From Bolinopsis microptera (Eukaryota; Ctenophora; Tentaculata; Lobata; Bolinopsidae): a DNA stretch of 64,000 nucleotides. The stretch spans positions 6,552,797 through 6,616,796 of the forward strand of contig NC_087080.1 of assembly GCF_026151205.1 (NCBI RefSeq), in the 5' to 3' direction. Positions 1 through 64,000 of this stretch are shown in pieces (position 1 is the first letter of the stretch; every line of letters starts with the position of its first letter). A model generated the notes under the pieces. It saw nothing but the letters and a program-made list of their open reading frames with translations. It did not search any database and had not been told where the DNA came from. The position numbers and the translations under genes were made by a program.

Positions 1-1399
1 TTTGGACTACCTCAGGGGGCTGTACTCACACCTCTCCTCTTTATCCTATACATAGCAGACATGACGCACAACACCCCGGAAGAGGTAAAAAGATATCTAA
101 CTATCTAAGCTGCTACAAATTTGCAGATGATGGTACACTTATGATTTCCTTTGAGAACATCTCCGGATGCCATGAAAAAATGCAGATGGTATGTGACCAC
201 CTTAGCAAGTGGTGCATCAAGAACAAGCTAGTAGTGAACTGTGATACAAATAAAACAGAGGCAATAATCTTGAAAACTGCAGCCTATAATGAAGAACAGA
301 AACCTGCAGAATTATGTATTAATGGGAAAAGCATCAACTACGTCAAAAGTACGAAGGTCCTTGGGGTAATAGTAGATGAGGACCTCAATCTCAAGAAACA
401 TGCGTCTCAAAAACTTAAAGAATGCAAAAGAAAGTGGGGATTAATAACAAAATCAACTAACCGCAACTATGGTCTAAACGTTTACAGCCTCACTCTCCTC
501 CTTAAGACAATGGTCCTCACTAAACTGTTCTACGCAGCACCTATTTGGCTTCACAAGTGTCTCAATCAATTTAAAAGCTTATGGAATAAAATAATTCTAA
601 AAATATCTGGATCAGTCCTGAACCCACAAAGGGAATTAACCGAACTTGCTCTCCACCTACCACCACTGGATGTGCAACACGAAGCTCTCTCGGTTAAATT
701 CATGTGCAAAATACTCACACAAGGTGACAATCTTTCAGCTACCCTCTACCAAGTTGATGAAAGCAGAATACCAAGTTTTCATGTCCTAACAATGTCACTG
801 AAAAAGTACTTCCTTTGGAAAGAAAATAAGTCACACGGAACCAGAATGATAGACCTAACGCAGCAACATTTCAAGGATCTAGCCTATTACACTCAGGCAG
901 ACATAATGAGCTACAAAAATAAGATCTGGATTGACAGCATCGAAACAAATCTGCAATGCAGAACTGTCAGTAACAACAAGGAGACCAAGATACTCGGTGT
1001 GATCACAAAGATCAAAAACAGTGGGCTGCTCCTAGACAAAAACAACTTTTTATTCGGGCACAACACGAGTAAAAATCTGGACAGCCGAATAAAGGAATAA
1101 TGGACTACATTCACGGCAGCTCACCACTCTTTGCGAACATCCAGAAGATCATGGGTGGTGGCAGTGGTGAGGCCTGTCGTTTCTGTAACAGCTTCATTGA
1201 TTCCCCCGTACACCAGCTCCTATTGTGTCTGGAGGTGCAAGACACCAGTTACCTGCAACTGAAAGAAGAGCTGGGTGGGGCAGACTCACATTCCTATCTA
1301 GATGAAGTGTTAACAAAAAGCAGCACACAAAAAGCATTCATTAGGAGAGTCGAATTTCTTTGGGGACAAAATGATGCTCTCCAGGATTTATCCGACTAG
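1..1399 (+). pseudogene. Decayed LINE reverse transcriptase
   Basis: Three reading frames carry consecutive parts of one RT polyprotein. 1-105 carries the palm motif with LPQGA. 141-1100 carries the region after FADD and the thumb and connector. 1100-1399 carries the C-terminal Cys/His region. Frame changes lie near 105-115 and at 1098-1102, where stop and ATG overlap as TAATG. The first change shows decay. The second could be decay or a stop-restart junction. Its role would have been target-primed reverse transcription, and this copy is unlikely to be functional. Confidence 0.65.
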
Positions 1400-1711
1400 A
1401 AAGATCATGAAATAAAGACTCTGCAAACATCTCAGAGAAATATTACCACCATAAAGAACAAAGAGGGAGTATCCTGGACCCCGAAATCCACCACTTTTCT
1501 GTACTTTCAGAGGTACCAATGTGGCAGGAAACCAGGGCTCATGCTGCTGCTGAGCTAAAGCAGTAGAGGGGATGGCGGCTTCTCTAGGATCTAACACGTC
1601 CTGAAGCAGACCAACACTATGTCCCAACGCACTGGTGTTGGGATGTCTGCCCCCGGTGCCTGTCCGGGTCAATAAAGCAGTCAAGCATCATAATAATAAT
1701 AATAATAATAA
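1..1711 (+). mobile_element. LINE 3' portion with (TAA)n tail
   Basis: The window opens inside the reverse transcriptase of a non-LTR retrotransposon. Motif LPQGAVLTPLLF is read from base 5 and FADDG at about 121-135. A C-terminal Cys/His cluster (CRFC...H...C) follows at about 1170-1240, then about 290 bp of 3' UTR and a (TAA)n run at 1690-1711. A TAA tail and a C-terminal zinc knuckle recall I/Jockey-type LINEs, but the clade is not established. The 5' part lies outside the window. Confidence 0.75.
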
Positions 1712-2379
1712 ATTAATGTTATTTTGATACAGCACCAAAAGGTTAAATAATTTAAATTTAACCCTTATGCTCAGCTGTAAAAGATACCTAAATGACAGTA
1801 GAGATCGTGCATCTCGCCTTGGACTGGAATTAAAAACGGAAGTTTATAGCTACAAGTTAAATCCTGACTAAATAAGGCAGAAACACCTTTAACAAGAAGA
1901 TATCCAAGAAAGGTTAGCAGGTTTTCTAACAAAACATATGAAAAATAGATGATGACCACAAGAAATCTATGTATGAGACTCCAAATATATATAACTCCAA
2001 ATATACAAACAATCTGAATACTTCAATATACAATACAAAATTATTAAAAAAGCTTACTGCAGAACAGTAACTGATGTTACAGAAAATCCAATACAGTCAT
2101 GTCAAATTATCTGGGCAACATACAAGTCTAGAGACGGTGAAATAAACAGAGTGGAAGAAGATGCTAAAATACTTGAGACAAAATACAGAGAATAAGGCAG
2201 CTTTCTCCCGGGTGCCAACCCAAAAAATGTTGGTGTCCCGGGATAGAGCCTCCTTTTCTGACCTACACTAAAATTTTGTTGGCAGACACAGTGAAACACG
2301 GAAAAGAATAATATCTCGAATGTTGCCCGAAAATCCTGAAAAATTAGTAGCCTAAAATAATTTAATTTAAAGCGTAAAA
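1712..2379. other. No gene seen
   Basis: AT-rich spacer between two LINEs. Only short open frames lacking recognisable motifs are present. Confidence 0.5.
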
Positions 2380-2433
2380 TTGACCTGCTATAGGATGAAG
2401 ATTTTAAAAATCTTCTGATAATGTATTATTTAC

Positions 2434-5250
2434 TCAGTACATATCAAAGGACTTTCTAAACAGATGAGCTTTTAGTTTTCCCTTAAAGTCATTGATGTTT
2501 ACACATTTCCTGATTTCTTGAGGAAGGTTGTTCCATAATCTTGGAGCAGATGAAGAGAAGGCTCTTGGTGGACTGTTTATAGGGCAATGAAGAGACACAT
2601 CTCTGCCACCACTGGGATTGTACTTGACAAGGTTTGACAGGTATGAAGGTGCTAGTCCATGGAGCAGTTTGAAAGTTAGCAGGAGTATTTTAAATTCAAT
2701 ACGTTCTTGTACCTTGAGCCAATGAAGTTCTTTTATGTAGGGCTCAACTTCTTCTCTCCTCTTTAGACCTTTAACTAAGCGACATGCTCTGTTTTGCAGA
2801 GATTGTAGCTGTTTCAAAACAGAATGATTAGTACCATAGTAAAGTGCATTGCAGTAGTCAAGCGAACTAATAACAAGAGATTGTACGATGATTTGCATTT
2901 GATCTTCAGAGAGGAATGGTTTCATCTTTGCAATATTCCCCATCTTGTGGCAGTTTGCAGCTTTAAGCTTCTTTATCTGAGGATTTAGAGTCAGAGAGGA
3001 ATCCAATGTAAAGCCAAGGTTTTTGGTAACGTTAACAAGTCTTATACAGACAGAAGATTTTAGGAAGACACCACCAATTTCTAATTCTGACAATAAACGT
3101 TTTGAACCAAAAACTATAATTTCAGTTTTAGTTGGATTCAGAAGAAGGAAGTGATTCGTCATCCAGGTCTCGATTTCTCTAAAACAGGAGGGCAGGTCTT
3201 CGCTGAGGACTTGATATTCTGTAGCGGATGAAAATGACTTGTAGATCTGGTGATCATCAGCATAGCCATGGATCAGAAATTGCTTTGATTTTACAGAAGA
3301 GTAAATTGAGCGGATGTAGATATTGAACAACACAGGGCCAAGGACAGAGCCCTGTGGGACACCAAACTTTATTACAATTTCTTCAGATTCTAGGTCACCT
3401 ATCTTGACTTTTTGACAACGACCACGGATGAAGCTGGTGAACCATTTCAAGGCTGTTCCCGCAATCCCAATCTCACACTTCAATATATTGATCAGTTTGA
3501 TATGGTCAACTGTGTCGAATGCAGCACTCAGGTCTAAAAGCATTACAACTGTTGCTGTGTTTTCATTAGTGGCTATGAGGAGGTCATTGACTATGGTAAT
3601 GAGGAGTGTTTCTGTGCTGTGATGCTTTTTGTAACCAGACTGGTGGTCGATGTTGAGATTATTCTTGGCTAGATGTTCATTGAGGCATTTTAATACAAAG
3701 CGCTCAATGAGTTTACCGATGAATGTAAGATTAGAGATGGGTCTATAATTCTTTAAGTTCTCAGTGTCTAGGGAATCTCCTTTGATTAGGGGAGTGAGAT
3801 GTGCTAGTTTGATTCCCTCCATACTTCCAGTTGAAAGAGAAACGTTGATAATATCACAAAGGGTAGGGAGGATTAGCTCAAGGTGCTCTGACAAGAGTTC
3901 TTTAGGTAGTGGATCAATCGATGAGGTTTTGATGCCAGATTCTTTGATCAATTCTCTTACTTCAAAAATAGTAGCTTTTCTAAATTCAGATAATGCCTGG
4001 CCATTGAAGTTTGGAGAACTATTAGTCACAGTAGTGTTGGGAAATGATGTTTGGATTTTCTCAATTTTTTCAGTAAAATACTGGTTAAAGGCATTTACAG
4101 TTTCCTGAAGATTTTCTGAAGATGGTAAAGTGAGGTTCTTTTCTTTATCCAGGAAAGTGTCTACAAATTTGTAAAGGCTCTTTTGTGAGTGTTTGTATTT
4201 TTGGAAAGTATTAGAGAAAAACAGTTTTTTCTTTTTGAGAGTCAGCTCTGAACAGTGCTCTCGCAAATGAACAAAGATATCATGATCAATGTCAAGACTT
4301 GACTTTTTCCAGGCTTTCTCAGCCTTTCTTCTGTCGGCTCTTGCAACTTTGTATTTGCCATCGAACCAGGGAGCAGTGGGAATGTCTTTGATGGTTTTGG
4401 AATATTCTGGAGCATGTACATTTAGTATATGTTGACACCCATTGTTAAATTGAGTCACAACATCAGAGAAGCTCTTTTCTTCAAAAACAAACTCAGATAG
4501 AGCAACAGATAAATCACCTTTAAATTGTTCCTGATCTATGTCTCTGATCTTTCTAAAGCGTATGACTTTCTCACATTTGTCGATGTCAGGAGGCTTATGA
4601 AGCTGAAATATAATCGGATAGTGGTCACAGGATGGGAAGCTTTTGGCCATGTTTTGCATTACCTCAACAGAAGTTTGATCTACTACTTTGTGCGAAGAAA
4701 TAACAGGATCAAGGATGTGACCTTTTTTATGTGTTGGTGAGTAGACAAGTTGATGAAGCCCAAAAGATGATAGTATGGTGCTCCACTCGCTCACATGGGC
4801 AGAGATTCTGTCTAGGTGCATATTAACATCTCCTAGCAAGAAATGCTTGTATTTTGAGAATGCATCCGCCAGGAAATCTTCAAAATCAGAGAGGAAATTT
4901 CCCAAGGACCCAGGTGGACGGTAGACACATGAGCAGAAGACGACAGACCCATCAACAAGTTTCAGTTTTGCGTTAATTGCCTCAAATGATCCGTCATTGT
5001 TGGCAAAAACTTTGATTAGACAAACACATGATTTGTAGATTATGGCAACACCTCCACCTGATTTGTCTTTGCGATACACTTGGTAAAGTTTATAGCCATA
5101 GTTTTTTATTATTGCAGTGGTGTTGTTGTTCTCATCAGTTAGCCATGTTTCTGTAACAAAGAAAATAGATATGTTGTTATCTTCTAAAAAGTTCATAACA
5201 TGGTCAACTTTGTTGTTTAGAGAGCGAACATTCCAGCTTGCACATTTCAT
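2434..5250 (-). CDS. LINE ORF2: endonuclease and reverse transcriptase
   Basis: About 938 aa from the ATG at 5250; an in-frame GTG at 5283 would overlap ORF1 and is not preferred. The N-terminal APE-type endonuclease covers residues 1 to about 220, with WNVRSL at the start, FVTETWL, LLGDVNMHLD and CDHYP. The RT domain shows KNYRPISNLT, LDLSAAFDTVDH (near 572), GVPQGSVLGP (near 630) and YADD (near 663-666, the catalytic aspartates). The C-terminus has the LPQEIRKC...FK..LK.HLF pattern common in CR1/L2 proteins. The enzyme would nick target DNA and prime cDNA synthesis from its own RNA. Length and motifs are complete for the family, and no stop interrupts it. Confidence 0.88.
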   Translation of the reverse strand: MKCASWNVRSLNNKVDHVMNFLEDNNISIFFVTETWLTDENNNTTAIIKNYGYKLYQVYRKDKSGGGVAIIYKSCVCLIKVFANNDGSFEAINAKLKLVDGSVVFCSCVYRPPGSLGNFLSDFEDFLADAFSKYKHFLLGDVNMHLDRISAHVSEWSTILSSFGLHQLVYSPTHKKGHILDPVISSHKVVDQTSVEVMQNMAKSFPSCDHYPIIFQLHKPPDIDKCEKVIRFRKIRDIDQEQFKGDLSVALSEFVFEEKSFSDVVTQFNNGCQHILNVHAPEYSKTIKDIPTAPWFDGKYKVARADRRKAEKAWKKSSLDIDHDIFVHLREHCSELTLKKKKLFFSNTFQKYKHSQKSLYKFVDTFLDKEKNLTLPSSENLQETVNAFNQYFTEKIEKIQTSFPNTTVTNSSPNFNGQALSEFRKATIFEVRELIKESGIKTSSIDPLPKELLSEHLELILPTLCDIINVSLSTGSMEGIKLAHLTPLIKGDSLDTENLKNYRPISNLTFIGKLIERFVLKCLNEHLAKNNLNIDHQSGYKKHHSTETLLITIVNDLLIATNENTATVVMLLDLSAAFDTVDHIKLINILKCEIGIAGTALKWFTSFIRGRCQKVKIGDLESEEIVIKFGVPQGSVLGPVLFNIYIRSIYSSVKSKQFLIHGYADDHQIYKSFSSATEYQVLSEDLPSCFREIETWMTNHFLLLNPTKTEIIVFGSKRLLSELEIGGVFLKSSVCIRLVNVTKNLGFTLDSSLTLNPQIKKLKAANCHKMGNIAKMKPFLSEDQMQIIVQSLVISSLDYCNALYYGTNHSVLKQLQSLQNRACRLVKGLKRREEVEPYIKELHWLKVQERIEFKILLLTFKLLHGLAPSYLSNLVKYNPSGGRDVSLHCPINSPPRAFSSSAPRLWNNLPQEIRKCVNINDFKGKLKAHLFRKSFDMY

Positions 5251-5260
5251 ACTAAGGCTC

Positions 5261-6700
5261 TTAACTCCAGTCTTGTTCTTCACCAGTTTTTTTGGGTGTA
5301 ATATGAGATTGAATGCTTAAGCTTGTGCTGTTCAGAGATATAGGCTGGGCATGATCTATCTGTGGCTGAGTGTGTGTACTGTTCATCAGTTCTATTAGAA
5401 TTTTTACAGTTAGCACAGGAGGGTTGCGTTGAAAGGAATGTGTGTCTTTATTTGTACATGAGTTAGTTTCATGATCTTCAGTGCAATGAGCACAGACATG
5501 GTTAGATGCTTGGCACTGGGCTGAGTAATGACCAAACTTTTGGCATTTATTACATCGTTTGATGTAAAAGTGATCATACACCTTGCAGCGGTACAAACCT
5601 ATCGATAGGAAATTGTCACGATTTTCGATTAGCTTCCTTATGGCATTGCTCACTCTGACAGAAGCTTGAAAAAGTGGTTTTTCTGTTTGATAATTTCGTT
5701 GTTTGCGGACTGAGAGTACAGAGAATGTTTCACCAGAATCAATGAGGGACTTGATGTCAGGGTAAAGTTTCATAATGGTTTCAAAGAGATCATCGGTTGT
5801 GATTTCATCTCTAATCCCGGAAATGGATATCGTAGGCAATTTGGTTATAGGTTGCTTGAGATCAGATTTGGGAAATTTTTTGGAGATAGATTGAACTAGC
5901 TTTGTTCGATCAGCTTGACTAGATGTGGTGATAACTGTCTCACCTTTCTTGTTTTCGAAGGTATTATCTACAAAAATGTTATTTTCTGTGATAATAGTTT
6001 TAAGGTCAGATAATGGAACTTTTTCTCCCCCTTCAGAGACTATTACTGAAGCTGGATGCCTCAGTTTTTCTACTCTGCTGCTGTCACGCCAGGGATTTTC
6101 GACAACACCATTAGAGCCACCAGTTTCATGGTTACTATTAACTGGTGAAAGGGTTGGTGATATGGAACAGTTTCCTGCGGTCAAACTTAATCCATGAAGA
6201 GTGGCAGGATTTAACAAGAGATTTTTAATGGTGTCTATGTCAGCATCTAGTTTTGACATTTTTGTTTCAAGGGTGTGTACATGGGTTTTTAAATCAGCAG
6301 CGTTTCTCAGGTTTGCTAATGTAACACAAGAGTCACAATGGAAGAGGAAACTTCCAACACGTTTACCTTTCTGTTTTGATTCAGTGTTAGCATTGAAAGA
6401 TTTCAGTAAGGACGGGGAGCATACATTATCAGGAAAGTTAACACGTTTACCGTCCTTTAGTTCATAACAAGTAGCGTGAAAATTGCTCTTACATTCATAA
6501 CAACATACCACTTCTCCTTTAGAATCAAACGAGCAGTTTCTGCAGATTCCATCAGCAGCTAACATACGTGGATCGTTCACAACAAAACAAGGGGGGCTGG
6601 CACTATCATCATTGTCATTATCATTACCATTGTCATGTTGCCCCTGTAAGACATGATTTGAGGAGTCCAGCCCCTCTGAGTTTTGATCGGGATCCACCAT
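5261..6700 (-). CDS. LINE ORF1: PHD-like and zinc-knuckle protein
   Basis: 479 aa from an ATG at 6700. An N-terminal PHD-like Cys/His finger lies at residues about 53-78 (C53, C56, C66/67, C70, H75, C78). A low-complexity Asn/Asp stretch precedes it, and a likely coiled-coil segment (about 140-165) follows. The C-terminal part (383-415) has CNKCQKFGHYSAQC followed by a second Cys/His cluster, as in gag-like nucleic-acid-binding ORF1 proteins. It would bind the element's RNA. It ends 10 nt before the ORF2 start, so ORF2 translation probably depends on coupling or reinitiation. The family role is known; the mechanism here is inferred. Confidence 0.8.
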   Translation of the reverse strand: MVDPDQNSEGLDSSNHVLQGQHDNGNDNDNDDSASPPCFVVNDPRMLAADGICRNCSFDSKGEVVCCYECKSNFHATCYELKDGKRVNFPDNVCSPSLLKSFNANTESKQKGKRVGSFLFHCDSCVTLANLRNAADLKTHVHTLETKMSKLDADIDTIKNLLLNPATLHGLSLTAGNCSISPTLSPVNSNHETGGSNGVVENPWRDSSRVEKLRHPASVIVSEGGEKVPLSDLKTIITENNIFVDNTFENKKGETVITTSSQADRTKLVQSISKKFPKSDLKQPITKLPTISISGIRDEITTDDLFETIMKLYPDIKSLIDSGETFSVLSVRKQRNYQTEKPLFQASVRVSNAIRKLIENRDNFLSIGLYRCKVYDHFYIKRCNKCQKFGHYSAQCQASNHVCAHCTEDHETNSCTNKDTHSFQRNPPVLTVKILIELMNSTHTQPQIDHAQPISLNSTSLSIQSHITPKKTGEEQDWS

Positions 6701-6753
6701 TCTTTTGGGAGGATGGAGACAGATATAAAATCTTTTATGATATATATTTTAGG

Positions 6754-7520
6754 ATGGCCTGTTCGAGTGATTTCGGCAGATGCTCTGGCGGCAACGTACA
6801 GAGTAGATTATCTACATCAGAACGCAAAAGAAGAAGCACAGCACTAATCTTCACTCTAGCTACTTTTAATGTCCTGGGTATTACTTCTCCAGTTAAACGG
6901 GATGAACTTTTGAGAGATTGCTATTATCGTAAAATAGACATTCTCGCTGTGCAAGAAACAAAATGTCGTCACTTTGAGGATTCAGTTTTGCATTTTACAG
7001 ATGATGATGGGAAATCACACAAATATCGCTTCATAAACTTTCAGCAATTTGACAATAAGTGGCAAGCAGGTATTGGTTTTCTTGTAAATTCAGTCTATAC
7101 CAACTACATCAAGTGTTACAACAGTATCAGTGACAGGGTTGCTTATCTAGATCTTGAGATACCAAGTAAATCAGGTAAACCAAGACTTTGCCGTGTTATC
7201 AATGCCTATGGACACACTCAAGTAAATTGTGATAAGTATCCGCAGAGACGTGATTATTTCTACAAGTTTCTTGGCAAAGCTGTTGATATCCCATCAAGTT
7301 GGGACTTATATATTCTTGGAGATTTCAACTCTCGACTCGGTAAATTGTCTCATTCAGATATTGTTTTCGGGTATAATGACTTTATGGGTATGTATGGGTC
7401 TGGAAAGAGGAATTCAAATGGAGAGCATCTTCTTAATTTTCTTGTTGATAAAAAACTTTTTGCTTGCAACACTAGCTTCCAGCACCCTGTCCGTCATATA
7501 ACAACAAGAATTGGTTTTAT
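6754..7520 (+). pseudogene. LINE endonuclease domain, 5' half of split ORF
   Basis: Begins ATGGCCTGTTCGAG at 6754. The AP-like endonuclease shows LATFNVLG (the catalytic Asn region), LAVQETKCR (catalytic Glu), YILGDFNSRLG (the D-x-N pair) and NTSFQHPVRH. The frame then runs into sequence belonging to the inserted LINE and ends at about 7539. The lost SDH-type end of the domain is found at about 9665-9770 (QIDYVLC, SDHKIV), beyond the insertion. The ORF is therefore split by the insertion and was otherwise open. Confidence 0.75.
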
Positions 7521-7527
7521 TGATTTA

Positions 7528-9013
7528 TTGCTCCATTAACACATCTTGTAAATTTGAGTTTATCCAGTGGCATCATGCCAAACAGCTGCAAGGTTGCAAA
7601 AGTCACCCCAATCCATAAGGATGGTGATACTGAGAATCCTAGTAATTATCGACCAATCTCAATTTTACCGATACTTGGAAAGTGCATCGAATTTTGTGTG
7701 AACTCCCAACTGACTCAATATCTTGATGAAAAGGGAATACTTTCAGAGCATCAATATGGTTTCCGTAAAGATCACTCTACAACTTATCTCATGTTAGATC
7801 TGTTTGATCGCATATTTACTGCTAAGAACAGTGCCAAGCATCCTGCAATTATCTTCCTGGACATCAGAAAGGCATTTGATACTGTTAACCATGATATTCT
7901 CATTCAAAAGCTGAAGCATTATGGAATAAAAGATACTGCATTGAGCTGGTTTAGGAGCTTCCTCACAGATAGATTACAGCAAACTAGAGTTGGGAGTAGG
8001 ATAAGCAGTTTACATTCATTGAACTCTGGAGTGCCTCAAGGAAGTATATTAGGACCAATTCTATTCAGCATTTTTATCAATGACCTGCCTAATGCATGCC
8101 TATTTTCTAAACCTTATCTATTTGCTGATGACGGTGCATTATATTTTGACAATATATCTAGAGGAAACTATGGTAACATCAAACAAGAGTTGAAATTAGT
8201 TATCAGATGGCTTCAGGCTAATAAACTATCCCTGAATAATGAAAAAACAAAACTAATGATCCTTGACTCTAAGCCTAACCTTGCTGCCATCCTTGTTGAA
8301 ATTTGTGATGACCTTACTTTGGTAATCTGTGAAACTAAATCCCATAAGTACCTTGGACTTATAGTTGACAGCAGATTGACATTTAATGAACATATTGATA
8401 ACATTAAGAAAAAGATATCCAAAAGAATTGGTGCTATGTATAGATCAAAAAAACTTCTCCCTCTTAAGTTCAGAAAGATGTTTGCTAATGCACTTATGTT
8501 GCCACATTTTGACTACTTAGACACCATCTGGTCAAGAACATATAAAAAACGACTAGGAGAGTTAGATATCATGTACAAAAAGGTTGCTAAAATAGCCCTA
8601 GATGTAAACATCAGAGAGAGGTCGGTTAATGTATACAAAAATATGGGATGGCTTCCTCTCCATTTGAGACGACAGGTTCATCTTAGCTCATATATGTACC
8701 GTCGCGTATAATCAATGAAACATGTCCAAAGCATTTTATCGGGAAATTCTCGTATATTTCTGGTGGATCACGTGAGGCAGAAAACTGCAATCTTTATACT
8801 CCTAAATCAAGATCTCACAAGGAGTTTAACTATCTAGGAACTAAGGCCTGGAACATATTACCAAAGTCCCTTAGAGAGTGTGACGACGTTAAGAAATTTT
8901 CTAAGTTATACAAAGAAACTCTTATGAATATGGTGCTAACTGATGAGAATTACCAAGGGGATAACTCTTACGATAAATTCATGATCCCACCCAACACTAG
9001 CCAATGTATCTAG
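7528..9013 (+). pseudogene. Truncated LINE RT (Jockey/CR1-like)
   Basis: RT motifs in order: PSNYRPISILP, FLDIRKAFDTVNH, SGVPQGSILGPILF and FADDGALYF, followed by a thumb region, all in one frame to the stop at about 8711. The conserved C-terminal segment (GTKAWNILPKSL...FSKLYKETL) continues in another frame to a stop at about 9011, so one frameshift lies near 8705. The endonuclease half is absent through 5' truncation. The copy cannot encode a full LINE protein. Confidence 0.75.
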
Positions 9014-9287
9014 GCAGTTATGTTATTTCGGTTAAGTTATCTCAGTACATAAGTGAATCCAATCTATCCCCTGCAATCAAAGTATTTCCATGCCTATTAA
9101 GCTATTACAGGAAATTAGGAACATCAGTGGAAAGGTGCACTGTCAATCATTATTGCTCCATACCTCCAGTCCTCCTGTTATGTGCAATTCTCACTGCTAT
9201 GTATGCTCCTCATTTGTATCAATTATATTGATGCTACATTGTTATTGAATATGAAATAAATTTCAACCGTATTAATTTATTAACTTA

Positions 9288-9410
9288 TTGTAAATAGCAA
9301 GTTTGACAAAGGGATTACGTTTATTTTACCCGGAGTTCGTTTAAGTTTAGTATTGTAAATAGTTAATTTGACGAAGGGAATACGTCTATTTTACCCTGAG
9401 TTATGTTTTA
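9288..9410 (+). repeat. Duplicated segment in LINE 3' UTR
   Basis: Two adjacent copies of about 60 bp, both starting ATTGTAAATAG and containing TTTGAC(A/G)AAGGGA and TATTTTACCC. They lie in the 3' UTR of the inserted LINE. A tandem 3' UTR repeat is common in LINEs; any function is unknown. Confidence 0.7.
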
Positions 9411-9631
9411 GTTCAATCTTGACACAATTTTAAAATTATAATTTTATTATTTTATATATATGTATTGTCCATAACTAGGGTGGCCTGCTAACAGAACCAT
9501 GATCTGCCTTGATTCATCCTTCAGCACAGAGAAAAGCTCCTTTTTTTATACATTATGATTACAGAGGATCTCATATTTAGATATATATTGCTGTGCTGTA
9601 AAAATTGACTTTATTTATTTATTTATTTAAG

Positions 9632-12021
9632 ACTACGCAGCTCCTAAAAACTCACATCGCACTTTGCCCTACTACTCTCAAATTGACTATGTCCTATGTA
9701 CCAGTCGATTGAAGAAACTTTTAGTGAATTCTCGAAGTTATGGGGGTACTCTTGTTAAATCTGATCACAAAATTGTTATTACACGTTTCAACTTCAGTGA
9801 CGCTCACCTTGTCTTCCCCAAACAGAAACCTAAAATGCATTTTGATATCACAACCCTTGTCAGTAATCCTGCTGCTAAAATGCATTACAACAACACATTG
9901 AATGATATTCTAACAGACAGCCCTGTTAATCCTAACCCTGAGGAAGAAATGAATAGTTTGTTTCACAATGTACATAAAGCTGCTGAGGTTAGTATTGGAT
10001 ACCTTCCTAGGAAACGCCCTAAAAACTTTTGTAATGACCTTGAAATTCGAGAGATGTCTGATGAAAAGAAAGTTCTACAAGCTCTACTCAATCAGAACAA
10101 CACCTCTGAAGATAGATCAGTTATACATACCAAAATCAATCGTATTCAAAATGACACTCGTAAGAGAATCAAGCTCCTTCAAGAAGAGCATGCAGACACT
10201 CTTGCTGAAGAGATAAACGAAACTGATAGTTCTAGAGCATACTTTTCAGCCACTGGCCAACTAGCAGGTATCAAACGTGCTCCAACCATAAGTGTGCATG
10301 ATGAAAACTCTAACTTCATAGGTACAGACACTGGAAAAGCTGCTACACTAAAGAACCACTTTGAAGAGAAGTTCACTGCAAAACATACAGTTGAGCCTAT
10401 TGACACTTTCTTTGATCAACCTAGTCCTCTCGCTGACCCTATTACTGCTATTGAAGTTGAGATAGCTGCTAAAGCTTTGAAGAATGGTAGAGCCACTGGG
10501 CCTGATGATATCCCAAGTGAATTGATTAAGTATGCAAACAGAAGTGTATTTCAGAAATATGCAGACTGTATAAATACCGCATTTGAAACAAACACCACCA
10601 TAACATCTATTGGAAAAGGCAACATTACTCCACTCCAAAAGCCTAAGAAACCACTTGGTCCAGCAGCAAACATCAGACCTCTCACCCTCTCAAACTGCTC
10701 CAGAAAATTACTGTCAATGATTACCCTAAAACGTATCCAAGGCAAGCTAGATCAGTACACCGGTCCTACACAAAGTGCTTACAAGAGAGGTAGAAGTTGT
10801 GGCGATATAATTTGGTCTCAACGTATGCTAACCTCAGTGGTACTTAGAAAGCATTGGAGGTACCACAGAATGAGTATAGACATGTCAAGTGCCTTTGACA
10901 CCATCAGCAGAGAAACAGTACTCAATGTTCTTGAAGATGCTGGCTGTACTAGTGATGAAATTAGGATGGTACGGCTCCTACTATCAAACACAATGTTGAA
11001 AGTAAAAGTTAATAATACTGTATCAATTGAGTTCCAAAGCACAACTGGAGCATTTCAAGGAGATGCACTATCAGGTAATCTATTTACTGTTGTTGAAGCC
11101 GCTGCACTTATTCACCTCAGATCTGTACTCTCCCAAGTATCATCAACACCTTACCCAGTGAATCATCCAATCCCTGATCCTCCTATCTCAGAAGAATTCA
11201 TGCCACTCGAAACAGGATACTCTGATGATATTGACTTTAATAACACTGAACTTGCTCCACTCAAAGAAATGCTTCCTATCGCTAAAGATATATTCCAGCA
11301 GTGGGACCTTCATATCAATTCTTCCAAGACTGAATTTGTCCATTTTTATTTAGCAGATCCTAAACCCACTGTTAAACGCAAGGTGATTGTTGGAAAAGTG
11401 TATAGAGGTGATGAAGAGTGGCGCTCTAACAAAACTTTAGGATCGTTGATGTGCACTGTTAAGGATATCAAGAATCGAATATTCCTTGGTAATGTTGCCT
11501 TTAGTAAATTTCAGAAAGTTTGGATGAAGAGCAAGATTTCAGTCCAAAGGAAGATCAAAATCTACGAAGCACAAGTAGTCTCTATTCTACTCTACAACTG
11601 CAACTCCTGGGCTGCACCACTAGCTTCGTTGAATGAACTTGATATTGCTCATCGCAAACACCTCCGAAGAATCCTAAACATCAGATGGCCTACTGGGGTT
11701 ATTTCTAATGAGGCACTCTATGCTCGTTGTTATGTCACTCCCTTGTCTGTGAGAGTCTCTAAGTTTCGATGGAGAATGTTAGGACATATCTTAAGAGGAC
11801 AGGAAGACTCACCAGCATACACCTCTATGTTATTTGCTATAAATTCTGATATTTTTATGGAAGGGAGACGGGGTAGACCATGTTTAAACTTATTAGATGT
11901 TATTAGAAAAGACTTGACTAGTAGAAATCTTGATATTAGACTTAAGAATTTGACTGATTTCGAAGACCTTAGATTTTTAGCTTTAGATAGGGAGGAGTGG
12001 AAGAAGTTAGAAGATGGTTGA
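9632..12021 (+). pseudogene. RTE-like LINE, end of endonuclease plus RT
   Basis: About 795 residues, open from 9632 (DYAAPKNSHR) to the TGA at 12021. It begins with the last endonuclease motifs (QIDYVLC; SDHKIVITRF) and a linker. RT follows with NGRATGPDDIP, NIRPLTLSNC, MSIDMSSAFDTI, AFQGDALSGNLF and YSDDIDF (catalytic DD), then the C-terminal WRMLGHILR and GRRGRP motifs. It is separated from its start by about 2.1 kb of foreign LINE, so the element as a whole is disabled, although this half has no internal stop. Confidence 0.8.
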
Positions 12022-12186
12022 TGTTTTTGTTTTCTTTTTTATGCGTTTTGATATCTATAAGGTGCCTAGGATGCTCTTTTAAAGAGATATTTCGTACTTT
12101 GAAAGATTTACTACTATGATGTATAACTCAGAAGTTTCGGGGTCCTCAAATTATTTGTTATATAGTAGTGTTGAAAGTATTAAAAC

Positions 12187-14540
12187 ATGTATGTTATGTT
12201 GAGCATTCTCAACCAACAAATGTGGGAACTCCCACGAAAGACCAAAACAGATCTAAAGAGACACTTAACAACATTGGAAAATAGACTTCAATTTGTTTAT
12301 ATAATTTATAAAGCGTATATTATTGCCCACGTTAAGGGGCCTGTTAATAATTTATTAAATTATTAGCTATTTTAGATTTAATAATAATAATAACTAAAAG
12401 AAAAACATCTCTTACCTACTACCTAAAGTTCAAATTTTAACTTCAGCTAATGTTCACATAAGTGTGTGCTTCATTTTGTTGTTCTTAGCTTTATAGATCA
12501 ACTAGAAATCATGCGCTCACACAGGAAATAAGGTAATGAATTAAATCAAATCAAAACATAATGGTCCATAAGATCATCACAACTATTCGTAAACATATCT
12601 TAATAATTCAAATTATACCCAAACGACCTAGTTCAGGTTAATACATTTTTCTTTACTACATACAATGTCAAACCATTTAAACAATGAATGAAACGAAAAG
12701 TTTTATTTTTCATTCCTTTATATATATCCTCAATATATATACTAGTGTAACACGGCCTTTGGCCGGGATTACACTGCTGCAGTTAAAAAGGGTAGAAGTA
12801 TTTAGCCACAGAGTCAAAACGCGTATTAGGTGAGCAATTCTATTCAGAGTGCCCTCACGTATCTAATAGTATTTTAAACAATAGTATCTTAAACAATAAT
12901 CAATCGAAATTAACCCTTATTAACTCCCCACCACACCCGCATATTTGAAAACATGCATTTCATTGTCGTATGAAAATATGAACTCTCTCTACAGTTCAAA
13001 CAGACCGCTATAAGCGCTCCCTCCCTAATAAGTTTAAAGTATCCATGACAGCATGTAATTATGATATATGTACCAACGCTACATAATATTATGAAGTAAT
13101 GGGAGAGAGCGAGCGAGACCCGTAACTTGATTAAACTGCTCAAGCCATTTTATGTAACATTTGTGGTACAAAACCATCAATTAAACCACTTACCACCGGC
13201 CGATTTAAAAAATATTGCTTATTGGCTTCGTCAGAGTTTTGTCGGCACTATACCGAAAAACCAGTCCCGTAACTCTTACCGTTTTTTAATATAACCGCTT
13301 GGAAATTTCCCACATACACACATACACACATACGGAAGCTTTTTTCTTGTAGGTGACTTGCATGTTAAGCAGCATTTAGATAACAGATAGGAGACAATGA
13401 ATAAATCTTATGAGATTATATATGGCAAATGCATATTTTAGTAGCGCTCGATTTTACATCGAAACGACTAAGAATTCATACACACATAACCGTCAACCGT
13501 GCATTTTTCAGGACAGGTTTCGGTTTTTTTCGTTTTTGACTTTCATTTTATCTTTATTTTTTAATATTTAGATCCGACACAATGTTTATTGTAATGATCA
13601 TTTTATTTTGAAATCCTTGAAATCCTTTGAAATCCTTGAAATCCTTGAAATCCATGCGCGGCGTCGTGATATTTTAACGTTTTATTTGACAAATTGTAAA
13701 TAGTATTTTTCTATTTTTATGGAAAATTTTGACCATTGTTAATGATCAGGCCCGACGCGCGCTACTTCGTAGCACTTGCCATCGGGCCAACATTTCGAGA
13801 AGAAAGTGGCGCGCGCTACTTCGAAGAAATTTAGACGAGTAACATCTGTCAAGGAAAATTTGTAGTTTATTTACGATGTCAATCTTTCACATTTCGCCGA
13901 TCTACAGTGGCCGTTGCGAGAAGATGCGCGGCGCGCGGCCCAGTAGTGCATCGCGCTACAAATTCGGTAGGCAATAAAAACATGCAACGTTCAACAAGTT
14001 TTATTTGGTTGACAAGTAAATTGAAATTGTGTATTTTTGATAAAATATTTTAAATACAAACAACAAATTAATTTGATTTATCATTAAATTTGTTGTATCA
14101 CGTTGCGACCCCCACGGTTGTTTTACTATTTCCACAGTCGTTGCACCTGTTAGATGGCCTCTAGTTAAACAATAAAACCCGTATTTGTCGTATGTACAAA
14201 ACCTGTAAACCAAAATACTTTATTACATAATAGAATAACTTTACCACCAAATTAAACCAATTCCAAATAAATACCTAATAACTAAACATTATAAATACTT
14301 ACCGATTGGACGGTAGTGTGCTGCCAATGTTCCACTCCTCCCCAGTCCAATCGGTTATCCTTCTTTGCTTGTCATTGCTAGAAAAGGTAAACACGGTTAG
14401 AAGTATTCTGTCACGAAAGAGAGAGAAAGGAGTGAACAGTAATAACATTCCCCAGTTTTCCTTTTCCAGCAATGCTAGCCCCAATTTCTCTCAAGATTGC
14501 ACTATTAAATTACACAAAAATACGCTCGAAGATCCCGTCT
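12187..14540. other. Non-coding, no gene seen
   Basis: AT-rich spacer without a convincing ORF. It holds a 30-bp imperfect inverted repeat (12745-12774, GGCC-TTT-GGCC core), a 9-bp repeat at 13608-13653, and a short GC-rich patch (13750-13970) in which GCGCGCTACTTCG occurs twice. No splice-bounded exon was recognised. Confidence 0.5.
13608..13653 (+). repeat. TTGAAATCC short tandem repeat
   Basis: Five copies of TTGAAATCC, one with an extra T. Confidence 0.9.
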
Positions 14541-14954
14541 GAGCTACAGCTGTCGTCAGATTATCACTCGCGGTGACCTATCTGGACGGATCCATTATGC
14601 ATTAAATAATTAAAATACAGTCAACAACCCCGTTTGAGTTATAGCTGTCTTCAGATTATCACCCGCAGTGACCTATCTGGACGAATCCATTAAATAATTA
14701 AATACAGTCAACAACCCCGTTTGGGTTATAGCTGTCTTCAGATTATCACCCGCAGTGACCTATCTGGACGAATCCATCAAATAATTAAATACGCTCAACA
14801 ACCCTGTTGGAGCTACAGCTGTCTTCAGATTATCACCCGCAGTGACCTATCTGGACGAATCTATCAAACAATAAACTTGTACCCACAAATACGCTCAACA
14901 ACCCTGTTGGAGCTACAGCTGTCTTCAGATTATCACCCGCAGTGACCTATCCTG
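14541..14954 (+). repeat. Minisatellite, five units of about 85-105 bp
   Basis: Units contain GCT(A/T)TAGCTGTC or GAGCTACAGCTGTC, then TTCAGATTATCACCCGCAG and TGACCTATCTGGACG. Unit starts are near 14541, 14638, 14726, 14811 and 14917. The last unit breaks off at CCTATCC. Units 2-5 are closer to each other than to unit 1, suggesting stepwise tandem growth. Confidence 0.85.
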
Positions 14955-15013
14955 TATCGTCCGCGGGGAGCCGCGCACTCGTGTTTCATTGATTTATTAG
15001 TTTCATTGAGTGT

Positions 15014-15580
15014 TTGCTCTAACCAAAGTGGCCTCTCGCTTGCTATAGCGCGCGACCGCCGTTGTGAAAAAACGTGTCACGCAGTACGCATATACACATG
15101 GCTATGTGAAGTACAGTGTATTACTGATTACTAAACCGCGTTGTTCATTGGAGCGCATAATAAATAATATAATTATAATTTTTCAACTACCTAAGGGGTT
15201 CATGCAACGTGTGTCAATGATTTATTGCTCGACCCGTTTAATTAATTGTGTACAGTATGCGAAAAGTTTAAAAACAGCGCTGCACATATGGTTGGGTGCG
15301 CGCCTGGTAACGCGCCGGCCGAAGAGAATGACGCCGGATAAAGGCTAACGTTACTATATCATACACAATAATTTGTTCGATAAATTGTTAGTCAATTTTG
15401 ATTTAGTTAATATCGACATAAAACTCAAAATTATAATAAAACTTGAAATCATCCGCATGTAGCTAGACTTAAACCGAAATTTTGGCTTGCTCTAACCAGA
15501 GCCCTCTCGCTTGCAGTTATAGCGCGCGACCGCCGAAGCAAGCGCGTCAATCAGTACGCGTATACACATGGCTATGTGAA
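15014..15580 (+). repeat. Direct repeat pair of about 95 bp
   Basis: 15014-15110 and 15488-15580 share TGCTCTAACCA, CCTCTCGCTTGC, TATAGCGCGCGACCGCC and the end ACACATGGCTATGTGAA. They are separated by about 375 bp without a gene. They could be two copies of a dispersed element or a local duplication. Confidence 0.75.
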
Positions 15581-16189
15581 ATTTTGGCTATCATGTTTGT
15601 TTCGTATTTTTTGACGTGTTACGAACTAAGTTACAAAATTATTTGAAATACTGAAGAGTTTGCATACAGCATAGATCAATTTGCAAATTTTCCTTTGCGA
15701 GCTTTCCCAACTATCACATATCAATGTAAGGAAAACAAAATTTAAGGAAAACAAAATTTAGATTTTATTGCCATTACAATTACAAATTAATAATAGTATC
15801 ATAATATATGTATCTCCAACGGGTCAGCGTTATTCAGACTCAGTTACATATCTTAGAAAGCGCTTGCGCTTTGAGGTATTAAAGACAACGGTTATTTCGA
15901 TAAGGGGGGACAGAGGGCCCAAGTTGCGATATAAACCAGACAATATTGAAGATTTAGATTTAAATATTGAGCCCCTTGGCTAGAGAATACTTTCTTGAAT
16001 ATTTTCGATAGTTTTTAATATTGGTAATGTTAATGAATTGTAATTGATTGATATGTAATATTTAGGCCCGTGGCCAGTTCTCATATTCATCATAATATAT
16101 ATATACTACTTAAAGGGTTTTTATAAAACGTACTTAGATTTTATTGAATTTGTATATTGAAATTTTATATAGGGTCATTGCTCAATGCT
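15581..16189. other. No gene seen
   Basis: AT-rich. A short open frame at 15768-15983 has no recognisable motif and is not called. Confidence 0.4.
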
Positions 16190-16556
16190 ATATTTTTTTA
16201 ATTTTTTTATCTAGACACTTATTTTACTTCGGTGTATTCCAACAGCCACAATGTTACACAAGTGCAACCAGCCAATTACAGGAAGCCGAAGGATCTTTTT
16301 GGCCAGTGACGGTTAAGGTAGTGTGTACCATACTTTCTTCGTCCGAGACTTTGCTGCAATGTGCAGCTCCTCATTTAACCCTCACACCCGATTTCTCGAG
16401 TATTCGGCTGAGTAGACCGGGGGGCTGCATAGACCACTCATGATCCTTAGCTGAACGTCGACGACGCTCACCCCACGACCAGGCAGTCAGTGGGTTTCGA
16501 ACTCGCAACCTAACGATTGTAAGACAGGCGTTCTAACCAACTGCGCTACCTGGCCG
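16190..16556 (-). mobile_element. tRNA-derived SINE
   Basis: On the minus strand the first about 80 nt (16556 down to about 16475) form a degenerate tRNA. GGCCAGG can pair with CCTGGTC as an acceptor stem. The A box reads TAGCGCAGTTGG and the B box AGTTCGAAACC. The anticodon and T stems carry mismatches, so this is not a working tRNA gene. A unique body of about 260 bp follows and ends in an A-rich tail (AGATAAAAAAATTAAAAAAA), as expected for an LINE-mobilised SINE. Confidence 0.7.
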
Positions 16557-18028
16557 TTAAATATTATGTGTATATTGTTTTTTCTCTAATAAATATAAGT
16601 AAACATCCGATAATAAAGTTGTTAGAGCCCTTGATGCTCTAATGTACTATACTAACAAATAGAACTTTCAGGTTCATGGTTCTTCGAACACAAATACATT
16701 TAGCTATGTAATGATTCTACGTTATATTAAAAACTACATACCATCTTTAAATAATGACAAAATATAAACAAAAATAAATTTTGTCAATTTAATAATATCA
16801 ACATGACAGTCAATATAACCGAAAATATACTTTCAACATGAGCAATGAGCATCCTACCACCACCCCACGTGCTGCGTCAGATTGATTCTCTTTTGCCACT
16901 CTATGGGAAATTGCAGCATACTGCATAGGCGGATACATTGTTGCTAATATTTATTCACCATCCATAACCTTTTCACATAAGGATACCCTTAACAAGTATA
17001 CTACACTTCAAACATTGGAACTATCATGATGTTGACTAATTTAAAACTTTTTTCCGTTTTAGAGGCTGGGTTATACACAGGTCCGTATTGCCAGATTTAA
17101 GTTACACAAAAGCCAGCGGATCGCTAGCGGAAGCTAGCGGGCGCCTAACGGAGATGCGCTAAAATGCAGCATTTATACCTAGCGGATGGCAAGCGGAGTA
17201 TAGCGGACGCTTCGCGCAAACTAGCGGAGAATAGTACTAGCTTACGTAAGACATCTGCTAGTTTCCACTAGCTATCCAATTTTGCTGCTAGTTTTTGCGT
17301 AAATTAAATCTGCGAAATCAAACTATAGAGATCAAGAGGACAGCATCTAGTACTTAAATCTACCGATAGCATGGACACTTTGTCTTCTTGGGCAGTTTCA
17401 AATGTTCAAAATCACAATAGTAAAATGATGGATGTATTATCATTATCATCACAAGAAATGGTGCAGTGAAAACGTCAAACCAATTTGTGATGAACTCAAC
17501 TGTAAAATATGCATTTCATGAAGCCACCACATAAGTATCATCACGATAAGCGAATGTATTAAATTCCGTTACATTTGAACATGAAGGGAAACAATTTGAG
17601 GCTTGAAATCCTTGTAAAAAGACATGATAGCCTACATTAAAGCTCCTTTCTCTGGTATCAATCAACTAATACAATCAGTAATAATAGAACGCAGTGCAGT
17701 ACACTGCAATGTATATGTATAGATTATCAGAACCGGAGATATAGCTAGAGCTGATGAAAATGTTGCACACTTTACATGATGAAATCACAATACAACTTCC
17801 CATTTCTCACCCGTTTTGCATGTGGACTGTCAGACAAAGAGAATTGTCTGGATTATAACTAAGATCTAAATAGTTTCTTCACAGAAGAAATTTGTTTACA
17901 TACCACTGATATTGCAGGATCCCATGTTTCAATTTCCTTACAAATTAGTCAAAACTTGTTCCCCCAAGAATTGTCGCTACTCTGGGTTCTACTGTATTTT
18001 TTAACACTTCATTTGATAAAATCTTTAG
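16557..18028. other. No gene seen; AGCGG motif cluster inside
   Basis: Non-coding sequence. The only notable structure is a cluster of AGCGG motifs at 17111-17229. Some or all of the 3' part may be an intron of the host gene whose first recognised exon is at 18029. Confidence 0.4.
17111..17229 (+). repeat. Cluster of AGCGG(A) motifs
   Basis: Seven AGCGG motifs, mostly as TAGCGGA, occur within about 120 bp, with a related TAACGGA between them. Spacing is irregular, so this is not a simple tandem repeat. Function unknown. Confidence 0.6.
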
Positions 18029-18107
18029 GATAGTGAAAACTCTGATGAATGGTGCTGCAGCTGTCCAGGAATTGCAAAAAATATTTAAGCACAAGTCCTT
18101 GAATGAT
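18029..18107 (+). CDS. Host gene, candidate exon A
   Basis: 79 nt between a T-rich AG acceptor and a GTGAGT donor. One frame is fully open and reads IVKTLMNGAAAVQELQKIF... after a single leading nucleotide; it ends in phase 0. This matches the next candidate exon. The translated peptide is not recognised. The start of the gene must lie upstream. Confidence 0.45.
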
Positions 18108-19032
18108 GTGAGTACCTTAAGTTATAACTTAATATATAACTATACAATCTCCTGTAAAGTTACATTATTTTAGACCAATTGTTATTTTCTGTATTATATT
18201 TGTTGACTGTTTTATATTTTATTGATAATGTAGGATAAGCACTGTGTCAATGTCATACCATAGATGATAAATATTTGAAATCAGATTTAAAACATTATTA
18301 TATCTCATATAAGAAGTTTCTTGTCCGACGTGACGGAAAGTTGAGTCATAGGTGCTCTATCTTTTGTTTACATCAGAAGAACGTACACTTAAACTTGATC
18401 CTTGAAATCTGATATAATCATAGAAGTGAAATCATACAATATCATAGACCAAAGATTTCTTTTTCAATTTGATTTTCAATCAATCTTCTTCCTTTCTGAA
18501 GAAATGTTCATGTACCAGTCGACTAGTTGTGTTTCATTGCTAGATGCTTTGCTAACAGCCACGGTCATCTGCTATCCGCTGGAATTTTTCTAAAAAGTAG
18601 TAGTGCCCCATCAACATGTTTTATCAGTTAAACGAAGTTTCTCTAATTGAAGATGTAGTGACATTCTATAGACCCCGATGTAGACCCCCTCGAGTGAGTC
18701 AAGCAGCTGAACTTCTTTTGCTAACCATTTGTGTTTATCTTGTTATTGGGATTTTTGGTTCAGCTATTGCATTGGGCTTTGTAACAATTTTGGAACACTT
18801 GGAAGCAATACAATATTATTGGACCTTTAAATGTGTTCAATTCTTAAACTGTGATCTCGAAATCTTTAAAAATCGATCAATAATCAACTTAGCTGTACAG
18901 GTTGTTGACTCTTTCCTAGGTATCTGGTATACTCTTGGGTGAACTTAGCACTATTTGCTTACCTTCTGCTGCGCTAATCACTGTATAAACCAGGAATTAC
19001 TAAAATCCAATAATTCCAACACAACAATTCAG
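18108..19032 (+). other. Putative intron A-B
   Basis: Bounded by GTGAGT and an AG. It contains an open frame (18616-18942) with hydrophobic stretches but no supporting splice or homology signal; it is left uncalled. Confidence 0.35.
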
Positions 19033-19230
19033 GTTTACATATCACATGACGGTGCTGTGCGAGCCAGATTCCCGCCAGCAGACAGCTCGCGTCTCATCAA
19101 GGACATTCTGCGCACAAACCAGGTAAAAGCAGCACAGTCTCACGACAACATCTCAAGACCTGTCATAGCGCCACCTGACATGAACCTGAGTCCTGACTGC
19201 GCTAAGAAGTTTACCTCCAAGATCGTCTCG
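19033..19230 (+). CDS. Host gene, candidate exon B
   Basis: 198 nt, 66 codons, phase 0 at both ends, flanked by AG and GTAAGC. It reads VYISHDGAVRARFPPADSSR... to ...KFTSKIVS. Composition is protein-like (charged and mixed, not repeat-derived). An internal GTAAAA at 19121 could give a shorter alternative. The product family is not recognised. Confidence 0.6.
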
Positions 19231-20566
19231 GTAAGCCAATTTTTATTTCTTTGCATCAAATTTGAGTATCGATGGGAAACTTAAATAGTTATTATTGATA
19301 TTTGGTAATTGGTACCTAGATTTTTGTATTCAGTGCAGTACTGTTGGACTATGTATTCGAGCACATGAACGTAGTTTGTTCCGACACAGAGTTTTCTTTT
19401 CTTGTTCCTGGCTCTGGCAAATATTCAAATTTTACTGTGAAAAAATTCCCACCATCCACTATCCAGGTCATCAAAATTATCTCACCCACAGTAACCCCAG
19501 GTCCCTGGTTGAATACGGTCACTGAGTGGCATCAATTTTATAAATTGTCTCCCAAGTAATTAAGATGGAACATGATTTGACTCTATCACTAAATTGTTTG
19601 TATAATTCAAGTTCATAAGCTAACTTCACATGCAATCGTCTTAATGACAAGCTCAATATTATGGTGTAAACTCTACAGTCTACAGAGAGCTGCTTGTTTT
19701 TACACACTGCTCCGTGTATAGATTGTAATATTATGTAGTACCGTTATCATTGGTATTCCTCATTATATGTATTATATGAAAAAGGTATGTGTTATTGTTA
19801 GTATAGTCTTTTCCTGCTATTTTACAGCAGCTCCCGTGGTTATTATTGCAACTTGTGCATCATGATCATCCCTAGCTGCTCCAGTCATCAGTCAGTTCTA
19901 AAAGTCACATGTTAAGAGTGTAACATTTGCAAATGATCGTGCTTTTTTGGCCGATCCAAGGTGTAAACTAGTAAAAATGAACTCATGAGAAATTGTAGAG
20001 ATGCTCGCGATAAATGCTTTTAATAACGCTTAAATTATGATAAAGTGTATTTAGAACGTGGTGAAAATCCTCTACAACCGATCACAGAAACACGATACCT
20101 ATTTGCCACGAGTAGAGGCGGGGGAGTCGAGCAGTCGTGCGTCATTAGTATTAGAGCGGATTACAGTGTACATACAGTGTGTTAATCGACTAATTACCGA
20201 TAGAGTTTCCTGTTATGTGAGGTGGTGTTCATTGTAGGGCACACTATAATATGTCAGCCGTGAGCTGCTGTGTGAAGATCTATTGTGCTTTGTGTACGCT
20301 GTTAATGTCACGTGTTATTTCACACAATTAAAAGGGGTGTCGGTGATAGAAGGTCAATTTGTGCGTGTTCAGATTTTAAGGAAGTGAGTGAGTCATAGAT
20401 TCTTAAGATTCCACGACATTTACTTGAGCCATGAGTTATTGAGTGATGTCAAGTTGACATTGAAAGATGAATTCGATAACTTGTTGGAAGCATATAAGAT
20501 CAGTGCTATTTTCAGACGATTTTCAGAATCCGCCCCTTCTATTAACCATTAACACAATGTTTTCAG

Positions 20567-20623
20567 GTCAAGAAAAGGTTCATCCCCGCTGCCCAGAAAG
20601 TAGTTGACCGGTGTCTACTCAAG
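20567..20623 (+). CDS. Host gene, candidate exon C
   Basis: 57 nt, 19 codons, phase 0 to 0: VKKRFIPAAQKVVDRCLLK. The acceptor is strong (TGTTTTCAG); the donor GTGTGA is weak. Phase agrees with exon B. The peptide is amphipathic and basic; function unknown. Confidence 0.5.
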
Positions 20624-20748
20624 GTGTGATCTGTAACGATGTGTTAAGCGCAGTTCATGGTTTAGCACGTGTCATCGTGGCAATATGTTCCAACCGGCGT
20701 GTGTCCATCGCACCAACGCCCATTACTCCCGTATCATCGCGACCTAAG

Positions 20749-20834
20749 AGTTGGAGTATCTGTCCGTCACCTGATCATAACGAGGAGTCCCTGCGGCCAC
20801 GTGGGTTTAGCGCGGCTCCTAATCTTGCTGCCAG
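20749..20834 (+). CDS. Host gene, candidate exon D
   Basis: 86 nt from phase 0 to phase 2, reading SWSICPSPDHNEESLRPRGF and onward, donor GTTAAT. The frame is open for another 135 nt upstream, so the acceptor is uncertain; this one was chosen because it alone keeps phase with exon C and leaves a 125-nt intron. Confidence 0.45.
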
Positions 20835-21122
20835 GTTAATTTACTTATTGTTATTGGCCTTTGTTTAGCCGATAGATAATAATGTCCTTTGTTAATAATA
20901 TTACCATGTTAAAGCCAAAGGTTCTAACTTTAATCGATCTGTAAAACGGGTCGAATTTATTCTAGTTAACATGAATTAAGACATAATATTATAATGAATG
21001 GTCAACCTTACATATTGCACTTTCTGATAATATTTCTAAATCATATGGTCGGACTAATCCTCACTTTCAAGAGCTGTAACTGATCACCTACCTCTAACAG
21101 TAACTCTCTACTCCTCCCACAG

Positions 21123-21281
21123 TAGATCCAACGATTCTTTAGACTCAGCTGCATCATCACGCAGCGCGAGCAGGAAGGCGTCACGCGAGAGTCTTGGTGG
21201 TGCAGGTCCGCTAGAGTCGCTCAGAAGATGTTGTATTGCCCATCTTGAACCTCTGAAAACTGAACTGTCCTCGAAGGGAAG
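21123..21281 (+). CDS. Host gene, candidate exon E
   Basis: 159 nt, acceptor CTCCTCCCACAG, donor GTAAGT, phase 2 to 2. It encodes a Ser/Arg-rich stretch (SNDSLDSAASSRSASRKASR) followed by ESLRRCCIAHLEPLKTEL. The Ser/Arg tract looks like a flexible, phosphorylation-prone linker. Both splice sites are strong and the phase joins exons D and F exactly. Confidence 0.7.
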
Positions 21282-21427
21282 GTAAGTGTCAGAGATTGAA
21301 GAGGAGTTTTGTTGCGTCTATTATTCTGAAGACTTATAATGTTCATTAATGTTGACTGTCCATTACTTTAGTAACGATGTTAAAAAAACGATGATTAATT
21401 AACTTACTAATCAACTAAATCACTCAG

Positions 21428-21524
21428 CGAGAAGTTAAACGGAGAAATGTTTGACGAAGTTATCTTAACAGTTCGTAAGCTCTGTGAATCTGTTGGAGGT
21501 GATTTAGAGACAGAAATGATAGAG
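21428..21524 (+). CDS. Host gene, candidate exon F
   Basis: 97 nt, acceptor CACTCAG, donor GTAAGC, phase 2 to 0. It reads EKLNGEMFDEVILTVRKLCE... and is predicted helical by eye. The intron separating it from exon E is only 146 nt. Confidence 0.7.
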
Positions 21525-24500
21525 GTAAGCTAACTTTTGATTTAATTTACTCAATATTATGTGTTATGTAAATACCACAGGAATATTTATTTAAGTCACA
21601 CACCAGTCTGATAAACCTTGGAAACGGTGAAATGCGTCATTTGCATTGGTGGAGACTGGAGCTAATGTCATTTTATTAAGTATGAACATAAAAATTACCG
21701 TTTTTATAAATTTGCGATCCCTCATGAACCAAGATCTTAGGTCGGTTTAAATGTTAAATTTCAGCTGTGGTTTACAATAGTCTGGTGCAGCACAATGATA
21801 CATAGATTATAATATCAATAGTGGAAGTGCGTGTTACTATTTTCATTACAAAGTCACTGAAACTACACTGTAAAACCAAAGATACAGATTCTAGACACTC
21901 CATAAACCTTGTGCTGGATCCGTAATAAGGTAGAGCGGTCAATTGTAGCGGTCTTGTAGCGTTGGAATTGTAGCCGATCTTTATTTAGATCTCCGATCAG
22001 GAAGTATGATCAAATCGTGCCGTAAATTTTATCTATCTAACAGTCTTCTGTGACTTGTTATTGATAAAAAGTTTGCGGGTATAAGCAATGTTTGCCGCAT
22101 TCCTGTACTACCTATTACTACCGAGTGTAACAATTACACTCGATATATTTGTTATCATCTACATGAGGTTTATACCCATTAGACACGAGCTACACATCCG
22201 GGACTTTAGTACCAAACTTGCTGAGCCCGCTTACTTATACCTCACCACATTATCACCCTTTAACACATGAAGCTACTGTGGATTAAAGAGCACCTGAGGT
22301 TGACCTAAATAAGCTATTTTTAGAATAAGCGTTATCGGGTAAATAGAAGCGGGGGCTGGGGCGGCGACGAGGGGAGTTAGTATTGACACGTGACACTGAT
22401 TAACCAATCAAATCCCAGCAACGCCCATACAACTCCCTGCCCCACCCTCCCTTCATTACCACTATACGTCATCATAGTTGGTGGTTATAAGTTCCTGGCT
22501 TAAGTGTATCTCTATTGCTTTAAAATTGACCATTTTAGGCAACGAATATCCCCGATTTTCAATTTATAAATAGTCGATAAAGTGTATGGTAAATGGTCTC
22601 GTCTGCAAACTTTTTTGGCTCAATGAAATATAACTATCTTTAATTCATAATTAGATCCTCGGTTCTGCTAATAACTAAAAAACAAGATAATATATTATGA
22701 TTTATATGTTTCAAATCATTTATACTCAAACCGTAACTGTTTATACCATGACCATAGACGACAGATTCCATTAAAATGTCCACAAAAGAATTCACAAATG
22801 AGTAATATTAATGTGCTCATACAATACTCTTCACCCTGCCACTAAAACATTTTGACTAATTCCCGGGCTACTCAACCTCAAATTATGAGAACACAACCAT
22901 TGAATCAGAACCCTGAAATATGATAACCGGCGTCCTTTTAAAGAATCATCCAGCCACAATGTTAAGTCAGCTTATTTTCTTATATTCAGCCTTACTACTG
23001 TTGTACATAATTTGTAACTGTACCGGCAACATTTGGCTCCTGTAATTTGACAGCAGATCGTTTCCCTTAGTTCGCTCACTGGTATAGTCTAGCAGTGGTT
23101 TACCTCCCCGGCTCTTGTTTGTTGTATCACTGTTAACCTCGTGCATTCGCCAGATTTTGTTTATCCAAGTCTTTGGGTATTTGCTAGATCTTGTTTATTC
23201 AAGTCTTGGGTATTTGCTAGATTTTGGTAGTCAGATTCTTGGTTTTTTGTTGTTTGGGCACCTTTACCATGGGTTCGAATCTTTACAAGAGAGTCTTGAT
23301 GCAGCTACTCTGCAGTGTAAAGATGCAGGTGAGTTTAGAAATAGTTTTACTGGACAACTCAAAAAAGTGCACCCTTTATATACATTATTCAGTTAGCACG
23401 CCTAAGGAGTCTAGTGGCATGTTGTATATAATTAAATTTAAGACTCGGTAATATATCAGTCTGGTTGGTTAACGATAAAGGACGTTAATAAATGTTAACT
23501 TTGCCAGGGCGAAATCTCAGGTATATTATTATTCTGGCACGCCCTCCTTACAAGAAAACAGTCAGGAGTTAGTCGAATAATAAGTTATTGTGTCAAATGA
23601 CGGTAGAACTTTGAGTGTAAACAGTTACTCTGTCATTTATGACAGTAGGGCTTTGTCAGCAACTCTATCTTAGCTATATCTTCTAAACTGGTCAGGGTTG
23701 GGTCATCTGTCCAAAAGATGAAAGAGATGAATCATATTAAGTGACCAGTTATTATTGTAGTCTATTCATGTATCATCAAACCCATCCTATGTACAAAACC
23801 GTGGTTTAGATACCGACAAAGAGTGATAGGGTTTCAAAATGTTAACAAGTTAAAAATATAAAGGTTTAGTTAAAAGATTAAGAGGTCGAAAGTTTAAAGG
23901 TTAAAAGATGGTTACTGCTTGAAAATGAAATGGGTTAGTTGTCTTAAAATCTGAAAAGATTTTAGTTCTAACTGCAAAGCGTGCGTTGGTTTTATGATCA
24001 TCAACTTTGTCAAGGATATCATTTCCGCCAAATATTGTAACTCTAAAACGCATGTTCTAAATCTCAACCAAGAAATAAACTCATCAATCTCCTTCTCACG
24101 AGCTTCCTTATTTGTTAATCAAATCCTTGGAAAGTCGCACAGGTATATTATAAATATTACTTGCTAGTACGATAGGTTGATATATTGTCAATTCTAAAAG
24201 GTCTCAGAGACCAGAGTAACTGCTGTACGCCTATTATCTGTACTTACAAAATGTTAAAATCTAACCTAAAGACTTCAACCAGTTACCAAGGTGACTGGAA
24301 ACTGAACACGTGACCCTCACCCCACGCCACGTGACCATCACCCCACTCACGTGACCTAAATACCCTAAATACAAGTTCTGGCAAGGTTCCAGTGTACATT
24401 TGACGCTGTCTGAGTGTGATGTAGATTGTGTGGGGTTGAGGAAATATAGGGTGCAGACAGGAAGAGGTGCAGGGTGCTTGTAAGGTTTCATATCTCACGT

Positions 24501-27500
24501 ACCATTATGTGAAGCACCCTCTGTGTTTCACTTGGTTTCTAACTGATATTTCTCTCGTTTCACTTGGCCTGGAGATAAAATATAGTTTTGGTGGTGCTTT
24601 AATTTAGATGTTGTTCTTGCTTGATAAGGGCCATATTATATGCTATTAAGAAGAGTGTTTACTTGTATTATCTGCCTACTGCAACAGCTGTTTTGCTCTA
24701 AGTAAGGTCGACGTCTATAAGTCTGACGAATTTGCTCGTTGGTACCGAATTTTGAACACCGCACCTCATATAAATAGGACTAAAATTCCTATACAAAGAA
24801 CACAAAGTCTTGGAAATGTGTTTTAACTAACACTTCTACGGTTTATTACAAACTTCCGAGACTGGAACGAAATCTTAGAACTGGTAAAGCAAATCTGTAC
24901 GCCTTCCCGAAACTTGACATCAGAAATGAGAGTGTTAAAACAAACCATTAGAAAACTACCGACAGAAGCAGGTGCAGAAAACGGTTTTTAACCGTTTTTA
25001 ACCGCCTTCACGTGGCGAATTTTGTCAACTGTGCAAATTCCACTGATGTTGTTAGGGTCAAATGAACTGTATATGTTGACAGAAATTGTCCTTTTTAAAT
25101 TTGTACTGTCAACTTAAAGTATTTGTAACGTTTTACACGCAAATCGCAATCGTCACAATAAGTCCACCCTATTAACGCTTACTTCATCCTTTGTTATGAT
25201 ATATCCGTTTCTGTAGTGTTTCACCTCCCAATATTGCTCTACACTCTACAGTGACCTTACATCTATATTACAATGCACTGAAATTTAGAAATTCAATTAC
25301 CTAATCTCAGATATTTTCATCCACATTCCACAAGCAGTTGTACTACCAGCTGTTATCGCTGCAATATTATAATAATTATACATACTAGTACTACAAATTA
25401 GCTGATAATTTTCTAAAAGCACACAAAAGTACTGCTTTAATTCTATTATCACAGCTCCGGGCTTAAATTTTCTCTTCTCTGTAGAGCTGTAGCCGGCAGT
25501 TTCTGTGCACTTCAAGAATTGTTCCGTCGCTTTAATGTACACGATATTATATTGGTCATCTGTTTCCTTGAAGATTATAAATATAATTCATTATTACATC
25601 GCGGAACAGGCGTTCAAAAATAGATTAGCTTTACATTTTGACAGTGTTGCCCATCACGATCTGGGTGAATTTGACTGTTTCGTCACTCGTCAGATTTTCT
25701 GATTTGCTTTTATGTCGCATTCCGTCTTATTCAACAGAACGAGATTACATTTCATTGCTGATAATTCCAATTCACGTTTATGGGAGGTTATATTTGTCAG
25801 ATATGAAACCACACCTTTTAGCTTTCCTCAGAAAATAAAAATGACATTTGATGCCTTAACCTTGACATTTTGTCTCGTTTTGAATTTTGATCGCAATAAT
25901 ATTTGATCGGTAATCTTTAAAATAATTAATAATTGAACAATTTATTCTAAAGTATTTAGTTTCTATCAGCGACCCTTCAAATCGTGATACCGAACGGCGA
26001 ACATATCCTGTATAACCAAATATGGAAAACGAAATATGCGGTGAATTAGTGTTCACCCGCCACTCATTGCTTACCACGAACGGAAATTCTTCACTTTAAT
26101 CTACGTTTTATTTTATCCTGTTCTATTCTTTGAGCGTAGAACTTAAACGCGCCGAATGCCTTTTAGTAATTTATCATTTATCAATTACCCTCAATCTTCA
26201 TCGAAATGGAATCAGGATGGAATTCAGTAAACTATCTTCCTCTATATTATTTTGATGAAATCTCTACGTGCTTGTTCTTTATTATTTATCTACCTTCTGT
26301 CTACTTTCTGTCTACTTTCTGTCTACTTTCAGCCTTCCATTCACTCACACCTCTCCTTTGTTTCTACATCTCCTGCTTGTCCAGTCCCTACCTCCCACCA
26401 CATAAAATATAGCCACCTCTACAGTCCTCTGCAGGTCTTTCTTGCCCACTGCAGCAGTTCCTGAGACAATGATACTCTTTGTTCCTCCTCCGTTCTTTTA
26501 GACCTTACTTCCTCTCTTTTGTACAGCTCTCACCTCTCCGCTCATTTCTTTTGCGAATTTTCTGTTCGGTTTGAAACTTTGGAGCAGAGTTCCTTTCTCC
26601 GAATATCTTCTGATCCCCACAAATCTGTGTGATATAGGTTTGAAACTATGGTGGTTTTTCGAAGGAGAAGATCTCAATCTCTCTACGTCACGACTTCTTC
26701 ATTTGTCTTGAGTAATCTTGTCTTCCCTCAACCTTCTCCTCAGGTAAAGTGGATTATTCGAGCTTTTCATATAAAAGTGTAACAAAGTCTTTATACTATG
26801 GAGCTAGGGTGTAGAATGGCTACACCTGGTTAAAACACCTTCAGCAATCTTTATTCTTCATCACCCACACTACCGTATTCTTGTTTCAAGTGCTCTCTGA
26901 CATAATGCCCTAAGCTTAATAGTTGGTTGAAATTGTTCATTCCGTCTTCTAAAACTGGAGGTTTCGCTTCACTGTTATGTCTGGACACATTATGATAGTG
27001 AAGACTGTGTTGGCATTTTGTGGCTTATATTAGCCAACTCTCAACTTGGCTTGTAGTTGGCTACAATATAAATATATGCATGTATTCTCATAATATAATG
27101 TACACAACGAGACAGAAGTCTGAATGTCTGATGTACCAGACGGGTTCACACCACTGACACGGTATAAACCACATATTACTATGGTAATGGCGAATTATTC
27201 AATTTAGTCTCACCTACAGTGTTGTTGCAGTTGTGCATACCTGGTTTTATGTAGTTTAATTGTGTTACCTGACATACGAATGTATTAGATTTTCATATTT
27301 TTGACAATGGATCGTTGAAAATTTGATGTAGATTTCAAATAAAAGTTAAATAATTTTAAAAATCGGTCATTAATTCCAACATATTACTTTTTGTTAACAC
27401 ATAAACTAAATACCGAAAGTAGCCTAACCACCTAAACCTAGCCTAGTGAACTGCAGCTATGTACGATTTCGTAACATTAAGTAAATTATGTAGAGTCTAG

Positions 27501-28096
27501 ACTTTCTTTACTCTCAGAATACAATACAGAGTAGGTAGTCACTACTCACCACATACAACAATACCAGATAAAGCTGCAGTCTACCCTGTACTAACTCGGG
27601 GGGTCGCCAGGGAGGCCGGCATCTATTGACAACATTAGAACAGCTCCTGAAGTCTAATTATCAATGATAGAATTAAGAATGAGCACTATGGTGGCGGGAG
27701 TAAAAACTCAGTAAACACAGTGGAAAGTGTTGACATTGTAGATCAATTGATAACACGACTGCACTTCTGTCCTCACTCACGTCACCCCTCTTGATTGTTT
27801 GACTTCTTTGTAGCCCTTCTCCTGTTCTCCCCAGAGTTGCAGTTTAATTGATTTATCGTTCTCAGAGCAGCTTAATTTTAATAAATTCGAACTCAAATCC
27901 AGGCTTAAAACTCTTCTCAGTCGCAATATTTATACAACTTCTCACTTAGTGCAGGCTTCGTCCAAATCGAAACCGTGCAAGGATAGATCTGGGCTACGTC
28001 TGTCATTGTCTGAATCCATCTCTGTCCACATCTGTCTGTCTGTCCGTCCATTTGTATCCTACACTGGTTGTCCTTAACAAGCATATCTTCTCCCAG
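21525..28096 (+). other. Long putative intron F-G
   Basis: About 6.6 kb with no convincing gene. It holds a three-copy E-box array (24307-24355), a 13-bp pyrimidine repeat near 26283-26335 and assorted short open frames. A possible microexon ending at a good GTGAGT donor (23328) could not be supported because no acceptor gives a phase-compatible frame of normal size. Confidence 0.45.
24307..24355 (+). promoter_or_regulatory. Triple CACGTGAC E-box array
   Basis: CACGTGAC occurs at 24307, 24328 and 24348, spaced 21 and 20 bp (about two helical turns), with similar C-rich spacers. CACGTG is the palindromic E-box bound by bHLH-zip factors such as USF, MYC or TFEB families. It may be an intronic enhancer or a chance minisatellite. 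Confidence 0.5.
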
Positions 28097-28201
28097 GAAC
28101 ATGATGAAAAACCGTACGAAGTAACAGAGGAGGTGTTTACAAAGAAGAGATCTGATTTGATAGACGTTGTAGAAGCACAATTCAAGAACGGACAGACTGA
28201 G
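28097..28201 (+). CDS. Host gene, candidate exon G
   Basis: 105 nt, 35 codons, phase 0 to 0, acceptor CTTCTCCCAG, donor GTGACC. It reads EHDEKPYEVTEEVFTKKRSD... ending in GQTE. Acidic/basic alternation suggests a soluble, probably helical segment. Phase matches exons F and H. Confidence 0.65.
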
Positions 28202-28628
28202 GTGACCGTTATTTTAAATTCTAGTGTTTATTTAAAACTCTAGAATATAGTCCTAGAAAGTTCTGGACAGTTCTGGATAGTTCTAGATACTTGTTTTATC
28301 AGCTGTCTAGAATTAGCTGGTTATCGTAGCTCAGCTTTCGTTGAACTGTTTCAGCAGATTTGCTATTTATTGGCCTTATAGAGTGTACATTTTACGTCGT
28401 AATTTTCGGGGACGTGAGTTATAGATCTAGTTTTACTTAGAATGTTCTAGCTAATCGAGAATAGGCCTAACGATCATGGCCCTGTGATTTTATTTGTGTT
28501 ACAAAAAATTGTGTCTGTGTGTTTATCAGCTCGTATGTAAGTTTGTCAGTAAGTTTGTCTGTAATATAAGTTTGTCTGTAATATAAGTCTGTAAGTCTGT
28601 AAGTTTGTCTCACAGATCACCTCCTCAG

Positions 28629-28758
28629 GTAACACTCCCAACAGTTAGCCGTTCCAACGTAACCAGACGAAGTAAGAGCTGCGTTCTAAAACAGAGTGAA
28701 CCAGCCATGAGACGCACACTTTCCGATGCAAAACGCTACTTCACTAAATCAAAACATG
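28629..28758 (+). CDS. Host gene, candidate exon H
   Basis: 130 nt, phase 0 to 1, acceptor CACCTCCTCAG, donor GTTAGT. It reads VTLPTVSRSNVTRRSKSCVL... then RRTLSDAKRYFTKSKH. It is rich in Arg, Lys and Ser. An alternative acceptor 13 nt upstream leads to an early stop and was set aside. Confidence 0.65.
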
Positions 28759-30091
28759 GTTAGTTCATTTCTTTCTTGTACAAAGGTTTCGGTTTTAGTT
28801 TTGGTTTTGTGTTGCAGTAGATTGATTATTACCGTGAGTAGAAGTTGGGCTAACTATTACCATGAGTATTGGGGGAGCTGCTAACTATATGTTGACAGCT
28901 GGATATAGTAGTACAATAGTTTTGATCCCCTTGCTGTCTACTAATGGTACTAAGTAATCGCTGAAATGTCGTATTTTGAGTGTTAGAATGGTTTGTTATA
29001 CTATGTCATCACTTGGAACCGGATGAAAATCTCCAAATCGTTACCTCTGACTTTATAATTCTGTTTGTACAAAGTGCATGCGAAATTGTAGTTCACGTCG
29101 GTCGTTTTTTTGCGGGCCAAAACATCTGGGAAGCGCTAGTTTTTTAATAAATGAAAATAAACAATCGTTGCTACTTGCTGAATAAATTGAAATCGTTTTG
29201 CGGCAGACATTTTGCTTACCCGACCATTTTTGTTGAGAAGTATTAAACTCGTGGAAATTACTTGATAATCTACGATACAGCTAGGACAATGCATATTCAA
29301 ATCATAACGCATATTATATTATCACCGCTGGTGAGTCTTAAACATCTTGTTTGGAAAAGTGATAATCTAAAATCCATATAACTGTGCCTCACAGCAGTTC
29401 GGGTACTTTAAAGCTTCACTCCCAGAAACTCTGACACCCAAACACTCTACCACCACTTCGAAATTGAAATCCTAATTAATTTTACACAGAGCAATTCATT
29501 CCCCGACTCTCCTCTCTTATACATATCACAGTAACTCCAGATTTGATAGAGCTGTGTTGTCAGGACTGTCACAACTTGGGAATGTGTTTGAGTTTATTCC
29601 ACCTTATTCCTCAATATGGCTTAAACTGTGTCACCTCTTCATTGACACTTGACCGTTCTCCTGACCGATCACCCGGCGACACCCCTAAGAGTTGGTGTCA
29701 TTTCGTTTAAGTGTGGAGAGCCGTGGTAGTTACCGGTTCACCAGCATGGTGGTGGGTGGTGGTTGTTGTCTCTCGTTCGTTTGATGCTAGACTTTTGTTT
29801 TAGCTTTGAAGTTAGGTAGGTCGGTACGTTAGTGACGTAGCTCTTTTTAAAAGGACTTCGTTAAATAAATGTTTCTGGTTAATTTTAGGACGTCGTTTGA
29901 GTGCACCTACGCAAATGTTTCTGAATAATGGTGGCAACGTTTTTCTGTGTTACAAGTGCTAAATGTTTCTGCATACGACTTGTTCAATTTTTTTCTGAAT
30001 TTAACCATTCGTTGCTGAGACCTTTTTGTTTTATACTTAATTGGATTCATTCTGGATCTAATATTGAATATAGCTATTTAAACGTATATAT

Positions 30092-30139
30092 ACGAAAGTG
30101 TAGGCGAAATTTATATATAAATTTCGCCTACACTTTCGT
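30092..30139. repeat. 48-bp perfect palindrome
   Basis: ACGAAAGTGTAGGCGAAATT is followed by a short TA-rich centre and its exact reverse complement. The symmetry stops at once on both sides. As RNA it would form a stem of at least 20 bp. It may be the remnant of a foldback element or a hairpin-forming site. Confidence 0.9.
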
Positions 30140-32616
30140 CATTGCACTGACATTTTACTACGCTTTCATACTTTGTTGTCCCATATTCACTTTATTCAGT
30201 GCTCAAGTGGCGATGAATGTTGGACCAAAATTCTCAAACTTGAGTTCTTGCTTGTCAAGTGACAGAAAAATTTTCCTTTTGGCACTAATTTGTCTTTAAA
30301 CGAATACGCCATTTTATCCGTCAGATGTTGTTTCAAGGATTGTCAAGATTCGGAATGTTCTAAAAGTTTACCAAATTTCATCCTTAACTTATCCCATGTC
30401 AGTTTTACTCTCGTAGCCTAAATTTGTATATATTTTTACGCTTATAAAAGGAGATTAGTCTTAAATACTTCTAAATGGGGGCTTTCAATTTATCAAATTA
30501 AACTCCTACAGTTGAACCAGTTTTCAAACGAAGGTTATACATGACATAACTTAGATTAATTGCTGAACTCGTTTATAAGTATCATTACTTAACGTCTATG
30601 ACCATCGTAAAGTGCTATTTAAATTTCTATTTGATGGCTCGAACGCCACTAAAACGCATTACATCACCTGTTTAGAATCTGCAGATGAATCACCCGCATT
30701 TTCCATACTCAGCTTTAAAGATCGGTTGGTGGTCTGACATGAGCCCACTTTGGCCCCATTTCAGCACGACCTGCTCGCTGGCTACTCTCACTGCCCATGT
30801 GACAAGCCCACGTGATTACTCCTGAGTAGAGTTATATCAATCGCAATAAGATCAGATCTGTAGCAAATGGGTGCGACCCCGTATGTCCATTATCATTATC
30901 CCCATTCAACTCTGAGAATGAGCCTTATTGCAATCTGCAGCAGTCAGAACATGTGCCTATAGGTGATGGGATAGCTCCTTACACCTCGTGTTTATTACAG
31001 GTTGTGTTATTAAATTTACCCACAACTATATAGATTCCTTTTGTTGTGCGCTCATAACGCGGGCCTTTGTGTTCAAATCAATAGTATGTGTACATCACAG
31101 TCTGTATTGTTGTGCTTTGTAATTTGTGGGTATACAGCATTTCATGATGTACACTTGCTTGTTACGCGAATTTAGGTTAAATTGCTGAGCAATCACGGCC
31201 TGCTTGGTTTGTTGCGTTCACCAGATTGCAGCGTGTGTGTGTGTATCAAGATTGTCAAATAGCAGTGGTGGTTGCAGACGAATCTTAATCATTATATGCA
31301 CCCGAGTTACCCTGCTGTTTTCGCTCTGTTTATTGATTTTATGGTTGTCGTTGCGTTGTATTCTGTATTGATAGCTGTAACTCATTCGTTTTTGAGCCCT
31401 TGATTTAAGTTGCCGGCATGCTATTTGGAATTAGGGTAATTAAGTAGAATCAAATATTTGCCTGGTAAAGTCAGGAGTCAGGAGTCGCCCTGGAAATTAG
31501 ACGGTCGTGCAAGCAGCTTGTGTCTAGGAATTAGTTTTGTCAAATTGAGCGTATTATTGTAATACAATGTTCAAAACACTGTGATGCTATGGTTAACTAG
31601 ATAATACTAATAGGTGACCAGATAAATCATGTAATTGATATAATTGGCATAATTGGTGTTGGTGTCGGATAAACTTAGTGCGTTTCTAAAGTTACAAACT
31701 CTTATCTCTGACAGATCTGTCAAGTAACCGAAACATTTTCCATATATAATATAATATCTACCAGGGCCGGGTAGTTGACTGCTGGCCATACGGGGTTGGA
31801 CCAAAGTTAAATTGGTTTGCTAATTCTGTTCAGAACAATTGCACTTAAGTTATTATATTATTAAGAGCTTGATCTTAAAATTCAATCATGTGATTATTTA
31901 ACAAAGATTTGGAGGATGAAATTTGTCGAGTTTCACGGCTTAGACTATGACTCATACTCTCTCAGTGTCACGTTATTAGTTGTCACTTGTCAGGGCCCCA
32001 AAAAGTAAATTTATCCATTTTATACCCACGTGGATTTTCCAAAGAGAGAGAACGATGAAAATATAATTGATTAAAGGGGAAGTCGTGTTGACAGTTTGCA
32101 TTTATGCCAAAAACATTCAAAAACAGCTGCCGAAAAAGTACTCCGGAAGATTAACCCCCCCCCCCCCTCTGGTAGTCCAGTAAAACCAGGTCTAAAGTTT
32201 ACAGCTCCTCACTAACCGTCCCCTGATGTGTCTGACCAATAACGCTCAGTTTATTGTAACCTTATAGGGTTTGTTGTTTCGGTTTGTGAAACCTTGACCG
32301 GTAACATGTCCTCAGTCCTGTCACTCGGTGATCCAGTCCGCTGTTGAAGTCTCGATTTTACACTCCACTGGACTTTCTCCTTCTTTTTCTGGTGAACTGC
32401 CCAGAGAGACGGGGTTTTGTTTTGTAATTGTGTCTTAATTTGTTTTGTCTTGTAATTGTTCAGTTCGTTTAGACTTTCCGACTGTTTTCGTGTTTGGTCC
32501 GCTACACGTTTACTATCACTTACTGATCTCCCGCGCGATATTGTAGCACTGCGCGATATTATTGGAACACTACTATAAATTATCATGTTGCTGCTATGAG
32601 AGGAGGCTTTAATTTT

Positions 32617-32680
32617 TAATTGTTTTGTAATTGTTTTGCAATTGTTTTGCAATTGTTTTGCAATTGTTTTGCAATTGTTT
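32617..32680 (+). repeat. 11-bp tandem repeat (CAATTGTTTTG)
   Basis: About six near-perfect copies of an 11-bp unit. The unit length is close to one turn of DNA. Confidence 0.85.
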
Positions 32681-34541
32681 CAGCGATTATTGTTTTTTTA
32701 CTCTTTTGTAATCGTTCATTATTAAACGTTTCTGATCCCCTGAGCGATATTTTTGCACTGCAATTATTTTACCTCCCTCCAACATCATGCTGTGCTGCTG
32801 TGCGAACTGCCGTCACTTTGCTTTATTTGATTGAAATGAGAGAGGGACCTTCAGATATTATATATTATATATTGAACGATTGGAGACAGTTTATTTATTT
32901 ATCACTAGATCTTTGTCATACATGCCCATATTATTATGGTTGTTCGTTGCATCAGCTTTAATATGTTTTATTATTACAAAAACTTTCACATACATAATTA
33001 CAATTGGCTGAGAGCTCTGCTATCTGCACTAACAATAGCACATGATAACTTGCTACATGGTTTACTAACGGTATTCATGCCAATTGCCATGCGATCACGG
33101 TGACAATCCACATTAACTGACGTTATCTGTGACCTGAAGTTAATTTACACGCTGCTGTCACGGTGACAGTGCAATTAATCGTGCGGAGGCGCGTTGTGGC
33201 ACATGTGCCTGTAATCAATAGAGCCCTGCGAGAGGTACTTGCCCTCTGTTGCTAGCTGTACCTTCTCTCCTGCCTCAATTCAGAGCTGCTCCCTAACAGA
33301 ACCCACATTTGGAGAACTGTATTGTAGTATCGATTTAAATGGTACTATATATTGCGGTTTCTATCGTGTTTAAATATATTATAATCGCTCTTTATATTAC
33401 ATTTATCCGACCTCTTGCCTTGCCATTCAATTTTAGTGGACACCTAAAAGGTCGTGAAACGAGTTAATTTGATGAATTTCTACGAATTTGCAAATCTTTT
33501 AGTCGCCACCTCAGACTGCTTAGACTCGATTAGATGTGGTAGAATTCACAGCTCTTTGGTTAAGTCGAAAGTCTCCTAAGATCACGTTCATCAAGATTCG
33601 GACAAGTTAGAAGCACTATTTCTCCAAGTTGATACTGATAGAGCTCTTTATTCTCAATAAAGCCACACAATCCCTTGGAAACTGTCTGAAAGTGGACCTC
33701 ACATCATGCGAGACCAGCAACAGTGCAACACAGAACAATATCCTGCATTGTCGTGTTATTTGTTTGAAGCCGCTATCCCTTTGCTTTGCTTGTGGACCAG
33801 TCTAAACCACCTACCGTGTGAATTACGTTTCAGCCAGTGAGACGAATATGAAACATATCCAACCGTCGGCTTCTTGGAAAACCTCTCCTGAAGGGTTGTC
33901 ATGGTCCTAGGTTCTACCTGATACTGATTAGATTGCATTTTGCAGTGCACTTATAATAATGATACTTGATCGCTTCTATGTGTGATAGTTATTTGAACGG
34001 TAAATTTCACGGATTTATTTCGGGCCCTTTTATCATGAAGATTGAAGCCGATGGTTGTTGTTGAATAAAGTTTTATCCTACAAAAATATCTCCTGTAAGT
34101 GTACTGTGTAACTTCATCAGGCCTAAAACTCAGGGTAAAAATTTAGTTTGTTTGATTGCTGCGTTGAGATCTCGACCTTTAACACCTTGACCTATAATGT
34201 GTTTGAGGCCCAGATTTTTGACGCACATGTTGTTATGCTGTGACGCGACAATTTGGATACAATGCTGGGTTCATGTTGCTGATCCAGCTTCAACCCCCTC
34301 CCAATTCGTAACATGATCACCTTCTCGAGACCCAATCAGTGGCCCTGTATCCAACAGCCAGCCAATGAGAGACAAGATACCCAGACCACGTGGTGTTTAG
34401 GTTTAATTGAAGCTGTGTGAGTTGAGACAGACGTTGTGGGAGTCGTGTGTTGTTGACCTTCCCCCGTGTGATTTGGACTGTGGCTGATCGTTTAGTTAGC
34501 TGTTCTGTGCTGTGATTATATTATAACTTGTTGTTGTGGGT

Positions 34542-34893
<352 letters not shown>

Positions 34894-35860
34894 GTCATAT
34901 AATATCGGTTGAAACTGATATAGCCTATATTATAATCATGTCTCCCTGGGCTCTCAATCGTTTGCTCGCTTAAACAGACAGTATATCTCAAATGGTATGA
35001 CCATTACATCAGTCTTCTTACAGCTCCAATGGTATCACCATTACATCAGTCTTCCTGGATATTATGCCGTATCACTCACTATAATCTATATATATTGGAT
35101 GATGGTTATGGTGTTATTGGTGGAGAGACTATGCATGTTGTCAACGATAAACTGATCAGCTAAAACCATTAGGCGCATGAAATCTTAGATTTGCCGACAT
35201 TACATCATAGTTCATATTGCACCCCCCTCATTAACAGTTATCGATATCTTTTGGTTTGAACACATTTAACAGATGTCTCTTTGGATTTGATTTTAGTTCC
35301 GCTGATCTTACATTATCTACATTGTAATGTAGATACATTTTTGTAATGTCGAAATAAAAAAGCTCATGTTTTCTCATCAGTGCACTCGTCCATGAACCAT
35401 ACCATAGAATGAGTAATTTTAATGACTAATAGTGACGTAAAAACATTTTGGCGATCCGCCGAGTACACTCTTTTGTAACTGTTATTGTATTTGCAGGTAA
35501 ACTTCTTTTATCTTGCCACCTTACTCACATTTCTATCACAGGTTATAATCTTGTTAACATTTTAACGTTTTTGTAAAATAACTCCGCCTCTCTCCAGCCC
35601 CAACAATAATGGAGTATTCCTGCTCTTCCTCTCTGAATGATTTCAATCGGTTCCTCAGGCTGCTCGTCATCCCATCTCAAAATGTCACTGTCAGAAGATT
35701 ATACTGACATTATTTTAATAGATTTAAACGTTCCACCTTAGTGGACACTACCCCCCAGCACTGTCAGTTGCTAACGACTTCCAGTAACCAATAGATAGCT
35801 CCCCGGGCGAGTTACTGCTGGTGGTCTAATGCAACATGGGTGTTTGTATTTTGCTTGCAG

Positions 35861-35968
35861 AGCGTGCCCGAGCCATTTACCTATACAACAGTCTGGCAGC
35901 CTTCTCCCGTAATAGATTTTGTGCTTTTTGTATGCTGTACTTTGCTTGCTTTTTATCATTGTGTGCTG
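35861..35968 (+). CDS. Host gene, candidate exon I
   Basis: Acceptor TTTTGCTTGCAG; phase 1 entry gives ERARAIYLYNSLAAFSRN and a hydrophobic continuation; the listed donor is GTAAAA with phase 1 exit. An earlier donor (GTAATA at about 35909) in the same phase would remove the hydrophobic part and is equally possible. Either choice is compatible with exons H and J. Confidence 0.5.
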
Positions 35969-36099
35969 GTAAAAGCTTTGGATTGAAGGACGTTATAATG
36001 TTATACAATACGAGGGATTCAGTGATTTATCCTTTGAATTATATAATCTTCGAATTATGCTATAAACGGATAATTTGCCACGTGTGATGTTTGTTTCAG

Positions 36100-36132
36100 C
36101 CAAATTTACCGCCGTGGCTAGACTTTTGGCAG
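36100..36132 (+). CDS. Host gene, candidate exon J
   Basis: Begins after TGTTTGTTTCAG, phase 1, reading KFTAVARLLA up to a GTAGTT donor. The frame stays open a further 87 nt to a stop at about 36219, so a longer exon or an alternative terminal exon (ending DKRIF) cannot be excluded. Very short, so moderate support only. Confidence 0.4.
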
Positions 36133-36788
36133 GTAGTTCCGAACTTGTGCTGGTCTATTACTGTTCCTGCTTCTTGGACAAGGAGCTGAATTCCAATCGA
36201 GAAGACAAGCGTATATTTTAACGCGTGGCCTCTCTCTCTCTTTCTCTCTCTCTCTCTGCATGTCGTTTATAGTGACCACTTAATCTGTGCGTAGTAGTAG
36301 TGACAATCTTTTTGACAGGCAAGCTTGTAGAACTTTAATTCCGGAGAGCAATAGTGTACTTTAGTTGCAGTTTTAAATTACTTCCCTTTCCTAGAAATTT
36401 GATCTTAAAAATGAAGTGCTTTTTAACAACTTAAGCGAGGTCGTCAGTTCTATTCCTAGAAATCTAACCACATTCCTACAAAATCTGACCACACCTCTCA
36501 GTTTTCTGATTGCCTCTGACTGCTTGATTTTGATCATTACGTCTTATTCGTTTAGTTCGTATTTTTGTGTTTTGATATTATAATGAACCCCTACTGATTC
36601 GCCGACTCTTTAATTTTTATGTTACAACATTTAATGATGGTTTTTTTCTTTCTTTCTTTTTCATGACCTCGTAAGATTTACTTATCGGCTTATCACTGCA
36701 TTCACCCTCTGTCTAGAATTTCATGATTCCAGACGAGATTACCCTTCAATGAGGTGGTAGCTAAAAATTAGATCTGGTTAACTTAAAG

Positions 36789-36897
36789 ATGCCGTACTCG
36801 CCATTGCCTCGGATAAAGATACCGCGATGCCACAGTGGCAGTATGTTGAAGATGTTAACGCAAAGTAAAGCTTGGGTTAATCATAGGGTCTTCCAAG
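36789..36897 (+). CDS. Host gene, candidate exon K
   Basis: Acceptor TTAACTTAAAG, strong donor GTGAGT. Frame 0 gives MPYSPLPRIKIPRCHSGSML and onward, leaving phase 1, which fits exon L. A second frame (VLAIASDKDTAMPQW) fits exon J and an internal GTATGT donor at 36841. Which is used is unresolved; a missing exon between J and K is possible. Confidence 0.4.
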
Positions 36898-37280
36898 GTG
36901 AGTTCTACTCTTCTCCCCCTTTTTACTAAAACATGCTTTATTGGGTGTTTCTTGAGCCATTTATTCTCATCCTACTCCTAGTAGTTCACTTTCACTTTCA
37001 CTTTCAGGGAAATTATTTGTACTACAATGCCATGGCCTAAGGCCTTGAATCTACCACTTATGAAATGAATACATTTTTCTGGATTGAAGCTTGTTTGGAA
37101 TGAAATTATTGATGGAATTGCTGGAAAACATTCTTGGAAATAGTCTTTGGTAATAATTCTTGGGAATATTTATTGATGTAATTATTGGAATGAAATTATT
37201 GATTCAAGATCTACATCCCCCACATGAATATAATATAATCTAATTTTTCGCAGCATTGCAGTGTGCTCTAAAACAGAATA

Positions 37281-37449
37281 CAGTAAAACCCAGATTTACC
37301 GCGGAGTTTAGACAAAAGAAATAGCCGCGCTAAACCTGAGTTCGCGGTAAATTGGTGGTTTTTCACCTAATATATTATGTTGAGTCCTATTTGGGGAGGG
37401 GAAATAGCAGTGGTAAATCAGGGTTTACAGTAAATCTAGGTTTTACAGT
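37281..37449. mobile_element. Small MITE-like element with about 18-bp TIRs
   Basis: Left end CAGTAAAACCCAGATTTA, and right end TAAATCTAGGTTTTACAGT, are inverted copies with two mismatches, about 170 bp apart. Further internal ends (CGCGGTAAAT; GGTAAATCAGGG) also mirror each other loosely. No coding capacity. The ends resemble Tc1/mariner-pogo type tips; no clear TA duplication on the right. Confidence 0.5.
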
Positions 37450-38208
37450 TACATAACTTTAAAATGTCACCGTTAGTTGCCACTTGCCTTATAAATATAA
37501 AACATAACTTGTTGACCCTCATAATATCAGTGCACGATATTTAAAGAAACGCTGTGTAACATCAAGCAACATCACAATGTATTGTTGTGCTTCTAACAAC
37601 AATATAAGTAAAGTTATATCGTGAGTTATTAAAGCGTAACATTGTTCTCTCGTGGGCTGTGTATTAATGTATTCGAGGCACATTAACAGTATTGCTGTGG
37701 GAGGATAGTTTGAGAAAAACATCATCAATATTAATTAAAGTAGTCCTTCCTATTTATTAGCTGTCTTGTGAGATGACATGTTACATGCAAAGTGACGCTT
37801 GTGTGATCCAGTTAAGGTGAACATGCCCCGCATCTCAACGTCTTGTGACGAATATCAGTATTAAAGAGAGAAGGGCGTTGCTACTTCACCGCTTCACAAC
37901 ACTAAGACATTGTAAATAACAGTGTCTGTGGAGGTTTTAACAAAACATCTTTGATTGACATCCTAATTGTAAGACAATGACTCTGACGAATCCGTTGTAC
38001 TGTCGTGAGGGGGTACTGTGTGGGATTTTGTGCTGCCGCTGATATACCGAAGCAAATCCCAGCAGCCAATGAATACACACTAAAAATATATCGATATTAA
38101 TGCTTTTCATGCAAACACTTGTTAAAACGAATTCTTTATGTCATGTATCCTGGGTTTGGAAAGGATATGCCCGCTTAAAATACTTCCATCGCGTTACATT
38201 ACATAATT

Positions 38209-38250
38209 CTCAAATTATTTGTTATATAGTAGTGTTGAAAGTATTAAAAC
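38209..38250 (+). mobile_element. 42-bp 3' fragment of the RTE-like LINE
   Basis: Exact match to 12145-12186, the 3' end of the RTE-like LINE, with unrelated sequence on both sides. It is a severely 5'-truncated insertion and fixes the 3' end of that family. Confidence 0.75.
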
Positions 38251-41200
38251 TGTTTTTACCGTAAAAAATATATTCATATCATATATATAATAATATATAT
38301 GATCTTTCTGTGGGCTTGTGGGGTCAAACAAAAGGTCTGCGGTCTGTGTCTGCCACTATTGCGAAATATCCATGACGAATAAAAGGAACCACTCCCTTTC
38401 CCAGCCTCCTGACGTAAAACCAATTCTGTCGGAGTGACGCCACAAACCTCTGAGCTCTCTTTATTAAAAACCCCCACTATTTTAATATTGAGATTTCAGC
38501 TAGATCGGGGCCAGATGATGATGTCAGACTGTAGTAGTAGGCAATATTGGATTAGATCATCCTCATTCACATAGTTAGTGCAGTTCTTGCAGACTGCAGC
38601 TCCTTTTCTTTATGTATTTAGAGAAACACCTGTTTGTGTCCACCTCTGCAGTTTTTATGCACGGACAACGTATCCTTTATACAAAATATGCTAAGCACCT
38701 TCGCATGGACATTGATCTGATTTTAAAACTCCAAACTCTAATAATTTAAAAACTCCGAAGGTATGCTCGGCATCCCAACAATGACGCGTGTATCACCGTA
38801 ATGGAGTAATGGGAGATATCACAAAACTTCCTGCATTATATTCTGTAGACTAATTAGAAATTGAGGTTCGAGTGTATGTAACACCAGGATGATGTAACAC
38901 GAAACTAGGTAGTCCTACTACCGCTCTACAATATACATCTAGAGGAGATATAGGTGGTCACGTGACACTGAGGACCCTAAAAACCTTAGCCCAGGGGGGT
39001 GATGTGTGAATTTAATCATGAAATTTAGCTGAACTGATAAGCACTTATCAACCAATCAAATTATAGAGTCTGAGCCAGGGCTCTCTCATTTTGATGAATT
39101 GTTGGAGTGAGATCTAGATGACATCTGTGAACTGGAAAGTCGCGTGTTTAACTGAAATGTCACGTGTTTAACACATCTCTGATTGCTGACCTAAGGAGTT
39201 AGAAAAGCTAGGCTCGTGATTTAATGTGTCAAATGGAGGGCCAGTGTGATGTACTGCCTTCTTGCCTTAAACAGTGTGCACAGTGTTCTCTGCTGTGTGC
39301 TGATCATGCCACACTTACATCTTCAGTGACTTGCAGTGTAGTCTTTACGTGTGATCCACTGTTATCTACGTTGTTAAGCTGCACTGATGGTTGTTATTTT
39401 CTACGTAAAAGGTAGCTGTTGTCGACTGTAATACAGCTTGTAAACTTCTGAATATAAGTAGGATTTAATGACGGAGGCCGGAGCTAGAAACGCTAGTTAC
39501 CTTGTCTAAAACGAGAATTCAACACTACAAAACTCGTACGCTACAAATCACCGCATTCCTCAAATTTTAACATAATCCCGTCAGCTGACTACGTATCATG
39601 TTCACATGTATGTCCACTTTGTGTTACATTACACTGTAGGCTGCCTAAAATAGAACCTTAAATTTTCAGGTCCGGCTGATTTATTAGGTGAAACATGAGA
39701 CTGCATTAAGAACGGTAATTTCGTCTCGAGAGAGTGTAAAAGAGTGAGCCTGTAACAGGGTCCTTCTATATAATAAGCTATATAATGTTAGTGTGTGGGA
39801 TGTTAAAATACAGTTCAGGGACAGATAAGAAACACCCTAATAGTACAAGTTTAGCTGAACCTACAATCTAGATTACATAGAAACTTTTGTACACGAGTTC
39901 ATGCTGAAACAGGTCCTTCTATGTTATTATATTGTACACGGTGTCTGATGTTTAAATTAAGTTCAGGGAAAAATATAACTTTAAAAAAGTTACAATAATT
40001 CAAGGTACATTGCACAGATAACGCATACATTTTTGTTCGCTGTTTAACAGTGAATCAGTGTTACGATTCAGGTTGCCTTTTCAGTTTTCGTAATTTATCT
40101 CTTCCCATTAATGAATTGGTAAAATAATGTGGTTATTAACGACCAATCCCTGTGTTAAAACCAGGTCCTCTGTTCTCAAATACATGATATCACCTTACCT
40201 TTATAATTAAATTACTTTACATCATCGTGTTATCAAATTGACCTGTATATTGGTTAGCTGCGGGGGGTCCCCTCATCCCTCCAATCCCTTCAACACACAA
40301 GTCACAGGGTTCATTTCAGTTCATTACACACTAGGTCATACCCTTACACACAGCGAAAATATCAACGATATCAAATTAGCGAAATTAATTTATCACTTTT
40401 CTTCCTATCATTCTGGCCCCGGGTAAAATCAAATTTGCCAATACTACCAAGAGTGTAACAGTGGGGTGTCCAATGTGTCACATACAGTATTAAATGTGGG
40501 TGTGTTGTTGATATGTAATTCAATTATCGGTTACTGAATGTAATATATTATGTTTACAGCACATATATTATGATTTATGTGGTACGGTGTAAAGAGTGAG
40601 GTTGTCAGAGTGAGTCGCTTCTCAAGCGAGTAAGCCTTAAGTTGGTTGGTCTGGTTATTTTGGTCGTGATAAAGAAGACCCTTGTCGCAAATGTGCACCT
40701 TTAACAGTAAGAATGTAAGCTTCGGGGAGCCCCTTTGGGGGCCACTGAGGTTAACGCAATTGGGTAACAGATCTTCTTTCCAACGACCTCATTTTAGGCG
40801 AGTGAGCATAATTAATAATCATGATAATGCTAGTCGTTTATAACCATCCAAAGAGTTCTCCCTGTAATGGTTATGGAGCCTAATGTTCGGTATTTTGAAC
40901 AGAGACAAAGGAAAATATGTACATTTTTGCATAATTCGTGCCCAGAAGAAATCCCTACTCCTTTGATACCTAAATAGTGCAAGGATGTTGGCTTAATTCT
41001 ACTCAAAATTGATGCTTTACATCCAAAGTTAGGCAAGATTATACAGAATATGGCTCCCTTACATTACAGCTAACAAGGAACTGAAAACCTGGGCTTCAGT
41101 AAATGGTCCCTCGTGACTTGTAGCAGTCTCGTGATTGCGTTGTTAAAATTAAATTCTTTATTATATTGTTGTTGTCTTCTCCTCTGCAGTAAAGTATGAT

Positions 41201-41648
41201 ACCTCACAGTCTCCAGGGAAATGACTGTTCTGCTAAGTGACTGGATCCACATATTTGAACTATTAAAAGATTCTAAGATAATATGTATCACCCTGGCCTT
41301 GCATAGTTTCCATAGTTGATATATATTTCCACGTCGTGAAAATAACCCAATCAACTGAGTCAATTTGTTGAATCAGCCCGACGAATTTTACCTCGAATAT
41401 CATCGACAGTCCGTGTTTATTATATGGGAGATGCCAAACAAAATTCCTGAGTTCTGTTATAAAAATATATTTATGTACTCACCGACGAATTGGTTGTTGA
41501 GTTGGAAGGGCGGGGTTATTTCCGCTAAATTATATTCCATATTAACGGTAATTACTCGAAAAAATGCAGCGTCACTGACTTCTCCATGTCAAGGGAATTG
41601 GAATTCTCTACATGGCATGATGAACTGCATTAATTTCCAGAAATGATC

Positions 41649-41654
41649 CTTGTT
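41649..41654 (+). repeat. Target-site duplication, left copy
   Basis: CTTGTT immediately outside the left end of the palindromic element. The same six bases follow the right end at 56022-56027. Confidence 0.8.
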
Positions 41655-41713
41655 AGTAGTATGTAATATAGTACCGCTGTATCACCTAAAAGTGAGGTAC
41701 CAGTTTCGACAAG

Positions 41714-41729
41714 AGGGGGGGGGAGAGAG

Positions 41730-41791
<62 letters not shown>

Positions 41792-41840
41792 TGTGGGTGT
41801 ATGTGTGTGCGCATGTACTGTGTGTGTGTGTGTGTGTATA
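41714..41840 (+). repeat. Subterminal G-run, (GA)n, (GT)n microsatellite
   Basis: Begins about 60 bp from the element tip and is mirrored at 55843-55960 in the other arm. The two tracts differ slightly in length, which accounts for part of the arm-length difference. Confidence 0.9.
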
Positions 41841-42286
41841 TATACTGTTACTTTTATGGCATGCCTTATTTTTTAGCTTGTTTTATTATTTACTTGAGTA
41901 AACAATTTAAAGTGCAACCGCTACACACACCTATGACTTTTTATGTTTATTTTCTGTAGTTTACTAATATTTCTGTTTTTTTGTCATATTTTTCTCGCAA
42001 CTTTTTAGCTATAGCATTTTTTATCTTTTTTTATCGGGACAGTTACGACTAAAACACAAATATTATTTTAGAATAAATTAAAAAGAATATTGAACAAAGT
42101 AAAATCGATACAATATATCACCACAAAATAAGCATTATTCAAGTCTAGCATGTAATATAGTTAATCAAAATTTCGTTTACTCACAATTTTTCAGTAACTA
42201 TCGCAAATAAGTGTCAATTACTCTAAATAAAGTTTAATAGGTAAACATTGATCCTATTCTTAATAAAAACAACATTCATTTAATAC
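41841..42286. other. Element sequence downstream of PolB, no gene
   Basis: AT-rich sequence between the polymerase stop and the subterminal microsatellite, mirrored in the other arm. No ORF or motif recognised. Confidence 0.5.
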
Positions 42287-45200
42287 TTACAAATTTTTGT
42301 GTCCATAACTCAAAGTACTAATACCATCGTCTAAAATAAATTTTTTATCGTCAAAACCAGAAAGTCCTCGTTTTTGTACTACAACACTAAAAATCTTGTT
42401 TCCAAAAACGCGAATTGTTTGTGACTTTGTCATCGTTGTTGACTGAGTATCTAATACGTTTCTGTAATCTTCATGTCGGATCCGTCTTTGAGCAGCTTTA
42501 GCTATCCCTTTGGCTGTGACAGAATGTCCAATGAAACAAGATGAAGTGCATTCATGTTGTTCACTGCACCTGGTTACAAGCTTCTTTGTCATGACAGAGT
42601 ACATTTTAGGCTTCAGAGCAATAACCTCACTAATTATTTCAGTCGGTTTCTCGTCTGAAAACTTCCCAGGCACTTTTTTGTTGGTGGGGTCATTAAATCT
42701 CGACAGTGGGGTATTCTCAACGTAACCTGATAGATCCATAAGTTCACGTATACTGTATAGATCTTCGTACCCATTCTCTGCAAACACACCATAAATGAAG
42801 CTATCCGTGTCACTTAGGATGAGTTTTATTCTTTCACCATATTTCGGCTTTAGGACGTCATACCAGAACTCTCCCATGATATGTTTGGCATTTTCCAAAA
42901 CGATAAATCCGCAAGCAATGGGTTTGTTTAGTACTAAGTTCCGCTTCACAGACTGTACAACAGTAGTTTGCTCATCCAGCATGTGAAATCCAATAAACTG
43001 CGGCTTAGAAGTGAGGCGCTTTGCAGATCTTTCATCTTTTACAATGTCAACATTAGTACGATTTCTCAGACTCTCGATAAACTTACCATAAATTGAATTG
43101 TTAGCAAGTTTAAAGAAGTCTTTTTCAAAATCGGACTTGGCATTTCGTCTTTTTACCGAGTTAAATTTAATGTATGGAGTGACAAAGTCTGTTTGATCCG
43201 CTGCCATAACTCGGTGAATCTTTTCAAGAATCAACCCTTTGCTCAAACATAATTGGAGTGTCTTGAGGGAGCATACAAAATGCTTCTTATCTTTTAAATC
43301 GGGAACCAGTTTACGAGAAGACTTGAATTTTTCGTTGTGCATCTCCAAAAACTTTTTATTGTAGGGTGATAACTGATGCTCATAAATCATTTTGCTTTCC
43401 ACAGCAAGAGGGAAGTCATTGTGGTGATCGTGCAGATGTTTTGGATAATGTAGGTCAACTTCCAAAATATAACAGGTGTCACCTTCGGGATCTAAATCAC
43501 CAATATTCAACGATCTTATTTCATTCTTACTAAGCCAACGGAAATTCTTACAGGGAAGCTTGAATGACATAGACTTTCCATACAGATTATTCGCATCGAC
43601 ATAGTGAATGAAAGATGTTGGTTTACTGCAATCGTAGTCATCCAAATATGGGTTGTTAGCTTTGAATTGACGATGATTGACAGTGGTAACTCCGCCCCGG
43701 AGATTTTTCTCTATAAATGTATACATATCGATATCAGTTATGTACTCAATATTGACTTTTGTCATCTTTAGCATAGCATCCCATGAAAATCCTGGCAAAC
43801 TCATGTAATGACAGCAGTCAAGGCCGTAGTAATCCAGGCAAAGTTTCCGGAAGTTTTCAAACACATCACATAATAGAAGAGCATCAGATTTTACGTACAG
43901 CTCCATGTAATCCAACAATGTTTGACAGTTCATGGTTTTGAAGACATTTTGAGCCCTTGAGTAGTCAGAGTCAGAGATATCCTCATCTCTAAGTTTACTG
44001 TAAAATGCCTGCTTTGGAGGAAGATTCTTCTCGGAGAAAACTGAGTAAGATGATGCATAGTCATAAAAATACACACCCTTTTCTGACAAAAGCTCATAGT
44101 TTTCCGGGAACTCACGTTTCAGTCTCTTGAAGTTTTCAAGACCAGACTTTTTCATGTTAGCAGTTAACTTTTCCAACGAGGTGGAAAGAAAAGCAAAGCT
44201 GTCCAAGAAGGTAAATTTATCTGTAAACACTGCTTTAAACTTCTCTAGTGTCTCAGGAACCACATTTAACTTGTCGACCCTTTTTGTCAAATCCAGCAAG
44301 AAAAGGTTTAGATCGTATCCTTTTAAATTGTGTGCGAATGCTGGGACCCTTTTGCTTCTATTGAAGTAGTTGATATTACAAGTATTGCACGCAGCACCTC
44401 TAAAGTTATTCTTTTTTTTGAGATGGTCATGATCTCGAACTGGATAATCCGTTCTCGACTCCCAGTTCAGTCTTCTTTTGCAAATATGACAAATTTTAGC
44501 ACTTTTAAACTTTATTTCATCTTCTGCTGTCATGTCTATTGGGTACTGATTCTTTTCATAGCACTTCATCATATCATCATGGATCTTAGTTAGCTGTGAG
44601 ATAAACTCTTCAGTCACTTTATTAGGATCTTCATCGCTGAAAGTGACAACTTTGGAGTCATATTCTGAAAACTCTGACACAGTAACAATACAAAAGCTAC
44701 AGGGCACATGCTTTTGATACTTTTCCGTATAGCTAGAAGAGCCTTTTTTGCTGCAAGAACTGTAAGGTACTGTTAAACATTCAAAGTCAAAGTACACAGT
44801 AAATAGTTTCTTGTCTTGCTTGTGAAATGCCTTGAATTCAATGACTCCTGGGTCGGGCATCTTTACTAACTGATTGATCCCTTGCTTGCAGTTCTGGTAG
44901 TGTTTGTTATGGTTCTGCAGAGATACAAATCCATGCATACATTTTCGACAGTAAAACATCGTGTTATGATATCTAGAACGATGTCGCATGAATGCATTTA
45001 AGTTTTTTATCAGTAGGTAATGGGCACACCCATCATTTTCCAGATAAAGTAGATCAATTTGCGTTCCGACACCACTGCCATGTTTTAGAGGCAAGACTTC
45101 TTCACTGTCAACGCACCACTGGAAGACAGAAATTGACAACTTGTTTAACTTCTCAACTTTTGATATATCTTTTATTCTGACTGGAAATTGGACAGAGGCC

Positions 45201-46027
45201 ATATCTATCTTACTGGCGTAAGGTAGATATTTTGTATGTCTATCTGGGTTTTGACCATTAACTGGATACATCTTTGCCAAAATGCAATAAAGGAAGCATT
45301 TGGTGTCGGGGGATGCTATGTTTAGGATAGATCTCATTTTCTTTAGCTTCTTTGGAATAGACACTTTTCCGGATGCAAAGAGTGGTGAGTACTTTGCTAT
45401 CTCAACATGAGCACATAGTAGCTCATCGAATATCCAGCCACTTCCACACCGTTGATAAGTTTCAATTCCGTGTCTAATGTAGCTTTTTGCACGCGATAGA
45501 AGATCTGCAATATTATCTGCAAGTAGCAAGGGTTCACATATGGATCTAAATACCTTCTCTGAGTAGTCCCGATCGTCAAGTACATGCTTTTGGAATGAAA
45601 GAGTGATAACTAGTTGCACTTTTATAGGATTCTTTTGTACAAATGGAGTTATCTTATTTCCAACTGCAATGCACGAGTCTGACAGAATTTGATCGTAGTC
45701 TGAACTTTTCTCTACATCAAGCTTATATGACCTGAAATATCCTGCAATTGAGGTGCATTCTTCTTCGCTATTTAGATGTTCATGAACACCAGAGTGACGG
45801 TTGCACAAGGATTCGTCAATATCAGAGCTACACAAAAGCTCATGTCTCGCCAACTTGTCAGAGCGAAAAAACTTCTTGCAATTCCTGCAGGGCTTCTCAG
45901 GATTATGAGTCGGGATATGCCGTTTCAGGTTGTCAGATCTCATTCTCTTTGAGCAGATAGGACATTCCAAAATTGGGTTTTTGTTGCGATTTTTATCAGC
46001 TGTCCTTGCCCCAGGTCCCCTTTTCAT
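42287..46027 (-). CDS. Family-B DNA polymerase, left-arm copy
   Basis: 1246 aa from the first ATG at 46027 (an in-frame GTG further upstream is not credible in a eukaryote). Two C2H2-like fingers stand at residues 22-66. The 3'-5' exonuclease shows YFDFEC (about 412-417), HNLKGYD (566-572) and YVKSD (711-715). Between the first two lies a Cys/His block (CHICK, RDHDH, C547-C550) resembling recombination endonuclease VII. Polymerase motifs are DANNLYG (811-817), KLANNSIYG (973-981) and SDTDS (near 1072-1076). This is the DNA_pol_B_2 type used by protein-primed replicons. It would copy the element from its ends. The reading frame is uninterrupted and nearly identical to the right-arm copy. Confidence 0.88.
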   Translation of the reverse strand: MKRGPGARTADKNRNKNPILECPICSKRMRSDNLKRHIPTHNPEKPCRNCKKFFRSDKLARHELLCSSDIDESLCNRHSGVHEHLNSEEECTSIAGYFRSYKLDVEKSSDYDQILSDSCIAVGNKITPFVQKNPIKVQLVITLSFQKHVLDDRDYSEKVFRSICEPLLLADNIADLLSRAKSYIRHGIETYQRCGSGWIFDELLCAHVEIAKYSPLFASGKVSIPKKLKKMRSILNIASPDTKCFLYCILAKMYPVNGQNPDRHTKYLPYASKIDMASVQFPVRIKDISKVEKLNKLSISVFQWCVDSEEVLPLKHGSGVGTQIDLLYLENDGCAHYLLIKNLNAFMRHRSRYHNTMFYCRKCMHGFVSLQNHNKHYQNCKQGINQLVKMPDPGVIEFKAFHKQDKKLFTVYFDFECLTVPYSSCSKKGSSSYTEKYQKHVPCSFCIVTVSEFSEYDSKVVTFSDEDPNKVTEEFISQLTKIHDDMMKCYEKNQYPIDMTAEDEIKFKSAKICHICKRRLNWESRTDYPVRDHDHLKKKNNFRGAACNTCNINYFNRSKRVPAFAHNLKGYDLNLFLLDLTKRVDKLNVVPETLEKFKAVFTDKFTFLDSFAFLSTSLEKLTANMKKSGLENFKRLKREFPENYELLSEKGVYFYDYASSYSVFSEKNLPPKQAFYSKLRDEDISDSDYSRAQNVFKTMNCQTLLDYMELYVKSDALLLCDVFENFRKLCLDYYGLDCCHYMSLPGFSWDAMLKMTKVNIEYITDIDMYTFIEKNLRGGVTTVNHRQFKANNPYLDDYDCSKPTSFIHYVDANNLYGKSMSFKLPCKNFRWLSKNEIRSLNIGDLDPEGDTCYILEVDLHYPKHLHDHHNDFPLAVESKMIYEHQLSPYNKKFLEMHNEKFKSSRKLVPDLKDKKHFVCSLKTLQLCLSKGLILEKIHRVMAADQTDFVTPYIKFNSVKRRNAKSDFEKDFFKLANNSIYGKFIESLRNRTNVDIVKDERSAKRLTSKPQFIGFHMLDEQTTVVQSVKRNLVLNKPIACGFIVLENAKHIMGEFWYDVLKPKYGERIKLILSDTDSFIYGVFAENGYEDLYSIRELMDLSGYVENTPLSRFNDPTNKKVPGKFSDEKPTEIISEVIALKPKMYSVMTKKLVTRCSEQHECTSSCFIGHSVTAKGIAKAAQRRIRHEDYRNVLDTQSTTMTKSQTIRVFGNKIFSVVVQKRGLSGFDDKKFILDDGISTLSYGHKNL

Positions 46028-46062
46028 GATTTCTTTTCCGTAGCACAAAGATGTGTTGCAGA

Positions 46063-47315
46063 GCACAAAAAATCAAACGTAACTGAAACAGCAGTTTGAG
46101 AAATGAGCTAAAAGTCCACTGGTTCTCCTTTTATAGCCGTTTTCAGAGGAAACACACAATTTGGTGCTTTCCTGTAAAACTTGATGTGTGTCTTGAACTT
46201 GTAGCAGAGCACAAAAAATCAAACGTAACTGAAACAGCAGTTTGAGAAATGAGCTAAAAGTCCACCGGTTCTCCTTTTATAGCCGTTTTTCAGAGGTAAC
46301 ACAAAATTTGACGTTTGCCTGGAGAACTTGTTGTATGTCTTTAACTTGTAGAAGAGCACAAAAAATCAAACGTAACTGAAACAGCAGTTTGAGAAATGAG
46401 CTTTAAGTCCACTGGTTCTCCTTTTATAGCCGTTTTCAGAGGAAACACACAATTTGGTGCTTTCCTGTAAAACTTGATGTGTGTCTTGAACTTGTAGCAG
46501 AGCACAAAAAATCAAACGTAACTGAAACAGCAGTTTGAGAAATGAGCTAAAAGTCCCCAAGTTCTCCTTTTATAGCCGTTTTTTCAGAGGTAACACAAAA
46601 TTTGATGTTTGCCTGGAGAACTTGTTGTGTGTCTTTAACTTGTAGCAGAGCACAAAAAATCAAACGTAACTGAAACAGCAGTTTGAGAAATGAGCTTTAA
46701 GTCCACTGGTTCTCCTTTTATAGCCGTTTTCAGAGGAAACACAAAATTTGGTGCTTTCCTGTAAAACTTGATGTGTGTCTTGAACTTGTAGCAGAGCACA
46801 AAAAATCAAACGTAACTGAAACAGCAGTTTGAGAAATGAGCTAAAAGTCCACCGGTTCTCCTTTTATAGCCGTTTTTCAGAGGTAACACAAAATTTGACG
46901 TTTGCCTGGAGAACTTGTTGTATGTCTTTAACTTGTAGAAGAGCACAAAAAATCAAACGTAACTGAAACAGCAGTTTGAGAAATGAGCTTTAAGTCCACT
47001 GGTTCTCCTTTTATAGCCGTTTTCAGAGGAAACACACAATTTGGTGCTTTCCTGTAAAACTTGATGTGTGTCTTGAACTTGTAGCAGAGCACAAAAAATC
47101 AAACGTAACTGAAACAGCAGTTTGAGAAATGAGCTAATTAAGTCCACTGGTTCTCCTTTTATAGCCGTTTTTTCAGAGGTAACACAAAATTTGATGTTTG
47201 CCTGGAGAACTTGTTGTGTGTCTTTAACTTGTACCAAAGCACAAAAAATCAAACGTAACTGAAAAAGTAGTTTGAGAAATGAGCTATAAGTCCACTGGTT
47301 CTCCTTTTATAGGCA
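46063..47315 (-). promoter_or_regulatory. Ninefold tandem promoter-like array, left arm
   Basis: Mirror of the right-arm array (50355-51615), reading towards the polymerase on the minus strand. Unit starts recur every 146-150 bp and alternate between two subtypes, giving a higher-order repeat of about 293 bp. Each unit holds TATAAAAGG and, downstream, TCATTT. Confidence 0.75.
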
Positions 47316-48707
47316 AATGAACATGTTGTAGTGCAAGTAAAAACACGAGTTGGACACAACTGTAACGCTATAAACTATCATAAAGTAGACAATAGTGATG
47401 GATTATATCGATATTAAACGCATTGTAATATCAAAATTCGTTATTTTTCTTAACCTAATCGGCGTCTCTTTTAAATCAGTAGCTTAAGGTAGTCGGATAA
47501 CTAGATTTTTCAAGTACTTGAGTTATTTTCCTGCTACTTTTGATCATTCAAAAAGATAAAATTTAAGAAAAAGCTGCCCGGACGAGCTCAGTGTACATGC
47601 TTTGTTAGTTATTACAGCGTGGTTACTATGTTCATATATATTGGAACAGTGCATATAATCGAAAGTATGCATCCAGACATGTGTATGTGTTCGACCAGAG
47701 TTCGTTTCAAAGTCTACAGCTCTCACATAACTCATTTTAGTGGGCATTCCCACAATTATTTGAGATGGAAATGAGTGGAGAGAATACTCTCCTGATTCCG
47801 TATTTTCTCGGGAGCCAACCCCGAACAGTGATATAGCTGACTCATGGTACTGGAGATAGGCTAAGATCTCTCTAACCGAACCGTCAGCATCAGCCATATC
47901 ACAGAAATTTTTGTGTGTTTTTGAGTTTTGTAAGAGCTGCAGACCCTGGATTCGAACCTGGGACCCTCAGATATTTTTATTCATTTCAAGCTTTCAAGGT
48001 GGAAATTAGTGCTCTGAGCTAATTCCAGGCCATCCCAGTTAGAATTCATGTGTACTTATAGAGTGAAATAACGACACAATGAGCAATGTTTGTCTAATGA
48101 CTGGCCCTCAGCAAGGCTCGAACACTCTACCTCGAGGCTAATCAGTACAGAGATCACAGCTGCACGCCACGGGAGGGCCGTATGAACTAAATAACATTGC
48201 TTTATATACGCCATGTATAGTTTCCATCTTTGTGAGGCACTACGTATGTTGCATACAAATATATACAACAGTTATTGTCATAAGCTTTTAAGCACACCTG
48301 TTCATATCATATAAGGGAGTAAGTGCTGGGGGAGCATTGTGTACATCTAATTACAACATGTTTATATGTTGACTGATGGAAAAGCCCTTATTTATAACAC
48401 AGGAGTATCATGTGGATGCTATGTTGTAACACACATTTGTCGTCAAAAAAATTATTTCGAGATGGCAATCAATACTCAAAACCAAAGAGTTTTTTGTTGT
48501 TGTCGTGAGCGTGTTAATTTTGTATGTGCTAGTTAAATTTAACTAGAGTGTACAGTTTAGGACAACACCTGGTTGATATGGTAACGTAACGAGAAAGCAC
48601 TTTTCAGGACGGTTACTCAGTAGTACCAAGATTGTACCGTCATTGTAAAGTAAAGTTACGGCAACAGCTGTGTTTGTACTTGACAGATATTTACTTAATT
48701 TAAGAAC
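47316..48707. other. Inner part of left arm
   Basis: Contains two tRNA-like B boxes on the minus strand (47948-47958 and 48115-48123), a short open frame beginning MADADGSVRE also present in the other arm, and the inner end with CAGGACGGTTACT. No recognised gene. Confidence 0.5.
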
Positions 48708-48966
48708 CAAATAAAACTAAAGTGAATTGATAAAAATGTAACTTTCTTAAAAGAAATACGTGTCAACAAAATGTAGAAGCTGATAAATATATAGTGTACT
48801 CGATCACGTATTACACTGACTGTTTGATATGAAATGTAATTTATAGAGAGTACTTACAGGACGGTTACTTTACAGCCAAGAAAAATATGTCATTGTATAA
48901 TAGCCATAGACCTAGTACAGAATAGTCACGGTAGCAGCTGTGCAATGTATTTGACTCAAATCTCTT
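48708..48966. other. Unpaired centre of the palindrome
   Basis: 259 bp not shared as an inverted copy. Its right half (about 48855-48955) is a diverged direct repeat of the adjoining inner arm end (about 48605-48690): CAGGACGGTTACT, then CCAAG, GTCATTGTA and GCAGCTGTG in the same order. This looks like the loop left by a foldback event rather than a coding module. Confidence 0.75.
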
Positions 48967-50354
48967 GTTCTTAAATTAAGTAAATATCTGTCAAGTACAA
49001 ACACAGCTGTTGCCGTAACTTTACTTTACAATGACGGTACAATCTTGGTACTACTGAGTAACCGTCCTGAAAAGTGCTTTCTCGTTACGTTACCATATCA
49101 ACCAGGTGTTGTCCTAAACTGTACACTCTAGTTAAATTTAACTAGCACATACAAAATTAACACGCTCACGACAACAACAAAAAACTCTTTGGTTTTGAGT
49201 ATTGATTGCCATCTCGAAATAATTTTTTTGACGACAAATGTGTGTTACAACATAGCATCCACATGATACTCCTGTGTTATAAATAAGGGCTTTTCCATCA
49301 GTCAACATATAAACATGTTGTAATTAGATGTACACAATGCTCCCCCAGCACTTACTCCCTTATATGATATGAACAGGTGTGCTTAAAAGCTTATGACAAT
49401 AACTGTTGTATATATTTGTATGCAACATACGTAGTGCCTCACAAAGATGGAAACTATACATGGCGTATATAAAGCAATGTTATTTAGTTCATACGGCCCT
49501 CCCGTGGCGTGCAGCTGTGATCTCTGTACTGATTAGCCTCGAGGTAGAGTGTTCGAGCCTTGCTGAGGGCCAGTCATTAGACAAACATTGCTCATTGTGT
49601 CGTTATTTCACTCTATAAGTACACATGAATTCTAACTGGGATGGCCTGGAATTAGCTCAGAGCACTAATTTCCACCTTGAAAGCTTGAAATGAATAAAAA
49701 TATCTGAGGGTCCCAGGTTCGAATCCAGGGTCTGCAGCTCTTACAAAACTCAAAAACACACAAAAATTTCTGTGATATGGCTGATGCTGACGGTTCGGTT
49801 AGAGAGATCTTAGCCTATCTCCAGTACCATGAGTCAGCTATATCACTGTTCGGGGTTGGCTCCCGAGAAAATACGGAATCAGGAGAGTATTCTCTCCACT
49901 CATTTCCATCTCAAATAATTGTGGGAATGCCCACTAAAATGAGTTATGTGAGAGCTGTAGACTTTGAAACGAACTCTGGTCGAACACATACACATGTCTG
50001 GATACTTTCGATTATATGCACTGTTCCAATATATATGAACATAGTAACCACGCTGTAATAACTAACAAAGCATGTACACTGAGCTCGTCCGGGCAGCTTT
50101 TTCTTAAATTTTATCTTTTTGAATGATCAAAAGTAGCAGGAAAATAACTCAAGTACTTGAAAAATCTAGTTATCCGACTACCTTAAGCTACTGATTTAAA
50201 AGAGACGCCGATTAGGTTAAGAAAAATAACGAATTTTGATATTACAATGCGTTTAATATCGATATAATCCATCACTATTGTCTACTTTATGATAGTTTAT
50301 AGCGTTACAGTTGTGCCCAACTCGTGTTTTTACTTGCACTACAACATGTTCATT
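48967..50354. other. Inner part of right arm
   Basis: Mirror of 47316-48707. B-box-like GTTCGAGCC at 49551 and GGTTCGAATCC at 49716, the second preceded by an A-box-like TAGCTCAGAGCA at about 49650, recall degenerate tRNA genes or SINE heads. A short MADADGSVRE open frame starts at 49777. Confidence 0.5.
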
Positions 50355-51615
50355 TGCCTATAAAAGGAGAACCAGTGGACTTATAGCTCATTTCTCAAAC
50401 TACTTTTTCAGTTACGTTTGATTTTTTGTGCTTTGGTACAAGTTAAAGACACACAACAAGTTCTCCAGGCAAACATCAAATTTTGTGTTACCTCTGAAAA
50501 AACGGCTATAAAAGGAGAACCAGTGGACTTAATTAGCTCATTTCTCAAACTGCTGTTTCAGTTACGTTTGATTGTTTGTGCTCTGCTACAAGTTCAAGAC
50601 ACACATCAAGTTTTACAGGAAAGCACCAAATTGTGTGTTTCCTCTGAAAACGGCTATAAAAGGAGAACCAGTGGACTTAAAGCTCATTTCTCAAACTGCT
50701 GTTTCAGTTACGTTTGATTTTTTGTGCTCTGCTACAAGTTAAAGACATACAACAAGTTCTCCAGGCAAACGTCAAATTTTGTGTTACCTCTGAAAAACGG
50801 CTATAAAAGGAGAACCGGTGGACTTTTAGCTCATTTCTCAAACTGCTGTTTCAGTTACGTTTGATTTTTTGTGCTCTGCTACAAGTTCAAGACACACATC
50901 AAGTTTTACAGGAAAGCACCAAATTTTGTGTTTCCTCTGAAAACGGCTATAAAAGGAGAACCAGTGGACTTAAAGCTCATTTCTCAAACTGCTGTTTCAG
51001 TTACGTTTGATTTTTTGTGCTCTGCTACAAGTTAAAGACACACAACAAGTTCTCCAGGCAAACATCAAATTTTGTGTTACCTCTGAAAAAACGGCTATAA
51101 AAGGAGAACTTGGGGACTTTTAGCTCATTTCTCAAACTGCTGTTTCAGTTACGTTTGATTTTTTGTGCTCTGCTACAAGTTCAAGACACACATCAAGTTT
51201 TACAGGAAAGCACCAAATTGTGTGTTTCCTCTGAAAACGGCTATAAAAGGAGAACCAGTGGACTTAAAGCTCATTTCTCAAACTGCTGTTTCAGTTACGT
51301 TTGATTTTTTGTGCTCTTCTACAAGTTAAAGACATACAACAAGTTCTCCAGGCAAACGTCAAATTTTGTGTTACCTCTGAAAAACGGCTATAAAAGGAGA
51401 ACCGGTGGACTTTTAGCTCATTTCTCAAACTGCTGTTTCAGTTACGTTTGATTTTTTGTGCTCTGCTACAAGTTCAAGACACACATCAAGTTTTACAGGA
51501 AAGCACCAAATTGTGTGTTTCCTCTGAAAACGGCTATAAAAGGAGAACCAGTGGACTTTTAGCTCATTTCTCAAACTGCTGTTTCAGTTACGTTTGATTT
51601 TTTGTGCTCTGCAAC
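50355..51615 (+). promoter_or_regulatory. Ninefold tandem promoter-like array, right arm
   Basis: TATAAAAGG occurs at 50359, 50507, 50655, 50802, 50948, 51096, 51242, 51389 and 51535, spaced 146-148 bp. In almost every unit GCTCATTT follows so that the A of TCATTT lies 31 bp after the first T of the TATA box; TCATTT fits the TCA(G/T)T(C/T) initiator. The last unit would start RNA near 51566, about 77 nt before the polymerase ATG. The array reads as nine core promoters in series; activity is inferred. Confidence 0.75.
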
Positions 51616-51642
51616 ACATCTTTGTGCTACGGAAAAGAAATC

Positions 51643-54600
51643 ATGAAAAGGGGACCTGGGGCAAGGACAGCTGATAAAAATCGCAACAAAAACCCAATTT
51701 TGGAATGTCCTATCTGCTCAAAGAGAATGAGATCTGACAACCTGAAACGGCATATCCCGACTCATAATCCTGAGAAGCCCTGCAGGAATTGCAAGAAGTT
51801 TTTTCGCTCTGACAAGTTGGCGAGACATGAGCTTTTGTGTAGCTCTGATATTGACGAATCCTTGTGCAACCGTCACTCTGGTGTTCATGAACATCTAAAT
51901 AGCGAAGAAGAATGCACCTCAATTGCAGGATATTTCAGGTCATATAAGCTTGATGTAGAGAAAAGTTCAGACTACGATCAAATTCTGTCAGACTCGTGCA
52001 TTGCAGTTGGAAATAAGATAACTCCATTTGTACAAAAGAATCCTATAAAAGTGCAACTAGTTATCACTCTTTCATTCCAAAAGCATGTACTTGACGATCG
52101 GGACTACTCAGAGAAGGTATTTAGATCCATATGTGAACCCTTGCTACTTGCAGATAATATTGCAGATCTTCTATCGCGTGCAAAAAGCTACATTAGACAC
52201 GGAATTGAAACTTATCAACGGTGTGGAAGTGGCTGGATATTCGATGAGCTACTATGTGCTCATGTTGAGATAGCAAAGTACTCACCACTCTTTGCATCCG
52301 GAAAAGTGTCTATTCCAAAGAAGCTAAAGAAAATGAGATCTATCCTAAACATAGCATCCCCCGACACCAAATGCTTCCTTTATTGCATTTTGGCAAAGAT
52401 GTATCCAGTTAATGGTCAAAACCCAGATAGACATACAAAATATCTACCTTACGCCAGTAAGATATATATGGCCTCTGTCCAATTTCCAGTCAGAATAAAA
52501 GATATATCAAAAGTTGAGAAGTTAAACAAGTTGTCAATTTCTGTCTTCCAGTGGTGCGTTGACAGTGAAGAAGTCTTGCCTCTAAAACATGGCAGTGGTG
52601 TCGGAACGCAAATTGATCTACTTTATCTGGAAAATGATGGGTGTGCCCATTACCTACTGATAAAAAACTTAAATGCATTCATGCGACATCGTTCTAGATA
52701 TCATAACACGATGTTTTACTGTCGAAAATGTATGCATGGATTTGTATCTCTGCAGAACCATAACAAACACTACCAGAACTGCAAGCAAGGGATCAATCAG
52801 TTAGTAAAGATGCCCGACCCAGGAGTCATTGAATTCAAGGCATTTCACAAGCAAGACAAGAAACTATTTACTGTGTACTTTGACTTTGAATGTTTAACAG
52901 TACCTTACAGTTCTTGCAGCAAAAAAGGCTCTTCTAGCTATACGGAAAAGTATCAAAAGCATGTGCCCTGTAGCTTTTGTATTGTTACTGTGTCAGAGTT
53001 TTCAGAATATGACTCCAAAGTTGTCACTTTCAGCGATGAAGATCCTAATAAAGTGACTGAAGAGTTTATCTCACAGCTAACTAAGATCCATGATGATATG
53101 ATGAAGTGCTATGAAAAGAATCAGTACCCAATAGACATGACAGCAGAAGATGAAATAAAGTTTAAAAGTGCTAAAATTTGTCATATTTGCAAAAGAAGAC
53201 TGAACTGGGAGTCGAGAACGGATTATCCAGTTCGAGATCATGACCATCTCAAAAAAAAGAATAACTTTAGAGGTGCTGCGTGCAATACTTGTAATATCAA
53301 CTACTTCAATAGAAGCAAAAGGGTCCCAGCATTCGCACACAATTTAAAAGGATACGATCTAAACCTTTTCTTGCTGGATTTGACAAAAAGGGTCGACAAG
53401 TTAAATGTGGTTCCTGAGACACTAGAGAAGTTTAAAGCAGTGTTTACAGATAAATTTACCTTCTTGGACAGCTTTGCTTTTCTTTCCACCTCGTTGGAAA
53501 AGTTAACTGCTAACATGAAAAAGTCTGGTCTTGAAAACTTCAAGAGACTGAAACGTGAGTTCCCGGAAAACTATGAGCTTTTGTCAGAAAAGGGTGTGTA
53601 TTTTTATGACTATGCATCATCTTACTCAGTTTTCTCCGAGAAGAATCTTCCTCCAAAGCAGGCATTTTACAGTAAACTTAGAGATGAGGATATCTCTGAC
53701 TCTGACTACTCAAGGGCTCAAAATGTCTTCAAAACCATGAACTGTCAAACATTGTTGGATTACATGGAGCTGTACGTAAAATCTGATGCTCTTCTATTAT
53801 GTGATGTGTTTGAAAACTTCCGGAAACTTTGCCTGGATTACTACGGCCTTGACTGCTGTCATTACATGAGTTTGCCAGGATTTTCATGGGATGCTATGCT
53901 AAAGATGACAAAAGTCAATATTGAGTACATAACTGATATCGATATGTATACATTTATAGAGAAAAATCTCCGGGGCGGAGTTACCACTGTCAATCATCGT
54001 CAATTCAAAGCTAACAACCCATATTTGGATGACTACGATTGCAGTAAACCAACATCTTTCATTCACTATGTCGATGCGAATAATCTGTATGGAAAGTCTA
54101 TGTCATTCAAGCTTCCCTGTAAGAATTTCCGTTGGCTTAGTAAGAATGAAATAAGATCGTTGAATATTGGTGATTTAGATCCCGAAGGTGACACCTGTTA
54201 TATTTTGGAAGTTGACCTACATTATCCAAAACATCTGCACGATCACCACAATGACTTCCCTCTTGCTGTGGAAAGCAAAATGATTTATGAGCATCAGTTA
54301 TCACCCTACAATAAAAAGTTTTTGGAGATGCACAACGAAAAATTCAAGTCTTCTCGTAAACTGGTTCCCGATTTAAAAGATAAGAAGCATTTTGTATGCT
54401 CCCTCAAGACACTCCAATTATGTTTGAGCAAAGGGTTGATTCTTGAAAAGATTCACCGAGTTATGGCAGCGGATCAAACAGACTTTGTCACTCCATACAT
54501 TAAATTTAACTCGGTAAAAAGACGAAATGCCAAGTCCGATTTTGAAAAAGACTTCTTTAAACTTGCTAACAATTCAATTTATGGTAAGTTTATCGAGAGT

Positions 54601-55383
54601 CTGAGAAATCGTACTAATGTTGACATTGTAAAAGATGAAAGATCTGCAAAGCGCCTCACTTCTAAGCCGCAGTTTATTGGATTTCACATGCTGGATGAGC
54701 AAACTACTGTTGTACAGTCTGTGAAGCGGAACTTAGTACTAAACAAACCCATTGCTTGCGGATTTATCGTTTTGGAAAATGCCAAACATATCATGGGAGA
54801 GTTCTGGTATGACGTCCTAAAGCCGAAATATGGTGAAAGAATAAAACTCATCCTAAGTGACACGGATAGCTTCATTTATGGTGTGTTTGCAGAGAATGGG
54901 TACGAAGATCTATACAGTATACGTGAACTTATGGATCTATCAGGTTACGTTGAGAATACCCCACTGTCGAGATTTAATGACCCCACCAACAAAAAAGTGC
55001 CTGGGAAGTTTTCAGACGAGAAACCGACTGAAATAATTAGTGAGGTTATTGCTCTGAAGCCTAAAATGTACTCTGTCATGACAAAGAAGCTTGTAACCAG
55101 GTGCAGTGAACAACATGAATGCACTTCATCTTGTTTCATTGGACATTCTGTCACAGCCAAAGGGATAGCTAAAGCTGCTCAAAGACGGATCCGACATGAA
55201 GATTACAGAAACGTATTAGATACTCAGTCAACAACGATGACAAAGTCACAAACAATTCGCGTTTTTGGAAACAAGATTTTTAGTGTTGTAGTACAAAAAC
55301 GAGGACTTTCTGGTTTTGACGATAAAAAATTTATTTTAGACGATGGTATTAGTACTTTGAGTTATGGACACAAAAATTTGTAA
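51643..55383 (+). CDS. Family-B DNA polymerase, right-arm copy
   Basis: 1246 aa from ATG 51643, almost identical to the left-arm copy. Same order of parts: paired N-terminal zinc fingers, a further Cys/His cluster (C360, C363), exonuclease motif YFDFEC, endonuclease VII-like Cys/His block, HNLKGYD, then palm motifs DANNLYG, KLANNSIYG and SDTDS. All catalytic Asp positions expected for family B are present. It lies just downstream of the promoter-like array. Length is within the range of Polinton-type polymerases; the frame is uninterrupted. Confidence 0.88.
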   Translation: MKRGPGARTADKNRNKNPILECPICSKRMRSDNLKRHIPTHNPEKPCRNCKKFFRSDKLARHELLCSSDIDESLCNRHSGVHEHLNSEEECTSIAGYFRSYKLDVEKSSDYDQILSDSCIAVGNKITPFVQKNPIKVQLVITLSFQKHVLDDRDYSEKVFRSICEPLLLADNIADLLSRAKSYIRHGIETYQRCGSGWIFDELLCAHVEIAKYSPLFASGKVSIPKKLKKMRSILNIASPDTKCFLYCILAKMYPVNGQNPDRHTKYLPYASKIYMASVQFPVRIKDISKVEKLNKLSISVFQWCVDSEEVLPLKHGSGVGTQIDLLYLENDGCAHYLLIKNLNAFMRHRSRYHNTMFYCRKCMHGFVSLQNHNKHYQNCKQGINQLVKMPDPGVIEFKAFHKQDKKLFTVYFDFECLTVPYSSCSKKGSSSYTEKYQKHVPCSFCIVTVSEFSEYDSKVVTFSDEDPNKVTEEFISQLTKIHDDMMKCYEKNQYPIDMTAEDEIKFKSAKICHICKRRLNWESRTDYPVRDHDHLKKKNNFRGAACNTCNINYFNRSKRVPAFAHNLKGYDLNLFLLDLTKRVDKLNVVPETLEKFKAVFTDKFTFLDSFAFLSTSLEKLTANMKKSGLENFKRLKREFPENYELLSEKGVYFYDYASSYSVFSEKNLPPKQAFYSKLRDEDISDSDYSRAQNVFKTMNCQTLLDYMELYVKSDALLLCDVFENFRKLCLDYYGLDCCHYMSLPGFSWDAMLKMTKVNIEYITDIDMYTFIEKNLRGGVTTVNHRQFKANNPYLDDYDCSKPTSFIHYVDANNLYGKSMSFKLPCKNFRWLSKNEIRSLNIGDLDPEGDTCYILEVDLHYPKHLHDHHNDFPLAVESKMIYEHQLSPYNKKFLEMHNEKFKSSRKLVPDLKDKKHFVCSLKTLQLCLSKGLILEKIHRVMAADQTDFVTPYIKFNSVKRRNAKSDFEKDFFKLANNSIYGKFIESLRNRTNVDIVKDERSAKRLTSKPQFIGFHMLDEQTTVVQSVKRNLVLNKPIACGFIVLENAKHIMGEFWYDVLKPKYGERIKLILSDTDSFIYGVFAENGYEDLYSIRELMDLSGYVENTPLSRFNDPTNKKVPGKFSDEKPTEIISEVIALKPKMYSVMTKKLVTRCSEQHECTSSCFIGHSVTAKGIAKAAQRRIRHEDYRNVLDTQSTTMTKSQTIRVFGNKIFSVVVQKRGLSGFDDKKFILDDGISTLSYGHKNL

Positions 55384-55842
55384 GTATTAAATGAATGTTG
55401 TTTTTATTAAGAATAGGATCAATGTTTACCTATTAAACTTTATTTAGAGTAATTGACACTTATTTGCGATAGTTACTGAAAAATTGTGAGTAAACGAAAT
55501 TTTGATTAACTATATTGCATGCTAGACTTGAATAATGCTTATTTTGTGGTGATATATTGTATCGATTTTACTTTGTTCAATATTCTTTTTAATTTATTCT
55601 AAAATAATATTTGTGTTTTAGTCGTAACTGTCCCGATAAAAAAAGATAAAAAATGCTATAGCTAAAAAGTTGCGAGAAAAATATGACAAAAAAACAGAAA
55701 TATTAGTAAACTACAGAAAATAAACATAAAAAGTCATAGGTGTGTGTAGCGGTTGCACTTTAAATTGTTTACTCAAGTAAATAATAAAACAAGCTAAAAA
55801 ATAAGGCATGCCATAAAAGTAACAGTATATATACACACACAC
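55384..55842. other. Element sequence downstream of PolB, no gene
   Basis: Mirror of 41841-42286. AT-rich, no ORF. Confidence 0.5.
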
Positions 55843-55878
55843 ACACACACAGTACATGCGCACACACATACACCCACA

Positions 55879-55944
<66 letters not shown>

Positions 55945-55960
55945 CTCTCTCCCCCCCCCC
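55843..55960 (-). repeat. Subterminal (GT)n, (GA)n, G-run, right arm
   Basis: Mirror of 41714-41840, about 60 bp inside the right tip. Confidence 0.9.
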
Positions 55961-56021
55961 CTCTTGTCGAAACTGGTACCTCACTTTTAGGTGATACAGC
56001 GGTACTATATTACATACTACT

Positions 56022-56027
56022 CTTGTT
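56022..56027 (+). repeat. Target-site duplication, right copy
   Basis: CTTGTT directly after the right tip. The flanks beyond it share no further similarity with the left flank. Confidence 0.8.
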
Positions 56028-56175
56028 CCACTATACTAGGATAAATTCCCTATTTGGCATTTAACACGAAATTTATTACAACCTGTTTAATGTTTATATA
56101 ACCTGCTTAAAACCGTTTTATTGTTTGAAACCGGTCAATAACCTGTTTATATTATAACCTTCATATCCTCAGCAG

Positions 56176-56300
56176 GTCAAGAGCCGCCCAGAAACTGCAC
56201 GTCCGCCTCGTCACAAGAAACGGTGCGCGACCCACGTGATAGCGTGATATCGAGCAGTTCTACAAGTAGCTCCAACAGCAGTTACGATGACGAGGGCTTG
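56176..56300 (+). CDS. Host gene, candidate exon L
   Basis: 125 nt, acceptor TATCCTCAGCAG (two AGs, 3 nt apart), donor GTAAGT, phase 1 to 0. It reads QEPPRNCTSASSQETVRDPR, then a serine-rich run ending DDEGL. It looks like a disordered, acidic/serine linker. It begins 154 bp after the right tip of the palindromic element. Confidence 0.65.
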
Positions 56301-57007
56301 GTAAGTGCTCAAACACAAGGAATTGTTTTATTTGGTACGGCTGAGCGGTGTGTTATAGCATTTTGTTTTCATTCTGCTGGAATGTATGCTTAATTGGGGT
56401 TAATTGCTCAAATGTATGAAAATTTGCCAAAGCTTTATCTAAAAGAAAAATGTTATAAGATTCCCTTTTATCAACTCTTTTTTTATCAAGAACCATTGTA
56501 TTGTAGGGTATCACATTCCCCAGAAAGTCCTGTGTTTCTTAATTAAAAATAATATTAAAATTTCCAACACGATCCTAGAGCAAGATTTTCATTTCAATAT
56601 CGAGATCCGAAAACTCATGAATAATTAACTATATATCCAATATCCATTAACCACGTAAGCGTCACTCGATGATGTCATCTTTCTACTGCTCATGCCTCAT
56701 GTCGATACGTGATTGGTATTTAAAATTTCACTTTTAAAATAACGGAATTTCCTATTTATTTTTAGCATCGAGCATCATATTCCAGTAATAGAATTAACGT
56801 TACTCTATCAATACTCATTCTTAAGCCCCTCCTTATCGTGATATGCAGTAGGCGAAGTATTTGTTAAATTTTTGAGAATGCTTTATGCTCGGACAATTAT
56901 AAAACGGAAAGTTCCCATTTTATGTCTCCGTGCTGATTGACAAAAAAATTGGTCAGCAGTCAGCTACTGAGTGGTGAAATGCAATTATCAATAATTTCCT
57001 CTCTCAG
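56301..57007 (+). other. Putative intron L-M
   Basis: 707 nt between good GTAAGT and CTCTCTCAG sites. No gene or repeat seen. Confidence 0.5.
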
Positions 57008-57137
57008 GCGAAGAACATGCCGCGATATCAGAAGAAGAAGATAAGAGCGGCGATGGTACAAACCCAGATACCTACTGGTTATAACATGAAGAGGAGGACA
57101 TCTTCTACAATAACGCAGGACGAAGCTATTTTATTAG
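57008..57137 (+). CDS. Host gene, candidate exon M
   Basis: 130 nt, phase 0 to 1, acceptor TTTCCTCTCTCAG, donor GTTAGA. It reads AKNMPRYQKKKIRAAMVQTQ and continues to TITQDEAILL. It has a basic N-terminal half. Phase fits both neighbouring exons. Confidence 0.65.
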
Positions 57138-57782
57138 GTTAGATTTTATTCCCAGAGATATTTTGAGCGGATAGTGTAGTGAAATTCGTGCATAATTAGC
57201 TACTCAAAAGCTCGCCGAAGGAGACAGTGTTTCGTTATCGGGGCTTTTGTAATCGACCGGAAATTTAAAATTTTATACATAATAAGTATTTGGTTGGTCC
57301 GTATCTTTCAAATAGTTGGCATTGTTGGATGTTTACCAAAAATTTGACGCCGTTAAGTTGGCCTACGGTATGCAATTAATTTGGTGAATTGACAGCCGTG
57401 ATAGTAGTATCATTTCCTTTTTTATCGAGCATTAAATACATAATTTATGCCTTCGCATCCGACAATTAGTGACCTATATTATGCATAATAATGAACTAGT
57501 CATAGAAAATTATAGCTCAATTTTAAATATAAATTACAGCAAACAATATAATATGCTGTCACATACCTCGTTCTGGTTATGTTTACATGTGGTCATTATT
57601 ATCTCATTAGTACTTCATTTTAAAAAGGTCATGAGCTTTTATTTGATAATAAGTTGGACATAATGCCCTAAAGAAGGTACATGCTATTTAATAGTTCAAC
57701 ATTTTAGTGACATTTTAGGTAAGCTTCTCAGACTCATCATAATATTATACCGACAATACATTTAAGAACTATATTATATTAT

Positions 57783-58074
57783 ACTAGAAAGCCCGTGGTA
57801 ACAGGGACGAAGCCAGTAGTATTCTTTGAAAGAAAATTTTAATCGCATCAAAAAATATCCATCTCAACCGAAGATACAGCCGATTTAAATATAAAACACT
57901 TTAAACACAACGTAATTACCACAAAACCGATCAAAATGACGTTAAAACAATCTTTGCACGTGCATGTGTGCATTAAAACACCGTTGCTATGGAACCTTTT
58001 GGTTGTTACCTAAATTCCTATTTTTCATCTAATTTGCACGTGGGCGGTCGTACAGTGTACGTACAAACAAAAAG
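57783..58074 (+). repeat. Interspersed repeat of about 300 bp, copy 1
   Basis: Starts ACTAGAAAGCCCGTGG and ends near GTGGGCGGTCGTACAGTGTA. Nearly identical to copy 3 (62713-63034), but lacks that copy's last about 20 bp. No coding capacity. It may be a MITE or SINE-like unit; ends show only a weak TACTA inverted match. Confidence 0.75.
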
Positions 58075-58449
58075 GGGTAGAGGGTCCGCTGCAGTCCCAT
58101 TACCTTAGTATTGCTGTACAACTACTACAGAAGTAATCCCGATAACACTCGACCTCTGCCTGATCAAGAGGATATCACCATTTTACCTTCACAGACATCG
58201 AACGCTGTAAGAAGATGACGATCAGACTTCGTTATTTTCGATCAACAATGAGAATATTGAAAATTTCTATCAATGATACTGATTTTAAAAGACATTTTGA
58301 ATATCAATAGTAAAAGCAATCATCTAATCATAATCAAATTTAATTCATTCGACTGTTAACAATATTATAAAAAGTATTTTAAAGATAATAATCAGCCTCT
58401 TCTAACAATCATTAAACTCCTAACTGTCCTGAAAATGTTCAACTATTGT
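58075..58449. other. 3' flank of the amidase gene, nothing seen
   Basis: Non-coding spacer. A polyadenylation signal was not clearly identified on the minus strand. Confidence 0.4.
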
Positions 58450-59592
58450 CTATAGTTCAGTTTGTGTATCAGGTACAATACTATTGAAATCCTTCAACTC
58501 TCCTGCAACATTCCTAAACCCATCTTCAAACCTCCCTTCCATCCTCACAGCAGACTGCACATCAGGAATGTCAAGTAGACACAGTTTCTTTACTGACAAG
58601 TCAGTGTAAGCCCTGTAGTACACACACCCTCTACCCAGATCCTTGACCAAGGTCCACCAGTTAAATGCAATCAGGTCCAGTGGTGCTGTCATCATTACTC
58701 CGTAGGGGATATCAGCTGCACTCATGTGGTGGAAAATCTGGACTATAGCCTCGTTAGTAGTGGCAGGTTTTGGAGCCAGGGCGAGAAGAGTAGCAGCCTT
58801 AACAAAGCGGGAAGGTGAAGTGTAATCCCCAGGTAGTCCCAACATTCCAGATCCGGTCCATTGTGGGCCATACGAGTAGTCCTCTCCCTGGGAAGAGTAT
58901 TTGAACCCTTCTCTTCCTTTGTCATTCCTCTGAAAGTGAGGATAGTTCCTGAGATTGGTCATATGCCAGGAGTAAGGTGGAGAGTTTGTCAGTACCCCGA
59001 CTGTATTGTCATACCACTTCACTCCCTCTCCTTTAACATGTTCCAGCACTAATCCTGCCCCGGTCTTGTCGATGACGTTGTAGTGGATTGGCACCATGAT
59101 CCCCAAGTCATATCCCGCCCAAACAGCTGGAAATTTGCCACTCTCCAAGTCATTCTTAACTTGTTCAACTGTTTCGTACATAGCCAGGATGTAAGCAGCA
59201 ACCATGGTCTGTGGAATAGCGTTATCACATGCCAAACCTGTGATCTCTGCAGGGTCGATGTACTCGGCATTGTCTTTGAAGTAGAGAACACTTGCAGACA
59301 ACCCTGCTGCATTAATACCATCAGCTGTGTTAATCCATTTAGCACGAAAGATTCCTTTATACGTGATCTGTTTGTAACGATTGCTGAAAGTGAAAGGGTC
59401 TCCAGGACAGTTGGGTAGGGCGGGGGCAAGATGTTTAGTGCCAGCAGGCTCGGTTATCAAGAAGAAATCCAGAGGAATACCAAATTCTAAACTACGCCCC
59501 ACAATCACTCCTCTGTCTTTAGCTTTTACATTGATCTCCTGACAAGACTTTACCAGGGTCAACAAAATGAACAGAACAGTAAAACCCAACAT
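58450..59592 (-). CDS. Secreted choloylglycine hydrolase-family amidase
   Basis: 380 aa, single exon, ATG at 59592. A 16-residue hydrophobic signal peptide ends just before Cys17, so signal cleavage would expose the N-terminal nucleophile of an Ntn hydrolase. Other expected residues follow at family spacing: Arg33 in GRSLEF (16 after the Cys), Glu36 in place of the usual Asp, Asn94 in DGINAAGLSA, Asn203 in LTNSPPYSWH and Arg262 in SPSRFVKAA. This is the pattern of penicillin V acylases and bile-salt hydrolases, which cleave linear amide C-N bonds; the animal relatives acid ceramidase and NAAA are more distant. The substrate here is unknown; an N-acyl amide is plausible. The gene is intronless and lies antisense inside a host intron, which, with its bacterial-like motifs, raises the possibility of horizontal transfer. 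Confidence 0.85.
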   Translation of the reverse strand: MLGFTVLFILLTLVKSCQEINVKAKDRGVIVGRSLEFGIPLDFFLITEPAGTKHLAPALPNCPGDPFTFSNRYKQITYKGIFRAKWINTADGINAAGLSASVLYFKDNAEYIDPAEITGLACDNAIPQTMVAAYILAMYETVEQVKNDLESGKFPAVWAGYDLGIMVPIHYNVIDKTGAGLVLEHVKGEGVKWYDNTVGVLTNSPPYSWHMTNLRNYPHFQRNDKGREGFKYSSQGEDYSYGPQWTGSGMLGLPGDYTSPSRFVKAATLLALAPKPATTNEAIVQIFHHMSAADIPYGVMMTAPLDLIAFNWWTLVKDLGRGCVYYRAYTDLSVKKLCLLDIPDVQSAVRMEGRFEDGFRNVAGELKDFNSIVPDTQTEL

Positions 59593-60399
59593 ACTGCGAA
59601 AATGCTAAGTAACAAGTTACATAATATGTATAAATATTAAATACATATTATATTATTGTGCAACAGTTCCAGAATAATTAAAACCCAAAGAATGAAAGAA
59701 TGATACACTCAAATAAAGTTGAACAATAGCAAACTTGAATGATTGGGCGATTGATTATTAACCGCACAGAATATGTATAAATACATAATATATCTGTATA
59801 ATTAAACTAATTACAACACTACAAATCTATTACATTTATTGAGGATGACTGTAAAGGTACATTTTACCGACATTTGAAGTCAAGGCGTTGTTTTACTGAT
59901 AGTTGTGGCTGACTAATAAATATATATATATATGTCTAATATATAATATATATATATATATTTCATCGGCTGGACTTCTACACAATAAAAGAAAGCGGTT
60001 GTGATTAGATCTTCGTAAGTCTTTGCATCATTTATATATATATAAAATATATATATATTTTGTAGCTGTACTCCTACACATTAAAAGTCGGTGTTGATTA
60101 GATCTTCGAAATAAGTCTTTGCATCATTTTATTAAACATCGTTATCTGAGATAAAATTGTTCTAAAAGCAACTGGAATATTCACAAATCTTTAAAATAAC
60201 TTACAAACTAGGAAAGGAAAACAAGTCTTAGGAAGACGTACAAAACTATGTGACTTAAAACGGTACAAAACTAAAATATACTGTGTAATAATCAAACGAA
60301 AAGAATGGCTGCGTACATTTTATCTAATCTATTAAAGATTAGTTTCTCGGAAAAAGCTAGATTTCTCTGAATCAAGCAGTAAAAATATATAAATAGTAA
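59593..60399. other. Spacer with AT runs and a duplicated segment
   Basis: No gene. It contains TA repeats (59916-60062) and a direct repeat of about 70 bp. Confidence 0.5.
59964..60130 (+). repeat. Direct repeat pair of about 70 bp
   Basis: 59964-60033 and 60064-60130 share CTTCTACACA or CTCCTACACA, ATTAGATCTTCG and AAGTCTTTGCATCATTT, separated by TA-rich sequence. On the minus strand this is downstream of the Penelope-like ORF and may belong to its 3' region. Confidence 0.7.
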
Positions 60400-62420
60400 A
60401 GAATATAACACGTCTCTGATAGCAATATTGTAAACTAAACACGGGTTAATAGGCTGAGATCATGTCAAATAAAATAAATAAACTAAACACTAAGCTCCAG
60501 CGGATTTAAAAAGGATGTGGTTACTATCGAGGGTGTTCATACCCCCATAACGCTCAAGGGTTTTCAATTGGGTCTGGTAGAACCCCTCTCTAGCTTCCAT
60601 GGCCTTTTCCCTATCTGCTTGACTTATTTCAGGTTTAAATTCAAGAGCGTCCACTATAATAACAGAAAGGTGCGTACTAAGTGAAGAGTTATATAAGGCT
60701 ACTGAACTAAAATCTAAATCATGATCAATATCTAAAAAGTGATTTACTAACTTACAACTTCTGATACCTTTCTTAATGTGGCTCTTATGATTAGAAAATC
60801 TCTTAGGGAGATTAGAAGTAGTATATCCTACATACGACTGTTTACAAGTTCTACACTCCATTAAATAAATAAGGTTATTACTCTGACAAGTTATATATTT
60901 AGTAATAGGGAAAACTTGTTTAGAATGGTGACTACTAAATTTGGAACAAGGGGACAGGAAACTTTGCTTACAAACATAGCATTTTCCACAGGCATGGCAC
61001 CCTGCGTTGTCAGCCTCCCGAACAGCCGGCAATATTGCAGCGTCTGGTTCAAGAAATTGACTAGCAGTGGCTCCTCCATCTCTATCACTGCTTACAGTTC
61101 CACTAGCACGATACTTATTGTGTACAAGCATGCCACCGATAGTTTGATTCTTTCGGTGACTTACAAATACACTGTCAGCACGTACTAGCTTCTTCAAGGC
61201 TGGATCGAGATTAAGAAGGTGCTTATACTTGTGAATAATGCTCCCCATGTTGGGAAGTGCTGGATTCTGATCCATAACCATGGGTATTAGACAAGTAGTC
61301 ATCTCATCCTTATTTTTAGGGGCATACAAGTTTTTCCTATTGGTTATATCACTAAATTTGTTGAAAGCATCGTCTACAATACTAGAATGGTAACCACGGG
61401 CTACAAGGTAACCAGTATATACCTCCCTTTGCTCTAAGAAATTAGTGTCTTCACTATTGTTCTGCCTCACTCGCCTCGCCACACCATAGGGTATGTTTTT
61501 GAGAACATGGCTCCTATGACATGAGGTGGGGATGAGATAGCAGTGGGTGTCACTGGGCTTAGAGTAAAGTTTGGTATGAATAACATCGCCAACAGCATAG
61601 ACATAGGTGTCTAAAAACTCAACACCATCCTTAGAGTAGTCGTAAGTAAACACAAGGTCCGGATGGATACTATTGAGCCATTTCATAAATTGTAGAAGCT
61701 CCTCAACAGTACCAGGCCAGGCCATGTATATATCGTCACGCAACCTACCCCAGAATGCTGGTCTGTGTGGCGGGCCATGTTCTAAATCTCTTTCATTAAC
61801 TAAAATATCGATCTTATCCATTGCACAATCTGCATACTCACATGAGTTCTTAGGACCCATCGCCGCTCCACGCTCCTGACGGTATGTTATACCGTTGAAC
61901 GAAGCTATGTTGTAATCAAGAGTGATTTCTAGAGCACTAATAATGCATTCTGTACTGAACAATTGATCATAACTACTTCTTTCATTCAGGTGCTTGGTGC
62001 ATTGTTGGATCCCCATATCCCTGGGGATATTGGTGAACATGTTGGATATATCTATGGCAACATGTATCACCTCCTTACCCAACAATATGGTGGACTCATT
62101 CAAGCTATCAATCTTCCTCAAAAAATGAGGGGTGTCAATAATTCTATAATCTAAAATAGCCTTCTTCAATTCGTATGCAGTCAGGGCAGATAGGTTCTCA
62201 ATGTACGAACCACATCCAGTAGTAATCATCCTCCCAGGGTACAAAGGTGGCTTGTGGGCCTTGGGATTCAGGTATATATATAACATCCCACCAAGACTCT
62301 TTGCAATCTAAAACAAGTTTCCATAAACTCAATGTCACAATTTAAACGGGCATTAAAATGAATGTTAGATAATCGCGTCAAACTACAATATGCCGATCCG
62401 CCGAGGACTCTACTTTATAA
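60400..62420 (-). mobile_element. Penelope-like element, EN-positive
   Basis: Encodes an RT of the Penelope type linked to a GIY-YIG endonuclease. The 5' side is short: only about 130 bp separate the ORF start from an unrelated repeat, and the usual N-terminal coding part is absent, so the copy is 5'-truncated. Terminal repeats typical of the group were not recognised with certainty, and the ends given are approximate. Confidence 0.75.
60490..62286 (-). CDS. Penelope-like RT with GIY-YIG endonuclease
   Basis: 598 aa from ATG 62286; an in-frame stop lies about eight codons upstream. RT motifs: YLNPKAHKPP, GCGSYIENLS, VAIDISNMFTNIP (catalytic Asp near 79), ERGAAMGP (138-145) and RLRDDIYM (Asp184-185, with LRDD where many relatives have YxDD). 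A thumb-like SKPSDTHCYLIP segment follows. A Cys cluster (C430, C433, C436, C439) precedes the GIY-YIG nuclease: LIYLMEC (472-478), YVGYT (485-489), KRFSNHK. This arrangement matches endonuclease-bearing Penelope-like elements, whose nuclease nicks DNA to prime reverse transcription. The family's N-terminal region of roughly 200 residues is missing, so mobility is doubtful. Confidence 0.85.
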   Translation of the reverse strand: MLYIYLNPKAHKPPLYPGRMITTGCGSYIENLSALTAYELKKAILDYRIIDTPHFLRKIDSLNESTILLGKEVIHVAIDISNMFTNIPRDMGIQQCTKHLNERSSYDQLFSTECIISALEITLDYNIASFNGITYRQERGAAMGPKNSCEYADCAMDKIDILVNERDLEHGPPHRPAFWGRLRDDIYMAWPGTVEELLQFMKWLNSIHPDLVFTYDYSKDGVEFLDTYVYAVGDVIHTKLYSKPSDTHCYLIPTSCHRSHVLKNIPYGVARRVRQNNSEDTNFLEQREVYTGYLVARGYHSSIVDDAFNKFSDITNRKNLYAPKNKDEMTTCLIPMVMDQNPALPNMGSIIHKYKHLLNLDPALKKLVRADSVFVSHRKNQTIGGMLVHNKYRASGTVSSDRDGGATASQFLEPDAAILPAVREADNAGCHACGKCYVCKQSFLSPCSKFSSHHSKQVFPITKYITCQSNNLIYLMECRTCKQSYVGYTTSNLPKRFSNHKSHIKKGIRSCKLVNHFLDIDHDLDFSSVALYNSSLSTHLSVIIVDALEFKPEISQADREKAMEAREGFYQTQLKTLERYGGMNTLDSNHILFKSAGA

Positions 62421-62424
62421 CTAT

Positions 62425-62711
62425 ACTAGAAAACCCGTGGTCACAGTGAGGAAGCTAATATTGATAGTATTTTTTGTTAGTAAGTTTAGAATATCCTACA
62501 CCACCGAAGATACAGCCAAATAAAATGTTGCTCGTACTAAACACAGCGTAATATATCAAAATGACGTTAAAACAATCATTGCACGTGCACGTGCGTGTAA
62601 CAATCCTCGTTACCATGGTAACTACGCAACTTCCTATTTTTCATCTAATTTGCACGTGGGCGGTCGTACAGTGTACGTAGAAACAAAAAGAATTCTCTGA
62701 ATTATAAGTAA
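62425..62711 (+). repeat. Interspersed repeat of about 300 bp, copy 2
   Basis: The most diverged copy. Starts ACTAGAAAACCCGTGG and ends with AATTCTCTGAATTATA. It lies directly before copy 3. Confidence 0.75.
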
Positions 62712-62712
62712 G

Positions 62713-63034
62713 ACTAGAAAGCCCGTGGTAACAGGGACGAAGCTAGTAGTATTCTTTGAAAGAAAGTTTTAATCGCATCAAAAAAGATCCATCCCGACCG
62801 AAGATACAGCCGATTTAAATATAAAACACTTTAAACACAACGTAATTACCACAAAACCGATCAAAATGACGTTAAAACAATCTTTGCACGTGCATGACGC
62901 ATGTGTGCATTAAAACACCGTTGCTATGGAACCTTTTGGTTGTTACCTAAATTCCTATTTTTCCTTTTAATTTGCACGTGGGCGGTCGTACAGTGTACAG
63001 TGTACGTACAAAAACAATTCTCTGAATTATAGTA
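62713..63034 (+). repeat. Interspersed repeat of about 300 bp, copy 3
   Basis: Close match to copy 1 along almost its whole length, with a short duplication of ACAGTGTAC near the end. Ends AATTCTCTGAATTATAGTA. Confidence 0.75.
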
Positions 63035-63636
63035 GAGATATATTATATTATATATATATTATTATATCACAAACATTCCCCGATAACTTGAACAAATGAG
63101 AGAACCGTGCATAATACAAGAGCTTGAATCTCAATAACTCTCAAAACCACACCACTGTCAGTTGAACACAGATAAATCCTGACACCCAACATTACAAGTA
63201 CATGAAGCTCAATAAAACTCATTACAATATTATGTCCATATAACAGCACCAGCACAGTGCAGTAGTGCACACTATAATATATATATTTTCATGTTAAATG
63301 TGCAGAGAATTGTAAAGATAATTCAGTAAATACACTGTCACGTTACTTAAATAACAGGAATGAAGAATACCGGTGTAATCTTGTTTGTTCATAAGTCGTG
63401 TAGTCTGTTAGGCAGTATTAAACACAATAGCCCATTGAACCACTCTCAAGTATGGGTTGTTGTAGCTTTGGAATAATCAGCCGACGGACGGCACTCGGCA
63501 CGGCACGGCACGGTACTCTGCGCTAATCACCCAATTTTAGGGAGCTTTGTTCAGTCTTGTAATGGGCAGGTAGCCTGAATAAGTGCATAATCTCGTGCAG
63601 GGAATATATTTTAGAGTTCCACTTGACGGGATATGA

Positions 63637-63773
63637 CCATATAAGGGGGAACACCTGATTGGGAATGATTATATTAGGGCTCTACATGACCGGAAATAAC
63701 CATATTGGAGCACAATTTAGCAGGTGATTACCATATTTGGGCATAACCTGATAAGGATAATAACCATATTTGG
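63637..63773 (+). promoter_or_regulatory. 31-bp-periodic CArG-box array
   Basis: CCATATAAGG at 63637, CCATATTGG (one base short) at 63700, and CCATATTTGG at 63731 and 63764. Three fit the SRF consensus CC(A/T)6GG exactly. Steps of 63, 31 and 33 bp are close to whole helical turns and reflect a degenerate minisatellite of about 31 bp. It ends 39 bp before exon N. Confidence 0.5.
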
Positions 63774-63812
63774 GCCCTTAAGCGTAACGTTACCTGAAAA
63801 TCAATTGTTCAG

Positions 63813-63894
63813 GTGTGACAATGTCACAGATTGGTGCAAGAAGATCTGCAATCGGCGAGGAGAGTGAACCATGTACTAGTGACGAGGACGCCAG
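63813..63894 (+). CDS. Host gene, candidate exon N
   Basis: 82 nt, acceptor TCAATTGTTCAG, donor GTAATG, phase 1 to 2. It reads VTMSQIGARRSAIGEESEPC and then TSDEDA. The internal ATG in ACAATGT has an acceptable start context, so an alternative transcript could begin here under the CArG array just upstream. The gene continues beyond the window. Confidence 0.6.
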
Positions 63895-64000
63895 GTAATG
63901 AGATTTTTGACTCTTTCCTTTTCAATCACTCGATTATCGCTGTGCAGTGATCTCAGTGCTGTATTATCACATAAAGCAGGTGACATGTCCGTCACAGAGC

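Follow-up and report, generated by a model that had tools for sequence, protein, structure and literature searches.

The 64,000-nucleotide stretch analysed here (the window) contains a 14.4-kb palindromic element with one PolB gene in each arm (Table 1). The initial annotation had described such a palindrome with two head-to-head PolB genes around a 259-bp centre, bordered by a perfect CTTGTT duplication. All of this was borne out: the arms were mirror images of each other with the centre measured between them, both PolB frames were intact, and the hexamers, read directly on either flank and compared, were identical. "Head-to-head" means here that the 5' ends of the PolB genes lie toward the centre and that the reading direction is outward. 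Inverted matches of 100% identity joined 41715-47671 with 49999-55955 and 47671-48707 with 48967-50003, and a tip-side inverted match joined 41655-41809 with 55867-56021. Globally aligned over 7,053 bp, the arms differ by 6 substitutions and by two indel blocks, one of 6 bp and one of 4 bp; BLAST counted 5 mismatches and 3 gap openings. We are thus dealing with two distinguishable arms and not with one arm mirrored. The 6-bp indel is located at 41732, beside the (GT)n microsatellite. Since CTTGTT was present on both flanks, the proposal that the palindrome was inserted as a unit was upheld. The tandem array of the 146-bp repeat spans 1.26 kb per arm, and a doubtful open frame of 140 aa is present in both arms.

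Table 1. Features of the palindromic element (positions in the window)
Feature	Position	Strand	Basis
Left target-site duplication CTTGTT, 6 bp	41649..41654		Read directly; identical to right copy
Left arm, 7053 bp	41655..48707		Inverted match, alignment
Left tip, begins AGTAGTATG, common to family	41655..41714	+	Direct reading, genome matches
(GT)n microsatellite, left arm	41733..41837		Right-arm partner 55833-55941
Left PolB, 1246 aa: C2H2-like N-terminus, EndoVII-like motif, exonuclease and PolB motifs	42287..46027	-	
Exonuclease (DFE, HNLKGYD, YVKSDA) followed by polymerase (DANNLYG, KLANNSIYGK, DTDS) motifs, residues 414-1076	42800..44788	-	Motif scan
EndoVII-like C..C / DHDH / C..C motif, PolB residues 513-550	44378..44491	-	Pfam and motif scan
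Tandem array, 8.6 copies of 146-bp repeat, just upstream of left PolB	46054..47312		
Inner module of left arm	47313..48707		Genome matches
Asymmetric centre, 259 bp	48708..48966		Gap between arms
Right arm, 7055 bp, reverse complement of left arm	48967..56021		Inverted match, alignment
Matching 146-bp tandem array, right arm	50358..51616		
Right PolB, 1246 aa	51643..55383	+	
Right tip, left tip inverted	55962..56021	-	Direct reading, genome matches
Right target-site duplication CTTGTT, 6 bp	56022..56027		Read directly; identical to left copy

The motifs of the window PolB were located with the motif patterns of EndoVII, exonucleases and PolB polymerases. Searches against Pfam, PHROGs and NCBIfam returned nothing but chance matches and a weak indication of EndoVII (PF02945, E 5.1e-4, short of the profile's cut-off); PF03175 gave no match at E 0.01, and the protein aligned with relatives from the same genome that pass PF03175. 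A PDB sequence search matched the N-terminus to zinc fingers and also gave a weak match to Ceg4. The AlphaFold model of residues 430-1246 was useless (pLDDT 39) and was discarded, so that the assignment to polymerases rests on sequence. Nothing was recovered from IMG/VR with the window PolB as a single query or with that of the same-genome locus L048, and two loci (L082 and L083) were found with a PolB alignment. A piece of the window PolB aligned, over its own residues 3-814, with the PolB of contig L082, and the identity of this piece was 37-39% to L082, L083 and the same-genome loci L048 and L049, and 34% to the partial PolB of a Polinton residing on C1. Contig L082, whose PolB is 38% identical, also codes for an rve integrase and an A32 ATPase and has a weak capsid match. 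By these comparisons, the window PolB is of Polinton type. The gene is intact and under purifying selection, with dN/dS of 0.19 between the window and the C9:662254 copy and 0.29 between the window and the C13 copy; the window and C7 genes differed by 4 nonsynonymous and 0 synonymous changes, too few to weigh.

PolB was the only frame of at least 150 aa in the window element and the only gene convincingly encoded in this copy, in agreement with the earlier view that it codes for nothing but a polymerase. The arms, as also noted earlier, are themselves the terminal inverted repeats (TIRs). Among frames of this size we detected no RVE-type integrase, packaging ATPase, protease, or major or minor capsid protein in the window element, other members being scanned in part. 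No Pfam domain of a DDE transposase was present in the window PolB or in the scanned frames of its relatives, and no rve match was seen by eye inside 25 tip pairs among the matches listed (best 150 of 394 candidates). A genome-wide search with PF04665 gave 0 matches, which says little because this profile likewise misses an ATPase-like frame carried by the resident Polinton. This Polinton (C1:345-357 kb) has an open rve+chromo integrase frame. In the two 3.5-kb flanks that were read, the ends of this Polinton were not located, and its integrase is thus not tied to the AGTAGT tips. Insertion of the window element in trans, by the integrase of the resident Polinton, is plausible.

The search of the genome with the 60-bp tip, suggested in the initial annotation, gave 25 places, 22 of which fell in 11 inverted pairs, so that further copies with the same tip do exist. 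Across the 265-Mb genome, a perfect 6-bp duplication bordered 23 of 25 tested AGTAGT-tipped pairs, compared with 9 perfect identities among 20,000 random 6-mer pairs; together with the 11 inverted pairs, this excludes chance. The two failing pairs (C1:24430799 and C5:13157518) were kept in the count; outside the test were the pair at C1:15212632-15222047 and lone tips, for example those in L024 and L025. The tip pattern had 119 matches against 66 for its reversed control, and many of the matches listed belonged to the unrelated AGTAGTGTACCAGTT repeat, which was left out of the family. The locus L026 is adjoined by a presumably SRCR-like frame. Reading the interiors of 15 tip pairs, we recovered nine palindromes, one palindrome with a truncated arm and five elements with a single PolB and short TIRs. 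Ten midpoints of suspected pairs corresponded to four clear palindromes, two weak ones (65-67%) and four without any. The window palindrome is therefore not a one-off in this genome.

At six sites, each with a different perfect 6-bp duplication, the inner module was present in both arms, and a deletion derivative occupied a seventh site. Among the matches listed (best 40 of 85 candidates), full or near-full modules were confined to palindromes, no single-arm element had the module whole, and parts of it occurred elsewhere; the portion shared by the single-PolB sisters was about 0.22 kb long and about 81% identical. The gene content of the palindromes varied: some had PolB in both arms and others had ORF2 (C2H2/acidic) in its place, as in both arms of the C11, C12 and C5 copies, and non-palindromic relatives of the window element carried PolB and ORF2. 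We do not claim that ORF2 is homologous to the C2H2 frame in the resident Polinton, since the match covered just 29 residues at E 0.002. Two earlier proposals were thus retained in part. The suggestion of a PolB-only group applies to the coding content of the window copy, but not to its relatives with ORF2 or to the palindromes that have ORF2 instead. The suggestion of a foldback derivative agrees with a real palindrome, but not in the sense of one Polinton having folded back once by accident, given the module in both arms at six sites and, among the matches listed, whole in no element with a single arm.

The copies at C7:6690411, C11:6783760 and C12:15097586 contain the centre stretch of the window element in each of their two arms, a distribution consistent with a loss from the window element of the inner middle together with one copy of this stretch. 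A C/G-rich, quadruplex-type motif was located at the middle of six of the 13 palindromes read there (C7, C11, C12, C21, C2 and L044). It was missing from the middle of the other seven (the window, C9:662254, C5:18059736, C4:10998705, L051, L057 and L060) and is therefore not required now.

The two arms of a copy mostly agreed where copies differed, suggesting that the second arm was re-made from the first or homogenised with it. In the PolB segment (3,721 bp), copies differed from each other at up to 38 sites and the arms within a copy at 1-3. The C9:662254 copy had 23 private substitutions in both arms versus three arm-arm differences; the corresponding numbers were 3 versus 1 for the window and 0 versus 1 for C7. 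Shared-private substitutions also outnumbered arm-arm differences in the inner segment (12 versus 3, six copies) and in the tip-side segment (9 versus 4, four copies). The shared-private substitutions fit a second arm templated by the first in each round, and they fit arm-to-arm gene conversion as well. Counting against such re-making, the arms of C7 were not sisters in the inner-segment tree, nor were those of C13 in the tip-side tree.

We consider it probable that the window element belongs to a group of capsidless transposons derived from Polintons, whose members multiply and insert in palindromic form, as inverted dimers of one element half. We infer the following copying mechanism. PolB would copy the element starting from the AGTAGTAT tip, probably by protein priming. 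Near the centre, the new strand would switch to the complementary strand, or the displaced strand would snap back, and the second arm would thus be re-made from the first. The finished palindrome would bear two identical tips, which the integrase of the resident Polinton, acting in trans, would join to staggered host cuts, producing the 6-bp duplication. The asymmetric 259-bp centre may be a spacer that remained because the strand switched before the middle was reached, or it may result from a later deletion of the unstable middle.

There is perhaps one chance in several that the palindrome instead formed once and then moved as an ordinary transposon with long TIRs, gene conversion keeping its arms alike as in chromosomal palindromes. 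This would account for the shared-private substitutions without snap-back, and the tips and duplications would need only a transposition step. Less easily accommodated are the longest arm matches, 99.5-99.8% identical in the seven copies compared at length and including the window's GT microsatellite with its one 6-bp indel, and the symmetry of the whole-gene swaps, although efficient conversion could still produce both.

That every palindrome is an independent, dead-end foldback error of a single-PolB element, integrated by chance, appears improbable. Sister families do have a single PolB and short TIRs, and the asymmetric spacers of 259-306 bp (window 259, C9 306, C5 286 and C11 283 bp) sit at differing arm positions among copies, as such errors would predict. 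However, this reading is already weakened by the inner module, which six palindromes share and which, among the matches listed, no element with a single arm has in full, by the C/G-rich centre common to palindromes with unlike arms, and by the purifying selection on the PolB of the palindromes.

We rejected, as very improbable, the idea that a second transposon nested in the middle, with TIRs of its own, gave rise to the palindrome. The stretch inward of 48523 recurs as inverted pairs elsewhere with other outer arms, but at C4:10998705, C21:62595 and C2:4128511, the three places with outer ends located, it sits inside larger AGTAGT-tipped palindromes with 6-bp duplications. At nine inspected ends (one of which, L035, has no partner there), the outward sequence was alike on both sides of the pair, with no break at the edge of the stretch. 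Finally, perfect palindromes are known among long-read artefacts, but a hairpin-adapter read or a mirrored contig is hardly credible here and was rejected, given arms that differ at eight places in the global alignment, unique flanks with matching 6-bp duplications and the same structure at unrelated sites in 9 of 15 examined insertions.

A more elaborate version of our preferred reading, the palindrome as the multiplying form, is a divided (multipartite) capsidless system. PolB-only and ORF2-only palindromes sharing tips and inner module would be jointly maintained by selection on each gene, would replicate by snap-back into inverted dimers, at first around a quadruplex-type centre, and would use the integrase of the resident Polinton. 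We regard this version as doubtful; if true, it would be the chromosomal counterpart of divided genomes and AAV half-genomes.

In chromosomes, a long perfect palindrome should be unstable, and yet this lineage appears to have adopted the palindrome as its usual form, each copy having two good polymerase genes. If the arms are re-copied in each round, snap-back replication, familiar chiefly from the genomes of defective viruses, would have left a record of itself in the chromosome in these insertions. Polintons link viruses, plasmids and transposons, and the insertions would also illustrate how they can lose capsid and integrase and survive as minimal replicons, perhaps distributed among several elements. 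The concerted arms and symmetric gene swaps make this idea testable by ordinary long reads.

Polinton termini normally start with AG and are bordered by a 6-bp target-site duplication. The likeness to Polintons noted in the initial annotation was confirmed for the termini (AG-starting at both ends), the duplication length and the polymerase motifs. The window element resembles Polintons/Mavericks and adintoviruses in its EndoVII+PolB architecture; EndoVII and POLB2 domains are also described for the POLB of the Sf Maverick (PMC5803895). The Polinton gene set, as outlined in PMC11071308, includes an RVE-type integrase, a packaging ATPase, a protease and major and minor capsid proteins. In contrast, none of these was found in the window element, its whole arm is a terminal inverted repeat with PolB duplicated, and the window-type PolBs form a separate clade (bootstrap 100).

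Palindromic inverted dimers arise in the protein-primed replication of linear plasmids (for example the F-forms of pGKL1) and of adenoviruses, where they are cytoplasmic or viral and not known as integrated families. In the literature searched, no paper on these palindromic derivatives was found by title, and palindromic Polintons were not described (few subscription papers, judged mostly by title and the start of the abstract). Foldback/Galileo elements share with the window element long, internally repetitive inverted repeats, but Galileo is grouped with the P element by its transposase (PMC3573991) and has no PolB. The 5'- and 3'-snapback genomes of AAV are, according to PMC8235507, half-genome snapback molecules with their own gene per half, for which a division of labour was postulated. 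As would be the case in the palindromic elements, one half of a linear replicon is snapped back; the difference is that a parvovirus is packaged in virions, whereas here we observe chromosomal insertions with target duplications and PolB. The window element has the structure of a snapback inverted dimer, a near-perfect palindrome of one end with a short unpaired centre.

The window carries a 14,367-bp palindrome at 41655-56021, whose arms differ by six substitutions and two indel blocks in a global alignment. The 259 bp between them have no inverted counterpart inside the element. Both ends read AGTAGTATG inward, with CTTGTT directly outside each, and each arm holds one open 1246-aa PolB frame that reads outward in the direction of the tip. 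Immediately upstream of the frame, 146-bp repeats form a 1.26-kb array. The inverted arms around a 259-bp centre, the perfect 6-bp CTTGTT duplication bordering the element and the two PolB genes, one per arm, were all proposed in the initial annotation and are borne out here. The inner module also contains an open frame of 140 aa (47544-47966, minus strand), near-identical in the C12 copy, that had neither a Pfam match nor coding evidence. Elsewhere in the window, two 184-bp direct repeats, 97% identical (57783-57966 and 62713-62896), flank a CBAH-domain frame (58450-59592) and a GIY-YIG frame (60490-62286), and several retrotransposon-type frames (RVT_1, Exo_endo_phos) are packed within 10 kb at 2434-12021.

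In the genome (264.65 Mb, 232 contigs; window at C9:6552797-6616796), a search with the 60-bp tip gave 25 matches, and 22 of these fell into 11 inverted pairs, and a looser tip pattern gave further pairs, at least those among the matches listed. A perfect 6-bp target duplication was present in 23 of the 25 tip pairs tested vs. 9 of 20,000 random pairs; the palindrome was inserted as a unit. Among these 25 pairs, 15 had their interiors inspected: nine were palindromes (listed in the table), one (C13:13624197) had a complete arm joined to the remaining 2.2 kb of its partner, and five (L019, L020, L021, L022, and L026) were non-palindromic, each with a single PolB (disrupted in L022) between inverted termini of 164-532 bp. 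Ten pair midpoints were read, including that of C2:4128511, four being clearly palindromic, two weakly and four not. A 21-kb pair at C4:8557351-8578534 (middle, L061) has AGTAGTGT tips and the duplication TGTAAC; it contains a very divergent 756-aa frame with only a zinc finger in Pfam, which looks PolB-like in its exonuclease-type motifs.

Arms, single-copy spacers and palindromic copies of the element group
Feature	Location	Length (bp)	Remark
Left arm, window element	41655-48707		
Right arm, window element	48967-56021		
Spacer, window	48708-48966	259	
Spacer, C9:662254 copy	C9:668121-668426	306	
Spacer, C5:18059736 copy	C5:18066225-18066510	286	
Spacer, C11 copy	L015 4651-4933	283	
Palindrome	window		
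Palindrome	C7:6690411		
Palindrome	C9:662254		
Palindrome	C11:6783760		
Palindrome	C12:15097586		
Palindrome	C5:18059736		foreign stretch interrupts one arm
Palindrome	C4:10998705		
Palindrome	C21:62595		
Palindrome	C2:4128511		called from the outer 0.8 kb at both ends and the middle 1.2 kb only

In a motif scan, the window PolB matched the patterns of an EndoVII-like motif, of three motifs of the exonuclease and of motifs A-C of the polymerase. Pfam recognised the EndoVII part only, under its cut-off; same-genome relatives at 38% identity pass PF03175 and PF02945. Within the palindromic lineage, dN/dS was 0.19 between the window and C9:662254 PolBs (21 synonymous and 16 nonsynonymous differences) and 0.29 between those of the window and C13 (8 and 9), and the window and C7 PolBs differed at four nonsynonymous and no synonymous sites.

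In the PolB tree, the AGTAGTAT group was separated with a bootstrap of 100 from five other PolBs: two from the same genome (L048 and L049), a partial PolB of the Polinton on C1, and those of two IMG/VR contigs. One IMG/VR contig, L082, has genes for an rve integrase and an ATPase of the A32 type besides PolB. The C1 Polinton (C1:345000-356800; L084, L085), whose ends were not located in the two 3.5-kb flanks read, contains PolB pieces together with a 385-aa C2H2 frame, an open rve+chromo integrase frame of 407 aa and one that resembles a P-loop ATPase. Taken together, the tree and these two gene sets indicate that the element group is Polinton-derived. The window element itself does not qualify as a Polinton, since neither an integrase nor an ATPase nor a capsid gene turned up in it.

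A C/G-rich tract with a quadruplex-type motif lies at the arm junction of the C7, C12, C21, C2:4128511, and L044 palindromes, the tract occurring at palindrome centres in two different sequence contexts, and C11 retains it on one side only. Homopolymers aside, the 304 kb scanned held ten other quadruplex-type motifs and one further copy of the tract (L055). The motif was missing from the middle of seven of the 13 palindromes read there (window, C9:662254, C5:18059736, C4:10998705, L051, L057, and L060), which counts against a C/G-rich centre as a general rule. The four spacers in the table have similar lengths and different positions; those of C4:10998705 and L051 measure 132 and 172 bp. C7, C11, and C12 each carry the window's unique centre stretch in both of their arms, which fits an origin of the window centre in a longer palindrome that lost its middle. 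A long (CCCT)n array with a quadruplex-type motif lies outside the element at 34760-34882.

Relatives carry a second gene, ORF2, whose product combines a C2H2 finger with an acidic tail. It is convergent with PolB in L026 and L027; L019-L021 combine PolB with an acidic frame, which in L019 matches the C21 ORF2 in its C-terminal half (E 1e-10). ORF2 was present in both arms of the C11, C12, and C5 palindromes, in which no window-type PolB was found, and both C21 arms carry an ORF2 of their own. The C12 left-arm frame is split in two, the C11 frame starts within the tandem-repeat region, near the PolB start position of the window, and the C11 and C12 ORF2 are 97% identical to that of L026 where compared. 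By this distribution of ORF2 and PolB, the arms are modular, and swaps show up in both arms together. The C12:15097586 arm (L016) is chimeric, and mirrored as such in both arms: its outer ~45 bp are window-tip-like, followed by L026-type sequence with ORF2 and a window-type inner module.

The two arms of a copy mostly agree with each other. When arms were aligned as separate sequences, the PolB segment, compared across three complete copies, showed 26 both-arm substitutions private to one copy (23 of them in a single copy) vs. five arm-arm differences; the corresponding numbers were 12 vs. 3 for the inner segment (six copies) and 9 vs. 4 for the tip-side segment (four copies). Two old arms evolving independently would be expected to show few or no private both-arm substitutions. 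The C7 arms were not strict sisters in the inner-segment tree, nor were the C13 arms in the tip-side tree, so that some exchange between copies may have occurred as well. In the best-supported account, PolB would replicate the element starting at the tips, strand switching or snap-back would take place close to the centre, and an integrase acting in trans would then insert the palindrome via its two identical tips; priming, snap-back and the integrase source are steps that we infer. The main rival is gene conversion from arm to arm after insertion.

In the boldest reading, which is less likely, a lineage would keep PolB and ORF2 on separate palindromes, as a divided mobile system. A published parallel is offered by the half-genome snapback particles of AAV (PMC8235507).
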